Below, piece after piece: positions 1 to 64,000 of a stretch of 64,000 nucleotides of DNA (within the stretch, counting starts at the first letter, position 1; the number at the start of each line of letters is the position of its first letter). This DNA is from Haloactinopolyspora alba (GTDB lineage: Bacteria > Actinomycetota > Actinomycetes > Jiangellales > Jiangellaceae). The notes under the pieces were generated by a model. The model saw nothing but the letters and a program-made list of their open reading frames with translations, was not told the DNA's origin and made no database searches. A program made the position numbers and the translations under genes. The stretch spans positions 1 through 64,000 of the forward strand of contig NZ_PYGE01000013.1 in the NCBI RefSeq assembly GCF_003014555.1, in the 5' to 3' direction.

Positions 1-71
1 AGTTCACCGGCCGGGGCAGCCGCGAGCGCCTGCACCACGGTGACCAGCCGATCAACCTCAACCGAACCCAT
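1..71 (-). CDS. 5' end of a gene cut by the window edge
   Basis: Reading leftwards from an ATG at 71, an open frame of 23 codons runs off the window edge. It begins MGSVEVDRLVTVVQALAAA, a hydrophobic, helix-forming start. Nothing upstream looks like a strong ribosome binding site. N-termini of this style occur in actinomycete DUF222/HNH proteins, but too little is visible to assign a family. The start is inferred only from frame and composition. Confidence 0.3.
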   Translation of the reverse strand, partial: MGSVEVDRLVTVVQALAAAPAGE

Positions 72-201
72 GTCCGAAACACTACCGCCCACCACCGACA
101 ACGTCCGCCCTCGACATCGGCTCAGCAACATCCAGGCGAATCCGGCCGCATGACCATGACTGCGGCGGCCCACGCCGCCGAACGGGCCCGGGAGCGACCG
201 G

Positions 202-1260
202 TCAATCGGCGGAACCGGGTACGCCCAGGCCCGCCAGCACGGCGGCGGCGTTTCCGGTCCGTTCGTACAGCACGGCTCGCCCGGCCCGGCGGCGGCTGAG
301 CAGGCCGGCCTCATGGAGTTTCCGGACGTGGTAAGAGACCGTGGCCCGGCTCAGACCGTGCCGGTCGGCGAGCTCCGCCGTCGACCGCGCGGTGGCCAGA
401 TCCGCCAGCAACGCCGTCCGGCGGGCGCCGACCAGGCCGGACGCCTCCGTCAACGGTACGGGCTCGGACCAGACCCGGCCGCGTCCGTGTGCCGGATAGC
501 CGACCATCGCGTGCCCGGAGCTCCCTCGCCACGCTGCCGGCCGCGGCAGGAACACCGACGGGGTCAGGATGAGCCCGGAGGCGCATCCGAGCCGCATGTC
601 GTACGGGTGGTCCAGGGTGACTCGATCGTCGTCGTGCTCCAGCGACGTGTGCAGGCCGGCGACGATCCCGGACAGCCCGGTCCGGCTCGCGCGGACGGCA
701 TGGTGGCGCACGTCCTCGTCGAGCACTCGACGCACCGCGTCCCACGCGTCCGACAGGACCACCGTCCAGCAACGGTGCACCTCGTTGATCACGCAGGCGA
801 GTAACGCCTCCGCTCCTCCACCGTCGAGAACCGCCGCGATCGCGTCCGGCAACGGCGCGCGTGGATCCTGCCCGGGCGCGCTGCCGGTCACCTCGAGCAC
901 TTCCGCCGGCGGCTCGCCGATCCGGAACGCCAGTTCGAGCTGGGCCCGGACGCGGTCCGCGGGAGCGGCGGCAACCGCCGCGAGTTCGTCGTCGAACGAC
1001 GGCTCGTACCGATCCGGCAACGGCACCAGGAAGTCGGGCACGTACCACGACTCGTGCTCCACGAGGGCCAGCAGGACGGCGAGAGACGAGCGATCGACCA
1101 GCCGACGGGTCCGTTGCACCCAACGCCTGGCGTACGGAGCCCGGTCCGGGTGAGTCAGCACCTCCAGGGCGTCGTTGAGCTCGACGAGCCGCGACAGCGC
1201 GAACCGGGAGTGAGCGAGCCCGTACGGGCCGAGTTCGAACGTGATCACACGGCACCCCAC
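202..1260 (-). CDS. ArsR-type winged-helix regulator with DUF5937-like N-terminus
   Basis: A 352-residue protein. The last 70 residues or so carry a winged helix-turn-helix of the ArsR kind (TALLADLATARSTAELADRH, then SRATVSYHVRKLHEAGLLSR). The long N-terminal part resembles the DUF5937 region found before such domains in actinomycetes. It probably acts as a cytoplasmic repressor. It lies divergent to a secreted metallo-hydrolase gene at 1410, and a short inverted repeat sits just before its start codon, consistent with autoregulation and control of that neighbour. The ligand is unknown. Family assignment is by recognition; the target is inferred. Confidence 0.8.
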   Translation of the reverse strand: MGCRVITFELGPYGLAHSRFALSRLVELNDALEVLTHPDRAPYARRWVQRTRRLVDRSSLAVLLALVEHESWYVPDFLVPLPDRYEPSFDDELAAVAAAPADRVRAQLELAFRIGEPPAEVLEVTGSAPGQDPRAPLPDAIAAVLDGGGAEALLACVINEVHRCWTVVLSDAWDAVRRVLDEDVRHHAVRASRTGLSGIVAGLHTSLEHDDDRVTLDHPYDMRLGCASGLILTPSVFLPRPAAWRGSSGHAMVGYPAHGRGRVWSEPVPLTEASGLVGARRTALLADLATARSTAELADRHGLSRATVSYHVRKLHEAGLLSRRRAGRAVLYERTGNAAAVLAGLGVPGSAD

Positions 1261-1268
1261 CCGGCGAG

Positions 1269-1284
1269 TTCGAGATCGTTCGAA
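1269..1284. promoter_or_regulatory. Candidate operator of the ArsR-type regulator
   Basis: TTCGAGATCGTTCGAA has arms TTCGA/TCGAA around a 6-base spacer. It lies 9 to 24 bases upstream of the regulator start codon, within the 149-base divergent region. Position and symmetry suggest autoregulation. No binding has been shown. Confidence 0.4.
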
Positions 1285-1409
1285 TCCTTGGCGCGCCGAC
1301 GGCGGGCCGAGGTCGACTCACCGTAGCGCTGACCCGTCCGGCACCCGCGTTGCGCACCCCCGGACGGCACGCGCCGCCGCTGTAGGAGAGCCGAGGAGAG
1401 GGGACCACC

Positions 1410-2354
1410 GTGGGTCACGTCCGTACCGCAATCGATCGACGAACCTTGATGATCACCACCGCGCTGGCCGGGACCAGCGTCCTGACCACGACACCAGCCG
1501 TCGCCGCCGGACATCGTTCCGGGGGTGTGGCGATCACCCGGTCGGTGGGAGCGATCCAGGTGATCTGCCTGCTCGACGCCTCCGGACCGTTCACCCTGAG
1601 CTCACCCGCCACGGCGTTTCCGAACGCCACCGAGGCCGACTGGTCGGCGGCCCGCCTGATCGACCCGGAGGCCTTCGGACCCGACGGCAGGTGGCATCTG
1701 AGCTTCCAGTGTTTCGTCGTCGCCGGGCCGGGAAGCCGGATCACCCTCGTCGACACCGGCGTGGGGCCGGCCGGCAGCCCGGCGTCGAGCTGGGCACCGG
1801 TTCCCGGACGGCTCCCGCAGGCGCTCGCAGAGATCGGGGTCGACGTACGGGACGTGGACCTCGTCGTCCAGACTCACCTGCACTCCGACCACATCGGCTG
1901 GGCCGTCCACCCGAGTGGGGAGCCGGTCTTCCCCCGAGCCCGCTACGTCGTCCAGCGCGCCGAGATCGCTGCGCTCGAAGCTGCGGGCAGTGCGCTGGTG
2001 CCGTACGTCGTGGACCCGCTGCGCCGGACCGGGCAGCTGACCGAGGCCGACGGCCGGACCCGGTTGGCCGGAGGGCACGGCCGATCCGGTCACCGGATCA
2101 CCGCCGTGCCCACGCCCGGGCACACTGCCGGCCACCAGTCCGTCGTGGTCGACGACCAGGGCGCGCGGATGGTCATGACCGGAGACGTGCTGGTCCACGC
2201 CGTCCAACTGGCGAACCCGGCGGTGACGTATCAGTACGAGGGCGACCCGGAGCTCGCGCACGCGACCCGTCGCACGCTTCTGAACGATGCCCGCCGCCGT
2301 CACGCCGTGCTCGCCGCCGCCCACCTCAACCGCCCGTTCGTGAACGTGTGCTGA
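1410..2354 (+). CDS. Tat-type exported MBL-fold metallo-hydrolase
   Basis: A 314-residue protein with a metallo-beta-lactamase fold. The zinc motif HLHSDH is at about residues 156-161, and further ligands are likely in the PTPGHTAGH and TGD segments. The N-terminus has DRRTLM followed by an Ala/Thr-rich hydrophobic stretch ending near TPAVAAG, which looks like a twin-arginine signal with cleavage around residue 33. The GTG at 1410 is preceded by AGGAGAG at a suitable distance. The family includes lactonases and related hydrolases; the substrate cannot be told. It faces away from the ArsR gene and may be its target. Confidence 0.8.
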   Translation: MGHVRTAIDRRTLMITTALAGTSVLTTTPAVAAGHRSGGVAITRSVGAIQVICLLDASGPFTLSSPATAFPNATEADWSAARLIDPEAFGPDGRWHLSFQCFVVAGPGSRITLVDTGVGPAGSPASSWAPVPGRLPQALAEIGVDVRDVDLVVQTHLHSDHIGWAVHPSGEPVFPRARYVVQRAEIAALEAAGSALVPYVVDPLRRTGQLTEADGRTRLAGGHGRSGHRITAVPTPGHTAGHQSVVVDDQGARMVMTGDVLVHAVQLANPAVTYQYEGDPELAHATRRTLLNDARRRHAVLAAAHLNRPFVNVC

Positions 2355-2389
2355 CGGGGGTTCGGGCGGCGCCGCGCCTCTACGGGGAC

Positions 2390-2465
2390 CCATCACGAGG
2401 CGTTGACACGCATCACCAGGGCTGCAGGGGTGGTGACGCATGGAATTCCATGGTGAACGTGGTCA
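2390..2465. repeat. 76-bp dispersed repeat, copy 1
   Basis: This stretch matches 51219-51294 over 76 aligned bases with no gaps and about seven mismatches. It contains a hairpin (GCATCACCA ... TGGTGACGC, one mismatch in the arms) and the palindrome CATGGAATTCCATG. It begins 35 bases after the stop of the metallo-hydrolase gene, so it could serve as that gene's terminator. Its family is not recognised. Confidence 0.65.
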
Positions 2466-2560
2466 ATCTCCAAGCCGCGGAACCGGGGGTGGAGGGCCGT
2501 GTACACTGGGCTTGGTCAAATCTTGGACGAATTCAGCGGGAGCCAGGCATGTCGCCGCGT

Positions 2561-2581
2561 CACGGTCAGCCACTGACCGTG
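2561..2581. promoter_or_regulatory. Inverted repeat upstream of the MFS gene
   Basis: CACGGTCAG-CCA-CTGACCGTG is a perfect 9-bp inverted repeat with a 3-base centre. It lies in the 302-base stretch between the dispersed repeat and the MFS start at 2768. It could be an operator for the transporter gene or a weak terminator. Nothing else convincing was seen in 2466-2767. Confidence 0.35.
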
Positions 2582-2767
2582 GGCTCCACCGTCCTTCCGG
2601 CGAATCGTAGGCCGCTGCACCGGCAGTTCTCGGCCGCGAACCTTCCCGCCACACCCCTCACCACATAACGACACGCGCCGGGACCGACGCCGTGCCCGGT
2701 AACGAGAACAACGCGGAGTCGACCAGCGACGCCGCACCATGAGCGAGGAACAACACGAAGGAAGAGT

Positions 2768-4078
2768 GTGACCGTTACTGCTACGACGTCCCGGCGCACG
2801 TCACCACTGAGACCGGGCGGGTTCTACGGCTGGCACATCGTGGTGGGCTCCACGGTCGCGCTGGCCGCCACCGGTCCCGGTCAGACCGCGGGCGTGTCGG
2901 TGTTCATCGACCCGCTCATCGTCGACCTCGGGGTGTCCCGGTCGGCGATCTCCACCGCATACCTGATCGGAACGTTGTGCGGCGCGTTCACGCTGCCGTG
3001 GATCGGACGGGCGCTGGACCGTTACGGCGTGCGCCGCACCATGGCCACCATCGGGCTCGTGTTCGGCGCGGTGCTGATGCTGTTGGCAACCGCCAGCGGG
3101 ATCGTCGGGCTCACGGCCGGGTTCGTCGGCATCCGGATGGCCGGCCAGGGCGCGCTCGGGCTGACGGCCACCACCGCGACGGCGCTGTGGTTCAGCCGCC
3201 GGCGCGGCACCGCGACCGGCATCGTCACCGCCTTCGGAGCGATCGGGATCTCGATGACCCCGCTGCTCATGGAGGGGTTCGTCGCCGAGCACGGGTGGCG
3301 CACGGCGTGGCTCGTCGAAGGGTTGGCGATCTGGGCGATCGTCATCCCGCTCGCGTTGCTGGGCATGCGTGACCGGCCGGCGGATCTCGGTCAGCTGCCG
3401 GACGGCGCACAGGCACCGGAACCCGGTGAAACCCATGAGCACGTCGAGTGGGGCGTGACCGTCCGCGAAGCCGTACGCACACCGTTCTTCTGGGTCGTGG
3501 CCGGCGGGGTCGCCGCGTGCGGGCTGCTGTCCACCGCGATCAACTTCCACCAGATCAGCTTGCTGTCCGAGCGCGGGCTCACCACGGCCGAGGCGGCCGG
3601 AAACTTCCTGTGGCAGACCATCGCCGCACTGCTGGCGACGCTGGCCACAGGCGCGCTGTCCGACCGCGTCAAGCCGCGTTGGCTGATCGCGGCGTCGATG
3701 GTCGCGCTGGCCGGCAGCCTGGTGCTGGGGAGCCGGGTCGAACCGGGTCTGTCGGCCATCGCCTTCGGTGCGCTGCTCGGCTCGGCCGGCGGGGCGATGC
3801 GCGCCCTCGAGGCCGCCACGTTCCCCCGGTACTACGGCACCACGCATCTGGGGTCGATCCGTGGCATGGTGACCGCCGTCAGTGTCGGCTCGACGGCGTT
3901 CGGCCCGCTGCTGTTCTCGGCAGCACACGAACTGACTGACGCGTACACGACGATCCTCGTCGCGACCGCGCCGATCCCCCTGGTCATCGCCTTCACCGCG
4001 TTCGTGGTCCGCCCACCCTCCCTCGCCCCGCACCACGACAGCACCAGCACCAACACCAGCACCGATACGAATCCATAG
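2768..4078 (+). CDS. MFS transporter, monocarboxylate/oxalate type
   Basis: A 436-residue membrane protein with about 12 hydrophobic segments in two halves. FYGWHIVVGS near the N-terminus and a basic loop between segments 2 and 3 (GRALDRYGVRRT) are typical of the OFA/monocarboxylate branch of the major facilitator superfamily. A short polar Thr/Ser/Asn tail follows the last helix. The GTG at 2768 follows GGAAGAG. It lies 12 bases before prfC in the same direction, so the two may be co-transcribed, although no functional link is evident. The substrate is unknown. Confidence 0.8.
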   Translation: MTVTATTSRRTSPLRPGGFYGWHIVVGSTVALAATGPGQTAGVSVFIDPLIVDLGVSRSAISTAYLIGTLCGAFTLPWIGRALDRYGVRRTMATIGLVFGAVLMLLATASGIVGLTAGFVGIRMAGQGALGLTATTATALWFSRRRGTATGIVTAFGAIGISMTPLLMEGFVAEHGWRTAWLVEGLAIWAIVIPLALLGMRDRPADLGQLPDGAQAPEPGETHEHVEWGVTVREAVRTPFFWVVAGGVAACGLLSTAINFHQISLLSERGLTTAEAAGNFLWQTIAALLATLATGALSDRVKPRWLIAASMVALAGSLVLGSRVEPGLSAIAFGALLGSAGGAMRALEAATFPRYYGTTHLGSIRGMVTAVSVGSTAFGPLLFSAAHELTDAYTTILVATAPIPLVIAFTAFVVRPPSLAPHHDSTSTNTSTDTNP

Positions 4079-4090
4079 GATCGACATCCG

Positions 4091-5677
4091 ATGCCAACAC
4101 CAGCCACCACGGCCGACGTCGCCGCCGAGGCCAACCGCCGGCGCACGTTCGCCGTCATCAGCCACCCGGACGCCGGCAAGTCCACCCTGACCGAGGCCCT
4201 GGCGCTGCATGCACGAGTCATCGGCGAAGCCGGCGCCGTGCACGGCAAGTCCGGGCGCAAGTCCGTCATCTCCGACTGGATGGAGATGGAACAGGCCCGG
4301 GGGATCTCCATCACGTCCGCCGCGCTGCAGTTCGAGTACGCCGGCAACGTGATCAACCTGCTCGACACCCCTGGACACGCCGACTTCTCCGAGGACACCT
4401 ACCGGGTGCTCGCCGCCGTCGACTGTGCGGTCATGCTGCTCGACGCCTCCAAGGGGCTGGAGCCGCAGACGCTGAAGCTGTTCGACGTCTGCCGGCACCG
4501 CGGCGTGCCGGTCGTCACCTTCGTGAACAAGTGGGACCGGCCGGGCATGCACGCGCTGGAGATCGTCGACCAGCTGTCCGAGCGGATCGACCTGCAGGCC
4601 ACGCCGATCAACTGGCCGGTCGGCGAGGCGGGCTTCTTCCAGGGCCTGCTCAGCCGCACCGACGAGACCATGACGACCTTCGAGCGTGCTCCCGGCGGCG
4701 CACGAGCCGCCACCGAGTACGTTCTGACCGGCGCCGAGGCGAAGGCCGAGTACCCGGACGAGTGGAGCACCGCGCTCGACGAGGTGTCGCTGATGGACCA
4801 CCTCGACGTGGAGTCGTTCCACACCGGGTCCACCACGCCGATGCTTTTCGGCGCCGCGGTGGCGAACATCGGCGTGCGCCAACTGCTCGACACACTGGTC
4901 GAGCTCGCGCCGGCGCCGTCGGCGCGCGTGGATGCCGACGGGGTTCCCCGCGCGGTGGACGCGCCGTTCTCCGGCCTGGTGTTCAAGGTGCAGGCGGGCA
5001 TGGACCCCGCGCACCGCGACCGGCTGGCGTTCGTCCGGGTGTGCTCCGGGCGGTTCGAGCGCGGCACCGTCGTCACCCACGCGGCCACCGGCAAACCGTT
5101 CGCCACGAAGTACGCACGCGCGATGCTCGGGCGCGACCGCGACACGGTGGACGACGCCTTCCCCGGCGACATCGTCGGCCTGGTCAACGCCACCGCGCTG
5201 ACGGTCGGCGACACCCTGCACGCGGAGGGATCCCGGGTGGCGTTCCCGCCGATGCCGTCGTTCTCACCCGAGCACTTCGCCATCGCGCGCACCACCGACA
5301 CCGGCAAGGCCAAGCAGTTCCGGCGTGGCATCGAGCAGCTCGCCGAGGAGGGCGTCGTGCAGATTCTGCACTCCGACCGCCGCGGCGACGGCGCCCCGAT
5401 GCTGGCGGCCGTCGGGCCGCTGCAGTTCGAGGTCGCCACGGCGCGGCTGAAGCAGGAGTTCGGGGTGCCGGTGGCGCTGGACACGTTGCCGTACAGCCTG
5501 GCGCGGCGCACCAGCGCCGAGCACGTCGCGCTGCTGAACGGCGAGTCCGGGGTCGAAGTGACCGAGCGCCGGGACGGGGCGCTGCTGGCGCTGTTCCCGG
5601 ACAAGTGGCGGCTCTCGTCGGTCGAGCGCCGTCACCCGGACGTGCACCTCGAGCCGTTGGTCGCCGGGACGCAGTGA
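4091..5677 (+). CDS. prfC: Peptide chain release factor 3
   Basis: A 528-residue translational GTPase of full length for RF3. It shows the P-loop HPDAGKST (residues ~22-29), switch II DTPGHADF and the guanine-specifying NKWD. The C-terminal half carries the EF-G-like domains with the RF3-typical QFRRGIEQLAEEGVVQ. RF3 recycles RF1/RF2 from the ribosome after termination. The ATG at 4091 fits the start of homologues. The gene is convergent with the G6PD-like gene, with only 13 bases between the stops. Confidence 0.95.
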   Translation: MPTPATTADVAAEANRRRTFAVISHPDAGKSTLTEALALHARVIGEAGAVHGKSGRKSVISDWMEMEQARGISITSAALQFEYAGNVINLLDTPGHADFSEDTYRVLAAVDCAVMLLDASKGLEPQTLKLFDVCRHRGVPVVTFVNKWDRPGMHALEIVDQLSERIDLQATPINWPVGEAGFFQGLLSRTDETMTTFERAPGGARAATEYVLTGAEAKAEYPDEWSTALDEVSLMDHLDVESFHTGSTTPMLFGAAVANIGVRQLLDTLVELAPAPSARVDADGVPRAVDAPFSGLVFKVQAGMDPAHRDRLAFVRVCSGRFERGTVVTHAATGKPFATKYARAMLGRDRDTVDDAFPGDIVGLVNATALTVGDTLHAEGSRVAFPPMPSFSPEHFAIARTTDTGKAKQFRRGIEQLAEEGVVQILHSDRRGDGAPMLAAVGPLQFEVATARLKQEFGVPVALDTLPYSLARRTSAEHVALLNGESGVEVTERRDGALLALFPDKWRLSSVERRHPDVHLEPLVAGTQ

Positions 5678-5690
5678 CGACGCGGGCCGG

Positions 5691-7094
5691 TCACGTGCCC
5701 GGCGGCCCCGCGGACCCGGCCGGGTACTCCTCCATGGGCACGGCACCGTCCGACCACGCCGCCAGCACCGGTTCCACGATCCGCCAGCACTCCTCGGCCT
5801 CGTCCCCGCGGACGGTCAGACCGGGGTCGCCGTCGATGAGCGCGCGCAACACCAGGCTGTACGGGCCGGGACCCGGCTCGTCGAGTTCCGCGGTCAGCGT
5901 CCGCCGGCGTGGGTCGCCAGGCGCGTCACCACCGTTGGTGTTGACCTCCATGCGGATGGCGTCCGGGGCGAGCGACAACCTGAGCACCGTGGGCGGCGTC
6001 CGTGGGCCGAACAGCGCCGGCTCGGCGGGACGGAACCGCACGACGACCTCACGCCGGTCCGCGCCCAGCGCCTTGCCGGTCCGCACCCGGAACGGCACTC
6101 CCCGCCAGCGCGTGTTGTCGACGGTGAACGTGACCTCCGCGAAGGTCTCGGTTCCCCGCGAGGCGTCCACGTCCGGCTCGTCGACGTAGGCGGGCACCGA
6201 CTCGCCCGACGGCCAGCCGCCGGCCGTGTATCTCGCCCGGCGGCTGCGCGTACGCATCTGGCCGGGCTCCGGCGGGCGGACCGCACGGAACAGCTCGGCG
6301 CGACGGTCGCGCAGCTGCCGTTCGTCCAACCCGGACGGCGGCTCCATCGCCACCATCGCCAGGATCTGCAGCAGATGGTTCTGGATCATGTCCCGCAGCG
6401 CGCCGGCCCGGTCGTAATACCCGGCCCGGCCCTCGAGCGCGACGGTCTCGTCCCACACGATGTCCACCGCGTCGACGTTCCCGGCGTTCCAGACGGGTTC
6501 GAACACGCGGTTGGCGAACCGGAAGCCGAGAAGGCCGAGCACGGTCCGCTCGGCGAGCACGTGGTCGACCCGGAAGACCTGGTCCTCACGGAACTCGCGG
6601 CCGATCAGAGCGTTCAGGCCGGCCGCATCGGCCCGGTCGACACCGAACGGCTTCTCCACCGCCAGCCGGCTCCCCGTTGGCAGCTCCACACGGCTCAGCG
6701 CCTCGATGGCGGACTGGAACAACGTGTTCGGCAGCGCCAGGTAGACGGCCACCGGCCCGGTCTCCGCCGGTATCGCGGCGCGCACGTCGTCCGGCTCGGT
6801 CGCGCTGCCGCGGCGGTAGCGCAGCCGCCGGCACAGCTCGTCCCGGGCGTCGGCCGGGACCTCCGCCGCGTGTTCGGCCAGCTCCGTCGCCGCCGTCCGG
6901 CGGTACGCGCCGTCGTCGAGAGCGTCGCGGTCGACGGCGATGATCGACCCGCCGTCGGGGAACCGGTCGGCGGCGACGAGCTCCGCCGCGGCCGGGAGCA
7001 GGTAACGCATGGCCAGGTCACCACAGCCACCGAGGACGACGATGGTGTCGACGGGGGTGGACGCGGCCGCGCGTGTGCCGTCGTCGGCCGGCAT
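5691..7094 (-). CDS. Glucose-6-phosphate dehydrogenase-like enzyme, short divergent paralogue
   Basis: A 467-residue relative of G6PD, shorter than the usual 490-515. EKPFG (substrate-binding Lys) and FRFANRVFEPVWN are conserved. The nucleotide motif reads LGGCGDLAMRYLLPA instead of GASGDLAKRKL, and the region around the catalytic His reads RVDHVLAERTV instead of RIDHYLGKE. The start at 7094 is chosen because GGGGAGGTGG precedes it; longer frames would run into ung on the other strand. It may be a real dehydrogenase with altered specificity. Transketolase is 10 kb away, so there is no pentose-phosphate cluster here. Confidence 0.8.
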   Translation of the reverse strand: MPADDGTRAAASTPVDTIVVLGGCGDLAMRYLLPAAAELVAADRFPDGGSIIAVDRDALDDGAYRRTAATELAEHAAEVPADARDELCRRLRYRRGSATEPDDVRAAIPAETGPVAVYLALPNTLFQSAIEALSRVELPTGSRLAVEKPFGVDRADAAGLNALIGREFREDQVFRVDHVLAERTVLGLLGFRFANRVFEPVWNAGNVDAVDIVWDETVALEGRAGYYDRAGALRDMIQNHLLQILAMVAMEPPSGLDERQLRDRRAELFRAVRPPEPGQMRTRSRRARYTAGGWPSGESVPAYVDEPDVDASRGTETFAEVTFTVDNTRWRGVPFRVRTGKALGADRREVVVRFRPAEPALFGPRTPPTVLRLSLAPDAIRMEVNTNGGDAPGDPRRRTLTAELDEPGPGPYSLVLRALIDGDPGLTVRGDEAEECWRIVEPVLAAWSDGAVPMEEYPAGSAGPPGT

Positions 7095-7209
7095 GGAACC
7101 ACCTCCCCACCAGGCCGGAGCACGTGCCTGCCCGGCCGGTCGCCGGACCGGGAGCGGCATACCGTGACCGCGCCTCACAACCGGCGAGATGACCATTACA
7201 GTGACCGCC

Positions 7210-7887
7210 ATGACTGCGCAACCGCTGCACGAACTGGTGGATCCCGGCTGGGCACGCGCGCTGGAACCCGTCGCCGGGAGGATCACGCAGATGGGCGAGT
7301 TCCTCCGCGCCGAGATCGCAGCCGGACGCGGCTACCTGCCCGCCGGCGAGCACGTCCTGCGGGCGTTCACCCAGCCGTTCGACGACGTCCGGGTGCTGAT
7401 CGTCGGGCAGGACCCGTACCCGACTCCGGGGCACGCGGTCGGCCTCAGCTTCTCTGTCGCGCCCGACGTCCGTCCGTTGCCGCCGAGCCTGGTCAACATC
7501 TTCCAGGAGTACTCCACGGATCTCGGCTACCCGACGCCGAGCACCGGCGATCTGTCGCCGTGGGCGGACAACGGCGTCCTGCTGCTCAACCGTTCGCTCA
7601 CCGTCGCACCTCGGTCACCGGCCTCACACCGTGGCAAAGGGTGGGAAGAAGTCACCGAACAGGCCATCCGGGCGCTCGTCACTCGGGGCACACCGTTCGT
7701 CGCCATTCTTTGGGGACGCGATGCGAGAAACCTTCGGCCACTTCTTGATAACATTTCGTGCATCGAATCCCCGCACCCGAGCCCCATGTCGGCCCGGAAC
7801 GGCTTCTTCGGGTCACGCCCCTTCAGCCGGGCGAATGAGCTGCTCAGCGCCGCCGGCGCGACACCGGTGGATTGGAAGCTCCCCTGA
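7210..7887 (+). CDS. ung: Uracil-DNA glycosylase, family 1
   Basis: A 225-residue enzyme that excises uracil from DNA. It has the family-1 motif GQDPYP (catalytic Asp) and the DNA-intercalation loop HPSPMSA. The ATG at 7210 is preferred to the in-frame ATG at 7189 because it gives [14 protein letters not shown], the N-terminus typical of actinobacterial Ung, and a family-like length. It is divergent from the G6PD-like gene with a gap of about 115 bases. A hairpin with a T-run follows 127 bases after the stop. Confidence 0.95.
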
Positions 7888-8013
7888 GGCGAACCGTTCA
7901 CACAGTGGGATTCGCCCTTGTGCGACAAGCGTTCGGTCATCGTATGCTTCCCGGCGCGGGCTCAAGGTGGTACTGTTCCAGCGGTTGCAGTAACAGTTCC
8001 TCGCACGTCCTTG

Positions 8014-8047
8014 AACGCCCGTGGGATGTTATCGCGGGCGTTTTTCG
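8014..8047 (+). terminator. Rho-independent terminator between ung and the cold-shock gene
   Basis: AACGCCCG (8014-8021) pairs with CGGGCGTT (8035-8042) and a T-run follows at once. It probably ends ung transcription, or may act in the leader of the cold-shock gene 100 bases downstream. A second small inverted repeat, ACTGTT...AACAGT, lies about 25 bases upstream of it. Confidence 0.7.
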
Positions 8048-8145
8048 CTTCTCTGTGCCCAGCACTGTGGTAGCGGGAGACGGCGGCAGCAACCCGGAGT
8101 CGCACGGTGCGGCTCCGACACCGTCCCTGTAGGAGGACACGGCAC

Positions 8146-8349
8146 ATGGCACAGGGAACCGTCAAGTGGTTCAACGCCGAGAAGGGCTTCGGCTTCATTG
8201 CACAGGACAACGGGGAGCCCGATGTCTTCGTGCACTACTCGGCAATTCAGGCAGACGGATACCGCACGCTGGACGAGAACCAGCGGGTGGAATTCGAGAT
8301 CACGCAGGGCCCGAAGGGCCCGCAGGCGGACATGGTCCGCACGGTCTGA
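8146..8349 (+). CDS. Cold-shock domain protein
   Basis: A 67-residue single cold-shock domain with the nucleic-acid-binding motifs KGFGFI (RNP1) and VFVHY (RNP2). Such proteins bind single-stranded RNA and DNA and prevent secondary structure. AGGAGG at 8131-8136 lies 9 bases before the ATG. A strong hairpin follows 17 bases after the stop, so the gene is likely monocistronic. The long untranslated stretch upstream is usual for csp genes. Confidence 0.95.
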
Positions 8350-8366
8350 GTAACCTGACAGCACTG

Positions 8367-8397
8367 CTGCCCCCGCACCGATTCGGTGCGGGGGCAG
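8367..8397 (+). terminator. Terminator of the cold-shock gene
   Basis: CTGCCCCCGCACC pairs perfectly with GGTGCGGGGGCAG around a 5-base loop, starting 17 bases after the stop codon. There is no long T-run, as is common in high-GC actinomycetes. It may act in both directions, since the next gene converges on it. Confidence 0.8.
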
Positions 8398-8425
8398 TGG
8401 TGTCTGCGGGTCCATGTCTCCAGTG

Positions 8426-9343
8426 TCACCGGCGCACATCACCGCGCTGTGACGTCCCGCGACGCCACAGCGACGACTCACCGGCCCATTCCCGCAGCCG
8501 CTGCCGCCGGCCGTCCTCATCGAGCACCGGGCAGGTCACGCAGTAGCCCGTGCTCGCACCGAGCCGGTACATGAAGCAGCACCCGCCCCGGACCATCCAG
8601 GTGCCGCTCGTCTCGCCGTCACCGAAGGTGAACGTGACCGGGCGCGGCCGGGCGCTCATCGCCGGCACCCGCGCCGCCACGGCATCGATCAACGCTGCGG
8701 CGGCCCTCCATGCCCCGCACAGATCGCCCGCGGGCGATGCGCCGCCACCACCCGCACCGGCGAGACTCGCCGTCAGCGCGACGGCGGCGACCGAGTCCGG
8801 CAACGCGCTCCAGATCACCCTGCGCCCGATCCGCGATACCCGGTGCACGTTCTCGAACGCGGGCTCGAGCACCCCCACGATCTGCTCGGCGACCCGGTCC
8901 TCGAACTCGCCCGGCCGTGCGCTCGCCAGCTGCCACGGCTCGGCGGCCACACGCTCGCAGAACCCGCCGCGGCCGAAGCCGAGCCACAGCCTCTCCGGAT
9001 CGATGTCGACGGCGACCTCCGCGGCGAGCGCGCCGGCGACGCTCGGCCCCGCGACCGCATAGGACAGACCCTGAGCATGGGCCATGGCCGTCGCGAGCAC
9101 CGTCCCGTGGCCGGTCCGGCCGGCCCGGATCCGCTCGCCGACGAGGTCCACCGTCTCCGCCGCCCGAGAGGCCGGCACCCACGCCGTCGAGCCCGTACCG
9201 ACCACCGGGACGGGCTCCGGCACCGGCACGCCTGCCACCAGCCGGCATGCCCGCTGCAGCTCCGCGACGGCCTCCGCTGAGTTCGGCTCCACACCGCACA
9301 TTGTCGCCGCCGGAGCGGAACCGACGACCGGTCGGTGGGTCAT
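8426..9343 (-). CDS. FhuF-like (2Fe-2S) ferric-reductase family protein
   Basis: About 305 residues. The C-terminus has a CC pair followed about ten residues later by C-x2-C (GGCCFMYRLGASTGYCVTCP), the cluster-binding arrangement of FhuF-type siderophore-iron reductases. The rest is Ala-rich and resembles the helical FhuF body. It may release iron from ferric siderophores in the cytoplasm, but no siderophore gene adjoins it. The start is uncertain: GTG 9406, ATG 9343 and a later ATG are all possible and none has a clear ribosome site. Divergent from a sigma-factor gene. Confidence 0.65.
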   Translation of the reverse strand: MTHRPVVGSAPAATMCGVEPNSAEAVAELQRACRLVAGVPVPEPVPVVGTGSTAWVPASRAAETVDLVGERIRAGRTGHGTVLATAMAHAQGLSYAVAGPSVAGALAAEVAVDIDPERLWLGFGRGGFCERVAAEPWQLASARPGEFEDRVAEQIVGVLEPAFENVHRVSRIGRRVIWSALPDSVAAVALTASLAGAGGGGASPAGDLCGAWRAAAALIDAVAARVPAMSARPRPVTFTFGDGETSGTWMVRGGCCFMYRLGASTGYCVTCPVLDEDGRRQRLREWAGESSLWRRGTSQRGDVRR

Positions 9344-9464
9344 GCGGTACACACTGGTCCGAACCACATCGGTCGAACTTTCCGAAAGGGGTTGATGAGC
9401 AGGCACGGACGTGTTTCTGTGATGACGTGGTCAAGCAATCGCCACATCGCTTCGAGCTGAAGAG

Positions 9465-10364
9465 GTGTTGGCCTTGGCCGTCAAGACGCTCGGCGCTATC
9501 GACCGCCGCGAGACAAGCCACGCCGACCGCAACGAGCTGACGAACGATCTGCTCGCCACGGCAGCCGAAGTCGAAGAACACGAGCGGCAGCGGCTCGTCG
9601 ACGAAGCGGTACTGCTCAACCTCAGCCTCGCCGAGTCCATCGCGCGCCGCTACAGCGGACGAGGCGTCGACCGCGACGACCTCGTCCAGGTCGCCTACCT
9701 CGGGCTGGTGAACGCCGCACACCGGTACGACCCGGGTCGCGGCCGCGACTTCGCCTCGTTCGCCGTTCCCACCATCACCGGCGAGGTGAAGCGCTACTTT
9801 CGCGACCACGGGTGGACGGTACGCCCGCCGCGCCGCGTCCAGGAGCTGCACGCGGCGCTCGCCGCGGCCTCGGCCGAGATCGCGCAGCGGCAGGGCTCGT
9901 CACCGAGCGCCGCGGACGTCGCGGAGCATCTGGACGTGGACGTGAGCGAGGTGGCCGAGGCGAGCGCATCACACGAGTGCTTCACCGTGGCGTCGATCGA
10001 CTACCGCGGGACGGAGGGCGACGACACGCCGCTCGCCGAGGCGATCGGCGGTGAGGACTCCGGGTTCGACCGGGCGGAGGCGATCGTGGCGCTCGCGGGG
10101 GCCTGTCGCGAGCTGCGCCCGCGCGACCGGCACATCCTGTACCTGCGCTTCTTCCGGGGCCTCACGCAGCAGGAGATCGCCGCGGAGCTCGGCGTCACGC
10201 AGATGCAGGTGTCGAGGCTCTTGGCACGGATCCTCAGCCAGATGCGCCGGAGCCTGGGGCTGGCACCCACCGCGCGGCACGACGCTCCGACGACACGCCG
10301 CGGCGGCGAGCTGCCGCGTCAGCCGGCCGGGTCGACAGGCATCGGGGCACGCGCGGCGGCCTGA
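9465..10364 (+). CDS. SigB/SigF-family alternative sigma factor
   Basis: A 299-residue group 3 sigma factor. Region 2 is clear (VDRDDLVQVAYLGLVNAAHRYDPGRG, then FASFAVPTITGEVKRYFRDHGW), region 3 lies in the middle, and the region 4 helix-turn-helix reads LTQQEIAAELGVTQMQVSRLLARIL. Such factors serve general stress or development and are usually held by anti-sigma kinases. GTG 9465 is taken as the start; a TTG or two just inside are possible. Its last 46 bases overlap the 3' end of an anti-anti-sigma gene on the other strand. No anti-sigma kinase is seen next to it. Confidence 0.9.
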   Translation: MLALAVKTLGAIDRRETSHADRNELTNDLLATAAEVEEHERQRLVDEAVLLNLSLAESIARRYSGRGVDRDDLVQVAYLGLVNAAHRYDPGRGRDFASFAVPTITGEVKRYFRDHGWTVRPPRRVQELHAALAAASAEIAQRQGSSPSAADVAEHLDVDVSEVAEASASHECFTVASIDYRGTEGDDTPLAEAIGGEDSGFDRAEAIVALAGACRELRPRDRHILYLRFFRGLTQQEIAAELGVTQMQVSRLLARILSQMRRSLGLAPTARHDAPTTRRGGELPRQPAGSTGIGARAAA

Positions 10365-10750
10365 TAGGCAGCCATGGAATCCTCGAGCGCGTCACCGATC
10401 TCGTCGTAGAACCGCGGCTGCGAACCGTTGGCGGCCGCGGAGACCTGCGAGCGGACGCCGTCCTCGCGGGTCACGATGCACACGCCCCCACCGCGGGCCT
10501 GCGCGCGACGATGCAGCGCCGCGAGCGCGGTGGCCGCGGACGGATGCACCTCGCTCGCGTTGCCGATATCGAGAACGACGTGCTTGCCACCAGCGGCAGC
10601 GGTCGTTGCGTGGATCTCGTCCACACGTCCCGGGTCGACATCGCCCGGAACCGTCACGATCGTGCAGCCGCCGAAGTCACGGCTGGTCACGGTGACATCG
10701 CTACGCACGGATGCTTCACCACCATCTGTGTGCGAGAGCGTCGGAGTCAC
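10319..10750 (-). CDS. STAS-domain anti-sigma-factor antagonist-like protein
   Basis: A 143-residue protein with a STAS fold: TIVTVPGDVDPGRVDEI, then VVLDIGNASEVHPSAATALAAL. Where anti-anti-sigma factors have D-S-S-G around the phosphorylated Ser, this protein reads H-P-S-A, so the Ser is kept but its surroundings are changed. The GTG at 10750 is preferred because GGAGG lies 7 bases upstream, whereas the ATG two codons earlier is too close to it. Its partner may be the sigma factor encoded convergently. The family is fairly sure; phosphorylation is inferred. Confidence 0.7.
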   Translation of the reverse strand: MTPTLSHTDGGEASVRSDVTVTSRDFGGCTIVTVPGDVDPGRVDEIHATTAAAGGKHVVLDIGNASEVHPSAATALAALHRRAQARGGGVCIVTREDGVRSQVSAAANGSQPRFYDEIGDALEDSMAAYQAAARAPMPVDPAG

Positions 10751-10966
10751 CCGCATGCCTCCTTCGCTCCCTCGTGGCCGGTACCGGCCCGGCGTCGCCC
10801 CTCACCGTGCCGACCCATCTGATCCGACGCCTACGATTACTGAGAGTGAGCCACGGTGTCAAGATGCTCTCGGATGATCACACAGGGCGACACTCTGACA
10901 CGACCGGCGTGGATGATCAAGTTCTTTCGCCGCGAACGTCGACGCACCGCACCTCCGGCCGACCCG

Positions 10967-11296
10967 TCAGCGCGTCTCGTCGGCCACCCAGGACAGGTAC
11001 GCCACGCTGCCGCCGGTGACGGGCACCGTCACGACCTCGGGCACGTCGTAGCCGTGGTTCGCCTCCAGATGCTCGATCAGCGCCTGTGCGCGGTCGCCCG
11101 CGGTCTTGACCTCGACCCGCCACTCCCGCTCGGTCTGCACGGCGCCGTCCCACCGGAAGACGCTGGTGATCGGGCCGACGATCTGCGCACAGGCACCGAG
11201 CCCGGCCTCCACCGCCCCGGAGGCCAGCGCCAGCGCGGACTCCTCGCTGTCGGTCGTGGACATGATGATGACGTGCTCCGCGGACATGCCGGACAT
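10967..11296 (-). CDS. cutA: CutA1-like protein
   Basis: A 109-residue protein of the normal length for CutA1, a small trimeric ferredoxin-like-fold protein linked to divalent-cation tolerance. Typical segments are ASGAVEAGLGACAQIVGPI, SVFRWDGAVQTEREWRVEVKT and HGYDVPEVVTVPV. It is transcribed towards the STAS gene with a 210-base gap in which no terminator or gene was recognised. The ATG at 11296 begins MSGMSAEHVIIM; the second ATG is an alternative. Confidence 0.9.
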   Translation of the reverse strand: MSGMSAEHVIIMSTTDSEESALALASGAVEAGLGACAQIVGPITSVFRWDGAVQTEREWRVEVKTAGDRAQALIEHLEANHGYDVPEVVTVPVTGGSVAYLSWVADETR

Positions 11297-11331
11297 CGTA
11301 TCGACGGAGCGGGAACCCGGGGCCGAAGGCC

Positions 11332-11487
11332 GTGATCACCGTGGTGCAGTCCCTGATCATCTTCGGGGTGGGTCTGCTGATAGGGGCGCGATTCGACGGC
11401 GGCGTCCCCGGCGTGCTGGTCGTGCTGCCGCCGCGACCGTGCTGGCTGGCCACCCGTGCGTTCCGCCTGTACCAGCGCTCGACCTAG
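11332..11487 (+). pseudogene. Possible remnant of an ABC-2 type permease
   Basis: An open frame from GTG 11332 to TAG 11487 encodes about 51 residues including VQSLIIFGVGLLIGARFDGG, then VPGVLVVL. This resembles a transmembrane stretch of DrrB-like ABC-2 permeases, where GARF-x-GG-x-x-GxLVxL is common. After that the sequence becomes unrelated and Pro/Arg-rich. There is no partner ATPase and no upstream part, so it looks like a decayed fragment; a genuine one-helix mini-protein is the alternative. Confidence 0.35.
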
Positions 11488-11492
11488 AAGGA

Positions 11493-11533
11493 GGTTGTGG
11501 CCCCGGCCTCCGCAGCGAGCCGGGGCCACAACC
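11493..11533. terminator. Strong hairpin downstream of the ECF sigma operon
   Basis: GGTTGTGGCCCCGGC (11493-11507) pairs perfectly with GCCGGGGCCACAACC (11519-11533) around 11 bases. It lies about 170 bases beyond the end of the proline-repeat gene on the minus strand and 6 bases after the permease remnant, so it could stop transcription from either side. No further gene was seen in 11534-11700. Confidence 0.6.
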
Positions 11534-11700
11534 CGTTTGCCCGACGGGACTGGGGTCGCATCCGTCGGGCGATCAGGGGTCGCACCGATCGGGACCGGTA
11601 CGACCGTGCTTCATCGCACGGTGTTGTCGAGCCTTCACATACGTCATCGCTACGCCCCCGCACAGGGGTACGCCCTCTGCGAGGGAATCTGCGTCCGGTG

Positions 11701-12867
11701 TCATCTCCCCCGCGCGTTCGCCGACGTTCCGGGACGTTCCGACGTGTCGTCGCCGCTGCCGCCGTCACCGGAGCCGCCGTTCCCGGCACCGGAGCCGCCG
11801 TCGCCGTGTCCGGAGCCGTCGCGCTGCGACGCCGAGCCGTCGGAGTTCCCGTTGTCGGACGTGTCGCCGGGCTCACCGCGTTCCGTGGAATCGCCGGGTT
11901 TCGACTCCGGTGCACCTTCCGGCGCGGAGTCCCGGTTGCCCGAATCCGGATTGCCCTGATCCGGCTGGTTCCGGTCCGGGTTTCCCTCGTTGCCCTCGCC
12001 GGGGCTCCCGTCGGGTTGGCGCTCCTCGGCATTGCTGCCGGGATCCTCCGGCTGCCCGGGCGGCGTGTCCGGGCGGTTCGGCGTGTCCGGCTCCTCCGGC
12101 GGTGTCTCGGGGCGGTTCGGCGTGTCCGGCTCCTCCGGCGGCGTTTCCGGACGGTTCGGCGTGTCCGGCTCCCTCGGCGGCGTTTCCGGACGGTTCGGCG
12201 TGTCCGGCTCCCTCGGCGGCGTTTCCGGACGGTCCGGCGTGTCCGGCTCCCTCGGCGGCGTTTCCGGACGGTCCGGCGTGTCGGGACGCCCGACCCCGGG
12301 CGGGAACGTTCCCGGGTTCCGTGCCGGCGTGTCGGTCGTGTCGTCGGACGTCTCGTGGTCCGGCTCGCTGCCATGACCCGACAGCGGCGACGCGTCCGCG
12401 GGCGACGGCGTCTCGGTCTCCTCGACGTCGGCGACCTCGCCCGACCGGTCGCGAAAGGTGATCGGTGAGACGGACTCGATGAACGACTCCACCGATCGCT
12501 GCGCGCCGTCCGGCAGGGCTCCGGCGGCGGCGACACCGGTGAAACCGGTGAACGCAGCCACCACGCCGGTCACGACCCTGGTCCGGGGCCGCCACGCCGA
12601 CACCCGGGGCCACCAGCGCCGGCGGCCTTGATCGGCGCCGGAGCCGGCAGGCTGTATCCCCGCGAAGTCGCCCGTCGCCATGCGCTCGGCGAGCTCCGGC
12701 GTCGGGTCGGGGCAGCCGGTGCCTTCCGAACGGATCTCGCGCACGGCGCCGGACAGCGGCTCGAGCCCGGGCGGCACCGCCTCGCCGCTGAGCAGAGTCT
12801 CTACCGCGGTATCGTCGTCGAGCCGGTGTCGTCGCATCTCATGCACGTCATCGCTGGAACTCATCAC
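11701..12867 (-). CDS. Membrane-anchored Pro/Asp-rich partner of the ECF sigma factor (putative anti-sigma factor)
   Basis: A 388-residue protein. Residues ~1-95 are soluble, one hydrophobic segment follows at ~98-118, and the rest is a long extracellular low-complexity tail with six 13-residue repeats (DTPxRPETPPxEP) and then Gly/Asp/Asn-rich sequence. Its start overlaps the stop of the ECF sigma gene by ATGA, so the two are translationally coupled. This layout suggests an anti-sigma factor or wall-spanning sensor, but no zinc-binding HxxxCxxC motif is visible. Function is inferred from context. Confidence 0.6.
   Translation of the reverse strand: MMSSSDDVHEMRRHRLDDDTAVETLLSGEAVPPGLEPLSGAVREIRSEGTGCPDPTPELAERMATGDFAGIQPAGSGADQGRRRWWPRVSAWRPRTRVVTGVVAAFTGFTGVAAAGALPDGAQRSVESFIESVSPITFRDRSGEVADVEETETPSPADASPLSGHGSEPDHETSDDTTDTPARNPGTFPPGVGRPDTPDRPETPPREPDTPDRPETPPREPDTPNRPETPPREPDTPNRPETPPEEPDTPNRPETPPEEPDTPNRPDTPPGQPEDPGSNAEERQPDGSPGEGNEGNPDRNQPDQGNPDSGNRDSAPEGAPESKPGDSTERGEPGDTSDNGNSDGSASQRDGSGHGDGGSGAGNGGSGDGGSGDDTSERPGTSANARGR
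12062..12290. repeat. 39-bp tandem repeats coding for DTPxRPETPPxEP
   Basis: About six in-frame copies of a 39-bp unit. The last three or four are nearly identical (GTTTCCGGACGGTYCGGCGT core) and the earlier ones more diverged, as expected from recent expansion. They encode a rigid proline-rich spacer in the tail of the sigma-factor partner. The copy number may vary between strains. Confidence 0.85.
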
Positions 12868-13469
12868 AGGGTTACGCCTTCCCCCGACAGTTTCTTGCGC
12901 AACGCCGTGAGCCCGCGTCGTTGCAACGCTTTCACCGCGCCCTTCGATCGGCCGAGCACCTCGGCGACCTGCTCGACGGTGAGGTCAGCCACGATCCGCA
13001 ACAGCAGCACCTCGCGCTGGTCCGCGGACAGCTCGGCGCACAGTTCGGCCACGCGGCGCTGTCCGAGCGCCGCCATCGCGTCCTGTTCCGCGTCGCCGGC
13101 CGGCCGGTCCAGGACCTCCGGTTCCCCGGTGGGCGTCGACGGCTTGCGAGTGCGGCGGCGGCGCTCGTCGACCAGGCGCCGATGCGCGATGGTGAACACC
13201 CACGACCGGAACTGCTGTTCGGTGCCGGAGAACGAGCTCAGGCCGGCGAACACGCCGAGGAACACGTCACTGTTGAGGTCCTCCGGCTCGGCCGCGCCCT
13301 GCAACCGCAGGTAGCCGGCGACGGCCGGAGCGAGATCACGATAAAGACGCTCGAAAGCCCACGGCTCGCCAGAACGTGCCGCGTCGAGAATGCCGTCGAA
13401 GTCTTCTCCGATGGACAGACTGCCTCCCGGGTACACCGCCTCGGACACAGTGCGTTCAAACTCGGACAT
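12864..13469 (-). CDS. ECF (group 4) sigma factor
   Basis: A 201-residue sigma factor with region 2 (AFERLYRDLAPAVAGYL, EDLNSDVFLGVFAGL, FRSWVFTIAHRRLVDERRRR) and region 4 (LSADQREVLLLRIVADLTVEQVAEVLGRSKGAVKALQRRGL). It directs RNA polymerase to a small stress regulon. It overlaps the following membrane-protein gene by 4 bases (ATGA), the usual arrangement for a sigma/anti-sigma pair. The ATG at 13469 begins MSEFERTVSEAV. It is divergent from the YjbQ gene, with 107 bases between them. Confidence 0.9.
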   Translation of the reverse strand: MSEFERTVSEAVYPGGSLSIGEDFDGILDAARSGEPWAFERLYRDLAPAVAGYLRLQGAAEPEDLNSDVFLGVFAGLSSFSGTEQQFRSWVFTIAHRRLVDERRRRTRKPSTPTGEPEVLDRPAGDAEQDAMAALGQRRVAELCAELSADQREVLLLRIVADLTVEQVAEVLGRSKGAVKALQRRGLTALRKKLSGEGVTL

Positions 13470-13576
13470 CGTGCCGGTGCGGATGAGGGTACGGCCATCC
13501 GGGTCGCCCGTGCGAGAGCGGCGGGCGGCGCGCCAGGCGTTCGACGCGTCCGCGTGCCGGCGGACAGAATGGTCCC

Positions 13577-13978
13577 GTGGATTCCGAGACCTTCGACCTC
13601 TCGACCGGCAGCGAACTGGTGACCGAGGTGACCGGCCAGGTGCGTGAGTTCTGCCGCGGCCGCGGCGACGGGCTGTGCCACGTGTTCGTCCCGCACGCGA
13701 CCGCCGGGGTGGCTCTGATCGAGACGGGCTCGGGGACCGAGCCCGACCTCGCCGCGGCGGTCGACCGGATGCTCCCTCCCGAGGACATCTATCGGCACCG
13801 CCACGGCAGCACCGGGCACGGCCGCGATCACGTGCTGCCGGCCTTCATCGCGCCGTCGCTGAGCCTCCCGGTGATCGACGGCGAGCCCGCCCTGGGCACG
13901 TGGCAGAGCGTGGTCGTCGTCGACTCCAACGTCGACAACCGCCACCGCCGGCTCCGGCTCTCGTTCCTACCGGGCTGA
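13577..13978 (+). CDS. YjbQ/UPF0047 family protein
   Basis: A 133-residue protein matching the full length of the YjbQ family. Conserved stretches include VFVPHATAGVALIETGSG, RHGSTGHGRDHVLPAFIAPSLSLPV and GTWQSVVVVDSN. Members can show weak thiamine-phosphate synthase activity, but the physiological role is not settled. GTG 13577 is the start. The stop directly abuts the stop of the TetR gene on the opposite strand, with no spacer, so both transcripts must end in the neighbouring gene. Confidence 0.85.
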   Translation: MDSETFDLSTGSELVTEVTGQVREFCRGRGDGLCHVFVPHATAGVALIETGSGTEPDLAAAVDRMLPPEDIYRHRHGSTGHGRDHVLPAFIAPSLSLPVIDGEPALGTWQSVVVVDSNVDNRHRRLRLSFLPG

Positions 13979-14602
13979 TCAGCCGGAGCCGGGCGACCGC
14001 GGCCGCACGATCGACAGCGCACGATCCAGTAGTTCGGCGCGGTCGGCGGACCCGCCCGAGCGGAGCCATTCCCGCTGCGCGGCTTCCAGCGCCGACGCAG
14101 CCGCGGCCGTGAGCAGGTCCGCAGTGAGAGCGTCGAGGCGCTCCGCGGCGCGATCACGTACCGCCGCACTGATCAGTTTACGTGCCTCCTCGCGTCGCTG
14201 CTGGTAACGGGCCTGTAATACGGGCGTCTGCTCGACCAGACGCAACTCGGCCACGCGCTGCACCGACCCGTCGATTCGGTCCTGCCACGCACGGACGACG
14301 TGGCACAGACTCTCCCATGTGTCCTCTTCCGGTGGGCGAGAACGCACGTCGTCGGCGACCTGCTCCCCCATGACCGCGACCGCCCCCAGTACGGCGTCCT
14401 CCTTCGACTCGAAGTACCGGAAGAAACTGCGCTTCGACATGCCAGCGGCGCGTGCTATGTCGTCCACGGTCGTCTGGTCGAACCCGTGTTCGGCGAACAT
14501 CGCCACCGCCAACTCGGACAGTTCGGAGCGCACTGCACGACGGCCACGCTCGCGCAGGGCGTTCCCGTGCTCAGGCATGTCGCTCAGTTTACTCTTCGAC
14601 AT
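13979..14602 (-). CDS. TetR-family regulator
   Basis: A 207-residue protein. The N-terminal helix-turn-helix is typical of TetR (LAVAMFAEHGFDQTTVDDIARAAGMSKRSFFRYFESKEDAV). The C-terminal helical ligand domain is not specific. It is divergent from a short-chain dehydrogenase gene with only 48 bases between the start codons, so it very probably represses that gene and itself. No clean operator palindrome was recognised in the gap. Confidence 0.85.
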   Translation of the reverse strand: MSKSKLSDMPEHGNALRERGRRAVRSELSELAVAMFAEHGFDQTTVDDIARAAGMSKRSFFRYFESKEDAVLGAVAVMGEQVADDVRSRPPEEDTWESLCHVVRAWQDRIDGSVQRVAELRLVEQTPVLQARYQQRREEARKLISAAVRDRAAERLDALTADLLTAAAASALEAAQREWLRSGGSADRAELLDRALSIVRPRSPGSG

Positions 14603-14650
14603 CGTATGCTCGGACTGGCATCAAGTGACAGTAAGAGCAGGAGGTGTCGC

Positions 14651-15526
14651 ATGCACGACGAGACGGTTCTCATCACCGGCGGTACGGGTGGTATCGGCAG
14701 GCAGACGGCGCGGGGGCTCGCCGATCTCGGCAAGCACGTCGTGCTGGTGGGGAGGGACCCCGAACGTGCCGCCCGTGCTGCCGGCCAATTGCGTCACGAA
14801 TCCGGCACCGACCGGGTGGACGCCCTCACCGCCGACGTCAGCCGGCAGTCGGATCTGCGCCGCCTCACCGATCAGGTCACCGACCGATACGGAAAGCTGG
14901 ATGCACTGATCAACAACGCCGGCAGCACCAAAGTCCAGCGCGAGCTGACCGAAGACCGCGTCGAGACGGTCTTCGCGACCAATGTCGTCGCCCCGTTCCT
15001 CCTGACCCACCTACTCCTACCGGCATTGCGAGCGGCGCCGAGACCACGGGTCGTCAACATCACCGGCGGCGTCCCGCGGGGTCACATCAACGTGGAGAAC
15101 CTTCAAGGTCAGCGTTCCTACGCCGGACTGTCGTTCTACAACCAGACCAAACTCGCACTCATGGCCATGAGCATCACGCTCGCCGGACGGCTCGGCACCA
15201 ACGGCGTCGCGGTGAACGTCGCCTACCCGGGGCACGCTTCCACGGCGATGAACAAGGGCCTGCCGATCAGCACCTACCCACTCGCGGCACGGCCGATCGT
15301 TCCGCTGCTGAAACTGCTCAGCCCGCTCGTGCTCGGCAACCGCGCCGCCGTGCGAGCATCCCGGTCGAGCATCCGGCTCGTGTCCGATCCCGGCCTCGAC
15401 GGCATCACCGGCGTGTACATCGACCGGAAAGCGCGTCCCGCCCGGTGGCCGGAAGCCGTGCTGGACGCAGGTACCCGTCGAGCCGTGTGGCAGGAGTGCG
15501 AGAGAGTCACGAATCGCTCCTGGTGA
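14651..15526 (+). CDS. Short-chain dehydrogenase/reductase
   Basis: A 291-residue SDR with nucleotide motif TGGTGGIG near residue 10, NNAG at about residue 90 and the catalytic YxxxK as YNQTK. Length and sequence resemble the retinol-dehydrogenase/WW-domain-oxidoreductase-like branch common in actinomycetes. AGGAGG lies 6 bases before the ATG at 14651. It probably oxidises or reduces a hydrophobic alcohol or ketone. It is divergent from the TetR gene, which likely controls it. Confidence 0.85.
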   Translation: MHDETVLITGGTGGIGRQTARGLADLGKHVVLVGRDPERAARAAGQLRHESGTDRVDALTADVSRQSDLRRLTDQVTDRYGKLDALINNAGSTKVQRELTEDRVETVFATNVVAPFLLTHLLLPALRAAPRPRVVNITGGVPRGHINVENLQGQRSYAGLSFYNQTKLALMAMSITLAGRLGTNGVAVNVAYPGHASTAMNKGLPISTYPLAARPIVPLLKLLSPLVLGNRAAVRASRSSIRLVSDPGLDGITGVYIDRKARPARWPEAVLDAGTRRAVWQECERVTNRSW

Positions 15527-15598
15527 TGAGCGGGAAGTCGCGACGTTGGAAACCGGGACTTCGGGGTACGGAACGGCTGACACCCGGAGGTGAGCGCC

Positions 15599-15865
15599 AT
15601 GCAGGCAGTCGAGTGGACAGTCGACGTCTCGTTCCAGGAGGACCCGGACCGCACCGACGCCATCGTCACGCTGACGTTGGCGGACGGGACTGCGCTGCGC
15701 GCGCAGGGACACGCCCGGCGGAACCCGGACGACCCGGCACGGCCACGGGTCGGCGAGGAGATCGCCGCCGCGCGCGCCATGTCCGACCTGGTTCACCAGT
15801 TGATGGAACGGGCCGCGACCGAGATCGAGGACGTCACGCACCAGCCCGCACACCTGAGCGTGTGA
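15599..15865 (+). CDS. DUF1876 (dsRBD-like fold) protein
   Basis: An 88-residue protein: VEWTVDVSFQEDPDRTDAIV, ADGTALRAQGHARRNPDD, then a helical end with ALSDLVHQL-type packing (AMSDLVHQLMERA). This is the small DUF1876 family found almost only in actinomycetes, with a dsRBD-like alpha-beta fold and no known function. ATG 15599 is chosen because GGAGG lies 8 bases before it; the GTG at 15590 overlaps that site. Confidence 0.85.
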   Translation: MQAVEWTVDVSFQEDPDRTDAIVTLTLADGTALRAQGHARRNPDDPARPRVGEEIAAARAMSDLVHQLMERAATEIEDVTHQPAHLSV

Positions 15866-15947
15866 ACATCCTTCGCGACGGGTGATGCGTCCGCCGCGAC
15901 ACGGCGTTGCGCAGCAGAGGCGGCACAAAGCGGTCAGGACGTGCATC

Positions 15948-17459
15948 ATGTGGTCGATGAGTTACGAACGTATAACCCGTGCGGTCGCCCTCAGCGGGGC
16001 CGCCCTGATGCTGACGGCGACCGCGTGCCAGAGTGGCGAGGAGCCGTCCAGCGCCAGGCCGTCCGAGACGCCCACACCGGGTGCCGGCTGGGAGTTCACG
16101 ACCCACCCGAACCTGACACCCCCACTCGTCGACGTCTCGCAGACGCGGGCCCCGGCGACCGAGGCGCCGGCCAGGCCCGCCGACGAGGACCTGTTCATGG
16201 TCGCGCCCAAGGGCGAGGAATCACCGATGACCGCCCTGATGATCGCCGACTCCGAGGGCGATCCGGTGTGGGTCCATCCGGTGGAAGGGAACAGCTACAA
16301 CTTCCGTACCCAGGAGTACAACGGCGAGCAGGTCCTCACCTGGTGGCGCGGCGACAACAGCACGCAGGGCCACGGCAAGGGCGAGTTCGTCATCATGAAC
16401 AACTCGTACGAGGTGATCACCACCGTCACCACCACGGGCACCGCCCGGGCGGACTTCCACGAGATCACCATCACCGACGACGGCACGGCACTGCTGGCCA
16501 GCTACCCCACCGTCGGCGGACAGGATCTCACCGAGTTCGACGGCCCGAAGGACGGCTACGTTCTCGACGGCGTCATCCAGGAGGTCGACATCGCCACCGG
16601 CGAGGTGCTGTTCGAGTGGAGCGCGCTCGACCACGTCGACCTCAGCGAGACCGAGAACTCCATGGAGGACCGCGACGAGCAGGACGGCAGCGAGGAGAAG
16701 CCCTTCGACTTCTTCCACATCAACTCCGTCACCGAGGACGGCGACTCGCTGCTCGTCTCGGCACGCAACACGCACGCGATCTACCGCATCGACCGCGAGA
16801 CCGGCGAGCTCGACTGGACACTCGGCGGCAACGCGAGCGACTTCAAGATGACCGGCGACTCGTACTTCGCGTGGCAGCACGACGCCCAGCGCCAGGAGGA
16901 CGGCACCATCACCCTGTTCGACAACCAGAGCTCGCCGCCCATCGGTGATCAGTCGCGCGGGCTGCGGCTCGACGTCGACACCGAGAACATGACGGCGAGC
17001 GTGGTGACGGAGTACCTGCCACCGGACGGGCGGCTGGCGGCGAGCCAGGGCAACCTGCAGGTCCGCGACAACGGCAACGTGGTCATCGGCTGGGGCGCCG
17101 AACCGTTCTACTCGGAGTACACCGCCGAGGGTGAGCTGCTCTACGACGCAAAGCTCAGCGGCGGCGACAACTACCGCGCCTACCGGCTCCCGTGGGAGGG
17201 TGACCCGACCCGGCCGCCGAGGCTCGAAGTCGAGGACCGCATGGCCTACGTCAGCTGGAACGGCGCGACCGAGGTGGCCTCGTGGCGGTTCCTGGGGGGC
17301 CCGGACGCCGAGGACGCCACCGAGGTGGCCACGGTGCCGCGAGAGGGGTTCGAGACGACGATGCCGGTTCCGGACCAGCCGTACGTCGCTGCCGAGGCTC
17401 TCGACGCCGACGGCAACGTCCTCGACACCGTGAGCGTGCAGACGGACTCGGACTCCTGA
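15948..17459 (+). CDS. Arylsulfotransferase-like lipoprotein (beta-propeller)
   Basis: About 503 residues. A lipoprotein signal (ERITRAVALSGAALMLTATAC) places the modified Cys in the lipobox LTATAC. The body has repeated GxVLFEW, NSVTEDGDSLLVSARNT and GxLDWTLGG segments, as in the arylsulfotransferase (ASST) beta-propeller family. These actinomycete proteins are often only annotated as arylsulfotransferase; whether sulfate is transferred is unknown. The ATG at 15948 follows AGGAC at 7 bases; longer frames lack a signal at the right distance. Confidence 0.75.
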   Translation: MWSMSYERITRAVALSGAALMLTATACQSGEEPSSARPSETPTPGAGWEFTTHPNLTPPLVDVSQTRAPATEAPARPADEDLFMVAPKGEESPMTALMIADSEGDPVWVHPVEGNSYNFRTQEYNGEQVLTWWRGDNSTQGHGKGEFVIMNNSYEVITTVTTTGTARADFHEITITDDGTALLASYPTVGGQDLTEFDGPKDGYVLDGVIQEVDIATGEVLFEWSALDHVDLSETENSMEDRDEQDGSEEKPFDFFHINSVTEDGDSLLVSARNTHAIYRIDRETGELDWTLGGNASDFKMTGDSYFAWQHDAQRQEDGTITLFDNQSSPPIGDQSRGLRLDVDTENMTASVVTEYLPPDGRLAASQGNLQVRDNGNVVIGWGAEPFYSEYTAEGELLYDAKLSGGDNYRAYRLPWEGDPTRPPRLEVEDRMAYVSWNGATEVASWRFLGGPDAEDATEVATVPREGFETTMPVPDQPYVAAEALDADGNVLDTVSVQTDSDS

Positions 17460-17525
17460 GGTCCCGCCGGCGCCGGCGCTGATCGGGAAGGGATTCAACC
17501 GCGTCCACCTGGGTACCCGTCGGGC

Positions 17526-19376
17526 GTGAGTGAGACGAACCTGAACTCCGGCCTGAACATCGCCGAGCTGGGCCAGCAGCTGCGCGTCGACGCCGTGCGC
17601 TGTTCCGCGGAGGCCGGCTCGGGACACCCGACGTCGTCGATGTCGGCGGCGGACCTGATGGCGACCCTGTTGGCCCGCCACCTGCACTACGACGTCGCCG
17701 ACCCGGAGGAGCCGAACAACGATCACCTGATCTTCTCGAAGGGGCACGCCTCCCCGCTGCTCTACGCGCTGTACAAGGCCGCGGGCGCGATCACCGACGA
17801 GGAGCTGCTGACGTTCCGCGCCTTCGGCAGCAGGCTCGAGGGGCACCCGACACCGCGGCTGCCGTGGGTCGACGTCGCCACCGGCTCGCTCGGCCAAGGG
17901 CTGCCGGTCGGCGTGGGCATGGCCCTGGCGGGCCGGTACCTCGACCGGCTCCCGTACCGGGTCTGGGTGCTCTGCGGCGACAGTGAGCTCGCCGAGGGCT
18001 CGATGTGGGAGGCCTTCGAACACGCCGGCTATCACCGGCTCGACAACCTCGTCACGGTCGTCGACGTCAACCGGCTCGGTCAGCGGGGCGCCACCAGGCA
18101 CGGCTGGGACACCGCCGCGTACGCGCGCCGGATCGGGGCCTTCGACTGGCACACCATCGAGATCGACGGCCACGACACCGAGGCCATCGACCAGGCGTAC
18201 TCCGAGGCGGCGCGCAGCGAGCGGCCCACCGCGATCATCGCGCGCACCGTCAAGGGCGCCGGTGTCGCCGCCGTCGCCGACCAGGAGGGCAAGCACGGCA
18301 AGCCGCTGCCCGACACGGACGAAGCCATCGACGAGCTCGGCGGCGTCCGCGACATCCGCGTGCCGGTGACACCGCCGGGGTCACGGGCGGCCCCGCACGC
18401 CTTCGGCGAGGTCGAACCGGTGAAGCTGCCGACCTACGAGGCCGGCGACTCGGTGGCCACCCGGACCGCGTTCGGCGCCGCCCTCGCCGCGCTCGGCTCG
18501 GCGCGCCCCGAGGTCGTGGGCCTCGACGGCGAGGTGGCGGACTCGACCCGGATGCAGAAGTTCGCCGACGCCCACCCCGACCGGTTCTTCGAGTGCTACA
18601 TCGCCGAGCAGCAGCTGGTCGCCGCCGCGCTCGGCATGCAGGCGCGCGGCTGGATCCCGTACGTGGCGACGTTCGCCGCATTCCTGACCCGGGCCTACGA
18701 CATCGTCCGGATGGCCGCCATCAGCGGAGCGGATCTACGCCTGGTCGGATCGCACGCCGGCGTGGCGATCGGGCAGGACGGTCCCTCGCAGATGGGTCTC
18801 GAGGACCTGGCGGCGTTCCGGGCCGTGCACGGCAGCGTCGTGCTGTACCCGTGCGACGCCAACCAGGCGGCCGCGCTGGTCACGGCGCTGGCCGACTACC
18901 CGGGAATCGCCTACCTGCGTACCACCCGCGGCGACACCCCGGTGCTGTACTCCGCCGACGAGGAGTTCTCCATCGCCAGCAGCCGGGTGCTGCGCTCGTC
19001 GGCGGACGACCAGGTCACCGTGGCCGCCGCGGGCATCACGGTGCACGAAGCCCTGCAGGCGGCCGACGAGCTCGCCCAGCAGGGTGTCCGGGCTCGCGTG
19101 ATCGACCTGTACTCGGTGAAGCCGGTCGACGCCCAGACGCTGCGCGACGCGGCGGCGGCGACCGGGAACATCGTCACCGTGGAGGATCACTGGCCCGAGG
19201 GCGGTCTCGGTGACGCCGTCCTCGACGTGTTCAGCCACGGCGACCCGTCGCCGCACGTGTTGAAGCTGGCGGTACACGGCATGCCGGGCTCGGCCACGCC
19301 GGCCGAGCAGATGCGCGCCGCGGGCATCGACCACACCGCCATCGCCGAAGCCGTCCAGTACCTGGTGAATCGCTGA
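17526..19376 (+). CDS. tkt: Transketolase, short type
   Basis: A 616-residue single-chain transketolase, shorter than the ~660-700 of the E. coli type and close to the animal-like branch. It shows SGHPTSSMSAADLMATLL, the thiamine diphosphate motif CGDSELAEGS with VVDVNRLGQRG, the central Pyr domain with IAEQQLVAAALGMQARG, and a C-terminal transketolase domain. It moves two-carbon units between sugar phosphates. The GTG at 17526 fits family starts. Its stop overlaps the next start as TGATG, so the fusion gene downstream is coupled to it. Confidence 0.9.
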   Translation: MSETNLNSGLNIAELGQQLRVDAVRCSAEAGSGHPTSSMSAADLMATLLARHLHYDVADPEEPNNDHLIFSKGHASPLLYALYKAAGAITDEELLTFRAFGSRLEGHPTPRLPWVDVATGSLGQGLPVGVGMALAGRYLDRLPYRVWVLCGDSELAEGSMWEAFEHAGYHRLDNLVTVVDVNRLGQRGATRHGWDTAAYARRIGAFDWHTIEIDGHDTEAIDQAYSEAARSERPTAIIARTVKGAGVAAVADQEGKHGKPLPDTDEAIDELGGVRDIRVPVTPPGSRAAPHAFGEVEPVKLPTYEAGDSVATRTAFGAALAALGSARPEVVGLDGEVADSTRMQKFADAHPDRFFECYIAEQQLVAAALGMQARGWIPYVATFAAFLTRAYDIVRMAAISGADLRLVGSHAGVAIGQDGPSQMGLEDLAAFRAVHGSVVLYPCDANQAAALVTALADYPGIAYLRTTRGDTPVLYSADEEFSIASSRVLRSSADDQVTVAAAGITVHEALQAADELAQQGVRARVIDLYSVKPVDAQTLRDAAAATGNIVTVEDHWPEGGLGDAVLDVFSHGDPSPHVLKLAVHGMPGSATPAEQMRAAGIDHTAIAEAVQYLVNR

Positions 19377-20647
19377 TGACCTTCCACGATCGCGACGACG
19401 CGGGCCGCCGGCTCGCGCAGCGGCTGTCGCACGAGCGGTTCGAGCGGCCGGTCGTGCTCGCCCTGCCGCGCGGTGGCGTCCCCGTCGCCGCGCACGTCGC
19501 CGCGGCGCTCGACGCCCCGCTGGAGGTGTTCGTCGCGCGCAAGATCGGAGCTCCGGGTCAGCCGGAGTTCGGTATCGGCGCGATCGCCGAGGGCGGCGAC
19601 GACGTCGTCGCGACCCCCGACGCCGACCGCGTGGGCGTCGACGAGAACCGCCTGCGCGAACTCGCCGTGTCCGAACGCGAAGAACTGGACCGCCGCGTCG
19701 AGACCTACCGCGGTGCGCTGGCCCTACCGGAGCTCGACGACCACGACGTCATACTCATCGACGACGGCCTGGCCACCGGCATCACCGCCGAGGCCGCGCT
19801 GCGGTCGCTGCGTCAACGCAACCCGCGCCGGCTGGTGCTGGCGATCCCGGTCTGCCCGCCGCAGAGCGCGCGGCGCCTGGCCCGCATCGCCGACGACGTC
19901 ATCTGTATCGAGTCGCACCGCGGGCTCGGATCGATCGGCTCGTACTACCGCGACTTCAGCCAGATCAGCGACGACCAGGTGGTCGAGCTGCTCGCCGGCG
20001 CGCGCTCCAGGGACGTGGCCATCACCGTCACCGATGACGAGTCGGTCCACGGTGACCTGACGATGCCGGCACACCCGACCGGCGTCGTCCTGTTCGCGCA
20101 CGGCAGCGGCAGCAGCCGGCACAGCCCGCGCAACCGGGCGGTCGCGAACACGCTGCGCGAGCACGGGTTCGCCACCGTGCTGATGGACCTGCTGACCGAG
20201 AACGAGGCCAAGCAGGACGCCACCACCCGCAGCCTGCGCTTCGACATCGAGCTCCTGGCCGGCCGGCTGGACCTCGCCACGGCCTGGCTGGCGCAGGATC
20301 CGTCGACGGCGAGCCTGCCGCTCGGCTACTTCGGAGCCAGCACGGGCGCGGCGGCCGCTCTGGTCTCCGCGGCCCGCGCCGGCGGAAAGGTCGCGGCCGT
20401 GGTGTCCCGCGGCGGGCGCCCTGATCTGGCGGGCGAGGCGCTGGCCGAGGTCAGCGCGCCGACGCTGTTGATCGTCGGCGGTCTCGACGACGTGGTGCTC
20501 ACGATGAACCGGCGCGCCCTCGAACAGCTGGGCGGGCCGGGGCGGGTCGAGATCGTCGAGGGCGCGAGCCACCTGTTCGAGGAGCCGGGAACGCTCGACG
20601 AGGTCGGCCGGCTGGCCGCCGACTGGTTCTCCGAGCACCTGGACTGA
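19376..20647 (+). CDS. Phosphoribosyltransferase-hydrolase fusion
   Basis: A 423-residue two-domain protein. Residues ~1-215 form a type I phosphoribosyltransferase: ALPRGGVPVA, then the PRPP loop VILIDDGLATGITA. Residues ~220-423 form an alpha/beta hydrolase of the dienelactone-hydrolase kind: VVLFAHGSGSSRHSPRN, nucleophile region GYFGASTGAAAAL, and late Asp/His in GGLDDVV and ASHLFEE. Such fusions occur in actinomycetes; the substrate is not known. Coupled to transketolase by TGATG, which suggests a role around ribose phosphates. Confidence 0.8.
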   Translation: MTFHDRDDAGRRLAQRLSHERFERPVVLALPRGGVPVAAHVAAALDAPLEVFVARKIGAPGQPEFGIGAIAEGGDDVVATPDADRVGVDENRLRELAVSEREELDRRVETYRGALALPELDDHDVILIDDGLATGITAEAALRSLRQRNPRRLVLAIPVCPPQSARRLARIADDVICIESHRGLGSIGSYYRDFSQISDDQVVELLAGARSRDVAITVTDDESVHGDLTMPAHPTGVVLFAHGSGSSRHSPRNRAVANTLREHGFATVLMDLLTENEAKQDATTRSLRFDIELLAGRLDLATAWLAQDPSTASLPLGYFGASTGAAAALVSAARAGGKVAAVVSRGGRPDLAGEALAEVSAPTLLIVGGLDDVVLTMNRRALEQLGGPGRVEIVEGASHLFEEPGTLDEVGRLAADWFSEHLD

Positions 20648-20663
20648 CCGGCCCGGACGTCGG

Positions 20664-21650
20664 TCAGCCGGCCCACTCCAGCAGCGGCTCGTAGCGAGCG
20701 GGATCACGCAGCTCGGCGAGCGCCTCCTTCTCGAGCTGACGCACCCGCTCCTTGGTCAGCCCGACCCGCTCGGCGACCTCCTGCAGCGTGTGCTGGCGGC
20801 CGTCGCTGAGCCCGTACCGCAGGCTGACGATCATCGCCTCGCGCGGCGCGAGCGTCTCCACCAGCGTGCGCACCTCCTCGCCGAGCGCCTTGAACTCGAC
20901 CACGTCCGGTGCCTGCAACACCTCCGTGTCCTCGATCAGGTCACCGACGTTGGCGCTACCGTCGTCGCCGACGGGCATGTCCAGGCTGACCACGTCGCGG
21001 GAGATGCGGCGCAGCTCCTCCACCCGTTCGGTGGTGAGATCCGCTTCGGTGGCGACCTCGTCGGCCGTGGGCTCGCGGCCGAGCGAGAGGTGCAGTTTGC
21101 GCTCGGTGCGGGCCAGCTTGGAGATGCTCTCGACCACGTGCGCGGGCAACCGGATCGTGCGAGCCTTCTCGGCACGCCCACGCTCGATGGCCTGCCGGAT
21201 CCACCACATCGCGTACGTGGAGAACTTGAATCCGCGCGTGTAGTCGAACTTCTCGACCGCGCGGATCAGGCCCATGTTCCCGTCCTGGATGACGTCCAGG
21301 AAGGACAGGCCGGTGTTGCGGTAGTGCTTGCGAGCCGCGGCGACGACGAGGCGCAGGTTGGCGCGGATCATGTGGTCCTTGGCGTGCTCACCGTCGCGCG
21401 CGACGGCGTCGAGCTCTTCCCGCGGCCGGGTGAGCTCGCGCTCGCCGGCGTCGGCGGCGCGCAGCAGCTCGGAGGCGTACAGACCCGCCTCGATCCTGCG
21501 GGCGAGATCGACCTCTTCCTGGGCCGAAAGCAGCGGCGTCGAGCCGATCTGCTTGAGGTAGTGCCCCACGAGGTCGTAGTCCTGGTCGAGCTCGCGCGGC
21601 TCGCTTCGCACGGCGGCCGTGTCGGCGCCGTGCCCGTTCACGATCGTCAT
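20664..21650 (-). CDS. SigA-like (group 2) sigma factor
   Basis: A 328-residue sigma-70 protein lacking the long acidic N-terminus of the housekeeping factor. It has region 1.2 ([28 protein letters not shown]), regions 2.1-2.4 ([36 protein letters not shown]), region 3 and region 4.2 ([24 protein letters not shown]). This is the mycobacterial SigB/Streptomyces Hrd type of non-essential principal-like factor. It starts 8 bases after the YbhB-like gene on the same strand, so both are likely co-transcribed. Confidence 0.9.
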
Positions 21651-21658
21651 CCGTCTCC

Positions 21659-22111
21659 TCAGCGCTGAAAGAGTCCCACCAACGTGCCACGTTCGAGCAT
21701 GGCCGCATCGGCGGCACGATAGATGTCCTCGACGGTGGGGGTGGCGGGCAGGTCGGCCGGTGCCGACAGCGCGTAGACCGTGAAGACGTATCGGTGCGGG
21801 TCATCGCCCGGTGGCGGTGCCGGACCACCCCACCCGTCGTCGCCGAATCCGTTGGGCCACGAGCGGCCCCCGGCCGGCGTCTCGTGTTCCGGAACGCCGA
21901 CGACGTGCGGATCTATTCCCGTCACCAACCAGTGCAGGAACGATCCGCCGGGCGCGTCCGGATCCTCGCACACCAGGAGCAGCTCGCTCGTCTCGGCCGG
22001 GATGCCGACCCATTCCAGCGACGGCGACACGTTCTCGCCGTCGCGCCCGTGCCGTGCCGGGATGGTGCCGTGGTCGTCGAAGTCGGGGCTTCGGAGCTGG
22101 ATACCTGTCAT
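21659..22111 (-). CDS. YbhB/YbcL (PEBP-like) protein
   Basis: A 150-residue phosphatidylethanolamine-binding-like protein with the family motifs [19 protein letters not shown] and the later [10 protein letters not shown]. Bacterial members have no firm function. The true start is ATG 22111 ([11 protein letters not shown]); the much longer open frame extending left of it on this strand is antisense to the ligase gene. It precedes a SigA-like sigma gene by 8 bases and is divergent from the DNA ligase gene. Confidence 0.85.
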
Positions 22112-22165
22112 ACCGGGGACGTACCCGCCACCCGCAAGCCCACTCAACGTTGGATGATGCCTGGT

Positions 22166-23164
22166 ATGAACAGCACCGAGGCCGCGGACCCGATGCCCAC
22201 GTCGATCCGTCCGATGGCCGCCACGCCCTCCGCGCTGCCGGCTCAGGAGTCCGGCTGGGGTTTCGAGATCAAGTGGGACGGCGTCCGTGTCGTCACCCAC
22301 GCCACGCCAGGCCGGTTGCGGCTGTTCGGGCGCGACGGGCAGGAGTTCACCGGCCGCTACCCGGAGCTCGACGCCCTGGGCGAGCAGATCGGCACGCGCC
22401 GGGTGATCCTGGACGGCGAGATCGTCGCGTTCGACGACGAGGGCCAGCCGAGCTTCCAGCGGCTGCAGCCGCGCATCCACGCCGCGTCCGAGGCGGACGC
22501 TCGCCACGGCAGCCGCACCGCCCCGGTGATCTACGTGATCTTCGACGTCCTGTACGCCGGCGGACGCTCGCTGCTGCGGCACCGTTACGAGGACCGGCGT
22601 CACCAGCTCACCGACCTCGGGCTCGCCGGACCCCACTGGCAGGTGCCCACCGTGGACATCGGCGAGGGTTCTCCGCTGCTCGAGGCCACCCGGGCGCAAG
22701 GGCTGGAGGGCGTCATCGCCAAACGGCTCGACAGCCCGTACCGGCCGGGCAGGCGGAGCCGCGACTGGCTCAAGATCAAGAACGTGCACCGGCAGGAGGT
22801 CGTCATCGGCGGATGGACCCCCGGGCAAGGCAGCCGGGCGGACGACTTCGGCGCGCTGCTGGTCGGCTACCGCGACTCCGGCGGGCTGCGTTACGCCGGC
22901 AAGGTCGGCACCGGGTTCGACCTGGCCACCCGCCGCATGTTGCGTTCCGAGCTGGACGCGTTGCACACGCGGGACAGCCCGTTCACCGGCAGGCAGCCAC
23001 AGCGGGACGCGGTCTTCGCCGAGCCACGGCTGGTGTGCGAGGTGGAGTTCGCGCAGTGGACCAGCGACGGGACGCTACGCCACCCCACCTACCAAGGGCT
23101 GCGCAGGGACAAGGACCCGCAGGAGGTCGTGCGCGAGGAGCCGCTCCCGCCACCGGACGCGTGA
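22166..23164 (+). CDS. ATP-dependent DNA ligase, LigD ligase-domain type
   Basis: A 332-residue stand-alone ligase. Motif I is FEIKWDGVR (adenylated Lys); the others include ILDGEIVAFD (III), EGVIAKRLDSPYRPGRRSRDWLKIK (IV-V), and the C-terminal OB domain FDLATRRM...CEVEFAQWTSDGTLRHP. It corresponds to the ligase part of LigD used in non-homologous end joining; the polymerase and nuclease domains are absent and no Ku gene is in the window. ATG 22166 is chosen; two in-frame ATGs lie 9 and 12 bases upstream. Confidence 0.85.
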   Translation: MNSTEAADPMPTSIRPMAATPSALPAQESGWGFEIKWDGVRVVTHATPGRLRLFGRDGQEFTGRYPELDALGEQIGTRRVILDGEIVAFDDEGQPSFQRLQPRIHAASEADARHGSRTAPVIYVIFDVLYAGGRSLLRHRYEDRRHQLTDLGLAGPHWQVPTVDIGEGSPLLEATRAQGLEGVIAKRLDSPYRPGRRSRDWLKIKNVHRQEVVIGGWTPGQGSRADDFGALLVGYRDSGGLRYAGKVGTGFDLATRRMLRSELDALHTRDSPFTGRQPQRDAVFAEPRLVCEVEFAQWTSDGTLRHPTYQGLRRDKDPQEVVREEPLPPPDA

Positions 23165-23181
23165 GCGTTCCCGATGCCGGA

Positions 23182-23526
23182 TCACGACGCGAGGCGGCGC
23201 CGCAACTCGCGGCGTTCCCGTGCGTCCTTGCCGCCCCACACACCGAACTGCTCGTCGCGGGCCAGCGCCTCGTCCAGGCAGCGAGCCCGCACCGGACAGG
23301 TCGCGCAGATCGCCTTGGCCCGTCGCTCACGTTCACGTTTTCTGCGCAACGGCACGCCGTCGGGCACGCAGAACAGATCCGCGTCCGCGGTCCGGCACGC
23401 CGCGAACTCCCACCACGACGGACCACGCGGTGTCGGCACCGCGTCGTACGGACCAGGCGTCGCCCGCCCGGTGTGCGCGCTCGGCGGCGCACCGGAGAAC
23501 TCGGTACCAGTGGCAGTCATGCGCAT
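23182..23526 (-). CDS. WhiB-family iron-sulfur regulator
   Basis: About 114 residues. It has the WhiB cysteines (AAC, FC, then AICATCPVRARC), the turn motif GVWGG and a basic C-terminal tail (KDARERRELRRRL). WhiB proteins bind a [4Fe-4S] cluster and the principal sigma factor to control development or redox responses. ATG 23526 is chosen because CAGGGG lies about 7 bases upstream; ATG 23520 is an alternative. One more Cys than the usual four is present in this region. It is convergent with the ligase gene. Confidence 0.9.
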   Translation of the reverse strand: MRMTATGTEFSGAPPSAHTGRATPGPYDAVPTPRGPSWWEFAACRTADADLFCVPDGVPLRRKRERERRAKAICATCPVRARCLDEALARDEQFGVWGGKDARERRELRRRLAS

Positions 23527-23624
23527 CGAGTACCCCTGATCGCGGCGGCCAAACCGATCGTGGAGCCCATGGCGCAGCCGGCCAGGGCGTTTCCGCTCCA
23601 GCCGGTCCGGGTAGCGATGCCGAC

Positions 23625-24275
23625 ATGGCATCCGAGCACCCACGGGTCCGCGCCCTGTTGGAACGGCACGGCACGACCTACGCCGAAGAGGCCGGCATCA
23701 CCCTCGACGACAAGCCGTCGCCGCTGTACCGGCTGATGGTGCTGTCGCTGCTGCTCTCGGCCCGGATCAGCGCAGGCATCGCGACCGCCGCGGCGCGCGA
23801 GCTGTCCAGGGCCGGCTGTCGGACACCGGCCCGGATGGCGGAGGCGAGCTGGCAGGACCGGGTCGACGCCCTGGGGCGGGGGCACTACCGACGCTACGAC
23901 GAGCGCACGTCCACGATGCTCGGCGACGGCGCCGAGGCGCTGATCAAGGACTACGGCGGCGACCTGCGGCGGCTGCACCGCGACGCGAGCAGCACCAGGG
24001 AGCTCGAGCGGCTGCTCCAGCGCTACCCGGGCATCGGGCCCACGGGCTCGGCCATCTTCTGCCGCGAGGTGCAGGGCGTGTGGCCCGACGTCGCCCCGTA
24101 CCTCGACAAGCGCGTCCGCGACGGCGCGGGTCGGCTGGGCCTGCCGGAGACCGCTGCCGAGCTGGCCGAGCTGGTGCCCACGGCGGAGCTGCCTCGGCTC
24201 ACCGCCGGATGCGTCCGCGCCGCACTGGATTCCGCGGTCGCCGACGACGTCCTGTACGCCGGCGCCTCGCGGTGA
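23625..24275 (+). CDS. Endonuclease III-like (HhH-GPD) DNA repair protein
   Basis: A 216-residue helix-hairpin-helix GPD superfamily member. The hairpin and following Asp region read LLQRYPGIGPTGSAIFCREVQGVWPDVAPYLDKRV; the Asp in LDKR may be the catalytic one. No C-terminal four-Cys iron-sulfur cluster is present. It is probably a base-excision DNA glycosylase of unknown specificity. It is divergent from whiB with about 98 bases between the starts and convergent with the ANTAR gene (9-base gap). Confidence 0.75.
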   Translation: MASEHPRVRALLERHGTTYAEEAGITLDDKPSPLYRLMVLSLLLSARISAGIATAAARELSRAGCRTPARMAEASWQDRVDALGRGHYRRYDERTSTMLGDGAEALIKDYGGDLRRLHRDASSTRELERLLQRYPGIGPTGSAIFCREVQGVWPDVAPYLDKRVRDGAGRLGLPETAAELAELVPTAELPRLTAGCVRAALDSAVADDVLYAGASR

Positions 24276-24284
24276 TCGCCGGGC

Positions 24285-24968
24285 TCACGGCTCCTGGGAC
24301 AACCGCCCGCTCTCGATGATGCGCCGTGCGACCTCACGCAGCTTCACGTTGTTGTCGCGGGAGTACCGGCGCAGCAGGGCGAACGCACGGTCGGCGTCGA
24401 GTCCGAAGCGCTCCATCAGGATCCCCTGGGCCTGGCCGATCAGGTGCCGCGCGCCGATGGCCTGGCGCAGGCCGTCCTCCTCACGTGCCGCTGCCAGCGC
24501 GATGGAGGCGTGCCGGCCGAAGATGTCGGCCACGTCGTGGTCGTCCTCGTCGAAGGCGCCCGGCTCGTTGCCGTAGAGGTTGAGCGCGCCGACGGTGGAG
24601 TTCAGCGTGTGCAGCCGGACGGAGAGAATGCTGCGCAGGCCCAGCTCGGCGACCTTCGGTCCCCACTCCGGGAAACGCTCGTCGGCGGAGGTGTCGTCGA
24701 CGACGAACACGTCGTGGTTCCAGATGGCCCGGATGCAGGGGCCCTCGCCGAGATCGGTCTGGAGTTTGTCGGCCTGCATGACGCGGTCGTGCGTCGCCAC
24801 CGCTGTCTCGATGCGCCCGCGCCCGTGCAGCAGCATCAGACCGGCGTCGTCGCACGCGGTCGCGTGCTGCGCGTACTCGACCACCCGGTCGAGCGTGTGC
24901 TCGACGTCGGATTCGTTGAACATGACCAGCGCCATGTTCGCGAACTCTGTTGCGTCCGGGTCGTGCAT
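24285..24968 (-). CDS. GAF-ANTAR RNA-binding antiterminator-type regulator
   Basis: A 227-residue protein. Residues ~1-155 form a GAF sensor domain (GPCIRAIWNHDVFVVDD, SILSVRLHTLNSTVGALNLY). The last 60 residues form an ANTAR domain (RHLIGQAQGILMERFGLDADRAFALLRRYSRDNNVKLREVARRI), which binds paired RNA hairpins to prevent termination. The GAF ligand is unknown. The start is ATG 24968. In the 199-base divergent gap to the epimerase gene no convincing control element was seen. Confidence 0.9.
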   Translation of the reverse strand: MHDPDATEFANMALVMFNESDVEHTLDRVVEYAQHATACDDAGLMLLHGRGRIETAVATHDRVMQADKLQTDLGEGPCIRAIWNHDVFVVDDTSADERFPEWGPKVAELGLRSILSVRLHTLNSTVGALNLYGNEPGAFDEDDHDVADIFGRHASIALAAAREEDGLRQAIGARHLIGQAQGILMERFGLDADRAFALLRRYSRDNNVKLREVARRIIESGRLSQEP

Positions 24969-25167
24969 GACGGTGCCTTCCCCCACATGAGGTCCACGGA
25001 TTCCCGTGGACACACACCAGGTCGTCCGTCCACAGCCGTCGCCTGCCAACAGACTACCGTCCGGCGTGTCGGATCGCCGTCTCCTGGGTAAGCAACCTCC
25101 GACACGCGGGTGTGAGCGGCCGCCGCCCCCGGCGACCGGCCTCGGTCCCGCTGGAACTGAGGGAGTC

Positions 25168-26160
25168 ATGACACACGACCCCGACCGGACCAGGCACGCC
25201 GTCGTCACCGGCGGCGGTGGGTTCATCGGATCACATCTGTGCGACGCTCTCGTCCGCACCGGAACCCGGGTGACCTGCATCGATTCGTTCGAGACCGGAC
25301 AACGGGGCAACCTGGCCCCGCTGCTGGACGATCCACGGTTCGACCTGGTCATCGGCGACGTCGTCGACGGTATGGACATCGAGGGGCCGGCCGACGTCGT
25401 CTTCCACCTCGCGGCACCGTCGACGCCCGGCGACTACCTGCTCGATCCGGTACGGGCGATGCGCACGGCGAGTGCGGGCACGATGAACGCGCTGCGGTTC
25501 GCACACGACAACCGGGCGCGGTTCATCCTGGTGTCCACGTCCGAAATCTACGGCCCGCCGAGTCCCCACCCGCAGCAGGAGCTGGACCTGGGCGTGGTCG
25601 ACCCGGTGCACTCCTACGACGCCTACTTCGAGGCCCGCCGCTTCGGCGAGGCGCTGACCAGCTCCTATCGCGCCGCATGCAACCTGCGGACCGGGATCGC
25701 GCGGGTCTTCAACACGTACGGGCCGCGGATGCGGCTGGACGACGGGAGGGTCCTGTCCCGGTTCATCCGGCAGGTACTGGCCAACGACCGAGTGACCGTC
25801 CCCGGCAGCGGCGCGCAGCGGCGGTCGCTGTGCTACGTCGCCGACACGGTGACCGGCCTGACGACGCTGGCGTACGGCGAGCACCCCGGCCCGGTGAATA
25901 TCGGCAACCCGGACGACACGTCGGTCTACGAGCTGGCGCGACAGCTGACCGAACTGTCCGGCAGCGACACCGGGATGGAGTTCGTGGACTCACCCACCGA
26001 CCGCATGCACTCGCGGCGGCCGGACATCGGGCTTGCCACCGAGGTCCTGGGGTGGCGGCCGCGGACGACGGTGCGCGAGGGACTGGCGAGCACGGTCGCC
26101 TGGTTCCGGCGCGACGGAGTGCCCGCGTCGGACCCGTACGCGGCCGGCCGGCGCGGCTGA
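25168..26160 (+). CDS. NAD-dependent epimerase/dehydratase (UDP-xylose-synthase-like) with altered catalytic motif
   Basis: A 330-residue extended SDR. The Rossmann motif GGGGFIGSH is at ~15-23, then FHLAAPSTPGDYLLDPV and VSTSEIYGP, as in UDP-glucuronate decarboxylases. The expected YxxxK reads Y153-F-E-A-R157, so the lysine is replaced by arginine and an extra Tyr precedes it. ARVFNTYGPRM and the sugar-nucleotide region QRRSLCYV follow normally. It may be a nucleotide-sugar enzyme with changed chemistry. GGGAG precedes ATG 25168 by about 3 bases, which is close; no other start is better. Confidence 0.75.
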   Translation: MTHDPDRTRHAVVTGGGGFIGSHLCDALVRTGTRVTCIDSFETGQRGNLAPLLDDPRFDLVIGDVVDGMDIEGPADVVFHLAAPSTPGDYLLDPVRAMRTASAGTMNALRFAHDNRARFILVSTSEIYGPPSPHPQQELDLGVVDPVHSYDAYFEARRFGEALTSSYRAACNLRTGIARVFNTYGPRMRLDDGRVLSRFIRQVLANDRVTVPGSGAQRRSLCYVADTVTGLTTLAYGEHPGPVNIGNPDDTSVYELARQLTELSGSDTGMEFVDSPTDRMHSRRPDIGLATEVLGWRPRTTVREGLASTVAWFRRDGVPASDPYAAGRRG

Positions 26161-26194
26161 GACGGGCCGGCCACGCCGGCACGCGGGGACACGG

Positions 26195-26458
26195 TCACTG
26201 CTTGCGGGCGGCCATCAGCTTCGAGGCGCCGCCCACGCCCACCGCGGCCAGCCCGACCTGGACCACGATCTCGATCCAGTCGATGCCGGACGTGTCCCGC
26301 AACGGGCCGACGATGGCGGTTCCGATCAGCGCGGCGACGATGCCGATCAGGATCGTCAGCCAGATGGCGATCGTCTGCCTGCCCGGTACGACCAGCCGGC
26401 CGAGCGCGCCGATGATGGCGCCGACGACGACAGCCGAGATGATTCCGCCGATATCCAC
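26195..26458 (-). CDS. GlsB/YeaQ/YmgE-family membrane protein
   Basis: An 87-residue protein with three hydrophobic segments: IISAVVVGAIIGALGRLVVPG, then WLTILIGIVAALIGTAIVG, then a third near the end. This matches the transglycosylase-associated (GlsB/YeaQ) stress family of the inner membrane. GTG 26458 is used because GGGAGGA lies 3 to 4 bases before it. The frame stays open far upstream only because it runs antisense to the next gene. It lies downstream of and convergent with the epimerase gene. Confidence 0.85.
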   Translation of the reverse strand: MDIGGIISAVVVGAIIGALGRLVVPGRQTIAIWLTILIGIVAALIGTAIVGPLRDTSGIDWIEIVVQVGLAAVGVGGASKLMAARKQ

Positions 26459-26636
26459 GAGTCCTCCCGAGCAGCGCAGTGACGAGGAATCGTTCCTCTT
26501 CCTCTCCGTACCCGTCCGTGCCGAACCGAACCGGACATGCTCGTCGTCCCCCGTGGACGCATCCTGCTGTGGCCTAAGCTCGGGACGTGACGAGGAACGA
26601 GGCCGACGACTACCCGCAGTGACACGGAGCGCCACC

Positions 26637-27671
26637 ATGGACGTCGAGGCGGAGATCAGCACGCTGTTCGGTCTCCCGCTCGAGGAGTTCGTCGCCGCCC
26701 GCAACGCACTCGGCAAGCGGGCCCGCACCGACGTTTCCGCCGATCTGGCTGCGCGCATCAAGGCGCTGCGCAAGCCGACGACGACGGCGTGGCTGGCGAA
26801 CCAGCTCGCCCGCCGGCACCGCGAGGACGTTGACGAGCTTGTCGACCTCGGCGCCCGGATGCGCGAGGCCACCGCCGCCCGCGACGGCGACCTGCTGCGC
26901 GAGCTGACCGCCCGGCGTAAGGAACTGGTGGACGCGTTGTCCCGCGCGGCGCGCGAGCTGGCCGGCGCGGCCGGGTACGGCATGAGCGACGACGTCGCCT
27001 CCGCGCTCGGCGAGACGCTGCACGCGGCGCTGGCAGATCCCGCTTCCGGCGAGCAACTGCGCGCCGGCCGACTGGGCCGTGCCCTGCAGCACACCGGGTT
27101 CGGCCCGGTGATCGGAGGCGACGAGACGGCAGACGTGATCTCGCTCGGGCAGGCGCGGTCCGTACGCGAACAGCGCCGCGCCGACCCGACCACGGCAACG
27201 CCCGCGGCACCGGCCGCCACACCGGCCACCACACCGACCGCCACACCGGCCGCCACGCCGGGGACGGGCGACGAGGGCGGCGCGGACGAGGCACTCGCGA
27301 CGGCGCCCTCCCCCGACGCCGCGCGCACGGAGCCGCCCCGGCACGAGAACCGGAGGCAGGAACGCGACCGCCGCCGGACCGAGGCGAGCGAGGAGCTCGA
27401 ACGCGCCCGCTCGGCCGTCGCGGCGGCGGACGAACACGTCGACGAACTGACGGCTGCCCTCGAGCACCGCCGCACACAACTGCACGACGCCGAGGCGACC
27501 GTTCAGCGCCTCACCGACGAACTCGAATCCGCGCGCCGACAGCTGGAGCGGACACGCGCCGCCGTCGACGACACCCACGCGGAGCTCGAGGGGGCCGGCG
27601 CCGAGGCGGAAGCGGCCCGCAACCGCCGCCGCGAGGCCACCCGGCACCTCGCCCGGCTCGACGGCAGCTGA
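26637..27671 (+). CDS. Ala/Arg-rich coiled-coil protein of unknown function
   Basis: A 344-residue cytoplasmic protein not assigned to a named family. Residues ~1-180 are helical and include TTTAWLANQLARRHREDVDEL. Residues ~180-235 are a Pro/Ala/Thr-rich linker with repeated ATPA units. Residues ~240-340 form a long coiled coil rich in E, R and A (SEELERARSAVAAADEHVDEL). Similar two-part proteins occur widely in actinomycetes without a known role. ATG 26637 lacks a strong ribosome site. A clear terminator follows. Confidence 0.65.
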   Translation: MDVEAEISTLFGLPLEEFVAARNALGKRARTDVSADLAARIKALRKPTTTAWLANQLARRHREDVDELVDLGARMREATAARDGDLLRELTARRKELVDALSRAARELAGAAGYGMSDDVASALGETLHAALADPASGEQLRAGRLGRALQHTGFGPVIGGDETADVISLGQARSVREQRRADPTTATPAAPAATPATTPTATPAATPGTGDEGGADEALATAPSPDAARTEPPRHENRRQERDRRRTEASEELERARSAVAAADEHVDELTAALEHRRTQLHDAEATVQRLTDELESARRQLERTRAAVDDTHAELEGAGAEAEAARNRRREATRHLARLDGS

Positions 27672-27685
27672 TCGACCGTCGCACG

Positions 27686-27721
27686 TCCGTCCCCGGCCGA
27701 GGCTCCGGCCGGGGACGGACT
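27686..27721. terminator. Bidirectional terminator
   Basis: GTCCGTCCCCGGCCG (27686-27700) pairs perfectly with CGGCCGGGGACGGAC (27707-27721) around 6 bases. It lies between two convergent genes (the coiled-coil protein and the phosphodiesterase) and can serve both. Confidence 0.85.
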
Positions 27722-27746
27722 TCCGCGTGGGCTCGGCTGGTCCTGG

Positions 27747-28601
27747 TCAGCGGTGTTCGAGGATGTCCCGCAGGACCCCGGGGTAGTTCGTGATGATGCC
27801 GTCGACACCGAGGTTGATGTACTCACGCATCAGCTGCCCGCTGTTGATGGTGTAGACGCTGATGGTCATGCCGAGCTCGTGGATCCGCTCGACCAGTGCC
27901 GCGTCGGTCACCCGGTAGCTCGGGTTGACCTGCTCGGCCCAGGTGCTGGCCTCGACCAGCTCTTCCTCCGTCGGCTGCGAGCCGTAGAGCAGCCCCACCG
28001 GGACCTCCGGCGCGATCTCGTCGTAGGTGCGCATCGAGTCGATGTCGAACGACTGCACCACCAGGCGGCCGGTCCGCAGCGAGCGCTCCATGTATCCGGG
28101 GATCGACGAGAGCTCCTCATGGATCTGGGCCTCGATGCCCGGGTAGAGCGAGGGGCTCTTCAGCTCCAGCAACAGCCCGGTACGCGGGCCCAGCGCTTCG
28201 ACCACCTCGCGCAAGGTCGGGACCGGCTCACCGGCGAAGTCCGGCGAGAACCAGGAGCCCGCGTCCAGCTGGCGCATCTCCTCCAGCGTGAAGTCGCCGA
28301 CGTTCCACGGCGCGCGGTCGGGGAAGACCTCTTCCACGTTCGTCGTGCGCTCGAGCGTGACGTCGTGCATGATCACCAGCTCGCCGTCCGCCGAGCGCTG
28401 CACGTCCACCTCGACGAAGCTCGACCGCTGGTCGACGGCGTACTCGACCGCCGCGACGGTGTTCTCGGGGGCGGATCCGGAGGATCCGCGATGGGCGATG
28501 TCCACGACGTCGGCCTCCGGTTTCGCCTGCGCGGGAGCCGCGAGGGCGGCGCCGAACACGGCGGTGGCGCATACCGCGCCGAGGGTCCGCATGGTGCGCA
28601 T
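27747..28601 (-). CDS. Secreted glycerophosphodiester phosphodiesterase
   Basis: A 284-residue exported enzyme that splits glycerophosphodiesters to glycerol-3-phosphate. A signal peptide (MRTMRTLGAVCATAVFGAAL, cleaved near AQA) is followed by the GDPD motifs AHRGSSGSAPENT, VEVDVQRSADGELVIMHD and a C-terminal GVDGIITNYP. ATG 28601 is chosen because AAGGAGAG lies 6 bases upstream; an earlier ATG would add eight residues before the signal. It is divergent from the PhoD gene, fitting joint control by phosphate starvation. Confidence 0.9.
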   Translation of the reverse strand: MRTMRTLGAVCATAVFGAALAAPAQAKPEADVVDIAHRGSSGSAPENTVAAVEYAVDQRSSFVEVDVQRSADGELVIMHDVTLERTTNVEEVFPDRAPWNVGDFTLEEMRQLDAGSWFSPDFAGEPVPTLREVVEALGPRTGLLLELKSPSLYPGIEAQIHEELSSIPGYMERSLRTGRLVVQSFDIDSMRTYDEIAPEVPVGLLYGSQPTEEELVEASTWAEQVNPSYRVTDAALVERIHELGMTISVYTINSGQLMREYINLGVDGIITNYPGVLRDILEHR

Positions 28602-28762
28602 GAGTGCTCTCCTTCGTCCGGACATGACGCCCGGGTGGGGGTCGTGGCACAGCGTGCGTCAACAACAGTGTCATACGGGTGGCCTCGTCCTGAATACCCA
28701 GTGACCATCATTCAGGGGATACATAGACCAATGGTCTGCAATTGTCCTCAATGTCGGCGCGC

Positions 28763-28773
28763 GTTCACCTACG
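28763..28773 (+). promoter_or_regulatory. Candidate PHO-box unit between the phosphodiesterase and phoD genes
   Basis: GTTCACCTACG fits the actinomycete PhoP half-site pattern (G-G/T-TCA-YYY-R-C/G-G). It lies 94 bases before the PhoD start. A PhoP site normally needs two adjacent 11-base units, and the neighbouring units match poorly, so this is only a candidate. Confidence 0.35.
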
Positions 28774-28866
28774 CCGGAAACCATGGCCGGGGCCTCGAGC
28801 CCGATGGCCAGCCAGGGGTCTCGAGCCCCGGTGTGCCGCCCACGTCCCCCACTCGAACGGAGCAGC

Positions 28867-30429
28867 ATGGCGCCGACGGATACGCCGCCACCCACCTTCG
28901 ACCGACGAACGTTCCTCCGGCTCAGCGGCGTCAGCTCGGCCGCCCTGGCACTCGGTGTCGCCGCGAGCGACGCCGATGCCGCGGCCACGCCCGGCGGCCC
29001 GGTCCCCGACGGCGTGTTCGGCCTGGGCATCGCCTCCGGCGACCCCGGCCCCGGCAGCGTCGTGCTCTGGACCAGACTCGCCCCGGAACCGCTGGCCGCT
29101 GACGGCCACGGCGGGATGCCGCTGCGCCCGGTGCCGGTGCGCTGGGAGGTGTCGCCGGACGAGCGGTTCCGCGTCGTCGCCCGCCGCGGCACGGCCATCG
29201 CCTCGCCAGAGCTCGCACACGCCGTCCACCCGCTGGTGGAAGGGCTCGAACCAGGACGCGAGTACTTCTACCGGTTCCGGGTCGGCCGGGAGGTCAGCCC
29301 GGTCGGCCGCACGAAGACGCTGCCGGCCGCTGGAGCATCCACGTCGTCGTTCAGCTTCGCCACCGCGTCGTGCCAGGCCTGGTACCACGGCCACTTCAGC
29401 GCCTACCGGCACCTCGCGAACGAGGAGCTGGACGCGGTCTTCTTCCTCGGCGACTACATCTACGAGTACGGCATCGGCGAGTCGAACCTCTGGCGCGCCG
29501 GCGCCTCCGTCGCTCCCGAGCACGGCGCCGAGATCGAGACCCTGGAGCAGTTCCGGCTGCGCTACGCCCTGTTCAAGACCGACCCGCACCTGCAGGCGCT
29601 GCACGCGACCGCGCCGTGGATGGTGACCTGGGACGACCACGAGGTGCAGAACAACTACGGCGCCGACGGCTCCCGGTACGGCATCAGCACCGAGCACTTC
29701 CCGCACCTGCGCGCCGTCGCCTACCGCGCGTTCTACGAGAACCTGCCGCTGTCGCTGTCGACGATGCCCGACGGCCCCGACAGCACCGTCTTCCGCCGCT
29801 TCGACGTGGGGTCGCTGGCCCGGTTCAACGTGCTGGACACCCGCCAGTTCCGGGACGCGCCGCCGGTGGACCGCGAGGACCAGTACGACGAGCGGCGCAG
29901 CATGCTCGGCCGGCAACAGGAACGGTGGCTGTACGAGGGCATGTCCGGCTCGCCGGCGACATGGAACGTGGCGGCCAACGGTGTCACCGTCTCCGCGATC
30001 ACCGAGGACCGCACCGACCAGTGGGACGGCTACCCGGCCGCGCGCGCCCGCCTGATCGAGGCGATGCGCACCACCAGCAACCCCGTCGTGCTCACCGGCG
30101 ACATCCACCGCCACGTCGCCTCCGAGCTGAAGGCGGATTTCGCCGACCCGGACTCGCCGACCGTGGGTGTGGAGCTCATCTGCACCTCGGTCGCCTCCGG
30201 CGGCGACGGTGCGCCCACCGACGGCTACACGCCGGACTGGGTCCAGCACCCGTACGTGAAGCTCTACGACGGCAGACGCGGCTACGTCCACTGCCGGATG
30301 ACACCCGACGAGCTGACGTCCCGGTTCCGGATCGTCCCGTGGATCGAAGCCGACGCCGACGCGCCGGTCCGGACGACCGCGCGGTTCGTCACCCCGGCCG
30401 GCGCGCCGGGCCTGGAAGGGCAGGAGTGA
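28867..30429 (+). CDS. phoD: PhoD-type alkaline phosphatase/phosphodiesterase
   Basis: A 520-residue enzyme with a Tat signal (DRRTFLRLSGV at ~12-22, then an Ala-rich stretch). The PhoD N-terminal domain (FGLGIASGDPGPGSVVLWTRL) is followed by the metallophosphatase core: FATASCQAW, FLGDYIYEYG, VTWDDHEVQNN and NPVVLTGDIHRHV, which supply Fe/Ca ligands in characterised PhoD. It releases phosphate from esters outside the cell. The next gene starts one base after its stop, so they form an operon. Confidence 0.9.
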   Translation: MAPTDTPPPTFDRRTFLRLSGVSSAALALGVAASDADAAATPGGPVPDGVFGLGIASGDPGPGSVVLWTRLAPEPLAADGHGGMPLRPVPVRWEVSPDERFRVVARRGTAIASPELAHAVHPLVEGLEPGREYFYRFRVGREVSPVGRTKTLPAAGASTSSFSFATASCQAWYHGHFSAYRHLANEELDAVFFLGDYIYEYGIGESNLWRAGASVAPEHGAEIETLEQFRLRYALFKTDPHLQALHATAPWMVTWDDHEVQNNYGADGSRYGISTEHFPHLRAVAYRAFYENLPLSLSTMPDGPDSTVFRRFDVGSLARFNVLDTRQFRDAPPVDREDQYDERRSMLGRQQERWLYEGMSGSPATWNVAANGVTVSAITEDRTDQWDGYPAARARLIEAMRTTSNPVVLTGDIHRHVASELKADFADPDSPTVGVELICTSVASGGDGAPTDGYTPDWVQHPYVKLYDGRRGYVHCRMTPDELTSRFRIVPWIEADADAPVRTTARFVTPAGAPGLEGQE

Positions 30430-30430
30430 G

Positions 30431-31297
30431 ATGAGCACGATCGACACCGCGCCGCCGCGACCGGCCACCGGGCTGCAGGGCACCGGCGAACTGGCCGGCA
30501 TCGTCCTCGACTGGACCCCGGTTCCCTGGGAGACCGTCGTCGACCACTACGCGCTGTACGCGGCCGAGGACGCCGACGACGTCGCCGTCGAGGACGCCAC
30601 CCTGCTGGCCAAGACCGTCTACCCGCACGCCCAGCACCGCGGCCTCGGCGGCACGGCGCGGCGCTGGGTGTACCGGGTGGTGACCGTCGACGCCGCCGGG
30701 ACACGCAGCAGGCCGTCAAAGCCGATCACGGTGACCAGCCAGGAGTCGGTGACCGTCTCGGGGACGCCGGTCGCCGTTGTCGGCGAGTTCGACGGCAAGG
30801 GGCTGGAGCTCGCGCTGTCGCCCGACGGGTACGCACGGTACACGCAGACGTTCCCGGACGGCGTGGACTTCCGCCACGGCGCGGACGACCCCGCGACCGG
30901 CTGGAGCTACCTGCACCCGGGACCGGCCGACGGCTGGGCCGGCCGGCGCGAGCACCGCTTCCGGCTGCGCTTCCCGCTGGACGAGGCCCCCGCCGACGAC
31001 GTCGACCTCGCGCTGTGGCTCATCGACAGCCACGCGAGCATCCCCGGCTCGGCCGTGCTGAAGGTGAACGGGACGACCGTGGATCGCCTGGAGTTCGCCG
31101 GCGGCGCGACCAAGGGCTCGCTGCAGGGCGACAGCACCGTTCCCGGGTCGCCGCTGCGGCCCTCGTACGTGGAGCGCGCGCTGCCGGCGGACCTGTTCGT
31201 CCCCGGCGAGAACGTCCTCGAGCTGCACAAGGACGACGGCTCCTGGATCGCCTACGACGCCGTCGGCGTGTTCGCGCGGCCGCCCGCTCACGAGTAG
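30431..31297 (+). CDS. Fibronectin-III-like and carbohydrate-binding-like protein coupled to phoD
   Basis: A 288-residue protein without a signal peptide. Residues ~10-100 look like a fibronectin type III module (GIVLDWTPVPWETVVDHYALY, RWVYRVVTVDAAGTRSRPS). Residues ~115-285 form a beta-rich domain like the jelly-roll end of polysaccharide lyase family 4 (FRLRFPLDE, SAVLKVNG, ENVLELHKDDGSWIAYDAVGV). It starts one base after the PhoD stop. It may bind a polymer, but how it would leave the cell is unclear. The family is tentative. Confidence 0.6.
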   Translation: MSTIDTAPPRPATGLQGTGELAGIVLDWTPVPWETVVDHYALYAAEDADDVAVEDATLLAKTVYPHAQHRGLGGTARRWVYRVVTVDAAGTRSRPSKPITVTSQESVTVSGTPVAVVGEFDGKGLELALSPDGYARYTQTFPDGVDFRHGADDPATGWSYLHPGPADGWAGRREHRFRLRFPLDEAPADDVDLALWLIDSHASIPGSAVLKVNGTTVDRLEFAGGATKGSLQGDSTVPGSPLRPSYVERALPADLFVPGENVLELHKDDGSWIAYDAVGVFARPPAHE

Positions 31298-31298
31298 C

Positions 31299-32594
31299 TC
31301 AGCCGCCGTGCCCGAACGGGGCCAGGGTCGTTCCGTCATCCATCCGCAGCCGGAGCGAACCGACCGCGGCCCCGGCTCGGGCACCCGCGTCCGAGCCGGA
31401 CGCGCCGGTGGTGACGACGTGCCCGAGGCGGCTGTTGTTGTCCACCGGCCGGCCGGCTCGGACCGGGGTCGCCGTCTCCCACCGGTGCACCGCCGGGTCG
31501 GCCGCCAGCCGGTCCGTGCCGTCGACGCGGGTCACCGTCCCCGCGGACGGCGAGACCACGAACGCCACGGCCGCCGCATCAGCTCCGGCGGCGACCGGTG
31601 CGCGCACCGTCCCGACCGTGGGCGCCCGGCCGAGCGCCAGGTCGATCAGCACCTCCAGCGGATGCGTGCCGGTGACCAGCCGGACCAGGTCGAAGATGTA
31701 CCCGCCGGCCTGGCGCGGGTTGATCTCGACGATGCGCGGTCCCTGGCCGGTGAGGCGCACCTCGGTGTGGCTGAGCCCGTGCGTGTAGCCGATCGCCCGC
31801 AGGGCCGCCCGCACGTGCGTCTCGACCGCGGCCCCGGTGTCCGGCGCGAGCGCGGCCGGGAACCGGTGACCGGTCTCGACGAACGCGCGAGCACCGTCGA
31901 CGGCCTTGGCCGTGATGCCGATGACGGTCGTCTCCCCGTCGCGGGTCACCGCCTCCACGCTGACCTCGGGGCCGTCGAGCGGCTGTTCCATCAGCAGCAA
32001 CCGCGCCAGCCGCTGGCCCCGGGTGTTCCGCTCGACCCCGCTGACCTCCCAGAAGGCGTCCTTCAGGGCGGCCTCGTCGGTGACCAGCCGTACCGACGTG
32101 CCGGAGTTCAGGTCCACCGGCTTGGCCACCAGCGGGTAGCCCAGTTCCGCGGCCGCGAGCCGGGCGGCCTCCCACGACGCGGCCGTCCGGTACGCGGGCG
32201 TCGCCAACCCGGCACGCGCGGTACTGGCGCGGACCTCGTCCTTGCGTGCGGCGCGCCGGACGACCTCGGCGTCGACGCCCGGCAGGCCCAGCGTCGACGC
32301 GGCATGCGCGACCGCCTCGAGGTAGTAGTCACAGGTGGACAGCACGCCGTCGACCGTCCGGCGGGCGGCCAGGGCGGTCGCGGCGGCGGCCAGATCCGGC
32401 CGGCCGTTGGTCTCCACCACCACGACCTCGTCTGCGTCACGCACGACCGGGTGCGCCGAGCCGTCTGGCAGGTCGGGGTACAGCGACGGGTCACGGGTGA
32501 ACAGCACGTAGCGGTGTCCCGACTCGCGGATCAGCGGTGGCAGGCTCAACCCGGTGGAGTGCAGCCAGCTCTCGATCATCAGCAACGTCGCCAC
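31299..32594 (-). CDS. ATP-grasp ligase coupled to the nicotianamine synthase-like gene
   Basis: About 431 residues. It has a pre-ATP-grasp domain (LLMIESWLHSTG, VLFTRDPSLYP) and an ATP-grasp core with ELGYPLVAKPVDLNSGTSVRLV (nucleotide Lys), VSVEAVT and the magnesium-binding EINPRQAGGY. The closest style is the carboxylate-amine ligases that join amino acids. GTG 32594 has GGAGG 7 bases upstream; GTG 32600 overlaps the upstream stop as GTGA. The gene directly follows a nicotianamine synthase-like gene, so it may amidate or extend that product. Substrate inferred. Confidence 0.75.
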   Translation of the reverse strand: MATLLMIESWLHSTGLSLPPLIRESGHRYVLFTRDPSLYPDLPDGSAHPVVRDADEVVVVETNGRPDLAAAATALAARRTVDGVLSTCDYYLEAVAHAASTLGLPGVDAEVVRRAARKDEVRASTARAGLATPAYRTAASWEAARLAAAELGYPLVAKPVDLNSGTSVRLVTDEAALKDAFWEVSGVERNTRGQRLARLLLMEQPLDGPEVSVEAVTRDGETTVIGITAKAVDGARAFVETGHRFPAALAPDTGAAVETHVRAALRAIGYTHGLSHTEVRLTGQGPRIVEINPRQAGGYIFDLVRLVTGTHPLEVLIDLALGRAPTVGTVRAPVAAGADAAAVAFVVSPSAGTVTRVDGTDRLAADPAVHRWETATPVRAGRPVDNNSRLGHVVTTGASGSDAGARAGAAVGSLRLRMDDGTTLAPFGHGG

Positions 32595-32596
32595 GG

Positions 32597-33469
32597 TCAC
32601 TCCTCCGATGTGTTCACGCGCGCGAGCACGGCGGAGTTGATCACGTCGTTGACCGGGTGCACGACGGACAGCAGCTCGTAGCCGTCCAGCGCGTCCACGT
32701 CGACCGCGGGGTACAGCACCTGCCGCAGCCCGCGGGCGCTGCGCGCGAGAACAACGGCGCCCGGTTTCGCCGAGCCGGCCATCCGGCGCAGGACGCGGGC
32801 CTTGCCCGCCGCGTCGCCGCCGACCAGTGCGGCCAGGACGACGACGTCGTAGCGCCCGAGGTCGACGTCGGCGGCGTCCGCGCGGACCCGGCCGAGACCA
32901 CCGAAGCCCAGCGCGCCCGCGACACGCGCACCGGCCTCGAGCGCCTCCGGGTCGTGGTCGACGAGGTCGACGGCGACGTCGAGTTCGCCCGCGAGGTGCA
33001 GCGCGCTCAGCGGCAACGGCCCCGCGCCGACGAAGGCCAGCGAACGCACCCGGGAGCCGACGGCCGAGGCCAGCATCCCGATCTCCATCCGGCTGAGCCG
33101 GCGGTAGTTGTCCGCGTACGGGAAGCGTGCCAGCTCGTCCCGCGGTGAACGCGCCGTCGCGATCCGCTCGGACCACGCCCGCTCCAGCTCGCTCTCGCCG
33201 CGCGAGCACAACTCACGCAGTCGCGGGCCGGCGGCGCGGACCGTCTCGTCGTCGAGGACCGCGGGGGCGAGCTCGTGCGGGACGCTCAGCACCAGCCGCA
33301 CCAGACGCCCGAACACGTCGTCGGCGACTTGGCCAGGACGGAGGTCCGGCAACGACTCCAGCTCGCGGTGCAGGGACAGCAGTTCCGTGCGGACGGTGTC
33401 CCTGCGAGCAGCGACGATGTCCGAAGTTGGTCGATTTGACAGAGTTTTGGTAGTGAGACTCATGTTCAT
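32597..33469 (-). CDS. Nicotianamine synthase-like enzyme
   Basis: A 290-residue protein matching nicotianamine synthases: Rossmann segment FVGAGPLPLSALHLA for S-adenosylmethionine, VDLVDHDPEAL, VVVLAALVG, and the C-terminal HPVNDVINSAVLAR. These enzymes transfer aminobutyrate units from SAM to an amine; bacterial relatives make staphylopine-type metallophores. Two starts are possible (33469 and 33463), neither with a ribosome site, so a leaderless or short-leader mRNA is possible. Its stop overlaps the ATP-grasp start region. No opine dehydrogenase or metallophore exporter is adjacent. Confidence 0.8.
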   Translation of the reverse strand: MNMSLTTKTLSNRPTSDIVAARRDTVRTELLSLHRELESLPDLRPGQVADDVFGRLVRLVLSVPHELAPAVLDDETVRAAGPRLRELCSRGESELERAWSERIATARSPRDELARFPYADNYRRLSRMEIGMLASAVGSRVRSLAFVGAGPLPLSALHLAGELDVAVDLVDHDPEALEAGARVAGALGFGGLGRVRADAADVDLGRYDVVVLAALVGGDAAGKARVLRRMAGSAKPGAVVLARSARGLRQVLYPAVDVDALDGYELLSVVHPVNDVINSAVLARVNTSEE

Positions 33470-33680
33470 CAGACGTCATCGTGCCACAGCCGGTCGCGGA
33501 CGGAGGACGGTTCCGCCGAACAGGTCCGCTCGCACCCGGAACGACGACCGAGAACGACGCGCCCGCCGCGTAACCGTGATGAGACGATCGGCGCCGTGCC
33601 GACGCGGACGAGATGTTCGCGCACTGGTTCGACGGAGCCGCGACGGACCCGGCCGCCGGACACACCGCCGACGACTACGC

Positions 33681-33723
33681 TGACCGTCGTCCGCCGTACC
33701 TGACGCACGACGGACGACGGTCA
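33681..33723 (-). terminator. Terminator of the arsR-SRPBCC pair
   Basis: TGACCGTCGTCCG (33681-33693) pairs perfectly with CGGACGACGGTCA (33711-33723) around 17 bases. The right arm includes the stop codon of the SRPBCC gene read on the minus strand. The rest of 33470-33680, upstream of the nicotianamine synthase-like gene, holds no recognised site. Confidence 0.7.
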
Positions 33724-34374
33724 GGAGTCCGGTACGTCAGCGTCCTCGGTTGCCGTGTAGGCAGCGGTGGTCCGCTCGGCCGCAGCGCGGGCCTCGGCGG
33801 CGTCGGCGCCCGCCGCGACACTCGCCGCGCCCCAGCGCTCGCTGCTGAGAGCGATGAACCGGTTGCTTTCCTCGCCTGTCACCCATGCCATGACTTGCTC
33901 TACGTCGACAGCCTCGCCGGTACCGAGATGCAAGGCCAGTCCGATGAGCGCCATGTCCCATCCGACCCCGACGGCGCCCGGACCGAACTGCGCCCAGCGA
34001 TCGTCGTCGACGTGGGAGATGTGTTCGAGCTCGAACCTGGTGCGGCCCTCGCCCTCCGCCGTGAGACGCAGCTCGATCCAGCTCACCTCACCGCCGTACT
34101 CCCAGGTGGCGGTGAACGCGTGCGGAGGATCGCAGCTCTCGATCGTGCCACCGGCGTTGCCCTCCAGCTGGTAACGACCATGCAGGCGAAGCTCGCCCGA
34201 CACCGGCAGGAACCAACGCGGAATCCGCTCGGGGTTGGTGCAGGCATCCCAGACGTCCTCGAGATCCGCCGCGTACGTCTGGCTGACCGTGGTGGTCCGC
34301 GCTTCACCCGCTTCGAGCACCCGGCTGCCGACCTCGCGGCGCACGGCGTTGATCTGCTCATCGACTTCGATCAT
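33721..34374 (-). CDS. SRPBCC (AHSA1-like) family protein
   Basis: A 217-residue protein with the START/AHSA1 hydrophobic-cavity fold: TVSQTYAADLEDVWDACTNPERIPRWFLPVSGELRLHGRYQLEGNAGG, then EVSWIELRLTAEGEGRTRFELEHI. It lies 3 bases after an ArsR gene. ArsR plus AHSA1-like pairs are common in actinomycetes; the SRPBCC protein probably binds a hydrophobic ligand. A C-terminal Ala-rich helix follows the fold. The biological role is unknown. Confidence 0.85.
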   Translation of the reverse strand: MIEVDEQINAVRREVGSRVLEAGEARTTTVSQTYAADLEDVWDACTNPERIPRWFLPVSGELRLHGRYQLEGNAGGTIESCDPPHAFTATWEYGGEVSWIELRLTAEGEGRTRFELEHISHVDDDRWAQFGPGAVGVGWDMALIGLALHLGTGEAVDVEQVMAWVTGEESNRFIALSSERWGAASVAAGADAAEARAAAERTTAAYTATEDADVPDS

Positions 34375-34377
34375 GAG

Positions 34378-34752
34378 TCACTCCTGTGAATCGGGGTCCT
34401 GCTCGTCCTGTTCACGCAAGCGGCGTTCGCGCTTGCCCCGCGCGAGCTCGGTCGCGAGAGCCTCGAGCGGCGGTGTCCAGAACTGCCGGAACCGCTCCAG
34501 CCACTCGTCGACGTCGCGCAACGGATCGGCGTTCACGGCGTAGAGCCGTCGCGCACCGTCCGGGCGCATTGTCGTGAAACCCGCCTCACGCAGCACCTTG
34601 AGGTGCTGCGACACGGCCGGCTGCGAGATGCCGAACTCACGCTGGACGACGGCGTTCACCTCGCCGGCGGACTGCTCGCCATCGGCGAGCAGCTCGAGGA
34701 TCCGGCGCCGGACCGGGTCCCCGAGAACGTCGAACGCGTGCATGGGAGCCAT
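34378..34752 (-). CDS. ArsR-family winged-helix repressor
   Basis: About 124 residues: FDVLGDPVRRRILELLADGEQ, recognition helix ISQPAVSQHLKVLREAGF, wing MRPDGARRLYAV. No CxC metal site is seen, so it is unlikely to be a metal sensor. ATG 34752 is preferred (ATG 34743 and GTG 34767 are possible). The sequence just upstream is unusually AT-rich, with a CTTATATAAG palindrome, and there is no ribosome site, so the transcript may be nearly leaderless. It controls the SRPBCC gene that follows. Confidence 0.85.
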   Translation of the reverse strand: MAPMHAFDVLGDPVRRRILELLADGEQSAGEVNAVVQREFGISQPAVSQHLKVLREAGFTTMRPDGARRLYAVNADPLRDVDEWLERFRQFWTPPLEALATELARGKRERRLREQDEQDPDSQE

Positions 34753-34766
34753 TTTAAAAGGCAGCA

Positions 34767-34776
34767 CTTATATAAG
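34767..34776. promoter_or_regulatory. AT-rich palindrome at the arsR promoter
   Basis: CTTATATAAG, a perfect palindrome, lies 15 bases upstream of the ArsR start, and TTTTAAAA lies between them at 34752-34759. In a ~70% GC region such an AT-rich stretch is likely the -10 region or the operator of the autoregulated repressor. Confidence 0.45.
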
Positions 34777-34939
34777 GCCAGTCTGAACAATGGCGTGCCT
34801 CGTCGGAGCGTTCCACATGCCTGGGACGATTCAGGCGCGACAGTGCGCTCCGGCGTGCCAGGTGCACCCCGGCGTGCCACGTCAGCGCCGGTCACCGACA
34901 CTGGAGACCGACCCCCGGCAACGAGAGGACCCGCGAACG

Positions 34940-35428
34940 ATGAGCGAGCCGTCCAGTGCGTCGCAGCTCGGCCCTATGGTCGCCGTCGGCCGGGTGCGCA
35001 ACCATCGCACCGACCCGGGCGACAGCGACGGCTGGGGCGACGTCGTCAGCCGCATCGTCCTGGACGAGCGCTTCGGTGACCACGCGCTCACGGGGCTCGA
35101 GGAGTTCTCCCACGTCCTCGTGCTGTACCAGCTCGACCAGCTGGACGAGCGCGCCGACTACACCGGCGTGCGCCGACCGCGCGGGCGCGACGACCTGCCT
35201 GCGGTCGGCCTGTTCGCCGACCGCGGGCCGCGCCGCCCGAACCGGATCGGCGTGACCGCGTGCCCGATCGTCAGGGTCGGCGCCACCGACCTCGAGGTCC
35301 GCGGTCTCGACGCCGTCGACGGCACGCCCGTGCTCGACCTCAAGCCGGTGATGCACGAGTTCGAACCGAGCGACGTCCGCCAACCCGCATGGGTCGCGCA
35401 GCTGATGAGCGAGTACTTCGAGCGCTGA
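34940..35428 (+). CDS. trmO: TrmO-like tRNA m6t6A methyltransferase
   Basis: A 162-residue TsaA/TrmO beta-barrel protein, which methylates N6 of threonylcarbamoyladenosine-37 in tRNA-Thr in E. coli. It has the family segments IVLDERFGDHALTGLEEFSHVLVLYQLDQ, GLFADRGPRRPNRIGVTACPIVRV and DGTPVLDLKPV. It is shorter than E. coli TrmO (235) because it lacks the C-terminal domain. GAGAGGA precedes ATG 34940. The specific methylation target here is inferred from family. Confidence 0.8.
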   Translation: MSEPSSASQLGPMVAVGRVRNHRTDPGDSDGWGDVVSRIVLDERFGDHALTGLEEFSHVLVLYQLDQLDERADYTGVRRPRGRDDLPAVGLFADRGPRRPNRIGVTACPIVRVGATDLEVRGLDAVDGTPVLDLKPVMHEFEPSDVRQPAWVAQLMSEYFER

Positions 35429-35565
35429 TCACTCGCCCACGGCATCGCCGACGCCGAGCGGATCGCGGCTCACCGGCACGGTGCGCGGATGCCGTGTCAC
35501 AGCCACTCACCTCGCACGACTTTCACCGGTGTGTGCACGAGTGAGCCGTCGACGGCTGGTGACGC

Positions 35566-36717
35566 ATGACAGCCGGTGACGACGGCGGCGGCCGCGTCCA
35601 GTACGCCGTGCACGGGCTCCTGTCCGCGTGGCGCGAGCACGACCAACGCTGCACCGAGGTGCTGGACGGGACGCGCCGCGAAGCGGAGAACCTCGCCCGC
35701 ATGCTCGACGGCATCGATGGACTCGCCGGTGTCGATGGACTCGACAGTCTCGGTGAACAGGTCGCAGGGATCATGAAGACCGGCACCGCCCAGGCCGAAC
35801 ACGAACTACGCCGGGCCGGCGAGAGCTACGCCACCGAGACCCGCGCACTGCTCGCGCTGCTCACCGGCGACCCCGGCCTGACCACCGCCGCATTCACACT
35901 CCCCGACCCCGGATCCGGCATCGCCGGTATCGTCGCCACCTTCACCACCGACACGTCCCGCCGCTACGTCGGCCACCTGCTCGGCGACCACGACGCCAGC
36001 AGCACCCAGCCCGCCGACGCCGCCGGCACCGCTGCGACCACGGGGACGGCCGCGTCGCCAGCACACGTCGACACGTTCACCGCCATGTTCCCGGACCACC
36101 TCCGGCCCACGATCACGGCGATGATCACCCATCCGCGCAGCCACGCCATCCAGGCACACGGACCCGACGTCACCGACGACGCGCTCCAAGCCCGCCTCAC
36201 CTGGCGCAAAGACCCCGTCGGGCGCGACAACCACGCCCACCGCTGGACCCTGCACGACGACGGCACCGTCACCACCAACCACGGCGTCGGCGCCACCGCA
36301 GGGCGCTTCAACTCGATCGAAGCACTCGCCAATCCGTTACAGGCCGTCGTCCACGCATGCGGCAACACCACCGACGGCCTCGACACCTACCTGAACGCCA
36401 ACTCCAAGGGCAAGATCGCCCGCATCTACGTTCCCGCCACGCTCGCCGGCCTCGAACCCGGCGACACCGCCGCCTTCCGCGGCGCCGGAGCGAAGACAGC
36501 GAAGATGGCCGACGATTGGCAGAAGGGCCGGACATACGCGATGCACAATGGCGCCGACCCGATGCCGATCGTCCCCACCAACCCGACCGTCGACGGAGCC
36601 GATCCCGGAGCAGCCATGATCTTCCGCAAGGCCGGTGACCGCTGGATCATGACCACGTGCTACCCAGTGGCACAGCAACCCCAGGACTTCACACGCTTGC
36701 GAGGATCGACCTCATGA
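35566..36717 (+). CDS. Putative secreted toxin-like protein with helical N-terminus
   Basis: A 383-residue protein that I do not recognise. Residues ~1-110 are helical and WXG/LXG-like in character (HGLLSAWREHDQRCTEVLDG, AGIMKTGTAQAEHELRRAGE). A Thr/Ala linker follows at ~145-170. Residues ~170-383 form a distinct domain with HAIQAHGPDVTDDALQARL, NHAHRWTLHDDGTVTTNHG, GRFNSIEAL and a C-terminal RKAGDRWIMTT. Its stop overlaps the next start by ATGA. Layout and coupling suggest a polymorphic toxin and immunity pair; no signal peptide is present, which would fit type VII export. Confidence 0.5.
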   Translation: MTAGDDGGGRVQYAVHGLLSAWREHDQRCTEVLDGTRREAENLARMLDGIDGLAGVDGLDSLGEQVAGIMKTGTAQAEHELRRAGESYATETRALLALLTGDPGLTTAAFTLPDPGSGIAGIVATFTTDTSRRYVGHLLGDHDASSTQPADAAGTAATTGTAASPAHVDTFTAMFPDHLRPTITAMITHPRSHAIQAHGPDVTDDALQARLTWRKDPVGRDNHAHRWTLHDDGTVTTNHGVGATAGRFNSIEALANPLQAVVHACGNTTDGLDTYLNANSKGKIARIYVPATLAGLEPGDTAAFRGAGAKTAKMADDWQKGRTYAMHNGADPMPIVPTNPTVDGADPGAAMIFRKAGDRWIMTTCYPVAQQPQDFTRLRGSTS

Positions 36718-37259
36718 CGCCGCGAACAGAGAACCTTCGGCTCTGGGTCGGTAACTGGTTCGACGACCAGGGCGATCCCGAGACCTACGTCGAGGGCTGT
36801 GACACAGCGCCCGAGTGGTTGGCCGACGACACCGACGACTTTCGAAGCTTCCGCGACGAACTCGCCGCGCACATCCGCGACTCCTCGCACAAGCCACTCG
36901 CCGGCAACGAGCCACAGTGGATCAACGACGAATGGCTGCGCAACCTGCACTACGACCTCTTCGGCCCGGAACCACCACCCGGCGACGCCTACCCCGTCGC
37001 ACCCGAACGCTGGGGCCGAGCCCGCTGGACCCCCTACCTGCTCCACAACGTCGGCCGCTCCGACGAAACGAGCGGCGAAGGCGCCCCCGCCTGGCTACGG
37101 GCTCGCGGTCTCACCTACGCCGACATCGACTCCGCACCCGACTCCGAACACTTCCGCCCCGAACCCGACGGGTACCAGGAACGGCTCGAACGGCTCACCC
37201 GCGAAGGCGCCCGACCCGCCCACCCCGACGAACCCTGGTACGACCAGCACGCAACCTGA
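36714..37259 (+). CDS. Putative immunity protein paired with the preceding gene
   Basis: A 181-residue acidic, soluble protein of no recognised family. It is rich in Trp, Asp, Glu and Pro (LRLWVGNWFDDQGDPETYVEG, EWLRNLHYDLFGPEPPPGDAYPV, HPDEPWYDQ). The first ATG overlaps the preceding stop as ATGA, and there is no separate promoter. A small, acidic, coupled downstream protein is what immunity genes usually look like; that is the only basis for the call. Confidence 0.45.
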   Translation: MTPRTENLRLWVGNWFDDQGDPETYVEGCDTAPEWLADDTDDFRSFRDELAAHIRDSSHKPLAGNEPQWINDEWLRNLHYDLFGPEPPPGDAYPVAPERWGRARWTPYLLHNVGRSDETSGEGAPAWLRARGLTYADIDSAPDSEHFRPEPDGYQERLERLTREGARPAHPDEPWYDQHAT

Positions 37260-37275
37260 GGCGCTCCGACACCGA

Positions 37276-37328
37276 GGAAGCTTGGTGTCGCTGGGGCGAC
37301 CATGTGGAAGCTCGGTGTCGCAGGGACG
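37276..37328. repeat. Tandem 30-bp-spaced repeat
   Basis: GGAAGCTTGGTGTCGCTGGG at 37276 and GGAAGCTCGGTGTCGCAGGG at 37306 are nearly identical, spaced by 30 bases, and a weaker third unit may follow. The first also forms a small inverted repeat with GACACCGAG just upstream. It lies in the 272-base gap after the immunity-like gene, in which I see no gene. Confidence 0.5.
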
Positions 37329-37531
37329 TCCCGAGGAATTTTGCACGGAGGCGAAGTCGTACTCAGGATCGTCCGCCTCGGCGTGAAGATCCTCGCAGCA
37401 GCGACCATCCCGCTCCTCACCGGGCTCTCGTCCCTGAACCACCTCTTCTGAGCTCAGGTAACCAGCGGAGTCGCACGGGACAACCGATCGGCCCTCGTCC
37501 ACGGACGGGGGCCGTCGTCCGCAGGGCCGCG

Positions 37532-38446
37532 TCAGCGGTAGCCGGTCGCGTCCGCCGGGCCGTCGACGTCCTGGACCTCGACGATGTAGCGCCACGCGTC
37601 CGGCCGGCTGCCGTCCAGGTCGGTGAAGCCATACTCGCGTGCCAGCCCGCCGCTGGACAACGACTGCCCGTTCCACCTCGACGCATCCGGGTCCGTCGCC
37701 AGCGCGACGACCGCCCGTCCGACGAACCGCGGCGTCTCCGAGATGCCGAAGTGCGGCACGGCGTCGAGCGCGTCGCGCCAGTTGTCCTCGCGCACGCCGA
37801 AGTGCTCGAGCATCATCTCCGAGCGCAGCCACCCGGGCGTCAGCGCGACCGCCGTCGCGCCGCGCGGGCCGACCTCGTGGCCCAGCCCGAACGCCATCCG
37901 CAGCACGGCGGACTTGACCAGGTCGTAGAAGAACGACACCCGGTAGGTGCCGGCGTTGTACTCCGCGGTGCCGTCGGTCATCTCGACGACGAGTCCGCCC
38001 GGCTGCCGTAGCAGCAACGGCAGCGCGTGATGGCTCGTGATCGCGTGCGTGTCCACGCCGAGCCGCAGCAGCCGCAGCCCCGCGTCCAGGTCGTGCTCCC
38101 AGACGGGCGCGTCCCACGCGAACAGGTTCTCGCCGCCCCAGATGTCGTTGACCAGCACGTCCAAGCGTCCGTGCTCCCGGTCGATGCGGTCGACCAGGCT
38201 GCGGACCTCGTCGCCGACCAGATGATCCGTGGGCACCGCGACGCCGCGGCCGCCTGCGGCGGTGACCAGGTCCGCCGTGTCCTCGATGGTCTCCGGGCGG
38301 TCGTACTCCGAGCGCCGCTCACGGGTGCTGCGACCGCTGACGTAAACGGTCGCGCCGGCTGCCCCCAGCTCCACCGCGATGCCGCGTCCCGCACCTCTGG
38401 TCGCCCCGGCGACCAGAGCCACCGCGCCGTCGAGCGTTCCAGCCAT
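37532..38446 (-). CDS. Short-chain dehydrogenase/reductase
   Basis: A 304-residue SDR. Cofactor motif AGATRGAGRGIA at ~14-25 and YVSGRSTRERRS, where the basic residues suggest NADP(H). DVLVNDIWGGE is in place of NNAG, and the catalytic YxxxK is present as YDLVK. Proteins like this are annotated as SDR family oxidoreductases in many actinomycetes without a known substrate. GGGGAGGA lies 5 bases before ATG 38446. Confidence 0.85.
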   Translation of the reverse strand: MAGTLDGAVALVAGATRGAGRGIAVELGAAGATVYVSGRSTRERRSEYDRPETIEDTADLVTAAGGRGVAVPTDHLVGDEVRSLVDRIDREHGRLDVLVNDIWGGENLFAWDAPVWEHDLDAGLRLLRLGVDTHAITSHHALPLLLRQPGGLVVEMTDGTAEYNAGTYRVSFFYDLVKSAVLRMAFGLGHEVGPRGATAVALTPGWLRSEMMLEHFGVREDNWRDALDAVPHFGISETPRFVGRAVVALATDPDASRWNGQSLSSGGLAREYGFTDLDGSRPDAWRYIVEVQDVDGPADATGYR

Positions 38447-38670
38447 TCGTGTCCTCCCCGACAGGTCGTCACCCGCACGGTCACGCGGGCTCCACGATGG
38501 TGACGCACCGATCCTGACACCAGCTGTCATCAATCCGGCCGCCTTCCGCCGGACGCCACAGCGGCGGATCATCACCACGCAGGACGCCGAACCACGACCG
38601 TGGGAGGACGACCGTCGCCGGTGGAGATCGTTACGGTCGTCGGAACGCTCCCGACCTCGCCGAGGACCGC

Positions 38671-40410
38671 ATGGACGTCCGCAGCACCATCCGGAACACG
38701 CTCGCCCTGGCTGCGGCCGGGCTCACGCTCACCACCGCCGGCCTCGCCGCCGCGCCCGGCATGCCCGCCGCCGCGACACCGGCGTCCGACGCACCCGCAC
38801 GACCGGCCGCTCAGGTACAGGCCCCGGTGCCGGAGCTGAACTGGAAGCCGTGCGAAGAAGGGCTGGAAGCGTTCCTGTGCACGACGGCCGAGGTTCCCAC
38901 CGACTACGACCGTCCGGACGGCCCGACCACCACGATCGCGCTGACGAAGCTGCCCGCCACCGACCCGGACGCACGCATCGGCACGTTGTTCACGAACCCG
39001 GGCGGACCTGGCGGGTCGGGCGTCGATTTCGTCCACACCCGCGGCCGGACCGCCTACACCGACGACGTCCGCGCCCACTTCGACATCCTCGGTTTCGATC
39101 CCCGGGCGGTGCACCGCTCCGATCCCGCGACCTGCTACCGGACACCTGAGCAGGAGCAGCGTGAGCTGGCACGACACCCCGCGTTCCCGGTCACCGCCGA
39201 GGAGGAGAACGACTACCTCGGGTTGAACGCACGGCTCGGAGCCGACTGCCGCCGCACCTCTCCCGAGCGGTTCGCGCACTCGTCGACGGCCAACGTGGCG
39301 CGCGACATGGACCTGCTGCGCCAAGCGGTCGGCGACGAGAAGCTCACCTACATGGGGTACTCCTACGGCACCCTGCTCGGCGCGACGTACGCACGGCTGT
39401 TCCCCGGCCGGGTCCGCGCACTCGCCCTGGACGGCACCGTCGTCCCGGAGGACTACACCGGCCGCCCGGGCGAGGAGACCTCGTCCGTCGGCGCGCGGAT
39501 GCGTCAGGGCCACGGAGCCGCCGAAACGTTCGACGAGTTTCTTCGGCTCTGTGCCGAGGCCGGCCCACGACGCTGCGCGCTGGCAGCGTTGGGTGAGCCG
39601 CGAACGGTGGTCGAGCGGACCTTCGACCGGCTGAAGGACGAGTCCGTGCGTATCGTCACGCCGAACGGCACCGAGCTCGTCGTCGACTACCCGACGGCCG
39701 TCGCACTGACATTCAGCGGCCTGTACGACCCCGCCGCCTGGACCGGACTTGCCGGCCTGCTCGCACAGTTGGCCACCGCGGAACCTCAGATGACCGGTGC
39801 GGCTGCCGCGCTGGTGGAGCAGGTCGTGCCGCAACGTGACCGGCCTCCCCGGCGCGGGGCCGACTACGCGTCCGTCGGCGGCTCGCTGGCCTCGTTGTGC
39901 GTCGACGGTGGCACCACCGGCGAGCCGTTCGCGTACCCGGAGATGGTCGACGACGTCGCCGCCGACGCTGCGCACTTCGGCCGGTACCGGGCGTGGGTCG
40001 GCGTGCAGTGCGAGTTCCTGCGCGTGACCGACGAGGACGCCTACGTCGGCCCGTGGGACCAGCAGGTCGACGAGCCGGTGCTGGTCATCGGCACCCGGTA
40101 CGACCCCGCCACGCCGTACGACGGCACCAGCCGGTACGCGGCGCACTTCCCGGATGCGCGGACGATGACGGTCGAGGGGTACGGGCACACCGTCCTGGGC
40201 AAGAGCCGCTGCGCGGACCGGGTGATCAGCAACTACCTGGTCCGGCTGGACGCGCCCGCCGACGGCTCTACCTGCGGCCAGGACGTGCCACCGTTCCAGG
40301 CTCCCGGCGCCCGCGCGCGGCGACCGCTGACCGTTCCGCCCCTGCCGCCCTTGATCATCAACGGTATGCCACAACATGGTGTGGTCTTATTTCACACGCC
40401 TAGTAGCTGA
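38671..40410 (+). CDS. Secreted alpha/beta-hydrolase peptidase (TAP/SlpD type), 3' end rewritten by an insertion
   Basis: A 579-residue exported serine peptidase. A signal peptide (TLALAAAGLTLTTAGLAAAPG) is followed by TLFTNPGGPGGSG (oxyanion region), the nucleophile elbow MGYSYGTLLGATYA, a late Asp (GTRYDPATP) and His (VEGYGHTVLG). This is the tripeptidyl aminopeptidase-like family. The family body ends near CGQDVPPF; the following tail crosses the left junction of the integrated element, so the last 8 residues come from the element. Without it the frame would end GMPQHGVGNR. The enzyme itself is probably intact. Confidence 0.85.
   Translation: MDVRSTIRNTLALAAAGLTLTTAGLAAAPGMPAAATPASDAPARPAAQVQAPVPELNWKPCEEGLEAFLCTTAEVPTDYDRPDGPTTTIALTKLPATDPDARIGTLFTNPGGPGGSGVDFVHTRGRTAYTDDVRAHFDILGFDPRAVHRSDPATCYRTPEQEQRELARHPAFPVTAEEENDYLGLNARLGADCRRTSPERFAHSSTANVARDMDLLRQAVGDEKLTYMGYSYGTLLGATYARLFPGRVRALALDGTVVPEDYTGRPGEETSSVGARMRQGHGAAETFDEFLRLCAEAGPRRCALAALGEPRTVVERTFDRLKDESVRIVTPNGTELVVDYPTAVALTFSGLYDPAAWTGLAGLLAQLATAEPQMTGAAAALVEQVVPQRDRPPRRGADYASVGGSLASLCVDGGTTGEPFAYPEMVDDVAADAAHFGRYRAWVGVQCEFLRVTDEDAYVGPWDQQVDEPVLVIGTRYDPATPYDGTSRYAAHFPDARTMTVEGYGHTVLGKSRCADRVISNYLVRLDAPADGSTCGQDVPPFQAPGARARRPLTVPPLPPLIINGMPQHGVVLFHTPSS
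40348..40384. other. Left attachment site (attL) of the integrated element
   Basis: CCCTTGATCATCAACG (40348-40363) is the left arm of the split host hairpin, and ATGGTGTGG (40376-40384) is the sequence shared with the right end. It lies inside the 3' end of the peptidase gene. The exact crossover inside the shared 9 bases cannot be fixed. Confidence 0.7.
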
Positions 40411-40430
40411 CCTGCAAAAACACGACCCAC

Positions 40431-40458
40431 GGCCCGCCACTTGTCCCGGTGGCGGGCC
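40431..40458. terminator. Hairpin near the left end of the element
   Basis: GGCCCGCCAC pairs with GTGGCGGGCC around 8 bases. It follows the regulator gene (minus strand) and the peptidase stop (plus strand), so it may terminate both. Nearly the same hairpin sequence recurs at 41745-41775. Confidence 0.65.
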
Positions 40459-40470
40459 TCTTCATGCGCT

Positions 40471-40641
40471 CTACTCCCCGTCGTCGCGCGGAGCCTCCAC
40501 GGCCTGGCGATAGTGCTCAAGCGCCGTCATCAACAAACCGGAAATGGGCATGCGGTGTTGCTTGGCGTGCGCCATGGCCCAATCCCAGAGCGGCACGTCT
40601 TCCTCGCGGACGTAAATCGTCTTCTGCGGCACCTTAGGCAT
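40471..40641 (-). CDS. Ribbon-helix-helix-like small regulator
   Basis: A 56-residue protein, starting MPKVPQKTIYVREED and continuing with a helix-turn-helix-like stretch (MPISGLLMTALEHYRQAV). The basic strand followed by two helices is what ribbon-helix-helix DNA-binding proteins show, and it is commonly seen in small actinomycete plasmids and phages. It lies divergent to the small-gene unit at 40768. No ribosome site is visible: a TATAGT box lies 6 to 11 bases before the ATG, so the mRNA may be leaderless. Function inferred. Confidence 0.6.
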   Translation of the reverse strand: MPKVPQKTIYVREEDVPLWDWAMAHAKQHRMPISGLLMTALEHYRQAVEAPRDDGE

Positions 40642-40767
40642 ACTGTCACTATACCTTTACCTAAGTAGATATAAGTAGTACGTTGATCAGCACACATAAG
40701 ACGGTCCCGCCAGCCGACGTGACCGGCTGACGGGACCTCGACAGAGACCTAGCGAGGAGGTTCTGCC
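40642..40767. promoter_or_regulatory. Divergent control region of the left part of the element
   Basis: AT-rich sequence with two TAAGTAG-like units spaced about 11 bases (around 40661-40678), a plausible site for the ribbon-helix-helix protein. A hairpin at 40703-40737 (GGTCCCGCCAGCC with GGCTGACGGGACC, one mismatch) lies ahead of the ribosome site AGGAGG of the plus-strand unit. Confidence 0.45.
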
Positions 40768-40947
40768 GTGCCCACCAACGTACCGACACCTGCCCCTGAC
40801 AGCCCGCCAGACAGGCCCACAACGGCAGTCGCCATTGAAGCCGCCTTCCAAGCTCTGGACGACGCATCGGACGCGCTGGTGGAGCTTCGCCGGAATCTGC
40901 GCGTCGTACGTGACCTCGTGACCGCTCAGGGTGGTGATGAGTCGTGA
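40768..40947 (+). CDS. Small helical protein, unknown
   Basis: A 59-residue protein from GTG 40768, preceded by GAGGAGG at about 7 bases. A Pro-rich N-terminus (MPTNVPTPAPDSPPDRP) is followed by one amphipathic helix (AIEAAFQALDDASDALVELR). It resembles the short open frames common in actinomycete plasmids. Its stop overlaps the next start as GTGA. No function can be assigned. Confidence 0.55.
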   Translation: MPTNVPTPAPDSPPDRPTTAVAIEAAFQALDDASDALVELRRNLRVVRDLVTAQGGDES

Positions 40948-41108
40948 CGCGCTCGGACGCGCTTGCCCTGCTTGTTGGGCTGCTGCTCGCCATGGCCGTG
41001 ATCGTGGTTGTCGGCGTCGTCACCGACACCGGCCAGCCAGCGGAGGACGATCCCGCTTGGGACTGCCGCATCCACGGCAACGAGGTCTGCGGCGGGGGTG
41101 GTCGGTGA
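40944..41108 (+). CDS. Single-span small membrane protein
   Basis: A 54-residue protein from GTG 40944, overlapping the preceding stop by 4 bases. One transmembrane segment (ALALLVGLLLAMAVIVVVGV) is followed by an outward tail with two Cys (WDCRIHGNEVC), which could form a disulfide. Its stop overlaps the next start as TGATG. The tight coupling supports a real gene. It could be a membrane anchor or a superinfection-type protein, but this is unknown. Confidence 0.55.
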   Translation: MTRSDALALLVGLLLAMAVIVVVGVVTDTGQPAEDDPAWDCRIHGNEVCGGGGR

Positions 41109-41368
41109 TGATCCTCGCCGTTGTCCTCCGTGCCACCGTCGATGTTCCGGCGCATTGCTGGATCATCGAGGCTGAGCAAGAACCGGCCACGCTGCCCGAC
41201 ATCGCCAAGCGGACCGATCACACCGTGCTCGCCGTGCGGCCGGTGGCTGACGTTGATGCCGCCGACGCTGCCCTAGCCGTGGCTGGCCTCATGCGCACCG
41301 CCGAATGGCGCAATCTTGCCGACGGTGCCGACATCGCACCGATTACCGCTATGTCTGGGGTGAATTAA
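41108..41368 (+). CDS. Small protein, unknown
   Basis: An 86-residue protein from ATG 41108 (TGATG overlap with the preceding gene): MILAVVLRATVDVPAHCWII, then RTDHTVLAVRPVADVDAADA. It looks like a compact alpha-beta fold with no signal or membrane segment. Proteins of this kind occur in small actinomycete elements. The next gene begins 5 bases after its stop. Confidence 0.5.
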   Translation: MILAVVLRATVDVPAHCWIIEAEQEPATLPDIAKRTDHTVLAVRPVADVDAADAALAVAGLMRTAEWRNLADGADIAPITAMSGVN

Positions 41369-41372
41369 CCCA

Positions 41373-41702
41373 ATGTCGACGTATCAAGCCAGGCGACACC
41401 GGCCAGACGGCAAGTGCCCGAACTGGTGTGACGAAATCCCGAATCACATCGGCCCGCATTACAACTTCATTGGCAACATTGTTCTCACGAACCGGAAGCC
41501 CGATCCGATAGGCGGAATTCGCGGCGCGTCTGCATGGTTGCTCAATGTCAATTTGACCAGCGAAACCAGCTAGCCGGGTTTGCAACTCACCCTCGACTCG
41601 AAAGACGAACCGAAATTCTTCATCTCGGCATCGTTGACGTGGAGTGAGGCCAAAGAACTCGGGGAAATGCTGCTCAAGGCGGTTAAGAGGTACAGCAAAT
41701 GA
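41373..41702 (+). pseudogene. DUF6907-like protein interrupted by an in-frame TAG
   Basis: The frame from ATG 41373 reads MSTYQARRHRPDGKCPNWCD with the CPxWC...H start typical of DUF6907-like proteins. TAG at 41571-41573 stops it after 66 residues. Without changing frame it continues for 42 more codons with a good family-like C-terminus (LQLTLDSKDEPKFFISASL, SEAKELGEMLLKAVKRYS) to TGA at 41702. So a single amber codon splits one gene of ~109 codons. Decay, a sequencing error or readthrough are possible. Confidence 0.65.
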
Positions 41703-41744
41703 CGACACGTTCTAGGTTCGGCTAGCTGAGCCAGGCCACACCGA

Positions 41745-41775
41745 ACGGCCCGCCACTTGCCCGGTGGCGGGCCGT
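41745..41775 (+). terminator. Terminator of the plus-strand small-gene unit
   Basis: ACGGCCCGCCAC pairs perfectly with GTGGCGGGCCGT around 7 bases, 42 bases after the end of the DUF6907-like frame. It matches the hairpin at 40431-40458 in sequence. Confidence 0.8.
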
Positions 41776-41818
41776 TTCACGTTGTGCGGCCCTGTGCGCC
41801 TTGCTGACGGCATGACAG

Positions 41819-41846
41819 TGCCCCGCCGGACCTTCCCGGCGGGGCA
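41819..41846 (-). terminator. Terminator of the protease operon
   Basis: TGCCCCGCCGG pairs with CCGGCGGGGCA around 6 bases. It lies about 56 bases beyond the end of the minus-strand operon and faces the plus-strand terminator at 41745. Confidence 0.75.
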
Positions 41847-41901
41847 CCAGTGCCGCCGCGCCACATCGGGCGGCACAACATGAATACAACCACCAACCAC
41901 C

Positions 41902-42138
41902 CTAGGCGGCAGTGTCGTCGTCCGTCGATTCCTGCCGCTTGTGACGGCCCATATTCGAGAACACGCCTTGATCCCGCACGTTCTCACCGTCCGGCCCGTG
42001 CAACCGCGCACCTGGCTGGTCAATCGCCCTGCCATAGTCGTTCATCGGGTGACCGTCACTGGATTTCGCCGTACGCGGTTCGCCCAGCACGTCTTGCAAG
42101 GCTTCCGCCTGGCTCTGTTCGTGTTCCTGCTCACTCAT
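41902..42138 (-). CDS. Small hydrophilic protein after the protease
   Basis: A 78-residue, strongly polar protein: MSEQEHEQSQAEALQDVLGE, GHPMNDYGRAIDQPGARLHG, ending STDDDTAA. GGAGGT lies 8 bases before the ATG, and the start overlaps the protease stop as TAATG. It may assist the protease or act in assembly. No family recognised. Confidence 0.6.
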   Translation of the reverse strand: MSEQEHEQSQAEALQDVLGEPRTAKSSDGHPMNDYGRAIDQPGARLHGPDGENVRDQGVFSNMGRHKRQESTDDDTAA

Positions 42139-43079
42139 TAGCGTGTACCTCCAACTTGATTCGTGAATCCACGACCGTACGCGCGGGCACGAGCGTTCTC
42201 GATAATCTCACTCCGCTTATACGGTTCGTCCCAATACTGTTTCCGCTCTTCAACCGTAAGCTCGTTAGCAATCTGACGGTCCGACGTATCAAGCAACGCC
42301 TGGCCCCAGCCGTTTTGAATCAGTTCCCGTTCGGCAGCTTCAGTCTTCTCCCGTTCTTCCTTCCGCCGTTGCGCTTCCCGCTGTTCGGCTCGGTGTTGCC
42401 TGATCTTCGCCTCTTCGTCTTCCTTATTGAAGCCCAACGGCGACATCTCGGACTGCCGCCGAATCGTGACTTCCGTTTCCCAATGGGGCCGCTTGGCCGG
42501 TTTGCGCTTCAACGTGCCGAACGACAACGCCCCGCCAGGACGGGCACCGCTAGGACTGGACCTAGGTGAAGCGAACGACGGTTCAGTAAGCGCGAACGTG
42601 TACACCTGGCCAGAATCCTCGAACCGGGCCGAGTTAACCCTGGCTTCCTGATACACCGGCATCCCGGTTAGCGTGACTTCCTGAAGCGTGACCGATTTCG
42701 CAATCTGGAACTCGGAATCAACCGGGTCAGTGACGATGGTGTCTCGGCCAGGTTTGACCTCGATACCGACGCTGAACCCGTCGAGCCTGCCGTTCCGGAC
42801 TTGCTCAAGCGCACGATCACCTTCCGGCGTGTTGTCGATCCGAAACATGCCATACGCGCCGAACTCGGTGTTCTTGATGCTCAGCATCTCACCGATCCGC
42901 CGCTCCTTGTCATGATCAAGCACCAGCGGAATCGAGCCGGACCATTTCAGGCTGTCCGGCTCAAACAGCCACCATTGCGCATCCCTGCCACTGGTGCGCG
43001 CCTTCCGTCCCCAAGGAACGATCAGACCCGATACGGTGCGAGCCTTCTGATTGGCCCGGAACTCGGTTTTGATAGTCAT
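42138..43079 (-). CDS. HK97-type prohead protease with scaffold-like tail
   Basis: A 313-residue protein. Residues ~1-150 match the phage prohead-protease fold: ARTVSGLIVPWG, LVLDHDKERRIGEM (His56 likely catalytic), GRLDGFSVGIEV and KSVTLQEVTLTGMPVYQEA. Where these enzymes usually have a nucleophilic Ser, this one appears to have Thr136. Residues ~190-313 are highly charged and helical (EAKIRQHRAEQREAQRRKEE), like a scaffold. In phages it trims the capsid and scaffold during maturation, but no capsid gene is present here. Starts by ATGA overlap with the upstream gene. Confidence 0.8.
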   Translation of the reverse strand: MTIKTEFRANQKARTVSGLIVPWGRKARTSGRDAQWWLFEPDSLKWSGSIPLVLDHDKERRIGEMLSIKNTEFGAYGMFRIDNTPEGDRALEQVRNGRLDGFSVGIEVKPGRDTIVTDPVDSEFQIAKSVTLQEVTLTGMPVYQEARVNSARFEDSGQVYTFALTEPSFASPRSSPSGARPGGALSFGTLKRKPAKRPHWETEVTIRRQSEMSPLGFNKEDEEAKIRQHRAEQREAQRRKEEREKTEAAERELIQNGWGQALLDTSDRQIANELTVEERKQYWDEPYKRSEIIENARARAYGRGFTNQVGGTR

Positions 43080-43255
43080 GCTTTCGCCTTCCTTTGACGC
43101 GCCAATACCTGATCCCGGTGTTTGGCGTAATACTCCCGCGACATTGCCGCATCACACTCCCTACATTTCGACGCCAGCCCGTCTGTGCGGTAATCGTCCG
43201 GCGCAAAATCGGCCACTGGCAGATTCTCGCTGCATGCTGGACATTTCTTCGTCAT
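43076..43255 (-). CDS. Zinc-ribbon mini-protein
   Basis: A 59-residue protein with two Cys pairs (KKCPACSENLP and SKCRECDAAM) and a basic C-terminal helix (SREYYAKHRDQVLARQRK). This zinc ribbon with a YY-x-x-H-R tail is often found alone or ahead of HNH nucleases in actinophages; the nuclease part is absent. AGGCGGA lies just before ATG 43255. The stop overlaps the protease start by ATGA, so the two are coupled. Confidence 0.65.
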   Translation of the reverse strand: MTKKCPACSENLPVADFAPDDYRTDGLASKCRECDAAMSREYYAKHRDQVLARQRKAKA

Positions 43256-43285
43256 AATTCCGCCTTTCTTCAACGAATCGGGCAT

Positions 43286-43812
43286 TTCTTTGGGCTATTT
43301 TGAATGATTCCGCCTTTCTGTCGACAATCTTGAAGCGCTCGTAAGCTTCTCACCAGTAAAAACGCGCTTCCGGAGAAAGAGAACAAGGGGCAATCACCGC
43401 CCCGACTCGAAAGGTCAAGGGAAAAAACGACCCCCGAATCCCCGTCGGTGCATTCTTGCATTCTCCATTCCTGTTCGCATTCCTCGAATCGGTCAACCGG
43501 AATGCGCCGACCGAACCATTCCCTTTGTCCATCTTTGCCTCATTCGTTTGTGCATTCTCATTCGGCTCGGTGCTCGGTGCGGCGGAGTGGGCGGGGGTCG
43601 GCCGGAGATGCCCGCCAGGGTGGTTGGCTGGCGTGGCCGGGGGTCCGGCCAGACGGGGAGGGGGCAAGCCAGCCAGGCGGGGCGCGTGTGTGGCTCTGTG
43701 TGGGGCGTGTGCGGCCTGCCACGGGTAGGGGTGGCCCGTGTGGGCCGCCCCACCCGGGGGTGGCGGTCCAGCCAGGCTGGCGTGTGCTCGCACGGCGGGC
43801 GGGGGGCATGCT
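43286..43812. other. Non-coding region of the element with strong strand bias
   Basis: No convincing gene. The first part (43257-43321) has two copies of ATTCCGCCTTTCT, 52 bases apart, the near one being the ribosome site of the zinc-ribbon gene. About 43450-43490 there is a cluster of CATTC words. From ~43575 to ~43810 the plus strand is extremely G-rich, with repeated CCAGCCAGG, GGGG and GTGTG words, giving proline-rich nonsense frames on the other strand. It could be a control or packaging region. Confidence 0.5.
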
Positions 43813-44022
43813 TCAACCCCCGGCCCGTTCTGCGGCTTGCTGGTCCGCCAACCGGTTCGCGGCTGCGGCTACAGCAAGCAATGCGTGCACAATGGCGCGA
43901 TCCCGGTTGTCGTCGGGAATCGGCAGAATCTCTTCGCCACCCATGGTGGGTGGTGTGATCAGCTTGCGCGCATTCTCGTAATGCTCGTGATACACGTCCT
44001 CGTTCACTTTGTCGTCAAACAT
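43813..44022 (-). CDS. Small acidic protein, unknown
   Basis: A 69-residue protein: MFDDKVNEDVYHEHYENARK, PTMGGEEILPIPDDNRDRA, then an Ala-rich helix ending DQQAAERAGG. GGAGCG lies upstream of ATG 44022. The start overlaps the 3' end of the preceding gene by 8 bases, a sign of coupling. No family is recognised; a longer frame reaching to 44217 would overlap the neighbour and is less likely. Confidence 0.55.
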   Translation of the reverse strand: MFDDKVNEDVYHEHYENARKLITPPTMGGEEILPIPDDNRDRAIVHALLAVAAAANRLADQQAAERAGG

Positions 44023-44344
44023 TGGCGCGCGCTCCATTCCCGCTTTGCGTGGCTGGATTGTCGGTGTGCTTGGAGCATGGCCGGTAGTTACGGCATGGCC
44101 TACCAGTGGTCGACGTTGGCGCGCCGCAGAGCATGCCCAAGCGCTCAAGGTATTCGCGTGGCAAGCGACCTTCACGCTCGTGTATCGCGCCGTGGTGGCA
44201 ACCGTTGACCGCACCATGCGCGCAATCGGGGCACTGGCATTTCACCAACCACGGCCAGGCGTTGCCGTCGGCATCGATGACATGTGCAATCCAGTATTCG
44301 TTATCCAGCTCCGCCGCTGTGTTCCAATCTGGCTTTGCGCTCAT
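44015..44344 (-). CDS. Cys/His-rich putative zinc-binding protein
   Basis: A 109-residue protein with many metal ligands: CQCPDCAHGAVNGCHH and CGAPTSTTGRPCRNYRPCSKH. The second resembles the C-x-T-x-x-G-x-PC-x-x-x-x-C zinc motif seen in small phage and plasmid proteins. It may bind DNA or mediate protein contacts. It follows the initiator-like gene on the same strand after a gap of about 100 bases with a hairpin. No named family. Confidence 0.55.
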   Translation of the reverse strand: MSAKPDWNTAAELDNEYWIAHVIDADGNAWPWLVKCQCPDCAHGAVNGCHHGAIHEREGRLPREYLERLGMLCGAPTSTTGRPCRNYRPCSKHTDNPATQSGNGARANV

Positions 44345-44413
44345 GTCTGCATCCTTCCCGTGTAGATTTCCCGCTCAGGTGGCGAAGCCGCCGGGGCAAT
44401 GGCTGGCCACGAC

Positions 44414-44430
44414 CGGGCGCGAAGCGCCCG
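44414..44430 (-). terminator. Small hairpin after the initiator-like gene
   Basis: CGGGCGC-GAA-GCGCCCG, a 7-bp stem with a 3-base loop, lies 16 bases beyond the stop of the initiator-like gene. It may be a weak terminator separating it from the next small genes. Confidence 0.5.
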
Positions 44431-44445
44431 AGGGGTTCTAACTGT

Positions 44446-45207
44446 CTAATCGCCTTCATCGATAATCATTTCTTCAGGATCACTGGGTAACGTCTCCAAC
44501 GTCTGCCTTAGGAAACCGACCGGGTATTTAACCTGTTTGGGCTTTTGGTCCCGGTCAAGCTGCCAGCCCAGCATTTCGCCTTCCCAGCCACCGTCGGCTA
44601 GCCGCTTCAACTCTCGCCGAATATCCGGATGGTTGATGTTCGCTTCCGGCATCCACTTCTCCGCGAAAAAGGCAAGCATCTTTTCTTCTGCGGTTGGCTT
44701 CCCGAGTGCTTCGCCAGGCTTGCCGTTCTCGCGCGTGCGCGCCCCCGCGCGTGCGCGCCCCTCCTCCTCCGTCGGAGGTGGGAGGTCGTGATCCCTGCGG
44801 GGGTCACCGTCGGGGTCACCGTCAGGGTCACCGTCGTTGTGACGGTGGTCCCTGCGGGGGTCACCGTCAGCTTCCACGGTGGTCCCTGCGGGGGTCACCG
44901 TCACAACCGGGATCGTGAGCCGATAGACCACTGTCCGGCCACGTCCGCGCGTCCCGGTTTCGGTCAGCCAGCCGTGCGCGGCTAGAAACTCATCGACGCG
45001 GCGAACGGTTTCGCGTTTGTATCCGAGACGTTGCGCTATCGCCTGTTTCGAGATGAAACAGTTTGTGCCGTTCGGATTCGCATGCAGAACGCGCGCGACG
45101 GCTACGGAGAGAATGACGCCGTGTTGTGGCCCGTCTTCGATTTCCTCAAGCCAGCCGTATAGGTACCTCAGCCAGGTAACGACGATGGCCTTGTTCCTGC
45201 CGCTCAT
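44446..45207 (-). CDS. Replication-initiator-like helix-turn-helix protein
   Basis: A 253-residue protein. Residues ~1-100 form a winged helix-turn-helix (CFISKQAIAQRLGYKRETVRRVDEFLAAHGWL), as in phage O-type and plasmid initiators. Residues ~110-150 hold an Asp/Gly/Arg linker (DGDPDGDPDGDPRRDH) encoded by DNA repeats. The C-terminal part (EEKMLAFFAEKWMPEANI ... YPVGFLRQTLE) resembles DnaD/primosome-like ends. Iterons inside the gene suggest it starts replication at its own coding sequence. The start overlaps the upstream zinc-ribbon stop by ATGA. Confidence 0.65.
   Translation of the reverse strand: MSGRNKAIVVTWLRYLYGWLEEIEDGPQHGVILSVAVARVLHANPNGTNCFISKQAIAQRLGYKRETVRRVDEFLAAHGWLTETGTRGRGRTVVYRLTIPVVTVTPAGTTVEADGDPRRDHRHNDGDPDGDPDGDPRRDHDLPPPTEEEGRARAGARTRENGKPGEALGKPTAEEKMLAFFAEKWMPEANINHPDIRRELKRLADGGWEGEMLGWQLDRDQKPKQVKYPVGFLRQTLETLPSDPEEMIIDEGD
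44792..44902. repeat. Iterons inside the initiator-like gene (candidate replication origin)
   Basis: Five GGGTCACCGTC units lie at about 44801, 44813, 44825, 44858 and 44892; three of them are extended to TCCCTGCGGGGGTCACCGTC. The first three are spaced 12 bases apart and an inverted unit (GTGACGGT) sits between the groups. Iterons within an initiator gene are how lambda-type origins are built. Confidence 0.6.
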
Positions 45208-45359
45208 CGATAATCGCCCGGCCTTCTTCCAGCGGCGTATTTATCGAAATGCGCCGTGGTCTTTTTCCGGGGATCACAGTTGGCGCAATAGGCGTACTGG
45301 CGGCACGGTGCGCCACACTTCCGACACTGGCGGGCGAATTTGGCTTGCTTGCGAGACAT
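45204..45359 (-). CDS. Zinc-ribbon mini-protein upstream of the initiator
   Basis: A 51-residue basic protein: MSRKQAKFARQCRKCGAPCR, then QYAYCANCDPRKKTT. The four to five Cys (CxxC...C...CxxC) form a likely zinc ribbon. The stop overlaps the initiator start by ATGA. It is probably a DNA-binding helper, based only on charge and context. Confidence 0.55.
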   Translation of the reverse strand: MSRKQAKFARQCRKCGAPCRQYAYCANCDPRKKTTAHFDKYAAGRRPGDYR

Positions 45360-45453
45360 CACGCGCCACCCGCGCAACGGTGCGCTAGGGTTGGTGGTAT
45401 TGCTCCCCCGTTGGTCCGCCGTCTCCTCCGAAGCGGCGGGCCTTCCTTTGCCC

Positions 45454-45768
45454 TCATGCGGCCGAATCCGTGTTCGTCTCGGCCGGGGGTAGCAGGGCGC
45501 GCAACCGCTCGATGTTCTCGGGGGTCAGTTCGCCAGCACGGTTCACGACGCGTTCAACCCATGCATCGAGCGACTGACCCTTCTTACCGATGCTCTGCAT
45601 GTGTTCGCGCTTGAGCTGTTGTGCACGCCGTGCGCGTTCCTGAGGACTCAGCCGCCCGTCTGGGTCGGCTTCCTGCTCGAAACGCTGCATGAATGCGTCA
45701 CGCGCCGGTTGGGTGTTCTTCGCGCGGCGCTCACGGGTATTCGGGGCATTCCCAGCCAACGGGCACAC
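45454..45768 (-). CDS. Small helical protein of the initiator operon
   Basis: A 104-residue charged protein: NTRERRAKNTQPARDAFMQR, then ARRAQQLKREHMQSIGKKGQ, then a C-terminal helix DAWVERVVNRAGELTPENIE. The motif RERRAKNTQPARDAF is familiar from actinomycete plasmid and prophage small proteins with no known role. The start is probably the GTG at 45768 or a nearby one; no clear ribosome site is seen. It is the first gene of the minus-strand operon. Confidence 0.6.
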   Translation of the reverse strand: MCPLAGNAPNTRERRAKNTQPARDAFMQRFEQEADPDGRLSPQERARRAQQLKREHMQSIGKKGQSLDAWVERVVNRAGELTPENIERLRALLPPAETNTDSAA

Positions 45769-45988
45769 TCCACGTGTGAGAAGTGCGCCTCACTTTCTAG
45801 TTGGGGGTCAACCCGGGCTGAGGCGATACTGACCAGCTTGAATCACTGGTCGACCCTACGGCCGCAACACCCTGTCGTGTTCGCCGCTGCACGGAGTCTC
45901 GGCCCACCTATGATGATGGTCCTTACTCACGACCCACAAACAACGCTAACCGCTGTCAGGCTGAGCGCCAATACCCGAACAGAGAAAT

Positions 45989-46028
45989 GCCCAAGTCTTA
46001 GGCAAAGGGAAACGCCTAAGACTTGGGC
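45989..46028 (-). terminator. Terminator of the integrase gene
   Basis: GCCCAAGTCTTAGGC pairs perfectly with GCCTAAGACTTGGGC around 10 bases, 14 bases after the integrase stop. It separates the integrase from the initiator operon, whose promoter must lie in 45769-45988; I see no gene there. Confidence 0.8.
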
Positions 46029-46042
46029 AGAGCGATTGTGTG

Positions 46043-47491
46043 TCAGTCCTGCTCACGCCGGAAGATGATCCGATCCTCAATCGGAACTATCACGTTCCGT
46101 GCGTGCTTACGTGTGATCCGTGCCTCACCAAGGATGGCAGGCGTGAATAGCAGCGCCGCAACTTCCCGCTTGGCGGGCACCGACGCAGCCGCCCAGCGCC
46201 GCGCGACATCTTCGCCGGGGCCTACCAGGTCCCGCAGAGCCGACGGCGTCGACAACTCCCGTAGACGCGCCTCAGCAGCCTTCACACGCTCGGTGATCCT
46301 CACGTCACGACGCTTGGCGAACTCAACCGAAATATCCATGTCGTCGGCCAGGGCGCGGCGCTCACCATCGAGACGGGCAATCTCGGCGCGTAGCGACGAT
46401 GCCTCCGTGTCGTCCGTCTCGCGCGTGAGCTGTTCCCCCCGGTGCGGATCACTCAGGTAGGCGAGGATCACGGTCTCAAGCTTGTCGTCCAGCTCAAGCT
46501 TGTCGATACCGCTCACGCACCCTTTACCGGCGCACCGATATTCGCCCGTGTCCTTGCGGTTATAGCTCAGCGTCAGACCGGAACCGCACACGTCGCACTT
46601 CACCGCACCACCGGTGAACTCATGCGTGAGCTTTCCAGCGTTCTTCGATGACCCCCGTCCGGGCGAGGAAATGATATCCTGGACGGCGCGCCACGTTTCC
46701 CGGTCAATGATGGCGGGCCAGTTGCCCTCATACTCTTCATCCTTATATTTCCGCAGAGCCGTATACGCGGGACGCGTCAGCATCTTTCGCAACGTCTGCT
46801 GCGTGAACACCTTCCCACTACGAGACCGGATACCACGCCGCTCGAAATCCCGCGAAATGGACGCAATGGTCTCTTTCGCCCGGACACGCTGAAACAGTTC
46901 CTCGATAACGCGCGCTTCATCCTCGACACGCTCAGTGCCGATAAGCTTGCCGGTATCGGAGTCGTAAACCTTCCGTAGCCCGTAGTTGGATTGACCGCCG
47001 TGCATCTTTCCCTTTTTGGCTGCTTTGGCCATGCCCCTACCCGTTTTCTGCTTGAGCTCCCAAATGAACTTCTCAGCGTTGTTCGCATTGCCTACCAAGT
47101 GGTGACGGTCGTTACCGTTGGTTGGGTCGTAAATCTGTTCGTCGTCCACGACGAATACGCGCTTACCCTGTTCGGCGAGCAAGTCGATAAGTAGAACCCA
47201 TTCACCGACTCGGCGGGAACCGCGCGAGGAATCGGTAATGATCAGAAGCTGATCGGTAAACCGGCCGTTCGTGAGGTCACCAATCAACTGGTCGTATCCC
47301 TCACGGGCCTTTGTGGCATGAATGGACGCCGAACGGTCGTTGTCCTCGTATCGCTCGGCGCTGAGCATGACGCCACGCTCGGCGCACGCCAGCCCGATGT
47401 CATCGAGCTGACCTTCAACCGACTGATCGTTGTTGCTGGAACAGCGGACGTAGGCGCGGCCGGTGAGCGTGTCTGCGGCTAGGATCGTCAT
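46043..47491 (-). CDS. Large serine recombinase (integrase)
   Basis: A 482-residue integrase. The N-terminal resolvase domain has RAYVRCSSNNDQSVEGQ (catalytic Ser) and LLIITDSSRGSRRVGEWVLLIDLL. A recombinase domain follows (MHGGQSNYGLRKVYD, FTQQTLRKMLTRPAYTALRKY). Next come a zinc ribbon (CDVCGSGLTLSYNRKDTGEYRCAGKGC) and a C-terminal coiled coil (SLRAEIARLDGERRALADDM). It is slightly short for the family but complete. It lies 68 bases from the right attachment site and very probably inserted the element. Excision usually needs a directionality factor; none is obvious. Confidence 0.9.
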   Translation of the reverse strand: MTILAADTLTGRAYVRCSSNNDQSVEGQLDDIGLACAERGVMLSAERYEDNDRSASIHATKAREGYDQLIGDLTNGRFTDQLLIITDSSRGSRRVGEWVLLIDLLAEQGKRVFVVDDEQIYDPTNGNDRHHLVGNANNAEKFIWELKQKTGRGMAKAAKKGKMHGGQSNYGLRKVYDSDTGKLIGTERVEDEARVIEELFQRVRAKETIASISRDFERRGIRSRSGKVFTQQTLRKMLTRPAYTALRKYKDEEYEGNWPAIIDRETWRAVQDIISSPGRGSSKNAGKLTHEFTGGAVKCDVCGSGLTLSYNRKDTGEYRCAGKGCVSGIDKLELDDKLETVILAYLSDPHRGEQLTRETDDTEASSLRAEIARLDGERRALADDMDISVEFAKRRDVRITERVKAAEARLRELSTPSALRDLVGPGEDVARRWAAASVPAKREVAALLFTPAILGEARITRKHARNVIVPIEDRIIFRREQD

Positions 47492-47559
47492 TGCTGGTGC
47501 TCCCTGTCACTTGGCGGTGTTGGGAGCACCCGTCTACATGACTAGAACAAGCTCGGTCT

Positions 47560-47589
47560 ATGGTGTGGGAAATCGTTGATGATCAAGGG
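47560..47589. other. Right attachment site (attR) of the integrated element
   Basis: ATGGTGTGG (47560-47568) repeats the left-end sequence. CGTTGATGATCAAGGG (47574-47589) is the exact reverse complement of the arm at 40348-40363. It lies 38 bases before the first lipoprotein gene. Confidence 0.7.
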
Positions 47590-47627
47590 AAAGCAGCGGC
47601 GCGTTCGGCAGTAGGGAGGCGAACCGT

Positions 47628-48131
47628 ATGCGGGTACGGCGTGATGCCGTCGTCGTCAGCATCGCCGTCTTCGCCGGCCTCGGCCTGACCGCCTGCACCA
47701 GCGAACCGAGCCTGAACGAGATCGCGCCCCGGTTCGAGCAGGACGCCAACGAGGTGTTCGAAGAACTCGCCGACGACTACAGCGCCGATCCGGAGGCCGC
47801 CGAGATCACGAACGACGGCAGCGAGAACGTCCCGTGCGACGACGGCGCCCGACGCGAGTTCGTGGGGACCTTCCCCATGATCGAAGGTGACCCCGACAAC
47901 ACCCTGGATGGCTTCACCAACAACGTCATCACTGCAATATCGATCGATCACGACTACGAGATGGTCAGCGAGGGCGGCGGCAACTACACAGAAGACGGCT
48001 TGATGAGCGGGACCGAACGCACTGATTACGGCACCAACGAAGACGAGACGATCACGTTCGAGGTACACGCCGTCGCCGAACCTCCCCGACAGGTCACGTT
48101 TACCGGTGAAACCGCCTGCGCGGACACTTGA
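47628..48131 (+). CDS. Lipoprotein, tandem paralogue A
   Basis: A 167-residue lipoprotein. VVVSIAVFAGLGLTACTSEP gives a signal with lipobox LTAC. The mature part begins SLNEIAPRFEQDANEVFEEL and holds a pair of Cys (ENVPCDDGARREF ... ETACADT) likely to form a disulfide. No family is recognised. GGGAGG lies 9 bases before the ATG. It starts right beyond the element's right end. The next gene is a paralogue. Confidence 0.75.
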   Translation: MRVRRDAVVVSIAVFAGLGLTACTSEPSLNEIAPRFEQDANEVFEELADDYSADPEAAEITNDGSENVPCDDGARREFVGTFPMIEGDPDNTLDGFTNNVITAISIDHDYEMVSEGGGNYTEDGLMSGTERTDYGTNEDETITFEVHAVAEPPRQVTFTGETACADT

Positions 48132-48254
48132 TCGTTCCGGCATCCCATTCGTCACCGAAGATCCGGAGCAACACCGCAGTCGCGTGATCGGTTACTGTTC
48201 CGCTGGGACGTGATCCAGGAGCGCCGCTCGTCGGGCGGTACGGAGGTGGAGAGT

Positions 48255-48734
48255 ATGCGGCCGCGCCATGGTGCCGTCGTCGTCAGCATCGCCGTCGTCG
48301 CCGGCCTCGGCCTGACCGCCTGCACCAGCGAACCGAGCCTGAACGAGATCGGCCCCAAGTTCGAACAGGACGCCAACGAAGTGTTCGAAGAACTCATCGA
48401 CAGCTACAGCGCGAACACCGACGCCGCCGAGATCACCAACGACGGCAGCGAGAACATCCCCTGCGACGACGGCGCCCGACGCGAGTTCGATGCGACCTTC
48501 CCCATGATGGAAGGCGACCCGGAAAGCAACCTAGAGATCTTCACGCGAGCAGTCGTCGTGAGCTTCGAGAACAATCATGGTTACACCATGGTTGGCGACG
48601 ACTACCACTCCGGTACCGAACGCACCTACCGGGCCACGAACGAGGACGAGACGATCACGTTCGAGGTACACGCCACCGGTGAGCCCAACAGCGAGGTCAC
48701 CTTCACCGGCAAGACAACCTGCGCGAGCACCTGA
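48255..48734 (+). CDS. Lipoprotein, tandem paralogue B
   Basis: A 159-residue lipoprotein closely related to the gene before it, nearly identical through the signal and first 40 mature residues (lipobox LTAC, then SLNEIGPKFEQDANEVFEEL) and diverging after residue ~80, with both Cys kept. GGAGG precedes ATG 48255. The two arose by tandem duplication. They converge on an ESX-substrate-like gene, and the stops are only 13 bases apart. Function unknown. Confidence 0.75.
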   Translation: MRPRHGAVVVSIAVVAGLGLTACTSEPSLNEIGPKFEQDANEVFEELIDSYSANTDAAEITNDGSENIPCDDGARREFDATFPMMEGDPESNLEIFTRAVVVSFENNHGYTMVGDDYHSGTERTYRATNEDETITFEVHATGEPNSEVTFTGKTTCAST

Positions 48735-48746
48735 CGCAGTTCCGGA

Positions 48747-50729
48747 TCACTCCGGAGGCGTCCAGTCCTCGCCGAGGTCCCACGATCGCACTCGGTGCTC
48801 AGAATCGTCCTGCCCGCCGAGGAAGATCATGCTGCCGTGGTCCAGCTTCGTGTCGAACGGCGTGACGTCGCCGTTGTTGTTAGAGTCGGACCACTCCGCG
48901 AAAGCACGCATTGCTTCCTCGCTCTTGGCGATGTCCTCCACCGGGAGCAGGTTGCCGGAGTCGTCGGTGATCGCGTCCGGCATCTCTGTGTGCGGGTAGT
49001 CGGCGTCGATCAGTGACTCGGCGATGTGGTACTGAACCGTCAGAGCCACCTGGTGGTCTTCGGCCTCGACCTGGTCGACTCGGGTCTCGCCACCCTTCTT
49101 GTACTCACCAAGACCCTTGCCCGCAGCGAAGGTGAATGCTTTCCAGGCGAGCTTCGGGCCGATCGACTGCGGCGTCGGCACCTCTGCCAGACCCAACGTC
49201 AGCACTGTTGCGATGCCCTCACGCACGCTCTTTTCGAGTTCGTCCAGGTCACCGCGGACGTCGATCATCGCGGTGTTCTCCAGCCCGGCGAGGTTGCCGA
49301 AGGCCGTCATCATGTTCTCGAAGTTCCGCGGATCCTGTTCGCCGTCGTTCTGGGCTCGATAGTCGGCGTTGGCGGCCTGAGACGGGAGGGTCTCGAACAT
49401 CTCACCCATGGCCTCGTCGAACGGTGCCATGAGTTCGTCGTTGTCGGCGAAACCGTGCAGGAACTTGTACGTGTCCTGCGGAGACAGGTAGAACGCAGGG
49501 TCGACGTTGTACAGACCGTCGAAATTCTCCGGCGCGGTCGTCCGCGACTCACGGAACTCGGCGTCGTCCATGCTCGCGCCGGTCAGGAACTCCTGTCGGT
49601 ACGACGCCGCCAGCTCGCTCATGTCGTCCTTGATCGGCCACGGCACTTCCGGATGCTTTCCAGCGGCCTTGATGAACTCCAAGGCGAACCGGGACGCTTC
49701 GTCGCTGTGGTCGCGCCAGTACTCGTCGTTGACTCCGGACCCTGAGTTGATGGCCTGGCCGAAGGCGTCGGCGACGTCGTCACCGGTTCCGCGCGACTCG
49801 GCGTAACCGAAGACCGAGCCGACGGTGTCGCCCATGTCCCCGGGCAGGCCGTTGATCGCGTTGCGGGCCGCGTCCGGGTGATTGCCCAGAGCTCCGAAGG
49901 CCAGCGCGAGCACGTCTTCGGACAGACCGGTGGTCTGGACGTCGAAGGTGCTCCCGCCACGGAAGTCGTAATCGGGGTTGTCGCTGAAGCGGTCGAGAGC
50001 ATTGGCGTTCACGACGTCCTCGACGAACTCCTGGTCGAAGGTGCCGTGCTGCATCAGCGCCAGCCGGCCCCATGCGGCCGGGTTGACCAGGTGATCGCCC
50101 TCGACCGGCGCGGTGGCGAAGGCGTCGACGACTTCGGTGAAGTCCGCACCCGGATCGGTGTCCATCGTGGCGGCACCCAGAGCTCGGCTGAAGGCCCGGA
50201 TGTCCTCCTGGCCGGTGTCGCTCCCGCTGGCGCTCATCTGGGACGCCAGCATCTGGGTGTTCTGCACGCCCAGCCTGCCGAAGAACTCCGACATCACGTC
50301 GGGGTCGCTGGTGTCGAGCTTGCCGGCGACCTCGTGAATGATCTGGGCCAGCTCTTCGTCGGTGTACCCGTGGTTCTTGATCTTATCGGCAAGGTCACGC
50401 GCCTCGCTGAGTTCTTCCTCGGTGGGTAGCGTCACCGGCTCCGATATGTACGCCGACAGGCCGTCCGCCTGCCCGCTGTCGGCGACCTTCGCCAAGCTCA
50501 ACCGCCGTCGCAGCAGCGGCAGCTCGTCGTCGACCCAATCGAAGATGTCCAGGATCTCCTTGGCGTTCGTGGCGTCGACGTCCTCACTCTCGATGCTCGC
50601 TTTGAGACCGGACATCTCTTCGCGGGAGTCCTCCGTACGACTCTCGAGCGTCGAGATCATCGAGTCGAACGAGTCGACGTCGATGCTGGAGTAGCTGCCG
50701 CCGCCCCCGCCGCCACGCGTCACCGCCAT
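48747..50729 (-). CDS. Large helical ESX-substrate-like protein (DUF6571-like)
   Basis: A 660-residue protein. The N-terminus after a Gly run (SSIDVDSFDSMISTLESRTE) is helical like WXG-type ESX substrates. The long body repeats LAFGALGNHPDAARNAING-style helical segments with NPAAWGRL, and resembles the DUF6571 family of actinomycete secreted proteins. The C-terminus (SMIFLGGQDDSEHRVRSWDL) has no known catalytic motif. A small partner gene lies 15 bases upstream, the usual layout for type VII-exported pairs. No secretion genes are in the window. Confidence 0.6.
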   Translation of the reverse strand: MAVTRGGGGGGSYSSIDVDSFDSMISTLESRTEDSREEMSGLKASIESEDVDATNAKEILDIFDWVDDELPLLRRRLSLAKVADSGQADGLSAYISEPVTLPTEEELSEARDLADKIKNHGYTDEELAQIIHEVAGKLDTSDPDVMSEFFGRLGVQNTQMLASQMSASGSDTGQEDIRAFSRALGAATMDTDPGADFTEVVDAFATAPVEGDHLVNPAAWGRLALMQHGTFDQEFVEDVVNANALDRFSDNPDYDFRGGSTFDVQTTGLSEDVLALAFGALGNHPDAARNAINGLPGDMGDTVGSVFGYAESRGTGDDVADAFGQAINSGSGVNDEYWRDHSDEASRFALEFIKAAGKHPEVPWPIKDDMSELAASYRQEFLTGASMDDAEFRESRTTAPENFDGLYNVDPAFYLSPQDTYKFLHGFADNDELMAPFDEAMGEMFETLPSQAANADYRAQNDGEQDPRNFENMMTAFGNLAGLENTAMIDVRGDLDELEKSVREGIATVLTLGLAEVPTPQSIGPKLAWKAFTFAAGKGLGEYKKGGETRVDQVEAEDHQVALTVQYHIAESLIDADYPHTEMPDAITDDSGNLLPVEDIAKSEEAMRAFAEWSDSNNNGDVTPFDTKLDHGSMIFLGGQDDSEHRVRSWDLGEDWTPPE

Positions 50730-50744
50730 CTGCCGTCCCTCGTC

Positions 50745-51059
50745 TCAGTTGGGCCTCGTGCCGCCGTACGGTGGCGACTCGATCTCCTCAGGAACCTGAC
50801 CCATGCGGTCCTCGATCGCGTCGATCACACGGTCCAGCAAGTCAGGCAACTTGTCGTGCCGGCCGCCGACCTCTTCGGCCCAGGGCTCGGCGGCCGAACT
50901 GCCGGTCCAGGTCTCCCCGTCGTGCATCCGCGTCTTCGCGTCCTTCAGCGTCCGCTCGATCATCCAGCGATTGTTCGTGACGCGATCCCTGAGCGCTACC
51001 AACCGCTCATGCGCCGGATTCGAGACTTTGGACTCGTCGTTGCCGGACATGGTCCCCAT
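50745..51059 (-). CDS. Small helical WXG100-like partner protein
   Basis: A 104-residue protein with two predicted helices (HERLVALRDRVTNNRWMIERTL, and HDKLPDLLDRVIDAIEDRMG) and W-T-G at the turn between them (GETWTGSSAAEPW). This is the WXG100 hairpin layout, although the motif reads WTG as in many actinomycete relatives. It is the first gene before the large ESX-substrate-like protein and likely its partner. ATG 51059 or 51050 may be the start. Confidence 0.6.
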   Translation of the reverse strand: MGTMSGNDESKVSNPAHERLVALRDRVTNNRWMIERTLKDAKTRMHDGETWTGSSAAEPWAEEVGGRHDKLPDLLDRVIDAIEDRMGQVPEEIESPPYGGTRPN

Positions 51060-51218
51060 TCGGCCAAGGCTGTTCTACGTTCAGATGCGCTGAACAACGT
51101 ACCGTCCGGTCGCTTGCCCGGCACACCGACTCGAAGCGTCGAAATCCGTCGCCAGGCCGCCCGCTGCGCGGACGCGGTGCGGTGAGCACGTCTCGTCGCG
51201 CGGCGGGCGGCCGGCTGG

Positions 51219-51294
51219 CCATCACCAGGCGTCTACACGCGTCACCAGGCCCGCAGGGGTGGTGACGCATGGAACTCCATGGTGAACGTGGTCA
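51219..51294. repeat. 76-bp dispersed repeat, copy 2
   Basis: Matches 2390-2465. This copy has the better hairpin: GCGTCACCA pairs perfectly with TGGTGACGC around 12 bases. Its right end includes the stop codon of the choline dehydrogenase gene, so it probably serves as that gene's terminator. The rest of the 232-base gap holds nothing recognised. Confidence 0.65.
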
Positions 51295-52875
51295 TTCCCG
51301 AGCAGCGGACTTGAGGAGGTCGGCGCAGCGCTCGCCGATCATCATCGTGGTGATGTTCGGGTTGACGGTGGTCAGCTCCGGCATCACGGACGCGTCGGCG
51401 ACGCGCAGCCCGCGCACGCCCTTGACCCGCAGTTGCGGGTCCAGCGGCGAACCGTCGTCGTCCGGCGCACCCATACGCACGGTGCCCGCCGGGTGGTAGA
51501 CGGTGTTGTGGGTACGGCGGATGTAGTCGGCGATCTCGTCGTCGGTGCGCACATCCGGGCCCGGGTACAGCTCGCGCCCGGCCCAGGCGGCCATCGCCGG
51601 CTGCCCGACGATCCGGCGGGCCAGCTTGATGCCCTCGACCATCACCCGCATGTCGTGCGGGTCGGTGAAGTACCGCGGGTCGACCTTCGGCTTGTCGCGG
51701 AAGTCGATGCTGCGCAGCCGCACCGTGCCCCGCGAACGCGCGTGCGTCACGTTCGGGGTGAGGCAGAACCCGTTCTCCGTCGTCGGGTAGCCCTGGCGGA
51801 CGGTGTGCATGTCGAACGGCACCGAGCCGTAGTGGAACATCAGGTCCGGCCGGTCCAGCCCGTCCTCGGTGGTGGTGAAGATCCCGATCTCCCACCACTG
51901 CGTGGACGTGGCCGGCATCGGCTGCTTCGCCTCCCACTGGATCACGCCCTCGGGGTGGTCCTGCAGGTTCTCCCCCACGCCGGGCGCGTCGACGACGACG
52001 TCGAGACCGAACTCGCGCAGGTGCTCGCCCGGACCGATGCCCGACAGCATCAGCAGCTTCGGCGAGTCGACGGCGCCGGCCGAGAGCACGACCTCACGCC
52101 TGGCGCCGATCCGCCGGGTGTGGATCAGGTCGCTGTCGAGCACGTCCACCCCGGTGCAGCGCCCGTCGTCGATCACCAGCTTCTTCGCGCGCAAGCCGGT
52201 GAGCAGGGTGAAGTTGGGCCGCCGGTCGATGATCGGGTGCAGGTACGACACCGACGACGACGAGCGCACGCCGTCCTCGCGGACGTTGATCTGGAAGAAG
52301 TTCGCGCCGTTGACGACCGTCTCGCCGGTGTTGAACCGCACCCGCGGGATCCCTGTCTCCTCGCACGCGTCCAGCAGCGCGACGCCGCACTGGTCGGTCG
52401 GCGGCACCGACCGGATCCGCACCGGGCCATCGGTCCCGTGCCCGTCGCCGCCGTCCGCGTTGCTCTCGAGCCGGCGGTACAGCGGGTAGGTGTTCTCGGC
52501 CTGCCATCCGTCCGCGCCGTGCTTGCCCGCCCAGTCGTCGAGGTCCTCGCGCGGCGCCCAGAACGCGATGCACGAGTTGTGCGACGAGCAGCCGCCCAGC
52601 ACCCGGGCACGGGCGTGGCGCATGAACGAGTTGCCGTGCTCCTGCGGCTCCACCGGGTAGTCCCAGTCGTAGCCGGACTCCAGCAGCTCCATCCACCGCG
52701 TGACCTGCAGGACCGCGTCGTCACCGACGTCGCTGGGCCCGGCCTCGACAAGCGCCACCGTCACGTCGGGGTCCTCGCTCAGCCGGGCGGCAACTGCAGC
52801 TCCGCCGGACCCGCCGCCCACGACGACGTAGTCGTACTCCTCGATTCCGTGCTGTCCGTTCACTGCGCCGCTCAC
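51292..52875 (-). CDS. betA: Choline dehydrogenase-like GMC oxidoreductase
   Basis: A 527-residue FAD-dependent GMC enzyme: the FAD motif YDYVVVGGGSGGAAVAARLSE at the start, GGCSSHNSCIAFWAPREDLD (signature 1), GAVDSPKLLMLSGIGP (signature 2), and the C-terminal His region TVYHPAGTVRMG and NPNITTMMIGER. In this operon it most likely oxidises choline to betaine aldehyde. GTG 52875 overlaps the upstream stop as GTGA; GTG 52863 is an alternative. The long frame continuing upstream belongs to the dehydrogenase gene in another register. Confidence 0.85.
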   Translation of the reverse strand: MSGAVNGQHGIEEYDYVVVGGGSGGAAVAARLSEDPDVTVALVEAGPSDVGDDAVLQVTRWMELLESGYDWDYPVEPQEHGNSFMRHARARVLGGCSSHNSCIAFWAPREDLDDWAGKHGADGWQAENTYPLYRRLESNADGGDGHGTDGPVRIRSVPPTDQCGVALLDACEETGIPRVRFNTGETVVNGANFFQINVREDGVRSSSSVSYLHPIIDRRPNFTLLTGLRAKKLVIDDGRCTGVDVLDSDLIHTRRIGARREVVLSAGAVDSPKLLMLSGIGPGEHLREFGLDVVVDAPGVGENLQDHPEGVIQWEAKQPMPATSTQWWEIGIFTTTEDGLDRPDLMFHYGSVPFDMHTVRQGYPTTENGFCLTPNVTHARSRGTVRLRSIDFRDKPKVDPRYFTDPHDMRVMVEGIKLARRIVGQPAMAAWAGRELYPGPDVRTDDEIADYIRRTHNTVYHPAGTVRMGAPDDDGSPLDPQLRVKGVRGLRVADASVMPELTTVNPNITTMMIGERCADLLKSAARE

Positions 52876-54353
52876 CCTTCGCGCTCCGGGAACCACCCGG
52901 TCACCTGTGGATCGATGTTCTGGTAGATGTGCTTGGCCTCCTGGTACTCGGCCAGGCCGGTCGGGCCGAGCTCGCGCCCGACACCGGACTGTCCGTAACC
53001 GCCCCACTCGGCCTGCGGCAGATACGGGTGGAAGTCGTTGATCCACACGGTGCCGTGCCGCAGCCGCTGCGCGACCCGCTGGCCCTTCCCCGCATCCTGG
53101 GTCCAGACGCCGGCGGCCAGGCCGTAGCGGGTGTCGTTGGCGATGCCGACGGCCTCGTCCTCGGTGCTGAACGTCTCGACCGTCACGACCGGGCCGAAGC
53201 CCTCGTCCACGACCACCGACATCCCCGAGCGCACGCCGTCCAGCACCGTGGGCGCGTAGTAGAAGCCGTCGGCGAGCTCGCCCTCGCCCCAGGTCCCACC
53301 GCAGCGCAGCACCGCGCCCTCCTCGACGCCGCGGCGGACGTACTCGGTGACCTTGTCGCGGTGCGCGGCCGAGATCAGCGGTCCGGTGTCGGCGGAGTCG
53401 TCGAACGGCCCGCCCATCCGGATCCCCCGCGCGCGCCGCACCAACTCGTCGACGAACCGGCCGTGCAGCGACTCCTCGACGACCAGCCGCGCACCGGCCG
53501 AACAGACCTGCCCGGAGTGCACGAACGCGGCGTTCAGCGCGTTGTCGAGGGCGGCGTCGAAGTCGGCGTCGGCGAACACCACGTTCGGGTTCTTCCCGCC
53601 GAGCTCGAGCGCGACCTTCTTCACCGTGCCGGCCGCGGCCGCCGCGATGGTGCGCCCGGTCGCCAGCCCGCCGGTGAACGACACCAGGTCGACGTCGGGG
53701 TGCTCGGCCAGTGGCGCACCGGCGACCGGTCCCGCGCCGAGCACCAGGTTCGCCACGCCGGCCGGGACACCGACCTCGTCCAGCACCTCCATGAGCAGGA
53801 TCGCGGTGTGCGGTGTGAGCTCGCTCGGCTTGAGCACGAACGTGTCGCCCGCGGCCAGAGCCGGGGCCACCTTCCACGCGGCCTGCAGCAGCGGGTAGTT
53901 CCACGGCGAGATCAGCCCGCACACGCCGAGCGGCTCGTAGGCGACCCGGCTGACGACGTTCGGATCGCCGGCGTCGACCAACCGCCCGGCGTCCTGGCCC
54001 GCGAGCTTGCCGTAGTAGTCGAAGCAGTTCGCGATGTCGTCCATGTCGATGCGGCTCTCGACGACGCGCTTGCCGGTGTCGAGGGACTCGGCGCGGGCGA
54101 ACTCCTCCTTGCGCTCACGCAGCCGCGCGGCCACGCGCAGCACCACGTCGCCGCGTTCGGGCGCCGGTGTGCGCGGCCACGGCCCGTCGTCGAACGCGCG
54201 CCGGGCCACGGCGACGGCACGCTCGGTGTCCTCTGCCGTCGCCTCGGAGACCGTGCCCACAGGCGTGCCGTCGGCCGGGCAGCGGATCTCGCGGACCCCC
54301 GCCGACGCCGCGGCCTCCCATCTGCCGTCGATGAACAGTGTGGCCGGTGTCAT
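52872..54353 (-). CDS. betB: Betaine aldehyde dehydrogenase
   Basis: A 493-residue aldehyde dehydrogenase of normal length: the NAD motif SFTGGLATGRTI, general-base Glu in LELGGKNP and nucleophile Cys in SGQVCSAG. PWNYPLLQAAWKVAPALAAG is typical of betaine aldehyde dehydrogenases. It oxidises betaine aldehyde to glycine betaine. A GAGGAGG site precedes ATG 54353. It follows the BCCT gene by 10 bases and overlaps the GMC gene by 4, so transport and both oxidation steps form one operon. Confidence 0.9.
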   Translation of the reverse strand: MTPATLFIDGRWEAAASAGVREIRCPADGTPVGTVSEATAEDTERAVAVARRAFDDGPWPRTPAPERGDVVLRVAARLRERKEEFARAESLDTGKRVVESRIDMDDIANCFDYYGKLAGQDAGRLVDAGDPNVVSRVAYEPLGVCGLISPWNYPLLQAAWKVAPALAAGDTFVLKPSELTPHTAILLMEVLDEVGVPAGVANLVLGAGPVAGAPLAEHPDVDLVSFTGGLATGRTIAAAAAGTVKKVALELGGKNPNVVFADADFDAALDNALNAAFVHSGQVCSAGARLVVEESLHGRFVDELVRRARGIRMGGPFDDSADTGPLISAAHRDKVTEYVRRGVEEGAVLRCGGTWGEGELADGFYYAPTVLDGVRSGMSVVVDEGFGPVVTVETFSTEDEAVGIANDTRYGLAAGVWTQDAGKGQRVAQRLRHGTVWINDFHPYLPQAEWGGYGQSGVGRELGPTGLAEYQEAKHIYQNIDPQVTGWFPEREG

Positions 54354-54363
54354 CGTCGCCTCC

Positions 54364-56505
54364 TCACGCCTGCTCGACGGGCCGTTGCCCGTCCTGATCC
54401 GGACCGTCGTCCATGGTCCCTGGCGTCGTCGTCTCGGTGTCCGGCAGGGTGCTGCTGTTGCCGGTGGCCTCACGGTGCAGCCGGAGGAACTCGAGGTGAC
54501 GCTCGTACTGGTCGAGGATGTCACCGATCAGCTGGTCCTGGCTGAACCCCATGACGTCGTAGCCCTGACCGCCCTCGTCCAGATGCACCTCGATGCGGAT
54601 GTACGTCTCCTCGAACCGCGGGGAGCGGCTCGCGAACGACGGCGTCGGCGCCTCGACCGGATGCAACCGGTAGGCAAAGGGGCGCTCGTCGGCCAGGTCC
54701 ACCACCAGGTCGATGCACGGCAGGTCCGGCGCCCGCACGACCTGGCCGGCGCTGTCGCTCACGGTCACGTCGGCGCCCTGCGCGCGCAGCTCTTCGGCCA
54801 CCTCGCGGACCGCCGGGCGGCACACCCCGTCGATGAACGACGCCGCCGCACGCGGATCCGGGAAGCTGGTCGCACGCTCGATCCGCTGCCGCCAGCTCCG
54901 CGAGAGACTGCGCGCCTCGCCGGCCGTGCGCATCGACAACGACGACGGCAGAGCGGCCCGGAACGCGTCCTCGCGGTGCCCCTCGACCCGCAGGGCCCGG
55001 TAGAGCCCGAGCATCACGAGGAACATCACGAACGAGAACGGCAGCCCCATGATGATGGTCGCGTTCTGCAGCGTCGTGACCCCGCCCACGATGAGCATCG
55101 CCAGCGTCAGCAGGCCGGTGGCGGCGGCCCAGAAGATCCGCACCGCCTGCGACGCGTCGGTGGTGGACGACTTGAGGTACGAGGTGAAGTTGCCCATGAC
55201 CAGCGCGCCGGAATCGGCCGAGGTGACGTAGAACAGCAGCCCGGTGAACGTCGCCACGCTGGCGCTGAGCGTGACGCCCGGGTACTGGTCGAGCAGCGAG
55301 TAGAACGCCTGCTCCGGCTGGTCCATCGCGGCCTGGCCGAACTCCTGGTTGCCGCCGATGACGACGTCCAGTGCGCTGTTGCCGAAGATCGAGATCCAGA
55401 CCAGGATGAACAGGAACGGGATGACCAGCGTCGCCGCCACGAACTGGCGGATGGTGCGCCCACGCGAGATCCGCGCCAGGAACAGGCCCACGAACGGCGC
55501 CCAGGCGATCCACCACGCCCAGAAGAACAGCGTCCACAAGTTCAGCCATTCGGTGGGCCGGTCGAACGCGAACGTGTTCATCGTCATGCCGGGAAACCCG
55601 CTGACGTAGTCACCGATGTTCAGCACGATGCCGTTCAGCAGGAACACCGTGTCGCCGCTGAACAGGATGAACAGCATCAGCCCGATGGCCAGGATCACGT
55701 TCAGCTCGGACAGCCGGCGGATGCCCTTGTCGACGCCGGCCACCGCCGACACGGTCGCCATCAGCACCGCCACCACGATCAGCCCGATCTGCGCGCCCGT
55801 CGCCTCGGGCACGTCGAACAGGAAGTTCAACCCGTAGTTGAGCTGGACGACGCCGATGCCCAGCGACGTCGCGATGCCGAAGATCGTCCCGAGCACCGCG
55901 GCGATGTCGACGGTGTGCCCGATGCGGCCGTGGATCCGCCGGCCGAAGATCGGGTAGAGAGCCGAGCGGATACTCAACGGCAGGTTGTAGCGGTAGGCGA
56001 AGTACCCCAGCACCATGCCCATGAGCGCGTACATCGCCCACCCGCTGATGCCGTAGTGGAACAGCGTCCACACGACGGCCTGACGTGCCGCGGCGGTGTT
56101 CTCGCCGTCGCCCTGCGGCGGGTCGAGGTACTGCGACACCGGCTCGGCGACCGAGAAGAACATCAGGTCGATGCCGATGCCGGCGGCGAACAGCATCGCG
56201 CCCCAGGTGAACAGGCTGAAATCCGGCTTGGAGTGCTCCGGGCCGAGTCTGATCCGCCCGTACCGGGAGAATCCGATGAACACCACGAACACCAGAAAGA
56301 TCGTCGCGGCGAGGAAGTAGTACCAGCCGAAGTACTCGGATATCCAGCCCACCATCTCGCCGATCACGTCCGCGGCCATGTCGGGCGCGATCATGGCCCA
56401 GAGTGCGATGGCCAGAATGCATGCGGACGATCCGTAGAACACGACCGGGTTCACCCGGCTCGCTGGTTCGCCGACGCTGGTCTCCGTCTGTTCGGGCTCG
56501 CTCAT
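54364..56505 (-). CDS. betT: BCCT-family choline/betaine transporter with long regulatory tail
   Basis: A 713-residue transporter with twelve helices. The BCCT signature is present (WTLFFWAWWIAWAPFVGLFLARISRGRTIRQF), as is the glycine-rich segment GAMLFAAGIGIDLMFF. Many BCCT proteins have MGIGLM..W there, whereas this one has GIGIDLMFF. A ~190-residue cytoplasmic C-terminus (from ~525) is like that of osmotically controlled BetT. It imports choline using sodium or proton gradients. First gene of the operon; a LysR gene lies 125 bases upstream on the same strand. Confidence 0.9.
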   Translation of the reverse strand: MSEPEQTETSVGEPASRVNPVVFYGSSACILAIALWAMIAPDMAADVIGEMVGWISEYFGWYYFLAATIFLVFVVFIGFSRYGRIRLGPEHSKPDFSLFTWGAMLFAAGIGIDLMFFSVAEPVSQYLDPPQGDGENTAAARQAVVWTLFHYGISGWAMYALMGMVLGYFAYRYNLPLSIRSALYPIFGRRIHGRIGHTVDIAAVLGTIFGIATSLGIGVVQLNYGLNFLFDVPEATGAQIGLIVVAVLMATVSAVAGVDKGIRRLSELNVILAIGLMLFILFSGDTVFLLNGIVLNIGDYVSGFPGMTMNTFAFDRPTEWLNLWTLFFWAWWIAWAPFVGLFLARISRGRTIRQFVAATLVIPFLFILVWISIFGNSALDVVIGGNQEFGQAAMDQPEQAFYSLLDQYPGVTLSASVATFTGLLFYVTSADSGALVMGNFTSYLKSSTTDASQAVRIFWAAATGLLTLAMLIVGGVTTLQNATIIMGLPFSFVMFLVMLGLYRALRVEGHREDAFRAALPSSLSMRTAGEARSLSRSWRQRIERATSFPDPRAAASFIDGVCRPAVREVAEELRAQGADVTVSDSAGQVVRAPDLPCIDLVVDLADERPFAYRLHPVEAPTPSFASRSPRFEETYIRIEVHLDEGGQGYDVMGFSQDQLIGDILDQYERHLEFLRLHREATGNSSTLPDTETTTPGTMDDGPDQDGQRPVEQA

Positions 56506-56630
56506 GTGCAGCCTCCTCAGCCTTGACCGGGCGGCGCCGACCCCATGACTGCGCCACCGAGTGACCGACCGCTACACCGTAGCGACAATGCGGCTGTGTA
56601 GGGACCCGGTGAGCAACCCGGATTCGGCCG

Positions 56631-57494
56631 TCACGGGGCAGGCGGCCGGGCGGCCACACGCTCCCCGAGGATCGCCGACGTGAGCGCCTCGACCGGCTCG
56701 CGCGGCGCCCGCGGGTTCGCTACCAGGGTGATGTCGATGTCCCCCAGCTCCGGCAGCTCCGGCGACGCAGGCAGCGCCTGCAGGTCCGGCGGGACGAGGC
56801 TGCTCGGGAACACGGCGACGCCGATCCCCGCTCTCACTGCCGCCAGAACACCGTTGACCTGCAGCGTCTTGCACGATATGCGCCAGGTCCGGCCGGACTC
56901 CGCCAGCACCCGCAGCGCGGTCAGCCGGCTCAGCGACGGCGCGGCGTAGGTGATCAGCGGGATCGGCTCTTCGGCCGAGATGCGCGTGCCGGGCAGGCCG
57001 ATCCAGACCAGCCGGTCGCGCCGGACGATCCTTCCGCTGGTCTCGCCGGGAGGCTCCTTGATGAAGACGAGGTCGAGCTGGTTCGCCGCCAGCCGCCGCT
57101 GCAGCGCGCCGGTCTGGGTGACGGTGAGCTCCAGGTTGATCCTCGGGTACAGCTGACGGAACGCGCGCAGCACCGCCGGCAGCTGGGCGAGCGCCAGGTC
57201 GTCCGCCGCGCCGAACCGCAGCCTGCCCTGCATGGCGGTACCGGTGAAGTAGCTGGCCGCGTCGTCGTGCGCGGCCAGGATGGTCCGCGCGAACCCCGCC
57301 ATCGCCTCGCCGTTGTCGGTCAGCGTCACGACCCTCGTGTCGCGCGCGAGCAGCTGCCTGCCCGCGGCCTCCTCGAGACGGCGGACGTGCTGGCTGACGC
57401 TCGGCTGGCTGATGCCGAGCCGGCGGCCCGCCTCGGTGAAGCTCAACGTGGACGCGACCGCGAGGAATGTCCGCAAATGGACCGGATCGAACAC
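56631..57494 (-). CDS. LysR-family regulator
   Basis: A 287-residue protein with the LysR helix-turn-helix (HLRTFLAVASTLSFTEAGRRLGISQPSVSQHVRRLEEA) and a periplasmic-binding-like ligand domain. GTG 57494 has GGAGG 6 bases before it; GTG 57500 is directly against that site. It is divergent from an MFS gene across an AT-rich region with an inverted repeat, so the MFS gene is the likeliest target. The choline operon lies downstream on the same strand and could also be controlled. Confidence 0.85.
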   Translation of the reverse strand: MFDPVHLRTFLAVASTLSFTEAGRRLGISQPSVSQHVRRLEEAAGRQLLARDTRVVTLTDNGEAMAGFARTILAAHDDAASYFTGTAMQGRLRFGAADDLALAQLPAVLRAFRQLYPRINLELTVTQTGALQRRLAANQLDLVFIKEPPGETSGRIVRRDRLVWIGLPGTRISAEEPIPLITYAAPSLSRLTALRVLAESGRTWRISCKTLQVNGVLAAVRAGIGVAVFPSSLVPPDLQALPASPELPELGDIDITLVANPRAPREPVEALTSAILGERVAARPPAP

Positions 57495-57530
57495 CGACAC
57501 CCTCCGATCACGCCTGGCGACACCGCCAGC

Positions 57531-57558
57531 CTATTACAAATGCTAATGACACTAATAG
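57531..57558. promoter_or_regulatory. Candidate LysR binding site and divergent promoter
   Basis: CTATTA and TAATAG form a 6-bp inverted repeat around 16 bases in an unusually AT-rich stretch between the LysR and MFS starts. Position and symmetry fit a LysR site with the divergent promoters. Confidence 0.45.
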
Positions 57559-57652
57559 CCTCCATCCGGACGATGAATCGAGATTCAGCAATTAACGTAG
57601 GGGACGGTCCTGGCAGCCGGCATGATCCCACCGCCGCCCAGGCGCTCAGCCC

Positions 57653-59299
57653 GTGACGACCGAGGAATCCACCGTGAGTTCGGCGACCGCCGCACCGAAA
57701 CCGTCCCCGTCATCGACCTCGACCACCGCCCACGATCAGTCCCGGCCCGCCCCACCTCCCAGCTGGCGGCACACCTTCGCCTCGCTGCGCGTACGCAACT
57801 ACCGCCTCTACGTCACGTCCCAGGTGCTCACCAACACCTGCGGCTGGATGCAGCGCATCGCCCAGGACTGGCTCATCCTCGGCCTCACCGGCAACGTCGC
57901 CCTGGTCGGCCTGACCGTGACGCTGCAGCTCGGCCCGATGTTGCTGTTCGGGCTGTGGGGCGGTGTCATCGCGGACCGGTTCGACAAGCGCCGGGTGCTG
58001 ATGATCACCCAGTCGCTGTTCGCCGTCTCCGCGCTGACACTCGGCACGCTAACGCTGGCCGGCGTGGTGCAGGCGTGGCACATCCTCGCCAGCGCCGCAT
58101 TCCTCGGGCTCGCCACGGTGGTGGACAACCCCGCGCGGCAGGCCTTCGTCCCCGAGGTCGCCGGGCACGAGCACCTGCGCAACGCGATCAGCCTCAACTC
58201 GACCGTCTTCCAGATGGGCGCGCTCGTCGGGCCGGCCCTCGCCGGCGCCGGCATCGCCCTCGTCGGCGAGGGATGGGCGTTCGTCGTGAACTCGATGGCG
58301 TGCACGGCCGCGGTTCTGCTGCTGGTCGCGATGCGTCCCGCCGAGCTGAACGCCGCGCCCGCGGTCCGGCGCGCCGGCGGCCAGCTGCGCGAAGGGCTGT
58401 CGTACGTGGCCGGCAAACCGGAAATCCTGTGGGCCGTGGTGCTGGTCGGGTTCGTCGCGATCACCGGCATCAACATGGCCACCGTGCTCGCGGCGTACGC
58501 CGACGACGTCTTCCACACCGACTCCGGCGGCTTCGGGCTGCTGAACTCCTGCCTGGCCGCCGGCGCGGTCACCGGAGCGCTGGCCAACACCCGGCGCCGC
58601 TCGCTGCGGTTGCGGTCGCTGGTGTACGGGGCCGTCGCCCTCGGCGTCCTGCAGCTGCTGGCCGCGTCGCTGCGTTCACAGGTTGCGTTCAGCGTGGTCC
58701 TGGTCGGTGTGGGCGCGGCGTCGCTGCTCTACCTCACCGGCGGGAACACGCTGGTGCAGTCCGCGGTCGCGACGACGATGCGCGGGCGGGTGATGGCGCT
58801 GTACATCCTGGTCTTCTTCGGAGCCCAGGCCGCGTCCGGATCGATCATCGGCTGGGTCGCGCACCACCACGGGGCGCAACTGGCCATGGTTGCCTGCGCG
58901 GCGGGACCGCTGACCGGAGCCGTGATCGTCGGGGCGATCCTGGCGCGGCGGGGCGGCCTGGTTCCGCGGATCATCCTGCGCGACCGGCCCGGCCGCGGCA
59001 TCGTCTACGTCGTTCCCCGCGGCACGGCACACCCGTCCACCGCGGCAAGCTCCGGCCAGCACGGCGGCCCGGCCGAGGCTGCGCACGGCCATGGCGACCA
59101 CGGAGACCGTCCCCCGCGGGTCGCGCCGGCCGGCGCGACCCGCGGCGGTCACCCGTCGAGAGTGACGACGACCTTGCCGCGGCCGTGGCCCTTCTCCACC
59201 TCGCGGTGCGCGTCGGCGATCCGCTCGAGCGGGAACGCCGCACGGACGGTCACCCGCAGGTCACCCGCCTCGTACAGCGCCACCAGGTCGCGCAGCTGA
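57653..59299 (+). CDS. MFS exporter with abnormal C-terminal extension
   Basis: An open frame of 548 residues. Residues ~40-445 form an EntS-like MFS exporter: SLRVRNYRLYVTSQVLTNTCGWMQRIAQDWLI, GGVIADRFDKRRVLM, and about 12 helices. From residue ~455 on the sequence turns into low-complexity H/G/S/R-rich text, crosses a 32-bp palindrome at 59114-59145 that should be a terminator, and continues antisense to a decayed oxidoreductase. The original stop was therefore probably lost. The start is GTG 57653; GTG 57674 is possible. Control by the divergent LysR is likely. Confidence 0.75.
   Translation: MTTEESTVSSATAAPKPSPSSTSTTAHDQSRPAPPPSWRHTFASLRVRNYRLYVTSQVLTNTCGWMQRIAQDWLILGLTGNVALVGLTVTLQLGPMLLFGLWGGVIADRFDKRRVLMITQSLFAVSALTLGTLTLAGVVQAWHILASAAFLGLATVVDNPARQAFVPEVAGHEHLRNAISLNSTVFQMGALVGPALAGAGIALVGEGWAFVVNSMACTAAVLLLVAMRPAELNAAPAVRRAGGQLREGLSYVAGKPEILWAVVLVGFVAITGINMATVLAAYADDVFHTDSGGFGLLNSCLAAGAVTGALANTRRRSLRLRSLVYGAVALGVLQLLAASLRSQVAFSVVLVGVGAASLLYLTGGNTLVQSAVATTMRGRVMALYILVFFGAQAASGSIIGWVAHHHGAQLAMVACAAGPLTGAVIVGAILARRGGLVPRIILRDRPGRGIVYVVPRGTAHPSTAASSGQHGGPAEAAHGHGDHGDRPPRVAPAGATRGGHPSRVTTTLPRPWPFSTSRCASAIRSSGNAARTVTRRSPASYSATRSRS
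59114..59145. terminator. 32-bp perfect palindrome
   Basis: CCGCGGGTCGCGCCGG is followed at once by its exact reverse complement. It lies inside the extended tail of the MFS frame and 4 bases beyond the oxidoreductase remnant stop, so it was probably the shared terminator of two convergent genes. Confidence 0.8.
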
Positions 59300-59400
59300 G
59301 CGGCGCTGAGACTCGCCCGGATGCCGCGCACCCCGAGGTCGGCGGCAGCACGTCGACGATCTCGAGCACGCCGGCCGTGACGTGCACGGCCATCCGCACG
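59149..59400 (-). pseudogene. 3' remnant of a quinone oxidoreductase-like (MDR) gene
   Basis: The frame ending at 59149 encodes a typical medium-chain dehydrogenase/quinone oxidoreductase C-terminus (VTVRAAFPLERIADAHREVE, then GRGKVVVTLDG). Slightly upstream, another frame encodes AVHVTAGVLEIVDVLPP, so a frameshift separates them. The NADPH-binding core and N-terminus are missing; the FMN reductase gene begins a few bases away. It is a truncated and frameshifted relic. Confidence 0.65.
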
Positions 59401-59404
59401 ACCC

Positions 59405-59992
59405 TCAGGCGACGGCATCCGACGTGGGCACGTCCGGGGTGCGCAGCGTGCTCAGCGCCGCGGAGAGCCTGCCGAGCTCGTCGAGCATGCCCGTCGCCGC
59501 GTCGTCCATGCCCGGGTCCGCGCGGAGCCGGCCCTCGTCGATGTTCTCGATCAGCGGCACCGCGACCGCCTTCGTCGTCGGCATCATCCGCAGCGACGTG
59601 ACGATCTGCTTCGTCATCTGCACCGCGTTCCTGCCCGCCGCCGAGAGCCCGTAGCTGACGAAGCCGACCGGCTTGTAGGCCCACTCCTCGTACAGGTAAT
59701 CGAGGGCGTTCTTCAGCGGTGCCGTGATGCCGAAGTTGTACTCCGGCATCACGAACACGAACGCGTCGGCGGCGTCGACGCGGGCACTCCATGCCTCGGT
59801 GTGCGGCTTGGTGTACCGCCGGAACGACGGGTGCTCGGGCTCGTCCAGGAACGGCAGGTCGATTTCGGCAAGATCGACGGCGACGACGTCGAATCCGGCG
59901 TGCCGCTCGGCTCGATCGACGAACCATTCGGTGATCGTCGGACCGACGCGGCCGGGCCTGGTACTGGCGGTGATCACGTTCAGCGTTGGCAT
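59405..59992 (-). CDS. NADPH-dependent FMN reductase-like protein
   Basis: A 195-residue flavodoxin-fold protein: phosphate loop VITASTRPGRVGPTI, VFVMPEYNFGITAPLKNALDYL (the PEYN-G motif) and GFVSYGLSAAGRNA. It reduces flavin or quinones with NAD(P)H and often counters quinone stress. ATG 59992 has GAGGAG 6 bases before it. It is divergent from a MarR gene, with two matching operators in the 85-base gap, so it is the likely target of that repressor. Confidence 0.85.
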   Translation of the reverse strand: MPTLNVITASTRPGRVGPTITEWFVDRAERHAGFDVVAVDLAEIDLPFLDEPEHPSFRRYTKPHTEAWSARVDAADAFVFVMPEYNFGITAPLKNALDYLYEEWAYKPVGFVSYGLSAAGRNAVQMTKQIVTSLRMMPTTKAVAVPLIENIDEGRLRADPGMDDAATGMLDELGRLSAALSTLRTPDVPTSDAVA

Positions 59993-60006
59993 GACCCACT
60001 CCTCGT

Positions 60007-60054
60007 GTTGATGCGTCAACTCGAACGCTAGACCGGGCGAGTTGATGTGTCAAC
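60007..60054. promoter_or_regulatory. Two MarR operators
   Basis: GTTGATGCGTCAAC (60007-60020) and GTTGATGTGTCAAC (60041-60054) are near-identical palindromes with GTTGA/TCAAC arms. Their centres are 34 bases apart, about three helical turns. Both lie between the FMN reductase and MarR start codons. Strong candidate sites for the MarR protein. Confidence 0.75.
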
Positions 60055-60077
60055 CGCGAGTGCCGTAGCATGGCCCC

Positions 60078-60557
60078 ATGCCCGAACCGGGATGGCTGAC
60101 CGAGCGGGAAGAACGCACGTGGCGTGGATATCGCCGGATGAACGACTTGCTGGCCGCCCAGGTCATCCGTGAGTTGGCACGCGACAGCGGGCTGTCCGAT
60201 GCCGACTACACGGTGCTCGTCGTCCTGTCCGAGGCTCCCGGCCACCGGATGCGCTCGATCGAGTTGACCCGGCGGACAATGTGGTCCAAGAGCCGCCTCT
60301 CCCACCAACTCACCCGGATGGAGGGGCGCGGGCTCGTCCGGCGCGAGGAACCGGCCGACAACGCGCGCGCCTGCGACGCCGTCCTGACCGAGGATGGGCT
60401 GCGGCGCATCGAGACGGCCGCCCCCGCCCACGTGGAGTCGGTACGCCGGCACTTCATCGACCTGTTGACCGATGACGAACTGGACATGCTCGGCGCCGTG
60501 ACCGAGCGCGTCGTCGCACACCTGACGGAGACCGGCGAGCACGCGGCCGAGCCCTAA
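60078..60557 (+). CDS. MarR-family repressor
   Basis: A 159-residue winged-helix protein: ADYTVLVVLSEAPGHRMRSIELTRRTMWSKSRLSHQLTRMEGRGLVRREEPADNARACDAVLTEDG, with the recognition helix and wing in the right places. ATG 60078 gives MPEPGWLTEREERTWRGYRR. It is divergent from the FMN reductase gene, and the two palindromes between them suggest it represses both, with release by an oxidant or aromatic ligand. Confidence 0.85.
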   Translation: MPEPGWLTEREERTWRGYRRMNDLLAAQVIRELARDSGLSDADYTVLVVLSEAPGHRMRSIELTRRTMWSKSRLSHQLTRMEGRGLVRREEPADNARACDAVLTEDGLRRIETAAPAHVESVRRHFIDLLTDDELDMLGAVTERVVAHLTETGEHAAEP

Positions 60558-60694
60558 CGCGCCCCGGGCTGCGCACCCGCGTCCTCCCCGGCACGATCGC
60601 CGCCGAGGGCGGACCGGTAACCTGCTGCCCGGACGCGCGCCGCTCACCGCCCGCCGAAGACGCACGTCCGTACCGTCATCGAAAGGGGCATGCT

Positions 60695-61791
60695 GTGGGC
60701 GAGCCGCTGACCGTTGGCATCATCGGCGCGGGCGCCATCTCCGCGCAGTACCTCGACACCTTCGACACACTGCCGTCCCTGCGGCTGGCCGCGGTCGCCG
60801 ATCTCGATCCGGACCGGGCGGGCGCCGTCGCCGCCGAACGCCCGGGCACCCGTGCCGTGACGCCGGACGAACTCGTCGTCGCGCCCGACATCGACCTCGT
60901 CCTGAACCTGACCGTGCCGGCAGCGCACGCCGACGTCGCCGGCAAGGCCGTCGCCGCGGGCAAGCACGTCTACGGCGAGAAACCGCTGGCCACCACGGTC
61001 GCGCAGGCCACGGAGGTGCTGGCCGCCGCCGACCAGGCCGGGGTGCGCGTCGGCTGTGCCCCCGACACCGTGCTCGGCACCGGAATCCAGACGGCGCGCC
61101 GGGCCATCGACGACGGATCCATCGGAGTGCCGGTCGCCGCCAGCGCCGTCATGGCGAACTCCGGACCCGAGAGCTGGCACCCCAGCCCGGACTTCTACTA
61201 CCTGCCCGGCGGCGGCCCGCTGTTCGACATGGGCCCCTACTACGTCACCGCCCCGGTCACGCTGCTCGGGCCCGTCACCAGGGTGACCGGCACCGCGGGA
61301 CGCCCGCGCCCGGAACGGACCATCGGCTCCGGCGCACGCGCCGGGGTGTCCGTCCCGGTCGAGGTGGACACCCATGTCAGTGGCGCTCTGGTGCATGCCT
61401 CCGGCGCCATCTCGACGATCATCATGAGCTTCGACACCGTCGCCACCCGCGCCTCCAACCTCGAGGTCCACGGTGAACACGGCTCGCTCATCGTGCCCGA
61501 CCCGACACCTTCGCCGGAGACACGTCACTGCGCCGCCCGGGCGACGACGACTGGCAGGTGCTACCGGTGAGCGCCGGTTACCTGGACGGCTCCCGCGGCT
61601 GCGGTATCGCCGACCTGGCCGGCACGCCCTCCGGCGCCACGCCGCGCACGGACGGTGCCGTCGCGTTGCACGTCCTGGACGTGATGGAGTCCCTGCTTCG
61701 GTCCGCGGCCGACGGCGTCGCGGTCGACGTCGCCAGCACCTGCGAGCGGCCGTCGGCCGTTCCGCTGGGTCGCGCCGCCGACCTGCCCTGA
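60695..61791 (+). pseudogene. Gfo/Idh/MocA oxidoreductase broken by a frameshift
   Basis: From 60695 the frame encodes a normal NAD-binding half (VGIIGAGAISAQYLDTF, YGEKPLATTVAQATEVL, GCAPDTVLGTGIQTARRAIDDG) up to SLIVPDP near 61504, then runs into nonsense and stops at 61570. The +1 shifted frame from there continues the family sequence (TFAGDTSLRRPGDDDWQVLP, then SAGYLDGSRGCGIADLAGTP) to TGA 61791. One missing base near 61502-61510 would restore a ~365-residue enzyme. Mutation or assembly error cannot be distinguished here. Confidence 0.75.
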
Positions 61792-61938
61792 GCCCTCCGC
61801 CCACCGTGGCGAACGCGAGGGCACGCGGAGCACCGCACGTAGTTGCCGTCGTCCGACGAACGGCGCGAGGTAGCCCCAGCTGGTGAGGGGCGGCGAAGTC
61901 GGCCGACCACCGCGACAGCGCCAGGCTCGGTGCGGGAC

Positions 61939-61959
61939 CATGGTGGTGACACCACCATG
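61939..61959. promoter_or_regulatory. 21-base perfect palindrome upstream of the aldo/keto reductase
   Basis: CATGGTGGTG-A-CACCACCATG lies 145 bases before the aldo/keto reductase start. Its length and symmetry suggest an operator for a dimeric regulator. The rest of the 312-base gap (61792-62103) holds no gene I can support. Confidence 0.55.
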
Positions 61960-62103
61960 CCGGGCGCACAGCCGCAGCCGGGTATGCCCTTTCGCGACGC
62001 GGGTACGCATCACCGCACCGAGGCGTTCCCGCCGACACGACGTACCGGCACCGGTGTCACCCGCGTGCGACCGACGACGAACAAGGAAGGACCACGTCCC
62101 CGC

Positions 62104-62937
62104 ATGATCGCGATTCCCGACGTCACCCTGAACAACGGCATCACCATCCCGCAGCTTGGCTTCGGGACGTTCCAGATCGAGCCCGAGGACACCAAGGACG
62201 CCACGTTGACCGCGCTCGACGTGGGCTACCGCCACATCGACACCGCGCAGATGTACGGCAACGAGAAGGAGGTCGGCGAGGCCGTCCGGCAGTCCGGCCT
62301 CGACCGCTCCGAGGTCTTCGTGACCAGCAAGCTGAACAACAGCTTCCACGCCTACGACGATGCGCTGAGCGCCTTCGACCGGACCGTCCAGGAGCTGGAC
62401 ATCGACTACGTCGACCTGTTCCTGATCCACTGGCCGCTGCCGGAGGTCGGCGACTACGTCGAGACGTGGCGCGCCATGGAGGAGATCTCCCGCTCCGGCC
62501 GATGCCGCGCCGTCGGCGTGTCGAACTTCCAGCCGCACCACCTGCAGCGTCTGCTGGACGAGACCGAGATCGTCCCTGCGGTCAACCAGATCGAGGTCCA
62601 CCCGTATCTCGTCCAGGACGACGTGCGCGCCTTCGGCACCGAGCACGGAATCGCCACCGAGGCGTGGGCGCCGATCGCCAAGGGCAAGGTCCTCGACGAC
62701 CCCGTCATCGGGAAGATCGCCGAGCGGCACGGCAAGACCGCGGCGCAGGTGACGCTGCGGTGGCACCTGCAGCGCGGCGACATCGTCTTCCCCAAGTCGG
62801 TGACCCGCAGCCGCGTCGAGCAGAACGCGGCCGTGTTCGACTTCGAGCTCAGCGACGACGAGATCACGACGATCGCCGGCCTCGACCGCGACGAGCGGAC
62901 CGGCCCGCACCCCGACTACTTCAACTACGTCCCCTGA
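62104..62937 (+). CDS. Aldo/keto reductase
   Basis: A 277-residue NADPH-dependent reductase of the AKR5/2,5-diketo-gluconate-reductase type: GYRHIDTAQMYGNE (catalytic Asp and Tyr), VTSKLNN (Lys), LIHWPLP (His), and the NADPH segment FPKSVTRSRVEQN. Length is full for the family. ATG 62104 begins MIAIPDVTLNNGI; an AAGGAAGGA site lies 10 bases upstream. It acts on sugar or aliphatic aldehydes and ketones; the natural substrate is unknown. A near-perfect palindrome ends the gene. Confidence 0.9.
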   Translation: MIAIPDVTLNNGITIPQLGFGTFQIEPEDTKDATLTALDVGYRHIDTAQMYGNEKEVGEAVRQSGLDRSEVFVTSKLNNSFHAYDDALSAFDRTVQELDIDYVDLFLIHWPLPEVGDYVETWRAMEEISRSGRCRAVGVSNFQPHHLQRLLDETEIVPAVNQIEVHPYLVQDDVRAFGTEHGIATEAWAPIAKGKVLDDPVIGKIAERHGKTAAQVTLRWHLQRGDIVFPKSVTRSRVEQNAAVFDFELSDDEITTIAGLDRDERTGPHPDYFNYVP

Positions 62938-62951
62938 CGCCTCGCCTCCCG

Positions 62952-63002
62952 ATGATCATCGGCAGTTTCCGGGCCATATGGCCGGTAACTGCCGATGATC
63001 AT
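62952..63002. terminator. 51-base near-perfect palindrome, bidirectional terminator
   Basis: ATGATCATCGGCAGTT (62952-62967) pairs perfectly with AACTGCCGATGATCAT (62987-63002), and the 19 bases between contain a further palindrome around GGCCATATGGCC. It sits between two convergent genes. Its GATCATC arm resembles that of the hairpin split by the integrated element. Confidence 0.85.
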
Positions 63003-63019
63003 GGGAGTGGCGCTGACCG

Positions 63020-63808
63020 CTAGGCGGTGATCATGCCGCTGGTGGCGTTGACGAACGTCCCGGTGATGGCGCCGGCCCGGTCCGAAGCCAGGAACGCCGC
63101 CGTCGCGGCGACCTCCGCGACGGTGGGTGAGCGCTTGGTCATCCGCATCGAGTCGAGGTTCTGCACGAGCCCGCGGAACGCGTCGTCGTCCATCTGCTGA
63201 CCACCCATGAACGGCGCGAGTTTCTCCGGCGACATCGTCTCGGGCAGCCCCGCCGTCCAGATACCCACCGCGCGCACGCCGGCGGGCCCGAGCTCCGCGG
63301 CCAGGTTGCGCACCAGCGTGTCGGTGGCTCCGTCGGCCAGGCCGGTGCCACCCATCATCGGGCTGCCGTTCGCCGACCCGCTGTTGAGCGCGAGAATGAC
63401 ACCCGAACCCCGCTCGGTCATGTGCCGGGCAGCCGCTCGAGCGGTGAGGAAGTTCGCCGTCACGCCGTTGACGACCGGGCGGAGCACGTCCTCGGGCGTC
63501 ATCTCGGCCAGCGGCATCCCCTGGACGTCGCCGCGGGTGACCAGGTTGAACGAGACGTCGATGCCGCCCGCGTCGGCCGCCACCGCGGCAGCGTGCCGGT
63601 CGACGGCCTCCTCGTCGAGCGCGTCGACCGTCTCCACGTGCGCGGCGCCGCCGGCGGCTTCGATGCGCGTGCGCACCGTCTCCAGCGGCTCCCGTGTCCT
63701 GCCCGCGAGGTGGACGGTCGCGCCCTCGGCGGCGAACGCCTCGGCCACGCCCGCGCCGATCGACCCGCCGGCGCCGTAGATGATCGCGTTCTTGTTCTGC
63801 AGCAACAT
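63020..63808 (-). CDS. Short-chain dehydrogenase-like protein lacking YxxxK
   Basis: A 262-residue SDR fold: IYGAGGSIGAGVAEAFA (cofactor loop), VHLAGRTREPLETV, and a C-terminal GTFVNATSGMI. After the Ser segment (LALNSGSANG) the region that should hold Tyr-x-x-x-Lys reads GGTGLADGATDTLVRNLA, with neither residue. It may be inactive as a dehydrogenase or use other residues. CGGAGGCG precedes ATG 63808. It is convergent with the aldo/keto reductase. Confidence 0.8.
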   Translation of the reverse strand: MLLQNKNAIIYGAGGSIGAGVAEAFAAEGATVHLAGRTREPLETVRTRIEAAGGAAHVETVDALDEEAVDRHAAAVAADAGGIDVSFNLVTRGDVQGMPLAEMTPEDVLRPVVNGVTANFLTARAAARHMTERGSGVILALNSGSANGSPMMGGTGLADGATDTLVRNLAAELGPAGVRAVGIWTAGLPETMSPEKLAPFMGGQQMDDDAFRGLVQNLDSMRMTKRSPTVAEVAATAAFLASDRAGAITGTFVNATSGMITA

Positions 63809-64000
63809 GGTCGCCTCCGTGAAGTCTCGGTTGGTGTCACACGCCCGGTGCGCGTGACGGTCGACCATTGAGACGCACGGGACGCCGCCGACTCATCGCT
63901 CCCGCCTGTGTTGATCGTGCAGTTCTTCGGCCGAGGATCGGACATTTCACCCGCTGGAGCCGAACTTCTCCGCGCTCAACGCGAGGAGGGCGGGTCGCTG

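Follow-up and report, generated by a model that had tools for sequence, protein, structure and literature searches.

A predicted zinc-regulated gene pair for a nicotianamine synthase and an ATP-grasp ligase in Haloactinopolyspora alba and other Jiangellaceae

The gene pair

The window analysed here is a 64,000-nucleotide stretch of the Haloactinopolyspora alba contig NZ_PYGE01000013.1. Its minus strand carries a nicotianamine synthase (NAS) gene of the PF03059 family (32597-33469, 290 aa), directly followed on the same strand by a gene for an ATP-grasp enzyme belonging to the L-amino acid ligase type (31299-32594, 431 aa). This adjacency was proposed in the original prediction and is borne out by the Pfam assignments, the fold matches of both products and the recurrence of the pair in related genomes (see below). 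The pair is flanked on one side by genes for a PhoD phosphatase and a poorly characterised protein, and on the other by genes for an SRPBCC protein and an ArsR-type regulator.

The two reading frames were first thought to be coupled by a GTGA overlap, with the ligase starting at 32600. A comparison of 19 junctions argues against this start. In the relatives the ligase begins with ATG/GTG-GCN-ACN, in most genomes 1-2 nt past the NAS stop codon, and the corresponding GTG of the window lies 2 nt past that stop. The GTG that overlaps the NAS stop in the window is not conserved, being out of frame in one relative (L056). The ligase is therefore best placed at 31299-32594, with a GTG start assigned by comparison, and the start at 32600 is less likely. 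The coupling of the two genes is tight, yet the overlap itself is probably not real.

Conservation of the pair

When 393 genomes of the class were searched with the PF03059 profile, NAS genes were detected in 22, of which 20 belong to the Jiangellaceae, a family of soil actinobacteria; a search with the NAS protein of the window gave a concordant result. In every one of the 20 near-complete Jiangellaceae genomes, a single NAS gene and a single close homologue of the ligase gene lie side by side on one strand. This adjacency in 20 of 20 genomes exceeds what chance would produce. The two Jiangellaceae genomes that lack the pair are small, with a completeness of 75-81%. The neighbourhood survey that the original prediction called for thus finds the pair conserved.

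Conservation across genera is limited to the NAS and ligase genes. The genes on either side differ from one genus to another, so that a larger operon was rejected, and comparison of the neighbourhoods revealed no transporter genes accompanying the pair in the Jiangellaceae genomes. No opine dehydrogenase of the staphylopine type adjoins NAS. The opine dehydrogenase profile PF10100 found no match in 22 Jiangellaceae genomes, an absence that is not fully secured because the profile matched no control genome either. The ATP-grasp ligase is the sole conserved partner of NAS. Outside the family, three further actinobacteria have a full-length NAS gene; no close homologue of the ligase was found near it in any of them, and one has ABC and MFS transport genes beside NAS. 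Plasmid carriage of NAS was also considered; the sole case was an archaeal plasmid gene, which has no ligase.

Predicted promoter and zinc control

A 15-bp element resembling a Zur box, TGAACATGAGTCTCA, overlaps the first codons of NAS (33454..33468, minus strand). The Zur box published for S. coelicolor reads TGAAAATGATTTTCA (PMC2823685), and the window box agrees with this consensus at 12 of 15 bases, a quality reached by only 13 sites in the H. alba genome. Every near-complete Jiangellaceae genome (20 of 20) has the exact sequence TGAACATGARTCTCA at NAS. Across 19 aligned upstream regions, conservation amounts to 0.98 inside the box as against 0.53-0.66 around it.

Upstream of the operator lies an extended -10-like element, TGTGGCACGAT (33478..33488, minus strand), whose pattern TGTG.CA..AT is conserved in the same number of aligned regions (19). 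We infer that this element serves as the promoter and that transcription starts near the NAS start codon, in which case the operon transcript is likely to be leaderless. In Corynebacterium, according to the literature, some Zur targets are leaderless.

Genome pattern searches with a degenerate motif, TGANNATGNNTCTCA, returned three sites in H. alba. They are situated at the NAS operon, at the only znuA gene and at aztD, a zinc-metallochaperone gene that scores 489 bits against a cut-off of 400. The motif was drawn partly from the sites that it finds. Since it derives in part from H. alba sites, those in other Jiangellaceae genomes constitute independent evidence; there it occurs at a znuA, at an aztD-like gene and at a gene encoding a CobW C-terminal domain, while many further matches fall inside genes or repeats. 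Sites elsewhere in Jiangellaceae that differ from the box by one mismatch were rejected as regulon members, as they lie mostly inside genes or repeats. Taken together, the match to the consensus, the strict conservation of the box and its sharing with znuA and aztD predict that the NAS operon is controlled by Zur and induced by zinc starvation.

Several observations concern the box and its surroundings. The H. alba genome (G000) has two AztD-type zinc chaperone genes (L162:2290-3555 and L163:5797-7074), both with Zur-like boxes, one scoring above the NCBIfam cut-off and one below it. In two genera (L055, L058, L060, L063, L065, L067) the Zur-like box opens a separate leader ORF of 25-52 aa (MNMNLIT...), which overlaps the NAS start in the cases inspected by eye. 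In Jiangella and the genus of the window the same start (MNMSLTT..., 33427-33469 in the window) is fused in frame and forms the disordered N-terminus of NAS. In one Jiangella genome the NAS promoter and leader occur a second time (MNMGLTSNIFGQTGLTDP..., L157, G075:C249:69187-69201); this leader copy stops after about 40 codons and no NAS follows it.

The nicotianamine synthase

The NAS protein scores 181 bits against PF03059, for which the cut-off is 27. Its AlphaFold model (pLDDT 90.7) shows residues 1-14 disordered and a core that begins at about residue 20. Among PDB entries, the archaeal thermonicotianamine synthase MtNAS is the best match both in sequence and in fold, with 28% identity over the aligned part. 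E96 and Y122 of the window protein align with the catalytic E81 and Y107 of MtNAS, the former marked as catalytic by the E81Q variants in the PDB. MtNAS differs in lacking the VGxD insertion and E92.

Plant and fungal NAS build nicotianamine from three molecules of SAM, and the window protein resembles AtNAS1 and NcNAS in its PF03059 domain, its catalytic Glu and Tyr, a C-x3-E-x3-E arrangement and a VGxD-type motif. Mutagenesis of AtNAS1 established that E77, Y106, E73 and 206-VGMD-209 are required; of these, E73 and VGMD are conserved among plant NAS (PMC10248798). All published residue numbers fit the AtNAS1 sequence used for our alignment, to which the window NAS is about 33% identical. The catalytic pair (E96 and Y122; E77 and Y106 in AtNAS1) is invariant in 15 actinobacterial NAS sequences. 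C88, E92 and E96 are spaced as are C69, E73 and E77 of AtNAS1, and E92 is invariant among the relatives. The window protein reads VGGD where AtNAS1 has VGMD and MtNAS is gapped. Among the relatives VG is always present and the final Asp is variable; in the Jiangella proteins this last residue of the plant motif is replaced. Unlike its plant and fungal counterparts, the window NAS has a shorter core without the C-terminal extension and is encoded in an operon with a ligase and a Zur-like box.

The retention of the catalytic Glu and Tyr and of the plant-type motifs suggests that the likely product is true nicotianamine or a close analogue and not a precursor of the CntL type. The enzyme had initially been likened to those of opine operons; its motifs are instead of the plant and fungal nicotianamine type. 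Identity as an azetidine-2-carboxylate synthase (AzeJ/VioH) was considered as well, the context figure of the corresponding paper showing ATP-grasp neighbours. It was rejected, since the protein here belongs to PF03059 and has the MtNAS fold.

The ATP-grasp ligase and its relatives

The ligase combines the Pfam domains ATP-grasp_4 and LAL_C2. Its model (pLDDT 84.8) has as nearest fold the L-amino acid ligase BL00235 (3VOT), and the ATP/Mg residues K120, K160, E205, E280, E292, N294 and R296 (P0002 numbering) are invariant. The ATP-grasp fold, the LAL_C2 domain and the intact ATP/Mg residues place it among the L-amino acid ligases. Domain layout and active-site residues are as in BL00235, BacD and the ATP-grasp half of PRK02186. 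Judged from layout and fold, the enzyme would be a putative amide- or dipeptide-forming ligase. Of the NCBIfam models, PRK02186 (ATP-grasp/argininosuccinate lyase) matches best, through the first 400 positions of that model. Since every NCBIfam score falls far short of its curated cut-off, none of the named substrates can be transferred to the protein.

The nearest relatives outside Jiangellaceae lie in one Streptomyces-like family (f19) and in one other (L113). In the tree these relatives make up a single clade, which joins the Jiangellaceae ligases at moderate support (84/87), and the outgroup branches are long. The Streptomyces-like members (L108-L112), sister to the Jiangellaceae ligases in the tree, are 40-44% identical to the window ligase. 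The ligase genes of f19 and L113 are preceded by Zur-like boxes that depart from the consensus at 2-4 positions, and no IdeR/DtxR box near the consensus was found upstream of the Streptomyces-like ones. The ligase gene comes first in these operons (L108-L113), together with genes for a DUF364 protein (labelled 'putative heavy-metal chelation'), a PLP enzyme assigned as SbnA-like with a score below the cut-off, an MFS protein, a methyltransferase and an SBP_bac_5/ABC importer. By gene content the operon looks like a zinc metallophore cluster, undescribed in the literature found; a partial literature search yielded no description of DUF364 with an ATP-grasp enzyme. Unlike the Jiangellaceae pair, the Streptomyces-like operon includes transport genes and has no NAS, and its backbone would come from an SbnA-like reaction. 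The occurrence of these relatives in chelator-like operons with Zur boxes is the main reason for reading the window ligase as part of chelator synthesis rather than as an incidental neighbour.

About 5 kb of one genome (L114, G101:C12) contains three stretches of related ATP-grasp ligases, one of the matches crossing an in-frame TGA.

Proposed function

The conserved pair without a detectable opine dehydrogenase, the predicted zinc control and the relatives of the ligase make an amide-linked chelator the best reading. We lean, with somewhat better than even confidence, towards a Zur-controlled two-gene operon for a metal chelator in which the ligase builds the nicotianamine-type product into an amide. 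Under zinc shortage, Zur would leave the operator at the operon start and both genes would be transcribed together. NAS would join 2-aminobutyrate units from SAM into nicotianamine or a close analogue. The ligase, with ATP, would then form an acyl phosphate and from it an amide with a second molecule, either by adding an amino acid to the primary amine of nicotianamine or by amidating one of its carboxylates. The metal chelated is most likely zinc. As no transport gene accompanies the pair, the chelator may be used inside the cell.

An amide-linked product in place of an opine was the central suggestion of the original prediction. It is supported in silico as far as the pair, the lack of a PF10100 match and the Zur-box relatives are concerned; for the ligation step, we infer that the enzyme acts on the NAS product.

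The order of the two reactions could be the reverse. The ligase would then act first, and its dipeptide or amide would be the starter for one or two aminobutyrate units added by NAS, with nicotianamine no intermediate. The product would still be an amide-linked metallophore. The solved relatives of the ligase are indeed dipeptide-forming L-amino acid ligases, which fits such a scheme. However, NAS has motifs found in enzymes that make nicotianamine from SAM without any other starter, and it precedes the ligase in gene order (a weak point). We regard this reversed order, taken as a whole, as unlikely.

Quite improbable, in our view, is that the two enzymes have separate functions, with nicotianamine buffering or binding zinc within the cell while the ligase makes an unrelated dipeptide or amide for zinc starvation. 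Although the pair comes without transport genes and there are other actinobacteria in which NAS lacks this partner, a division of this kind sits poorly with the strict adjacency and near-contiguous frames in 20 of 20 genomes, and with the presence of ligase relatives in chelator-like operons.

The comparison with the Cnt systems for staphylopine and pseudopaline bears on the remaining alternative. The window operon shares with them an enzyme of the SAM-dependent aminobutyrate transferase family and a predicted role in zinc metallophore formation. Cnt operons combine CntL with the opine dehydrogenase CntM and transporters, whereas the window operon has a ligase instead and no adjoining transporters. 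An ordinary opine metallophore, with the dehydrogenase encoded elsewhere in the genome and an incidental ligase, is very improbable: CntL does have the same fold as NAS, but it is a weak match in sequence where MtNAS is a strong one, and the opine route finds no PF10100 match in the family (nor, it must be noted, in the control genomes).

Returning to the preferred reading, in which the ligase amide-links the NAS product, a broader version can be formulated. The pair would represent a new class of zinc metallophore, in which a plant-type NAS of bacterial origin supplies nicotianamine and the ligase turns it into aminoacyl- or amidated nicotianamine, and the ligase subfamily would be a shared capping module. 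We put this forward tentatively and hold it to be possible rather than probable. Because the same ligase subfamily would act on an unrelated, SbnA-like backbone in the Streptomyces-like operons, amide capping would, if this is true, be a module shared by the zinc-starvation chelators of actinobacteria.

To our knowledge, the final step in characterised bacterial nicotianamine-like metallophores is carried out by an opine dehydrogenase. Pairing a plant-type NAS and an amide-forming ligase behind a zinc-starvation operator, as this family-wide operon is predicted to do, would give such chelators a further finishing route. Our partial literature search found no description of NAS with an ATP-grasp enzyme, or of nicotianamine with Jiangella, and the two-gene zinc-controlled combination is apparently undescribed. 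The operon would also place a probable maker of true nicotianamine in the actinobacteria; a published NAS tree is rooted with actinobacteria (PMC12454661). Another layout of NAS metallophore genes in this phylum is seen at L068 (G290:C12:174000-193900), where NAS adjoins genes for the ATPases of peptide/nickel-type ABC transporters and for an MFS protein but has no ligase partner.

Follow-up and report, generated by a model that had tools for sequence, protein, structure and literature searches.

The window, a stretch of 64,000 nt from Haloactinopolyspora alba, contains an integrated element of 7184 bp (7.18 kb; 40376..47559, counted from AT to AT). Very probably, this element belongs to a phage-satellite-like lineage whose large serine integrase uses a dispersed 50-bp palindrome as attB, with a palindromic AT as the crossover dinucleotide. 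The sequence ATGGTGTGG is found at both junctions of the element (40376-40384 and 47560-47568), and the arms lying outside of these two copies, CCCTTGATCATCAACG (40348-40363) and CGTTGATGATCAAGGG (47574-47589), are perfect complements. When the arms are joined without the element, they form a 58-nt hairpin with a 26-nt loop, in which CCACA and TGTGG provide additional pairing. The computed folding energy of this joined hairpin is -37.8 kcal/mol (z = -9.3 against 200 shuffles). The preliminary description of this DNA had reported the 9-base repeat, the perfect 16-bp stem with its 26-base loop, a serine-integrase element located inside the loop of a palindrome, and 68 bases between the integrase gene and the right junction. 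All four claims were borne out, by the positions of the two ATGGTGTGG copies, the exact complementarity of the arms, the domains of the integrase, and the distance from its start codon (47491) to the right copy. The B arm, which is the palindrome's left half through the last base of the 9-bp repeat, spans 40348..40384, with the 50-bp core starting at the TGATCA at 40352, and the right half (B' arm) spans 47560..47589, with the core ending at 47585. A scan of 40200-47750 returned as its top inverted pair a 30-nt inverted repeat that is 87% complementary. Such an arrangement goes far beyond what chance would give, as the joined 50-bp core belongs to a repeat family in which two more elements interrupt their copies at the identical base. 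Among the places listed for the organism's own genome, none but 40352/47574 was a convincing split copy showing the half-site pattern.

All genes recognised in the element lie on the minus strand. The integrase gene (46043..47491) encodes a protein of 482 aa with the domain order Resolvase, Recombinase, and zinc ribbon; PF00239 (4e-17) and PF07508 (5e-16) are above and PF13408 below the cut-off, and PHROG 95 is matched at 1.5e-67. As is typical for large serine integrases, attL and attR have a short common core and the integrase gene is adjacent to them. The element further encodes a 104-aa protein to which domain and PHROG searches assigned no function (45454..45768), a helix-turn-helix protein like phage replication initiators (O-like; 44446..45207; PHROG 391, E 7e-8; HTH_36 below cut-off), a small endonuclease VII-like ORF (43076..43285; PHROG 2340, E 7e-10), an HK97-type prohead protease (42138..43079; PF04586, E 4e-12; PHROG 2263 and 80), and a 78-aa ORF with no family match (41902..42138). 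The protease also matches TIGR01543 (2.4e-15) and NF045541 (6.6e-9), both under their cut-offs. Its similarity is to the protease portion of fusions between a protease and a major capsid protein: phage fusion proteins match approximately residues 1-152 only, and profile searches detected no capsid domain in the ORF.

Relatives of the element were sought in genome contigs and viral contigs, where a single-sequence scan found none and an alignment scan did find relatives. Two related elements split other copies of the palindrome at the same central base, beside unrelated genes. The first, from Jiangella muralis (L108/L112), is 8735 bp long and encodes an integrase 59% identical to that of the window and an HK97 capsid (PF05065, 4e-31). 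The second, from Phytoactinopolyspora endophytica (L109/L116), is about 7.42 kb long, with an integrase of about 40% identity and a capsid matching PF05065 at 7e-6. These related elements in other genera, residing in the same repeat, argue that the elements home on a repeated sequence and not on one gene end. In an IQ-TREE phylogeny, the three palindrome-splitting integrases form one clade (support 100/99) that excludes other integrases of the same bacterial family. No split palindrome of this kind was found at 40-odd other integrase loci. When wider integrase relatives (L110 and L111 from the same family, and L113-L157 from other actinobacteria and IMG/VR contigs) were compared, long inverted arms of this type surrounded the three named elements only; the occupied copies found number just three, which counts against the preferred explanation. 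A plasmid search for integrase relatives returned distant integrases only, and the best phage match to the window integrase is about 30% identical.

An own capsid gene, as expected of a capsid-carrying satellite, is present in L108 and L109, whereas the window element has the protease only. The cargo of these elements (protease, O-like initiator, and integrase, with a capsid in two relatives) suggests, from gene content, that they may be packaged with the help of a phage. It is unlikely, but deserves serious weight, that they are not satellites and instead represent remnants of full-length prophages that share an integrase by chance. The window element, in which no packaging, tail, or capsid genes were recognised beside the protease, fits this view and may be a decaying prophage instead of a working satellite. 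However, the three elements are alike in size (7.2, 8.7, and 7.4 kb), come from three genera, and all retain intact integrase frames. Their similar content (an integrase, an initiator-like or HTH gene, and a head gene) looks like a maintained small form, and they can be likened to phiRv1 and other PICI-like elements.

The satellite reading also includes a claim about where strand exchange takes place. The sequences shared by the two junctions are ATGGTGTGG in the window element, and ATAG and CAT in the other two elements, so that AT is the sole dinucleotide common to all three. The 9-bp ATGGTGTGG was therefore rejected as the functional core, and the expectation that it forms the excised junction holds insofar as it contains the crossover. 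AT is the centre of both attB and attP. Both the comparison of the three elements' junctions and attP symmetry place the putative crossover at AT, at 40376..40377 in attL, the dyad centre of the palindrome, and at 47560..47561 in attR. The P' arm (40378..40416) carries TGACCTGCA at 40408-40416, a motif starting 30 nt past the AT in all three elements, and the P arm (47518..47559) ends in ..CTACATGACTAGAACAAGCTCGGTCT, with CTACATGACTAG also present in the Jiangella element. The attP deduced for the circular form would contain ..CGGTCTATGGTGTGGTC.., its predicted junction reading ..CGGTCT AT GGTGTGGTCTT.. Mirror symmetry of attP is maximal at AT in each element (7, 9, and 12 of 14). Any single element, viewed by itself, would also allow a crossover a few bases away from AT, and the pin-pointing relies on the position being conserved across elements.

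Among serine integrases, whose well-studied members have a non-palindromic central dinucleotide, a palindromic crossover is uncommon, and it makes orientation control puzzling; this counts against the preferred explanation. A crossover located beside the centre, at TG/TA or GG/AG, would be compatible with normal orientation control, and a passage of PMC3783163 that cites Ghosh 2003 states that the orientation of insertion by serine integrases depends on the central dinucleotide. There is nevertheless only a small chance that the crossover is off-centre, as TG is excluded in Phytoactinopolyspora, whose junctions share only CAT, and each of the three attP sites is most symmetric about AT.

The palindrome that the integrase would recognise belongs to a family of dispersed repeats. 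A 232-bp query made of the joined flanks gave 30 matches in the organism's own genome and 69 in one genome of the genus Jiangella (both strands counted), mostly with 75-88% identity and extending over exactly the palindrome. With a covariance model, the repeat was detected in 21 of the 22 Jiangellaceae genomes searched, including 58 strand matches in the own genome, which correspond to about 29 copies, and at least about 150 strand matches, among the matches listed, in several others. The rest of the class almost lacks it: a class-wide sample yielded matches in only seven genomes outside Jiangellaceae, one or two each. The length is exactly 50 bp in 97 of 100 pattern matches, the central dinucleotide is AT in 88 of 109 copies, and TGATCA stands at both ends of the consensus. 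Paired positions covary, with 10 pairs showing two-sided changes and a covariation score reached by none of 500 shuffles. Copies are situated near gene 3' ends (15 convergent, 19 tandem, and 4 divergent; n = 38), with none inside genes. No published account of this palindrome in Jiangellaceae was found in the open-access literature.

Copies of the palindrome also flank AbiEi/DUF559-like genes, forming units of about 1.1 kb that are present in some species and not in others. The flanked gene is AbiEi-like (PF13338; PADLOC AbiEi, 5e-25; fold 6y8q, E 3e-7), with a weak DUF559 match. Because the presence of the units varies, the target repeat itself looks mobile. A more tentative proposal is that the 50-bp palindrome moves by means of the genes that it flanks, which would encode an AbiEi-like DNA-binding domain plus a DUF559/Vsr-like nuclease, and that the satellite lineage has evolved an integrase that reads it, so that tens of interchangeable sites at gene ends would be open to insertion in any orientation. 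Like the REP/REPIN palindromes associated with RAYT proteins, the repeats are dispersed, intergenic, located at gene ends, and in some cases flank a possible driver gene. They differ by their fixed length of 50 bp, their TGATCA ends, and an associated gene that is AbiEi-like plus DUF559-like. REP/REPIN palindromes carry a GTAG or CGTC tag at one end, according to a passage of PMC3733652. The Jiangellaceae consensus has TGATCA on both sides instead, and the gene of the palindrome-flanked units is not a Y1 (HUH) transposase; a RAYT/REPIN origin was rejected on both grounds. Insertion sequences targeting REP palindromes exist, for example IS1397, and the present elements similarly use a dispersed palindrome as target, but with a phage-type serine integrase and attP/attB sites.

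The host gene at the left junction encodes an alpha/beta hydrolase (TAP-like peptidase; 38671..40410, plus strand; PF00561, PF08386), and its 3' end overlaps the palindrome. Its frame continues through the left arm, and the element has replaced the tail of the protein: the occupied form ends in ..HGVVLFHTPSS*, and that of the empty site in ..HGVGNR*, since the right-arm TGA would end it as ...PPLIINGMPQHGVGNR*. A lipoprotein-like gene (47628..48131, plus strand) starts 38 bp after the palindrome. The earlier designation of the site as intergenic is thus only partly right. Its designation as a terminator is plausible by position, as family members concentrate at gene 3' ends and the hairpin is stable, but the right arm is followed by AAAGCAGCGG, without a T-run or U-tract. 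That the hairpin is the peptidase gene's own terminator, and hence a unique, gene-specific attB, is very improbable despite its strength and location, given that this genome has about 29 copies of the palindrome and nearly all relatives have it too, that orthologous peptidase loci lack it, and that the related integrases use other copies. An intact joined site, sought in relatives as had been proposed, was absent from the peptidase locus of every relative examined. The palindrome is not present at this locus in one congener compared, and the empty site was therefore deduced from intact copies elsewhere. Unrelated sequence at this place in relatives had been named as grounds for abandoning the insertion; it was indeed found, yet the insertion stands, since the repeat that serves as target is dispersed and probably mobile, and its empty copies are located elsewhere. 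It is hardly credible that the 30-nt arms are element-borne terminal inverted repeats of a transposon, inverted, terminal, and largely complementary as they are, since the joined arms occur intact without an element at many places, joining them at the 9-bp repeat restores a full-length repeat, the recombinase belongs to the large serine integrases and has phage-integrase domains, and the arms vary between elements (AACGG, AACCTT, TCGAG) as repeat copies do, whereas the internal att arms are conserved, so that the palindrome is host sequence.

Among known systems, the nearest is phiRv1 of Mycobacterium tuberculosis, which occupies REP13E12, a protein-coding repeat. phiRv1, likewise small and phage-like, carries a large serine integrase and lies in repeated host sequence (PMC9317374); it is now grouped with PICI-like elements (PMC10654092). 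The window element shares its small phage-like nature, its type of integrase, and the use of a member of a repeat family as target, but here the target is non-coding: a near-perfect palindrome of 50 bp that exists in tens of copies and has the putative crossover on its symmetry axis. With PICIs, cf-PICIs, and mycobacterial candidate PICIs, the elements have in common a size of 7-9 kb, an integrase, an initiator-like gene, and a capsid or protease gene. Candidate PICIs have been defined by an integrase plus a capsid (PMC10654092); in contrast, the window element has no recognised capsid. The Resolvase, recombinase, and weak zinc-ribbon domains, the short junction core, and the quasi-symmetric attP recall the integrases of actinobacteriophages and of the A118/phiC31 type, from which the window integrase differs by its distance from the best phage match and by a central dinucleotide that appears palindromic. 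No report of a serine integrase with a dispersed, non-coding palindrome as its target was found in the open-access literature.

According to the satellite reading, the circular attP of a small phage-derived element would recombine with an attB at the dyad centre of one palindrome copy, the attP x attB recombination being carried out by the large serine integrase. Given the symmetry of both AT and the palindromic attB, insertion would be allowed in either orientation; each of the AT-centred copies, which number in the tens, could probably serve as attB, and excision would restore the palindrome. Serine integrases are normally described as using one specific site, with the orientation set by a non-palindromic central dinucleotide. 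A natural lineage that appears to use a symmetric attB in tens of copies together with a symmetric AT core offers a direct test, set up by nature, of what controls orientation and site choice, as well as a possible tool for multi-site integration in actinobacteria. The search for split palindromes provides a rule for finding more such elements, which would represent satellites exploiting a repeat that itself looks mobile.

The arms and junction repeats of the split palindrome lie where the preliminary description placed them: positions 40348–40363 and 47574–47589 are perfect complements, ATGGTGTGG is present at 40376 and at 47560, and the right junction is separated from the integrase start by 68 bases. 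Once joined, the 58 nt of flanking sequence fold into a single long hairpin (-37.8 kcal/mol, z -9.3). The peptidase ORF to the left of the element (38671–40410, plus strand) encodes a TAP-like hydrolase, and its frame continues across the left arm. In the deduced empty site this frame would stop at the TGA of CGTTGATGATCA; insertion has changed the C-terminal residues from HGVGNR* to HGVVLFHTPSS*. Directly to the right of the element, two adjacent and very similar lipoprotein-like genes (47628–48131 and 48210–48734 of the window) are a tandem duplication adjoining the insertion site.

The disrupted sequence had been described as a host hairpin. Searches with the joined flanks in the H. alba genome and its relatives bear out a real palindrome, but one that is a single copy of a dispersed repeat. 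Besides the two halves, the H. alba genome gave 28 further strand-matches, which include the start of the neighboring duplicated gene (48211–48302) and the left half on the reverse strand. Relatives gave many matches, mostly 75–88% identical and spanning exactly the palindrome. Trimmed and aligned, the copies measure 50 bp, from TGATCA to TGATCA, and their arms covary. A covariance model found copies in 21 of 22 Jiangellaceae genomes, whereas only seven genomes outside this family matched in a class-wide sample, with one or two matches each. Because the palindrome matches both strands, each copy is counted twice, and the 58 matches in H. alba correspond to about 29 copies; several Jiangellaceae genomes harbor at least about 150 strand matches each, all copy numbers being estimates from the matches listed. 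The central dinucleotide is AT in 88 of the 109 distinct copies read. According to gene calls made with a simple, home-made codon-usage finder, none of 41 copies lies inside a gene, and the 38 that could be classed fall between tandem (19), convergent (15) or divergent (4) genes. The TGA of TGATCA often doubles as the stop codon of the neighboring gene. This position outside genes and the frequent use of TGA as a stop make a terminator-like role plausible.

Two relatives carry elements inserted in the same manner. The 8.7-kb element of Jiangella muralis, whose integrase is 59% identical, is bordered by the halves of another palindrome copy (CCATGATCATCAACC.. and ..GGTTGATGATCATGG), and that of Phytoactinopolyspora endophytica (~7.4 kb, integrase about 40% identical) by the halves of a third (CCATGATCATCGAG.. 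and ..CTCGATGATCATGG). In a tree of 48 integrases, in which L116 and L109 are the same Phytoactinopolyspora locus, the three form one clade (support 100/99) separate from the other integrases of Jiangellaceae, and no split palindrome was found at any other integrase locus examined. When the three junction pairs are aligned, the common sequence is ATGGTGTGG in the window, ATAG in Jiangella and CAT in Phytoactinopolyspora; AT is the sole dinucleotide that all three share at an equivalent position, and it is the exact dyad center of the palindrome. Each element has the motif TGACCTGCA 30 nt away from this AT, and the deduced attP sites show their highest symmetry about it. From these junction pairs we infer that AT is the crossover dinucleotide. 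The most likely reading is that the large serine integrase recombines attP with an attB, for which the center of any suitable copy of the palindrome could serve. In serine integration, the central dinucleotide determines which way round the element inserts (Ghosh 2003, Smith 2004, as cited in PMC3783163). Since both AT and attB are palindromic, we predict that insertion in either orientation should be possible.

Besides the integrase, the window element encodes a prohead protease, unaccompanied by a capsid gene, together with an O-like initiator and a small protein resembling an endonuclease; this cargo suggests a small phage-derived, putatively satellite-like element. Small Microbacterium and Arthrobacter phages have proteins in which a protease is fused to the major capsid protein; the window protease (42138–43079) resembles the front part of these fusions, with a charged tail of ~160 aa where they have their capsid domain. 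Both related elements carry an HK97-fold capsid gene (PF05065), together with a replication initiator match in Jiangella and an HTH_36 protein in Phytoactinopolyspora, where the gene list is incomplete as about 12560–13620 of L109 is partly N. Several repeats were also observed in the window element. Immediately beyond the 3' end of the integrase reading frame, at 45988–46029, a perfect inverted repeat with 16-bp arms and a 10-nt loop is possibly the terminator of that gene. At the left end, two near-identical GC-rich hairpins (GGCCCGCCAC..GTGGCGGGCC; 40429–40464 and 41744–41779), separated by 1.3 kb, are possibly copies of one terminator. The initiator-like gene contains two identical 28-bp direct repeats (44842–44903) and two diverged copies at 44785 and 44797, an array that may be iteron-like or may reflect a protein repeat.

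Among known systems, phiRv1 of M. tuberculosis comes closest: this small prophage-like element has a serine integrase that uses the REP13E12 repeat (PMC9317374), and it is now placed among PICI-like elements (PMC10654092). The window element would likewise work by a serine integrase on a repeated target; by contrast, a short non-coding palindrome serves as its target, and its deduced crossover falls on the symmetry axis of that target. No description of the Jiangellaceae palindrome, or of such a palindrome target, was found in the open-access literature.

In Jiangella and Phytoactinopolyspora, palindromes of this family also form pairs, spaced about 1.05 kb, with one gene between them. Such units lie at L107 1459–2582 (genome G017), L166 2116–3224 (G013) and L171 2404–3526 (G009), with others among loci L174–L203. 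The encoded protein (~315 aa) has an AbiEi-like N-terminal part (PF13338; PADLOC AbiEi, 5e-25), whose fold matches that of the AbiEi antitoxin 6y8q (E 3e-7) and, more weakly, Rv2827c (1zel), and a weak DUF559 (DUF559/Vsr-like) match in its C-terminal part. Most close homologues (69–100% identical) whose flanks were read lie between two palindromes; distant paralogues lack such flanking pairs, and H. alba harbors no close homologue (best 33%) despite its roughly 29 palindromes. Palindromes differ at a mean of 6.0 per 50 positions within a unit versus 15.5 between units (eight entries, L166 and L174 being the same unit), as if each unit protein had its own palindrome. Finally, one orthologous place in Jiangella (L207–L217) has an F420-type oxidoreductase gene on one side and a metG-like gene on the other, both named from sequence reading. 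Here, genomes G018 and G011 have a 45-bp gap, G017, G019 and G009 harbor the unit in one orientation, with its gene broken in one of the three, and G007 harbors it inverted. That the unit is present, inverted or missing between Jiangella genomes argues that the palindrome family is probably mobile.

Follow-up and report, generated by a model that had tools for sequence, protein, structure and literature searches.

A phage-satellite-like element of Haloactinopolyspora alba with an HK97-type prohead protease as its sole recognized head gene

An integrated element and its protease operon

The window, that is, the whole stretch of 64,000 nucleotides analyzed here, corresponds to positions 1 to 64,000 of contig NZ_PYGE01000013.1 of Haloactinopolyspora alba (GCF_003014555.1), and coordinates refer to it unless another locus is named. 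It contains a 7.2-kb element bounded by attL (40348..40384) and attR (47560..47591), in which a gene for an S78 prohead protease forms part of a three-gene operon. The proteins of the element were scanned with Pfam and PHROG families, and TIGR01543 was also scored for the protease. For comparison, 393 genomes of the same class were surveyed (G labels, G000 being the H. alba genome itself), from which individual loci were fetched (L labels). The features are as follows.

40348..40384, no strand: attL, outer half-site CCCTTGATCATCAACG plus shared core ATGGTGTGG (40376-40384); inverted repeat, direct core, half-sites as in the sister elements
40471..40641, minus strand: small protein, possibly ribbon-helix-helix, 56 aa; 36% and 32% to proteins at the same end of the sister elements (tblastn/alignment), no Pfam family
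40768..40947, plus strand: small protein p1, 59 aa; open reading frame with an AGGAGG-type ribosome site, no family
40944..41108, plus strand: small membrane protein p2, 54 aa, of an actinophage family (PHROG 1148, E 2e-7)
41105..41368, plus strand: small protein p3, 87 aa, convergent to the main operon; open reading frame, no family
41902..42138, minus strand: acidic 78-aa protein, last gene of the protease operon; TAATG overlap, pI 4.7, no family
42138..43079, minus strand: S78 (HK97-type) prohead protease with a C-terminal tail; families, catalytic residues, predicted helices
43076..43285, minus strand: zinc-ribbon protein, 69 aa (probable start 43255, 59 aa); PHROG 2340/1035
43813..44037, minus strand: 74-aa protein, at the position of a 160-aa protein in the sister element of G017 (L087 12245-12727, 31% aligned)
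44015..44344, minus strand: Cys/His-rich 109-aa protein; G364 has a homolog next to a related integrase gene (tblastn, 35% over 91 aa, E 2e-6)
44446..45207, minus strand: winged-helix replication-initiator-like protein, 253 aa; PHROG 391 (replication initiation O-like), E 7e-8
45204..45377, minus strand: zinc-ribbon-like protein, 57 aa; CxxC motifs, no significant family
45454..45768, minus strand: 104-aa protein with a conserved C-terminal motif; same place in the sisters, aligned with L085, L087, L088 and L009
46043..47491, minus strand: large serine integrase, 482 aa; Pfam Resolvase E 4e-17, Recombinase E 5e-16, PHROG 95 E 2e-67
47560..47591, no strand: attR, shared core ATGGTGTGG (47560-47568) plus outer half-site CGTTGATGATCAAGGG; inverted repeat, direct core, half-sites as in the sister elements

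Judged by its frame, its S78 domain and its catalytic residues, the protease gene is intact. The open reading frame (42138-43079, minus strand) encodes 313 aa from an ATG start without an internal stop. The product matches Pfam Peptidase_S78 at E 4e-12 (47 bits against a curated cut-off of 21), the head-protease families PHROG 2263 and 80, and TIGR01543 (proheadase_HK97) at E 2e-15 and 56.9 bits, slightly below the cut-off of 59. The family matches cover residues 43-150 of an S78 domain that comprises residues ~1-156. Within it, the residues H56, S103 and E134 do not vary among six aligned S78 proteins and likely constitute the catalytic triad. Both the S78 score and the presence of the catalytic His, Ser and acidic residue place the protein among the HK97-type prohead proteases.

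The domain is followed by a charged C-terminal tail of about 155 residues (~165-313). In a single-sequence AlphaFold model of low confidence (mean pLDDT 51, 75-86 in the helices), the tail is predicted to be helical at residues 219-260 and 265-305. No homolog of the tail was detected in phages or class genomes, apart from an artefact in G097, where the protein is RecX and the apparent relationship, a chance coil match, was rejected. The start of the tail also weakly resembles the linker of a Corynebacterium freiburgense protease-capsid protein (28% over 243 aa, a span that takes in the protease and ends in 'SPLGL/F'), a similarity that disappears under low-complexity filtering and was set aside as too thin. 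A PDB search returned chance matches only. The first-pass annotation had called the tail scaffold-like, a designation that the low-confidence model and the negative homology searches leave conjectural. On the C. freiburgense plasmid phiCFREI45254, a 'hypothetical protein' (L015 7386-8843) aligns as an S78 protease-capsid fusion; this plasmid has terminase and portal genes and looks like a phage-plasmid.

The protease gene lies between the zinc-ribbon gene upstream and the acidic 78-aa gene downstream. The 69-aa zinc-ribbon frame terminates within the start codon of the protease, and the protease stop TAA shares bases with the ATG of the acidic-protein gene (TAATG). With overlaps of one or a few bases across the three genes, there is no space for a deletion scar between them. 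The zinc-ribbon protein (43076-43285) matches phage endonuclease-VII/HNH zinc-ribbon families (PHROG 2340/1035, E 7e-10 to 3e-9). Elsewhere in the element, p2 has a DNA match to mycobacteriophages Nigel/Saguaro and a counterpart in the sister element of G012, the 253-aa initiator-like protein matches Pfam HTH_36 below cut-off (E 7e-5), and the catalytic Ser18 of the integrase is conserved in an alignment with the sister integrases. Homologs of the small regulatory/membrane genes of the element also occur elsewhere in the H. alba genome (G000:C17:62984-63312 and C38:4062-4259; L125 and L126), apparently in other mobile elements or a prophage end.

The two ends of the element carry an inverted repeat of 30 nt (40348-40377 and 47560-47589, 87% complementary), inside which the 9-nt direct core ATGGTGTGG is found at both ends. 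Inverted-repeat half-sites with an internal direct core are the layout expected of serine-integrase attL/attR. The attL site lies in the last codons, at the 3' end, of an alpha/beta-hydrolase gene (38671-40410); as deduced from the joined att halves, integration replaced the last residues of the hydrolase, a predicted original HGVGNR* now reading HGVVLFHTPSS*. The same-genus genome G001 lacks the element: the hydrolase gene is followed there, after about 250 bp, by the next genes in collinear order; a duplicated lipoprotein gene occupies a different place, and attB is not preserved in its exact sequence. In the window, tandem paralogous putative lipoprotein genes (47628-48131 and 48210-48734, 86% DNA identity over 300 nt) adjoin attR; G001 has a single homologous place for lipoprotein genes, elsewhere in the cluster. 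Across the element, GC drops from ~71% to ~60-62%.

The Pfam and PHROG scans of the element proteins yielded no family of capsid, portal, terminase or tail proteins, and no packaging gene of its own was recognized. A tblastn search with 11 capsid proteins against all six frames of the element gave no credible capsid remnant. One match at 43611-43949 (E 0.011) was rejected: it contains a stop, overlaps the 74-aa gene in another frame, and is of a level reached by 1 of 60 shuffles. PADLOC defense models gave no meaningful match. The first-pass annotation, made from the sequence, had described an HK97-type prohead protease in an operon with a zinc-ribbon protein and a small acidic protein, which the family matches, the overlapping junctions and the pI of 4.7 bear out; its further statement that the ~7-kb element has no capsid, portal or terminase agrees with the negative scans and the six-frame search. 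Its simpler alternative, a remnant of a larger prophage, fares poorly. The element has both ends, an integrase with its catalytic serine and a compact overlapping operon, and broken genes, a missing end or a deletion scar, as a remnant might have, were not found. Given the att ends, the collinearity of G001 without the element and the drop in GC, it is unlikely that the element is a chance leftover of a large prophage. A discrete element with an integrase and att sites, lacking the genes for a full virion, corresponds to a phage satellite, and the assignment as a complete integrated satellite-like element is well supported.

Capsid-only sisters and the distribution of S78 loci

Among the closest integrases in the 393 class genomes are those of two elements from the same bacterial family, in G012 (59%) and G017 (39-40%):

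L085 (G012:C22) 4077-12853: sister element of G012, 8.8 kb, with an HK97 capsid and without a protease
L087 (G017:C7) 8969-16429: sister element of G017, 7.5 kb, with an HK97 capsid and without a protease

The capsid proteins comprise 540 aa in G012 (Pfam Phage_capsid E 4e-31) and 396 aa in G017 (E 7e-6), and an S78 protease, a portal and a terminase are absent from both elements. A half-site of the type (A/T)TGATCATC(A/G)A and its inverse bound the window element, L085 and L087; the half-sites are also written TTGATGATCA(A/T). The motif is missing from five other integrase relatives that were checked (L086, L088, L089, L090 and L091) and from L012, and occurs just once in L014. The three elements also have a common gene order: the integrase, a gene of ~66-112 aa with a conserved C-terminal motif, an initiator/HTH gene, small genes and one head gene, with the small, possibly ribbon-helix-helix gene at the far end and convergent partners also in L085. 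The head-gene slot holds the protease in the window element and the HK97 capsid in G012 and G017. The same half-sites and gene order indicate that elements with only the protease and elements with only the capsid are built alike and integrate with the same specificity.

The S78 domain was found at 41 loci in 35 of the 393 class genomes, and nearly all of these genes (38/41) have a capsid gene nearby: 34 have a Phage_capsid gene on the same strand within 3 kb, one more has it at 6.3 kb, and in three the capsid was recognized via PHROGs. The three loci without a capsid are the window element, an element of Mycobacterium colombiense E1334 (G187) and an orphan gene in G097 (L156 5127-5945), in which an HNH-like N-terminus is joined to the S78 domain with no phage genes in view. 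The M. colombiense element has the following position.

G187 contig C64, ~17.9-27.9 kb (L157 5616-6572, L162, L164): S78 element of M. colombiense E1334, no capsid

Its genes encode a tyrosine integrase, an HTH protein, RepA, an S78 protease (318 aa) that continues into a long C-terminal tail, a 77-aa protein and TerS. Its protease gives no BLASTP match to the window protease, and no tail or small protein common to the two elements is detectable. From these two cases and their sequences, the capsid-less state probably arose independently in each. The first-pass annotation had proposed to look across actinomycete genomes for repeated occurrence of the protease without a capsid gene in 7-kb elements, and had held that close relatives all carrying capsid and portal genes next to the protease would mark this copy as a deletion remnant. 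On the first point the outcome is divided, since a second, unrelated capsid-less S78 element exists in M. colombiense, but no second copy of the exact element or of the full-length protease was found in the 393 class genomes, GTDB contigs, viral contigs or phages. On the second, the nearest relatives by integrase and att sites are of the opposite kind, with a capsid and no protease, portal or terminase.

Among phages, the protease domain is closest to the protease-capsid fusions that small actinophages encode, with 30-34% identity over ~145 residues (the fusion of Arthrobacter phage Atraxa at 34%, that of Microbacterium phage Jerky at 30%). The genome G007, of the same bacterial family, has a full prophage whose protease-capsid fusion is 35-37% identical to the window protease. 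As the protease's own relatives are such fusions, loss of a capsid part somewhere in its ancestry is likely. By this comparison, the most likely ancestor of the window protein is a fused protease that lost its capsid part or exchanged it for the 155-residue tail.

Comparison with known satellites

As a phage satellite the window element is ordinary; it is unusual in its head gene. Like it, phiRv1 and the phiRv1-like prophage-like elements of mycobacteria are integrated and compact, at 9-12 kb, and combine an integrase and an S78 protease with small genes for replication and regulation; in the phiRv1-like L009, L010 and L012 no portal or large terminase was recognized, some having TerS. Unlike the window element, in which no capsid was found in any frame, they encode a capsid directly after the protease, as does the published phiBN42_1 (PMC3986857), and the long tail of the window protease is unrelated to them.

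The Ccm protein of SaPIbov5 is an HK97 capsid homolog that redirects and blocks the helper phi12 (PMC5052747). SaPIbov5 and other cos SaPIs with Ccm resemble the window element as satellites with one HK97-head-related gene and no full head module. However, Ccm is a capsid homolog without a protease of its own, whereas the window element has the protease instead, the reverse side of the same pair. The sister elements of G012 and G017 resemble the Ccm satellites more closely than the window element does and are possibly Ccm-like capsid-homolog satellites in actinomycetes.

The cf-PICIs, which encode capsid, portal, protease and terminases, and the Streptomyces satellites MulchRoom/MiniFlayer are likewise satellites with head-morphogenesis genes (PMC10690885). 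They differ in carrying a full set (capsid, portal and terminase, with the protease in cf-PICIs), whereas the window element has the protease only and none of capsid, portal or terminase was found in it. The small actinophages whose fusions come closest to the protease domain (Atraxa, Microbacterium phages such as Jerky, and Rhodococcus phage RRH1) differ in being complete phages, with the protease fused to the capsid beside terminase, portal and tail genes. The M. colombiense element is alike in having an S78 protease of similar length with a tail, a following ~77-aa gene, an integrase and RepA, and no capsid; it differs in its S78 lineage, its tyrosine integrase and its TerS gene.

Published means by which satellites act on helper heads are alternative scaffolds (Sid, CpmAB, TcaP), a capsid homolog (Ccm) and a complete head module (cf-PICIs). 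No satellite whose sole head gene is a prohead protease came up in a full-text literature search, which covered few subscription journals.

A proposed action of the protease on helper heads, and the alternatives

The pairing of protease-only and capsid-only sisters suggests that these elements live by tampering with the head assembly of another phage. The preferred reading, to which we assign a probability of about one half, is that of a compact phage satellite whose sole head gene encodes a protease that would work in trans on helper procapsids. Its identity as a satellite is well supported; the action on a helper is inferred. With its serine integrase the satellite would enter the 3' end of the hydrolase gene, where attB is an inverted repeat, and bring along its own replication-initiator-like gene and regulators. 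As a member of a small satellite family with one head-assembly gene in a fixed slot, it would leave everything else to be supplied by the helper phage. When a helper with a delta-domain (HK97-type) capsid protein builds procapsids, the satellite protease would enter them, perhaps via its helical tail, and cut the helper capsid/scaffold domain, differing from the helper's own protease in when or where it does so. The altered or spoiled helper heads would then be to the advantage of the satellite DNA. This sequence of events supposes expression of the gene, protease activity, a suitable helper, entry into the procapsid or targeting by the tail, and an effect on the helper. A more specific version, in which a helical targeting tail takes the S78 protease into the helper procapsid, where it reprograms or aborts maturation, and in which the family swaps protease and capsid in one slot, is tentative, possible rather than probable. 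If true, satellites would have one more means of taking control of head maturation, through a protease as the sole head gene. Three elements with one integration site and a swappable head slot would also offer a natural comparison of protease-only with capsid-only satellites, and a handle on what satellites must supply and what they can take.

The main rival, which we consider unlikely but in need of serious weighing, is that of a deletion derivative: a phiRv1-like satellite or a small phage with a protease-capsid fusion lost its capsid, and the protease persists without function. Such a history would fit the protease-capsid fusions that make up all close phage relatives of the domain, the protease-then-capsid order of phiRv1-like L009, L010, L012 and phiBN42_1, and the single known copy of the element. 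It sits less well with the state of the locus, where the protease frame, its catalytic residues and the gene overlaps are intact, as are the att sites, the integrase and the other genes, and where no capsid remnant is left in six frames. Moreover, the two nearest sisters lack the protease, rather than having both genes, and an unrelated capsid-less element exists in M. colombiense.

It is improbable that the S78 domain now serves a purpose other than head assembly, for example as a regulatory or defense protease of the element. The orphan HNH-like/S78 protein of G097 does stand outside any phage context, and sequence alone does not tie S78-like folds to capsids; however, the PADLOC search gave no defense match, and the gene occupies the capsid slot of the sisters, which points to head assembly. 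Least probable is a split head module, in which the protease serves the capsids of a co-resident or co-induced capsid-only sister, so that a head would be the joint product of two satellites. Elements of the capsid-only (G012, G017) and of the protease-only type do occur with the same att specificity in one bacterial family, but the two types were never seen in one genome, and the sole Phage_capsid gene of the H. alba genome belongs to a full prophage with a ClpP-type protease, not to a sister satellite.

For the preferred reading, a satellite protease acting in trans, this resident prophage is a possible candidate helper. It is the one tailed prophage of the H. alba genome, and its HK97 capsid is fused to the ClpP-type protease. 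Because it has this protease of its own, it is without obvious need of another head protease, and a protease-less capsid in the same genome was rejected as the partner of the satellite protease on account of the fusion. At the prophage locus (L123 11014-12534, G000 contig C9), a large-terminase-like gene lies on the opposite strand to the portal, the protease-capsid fusion and the tail genes.
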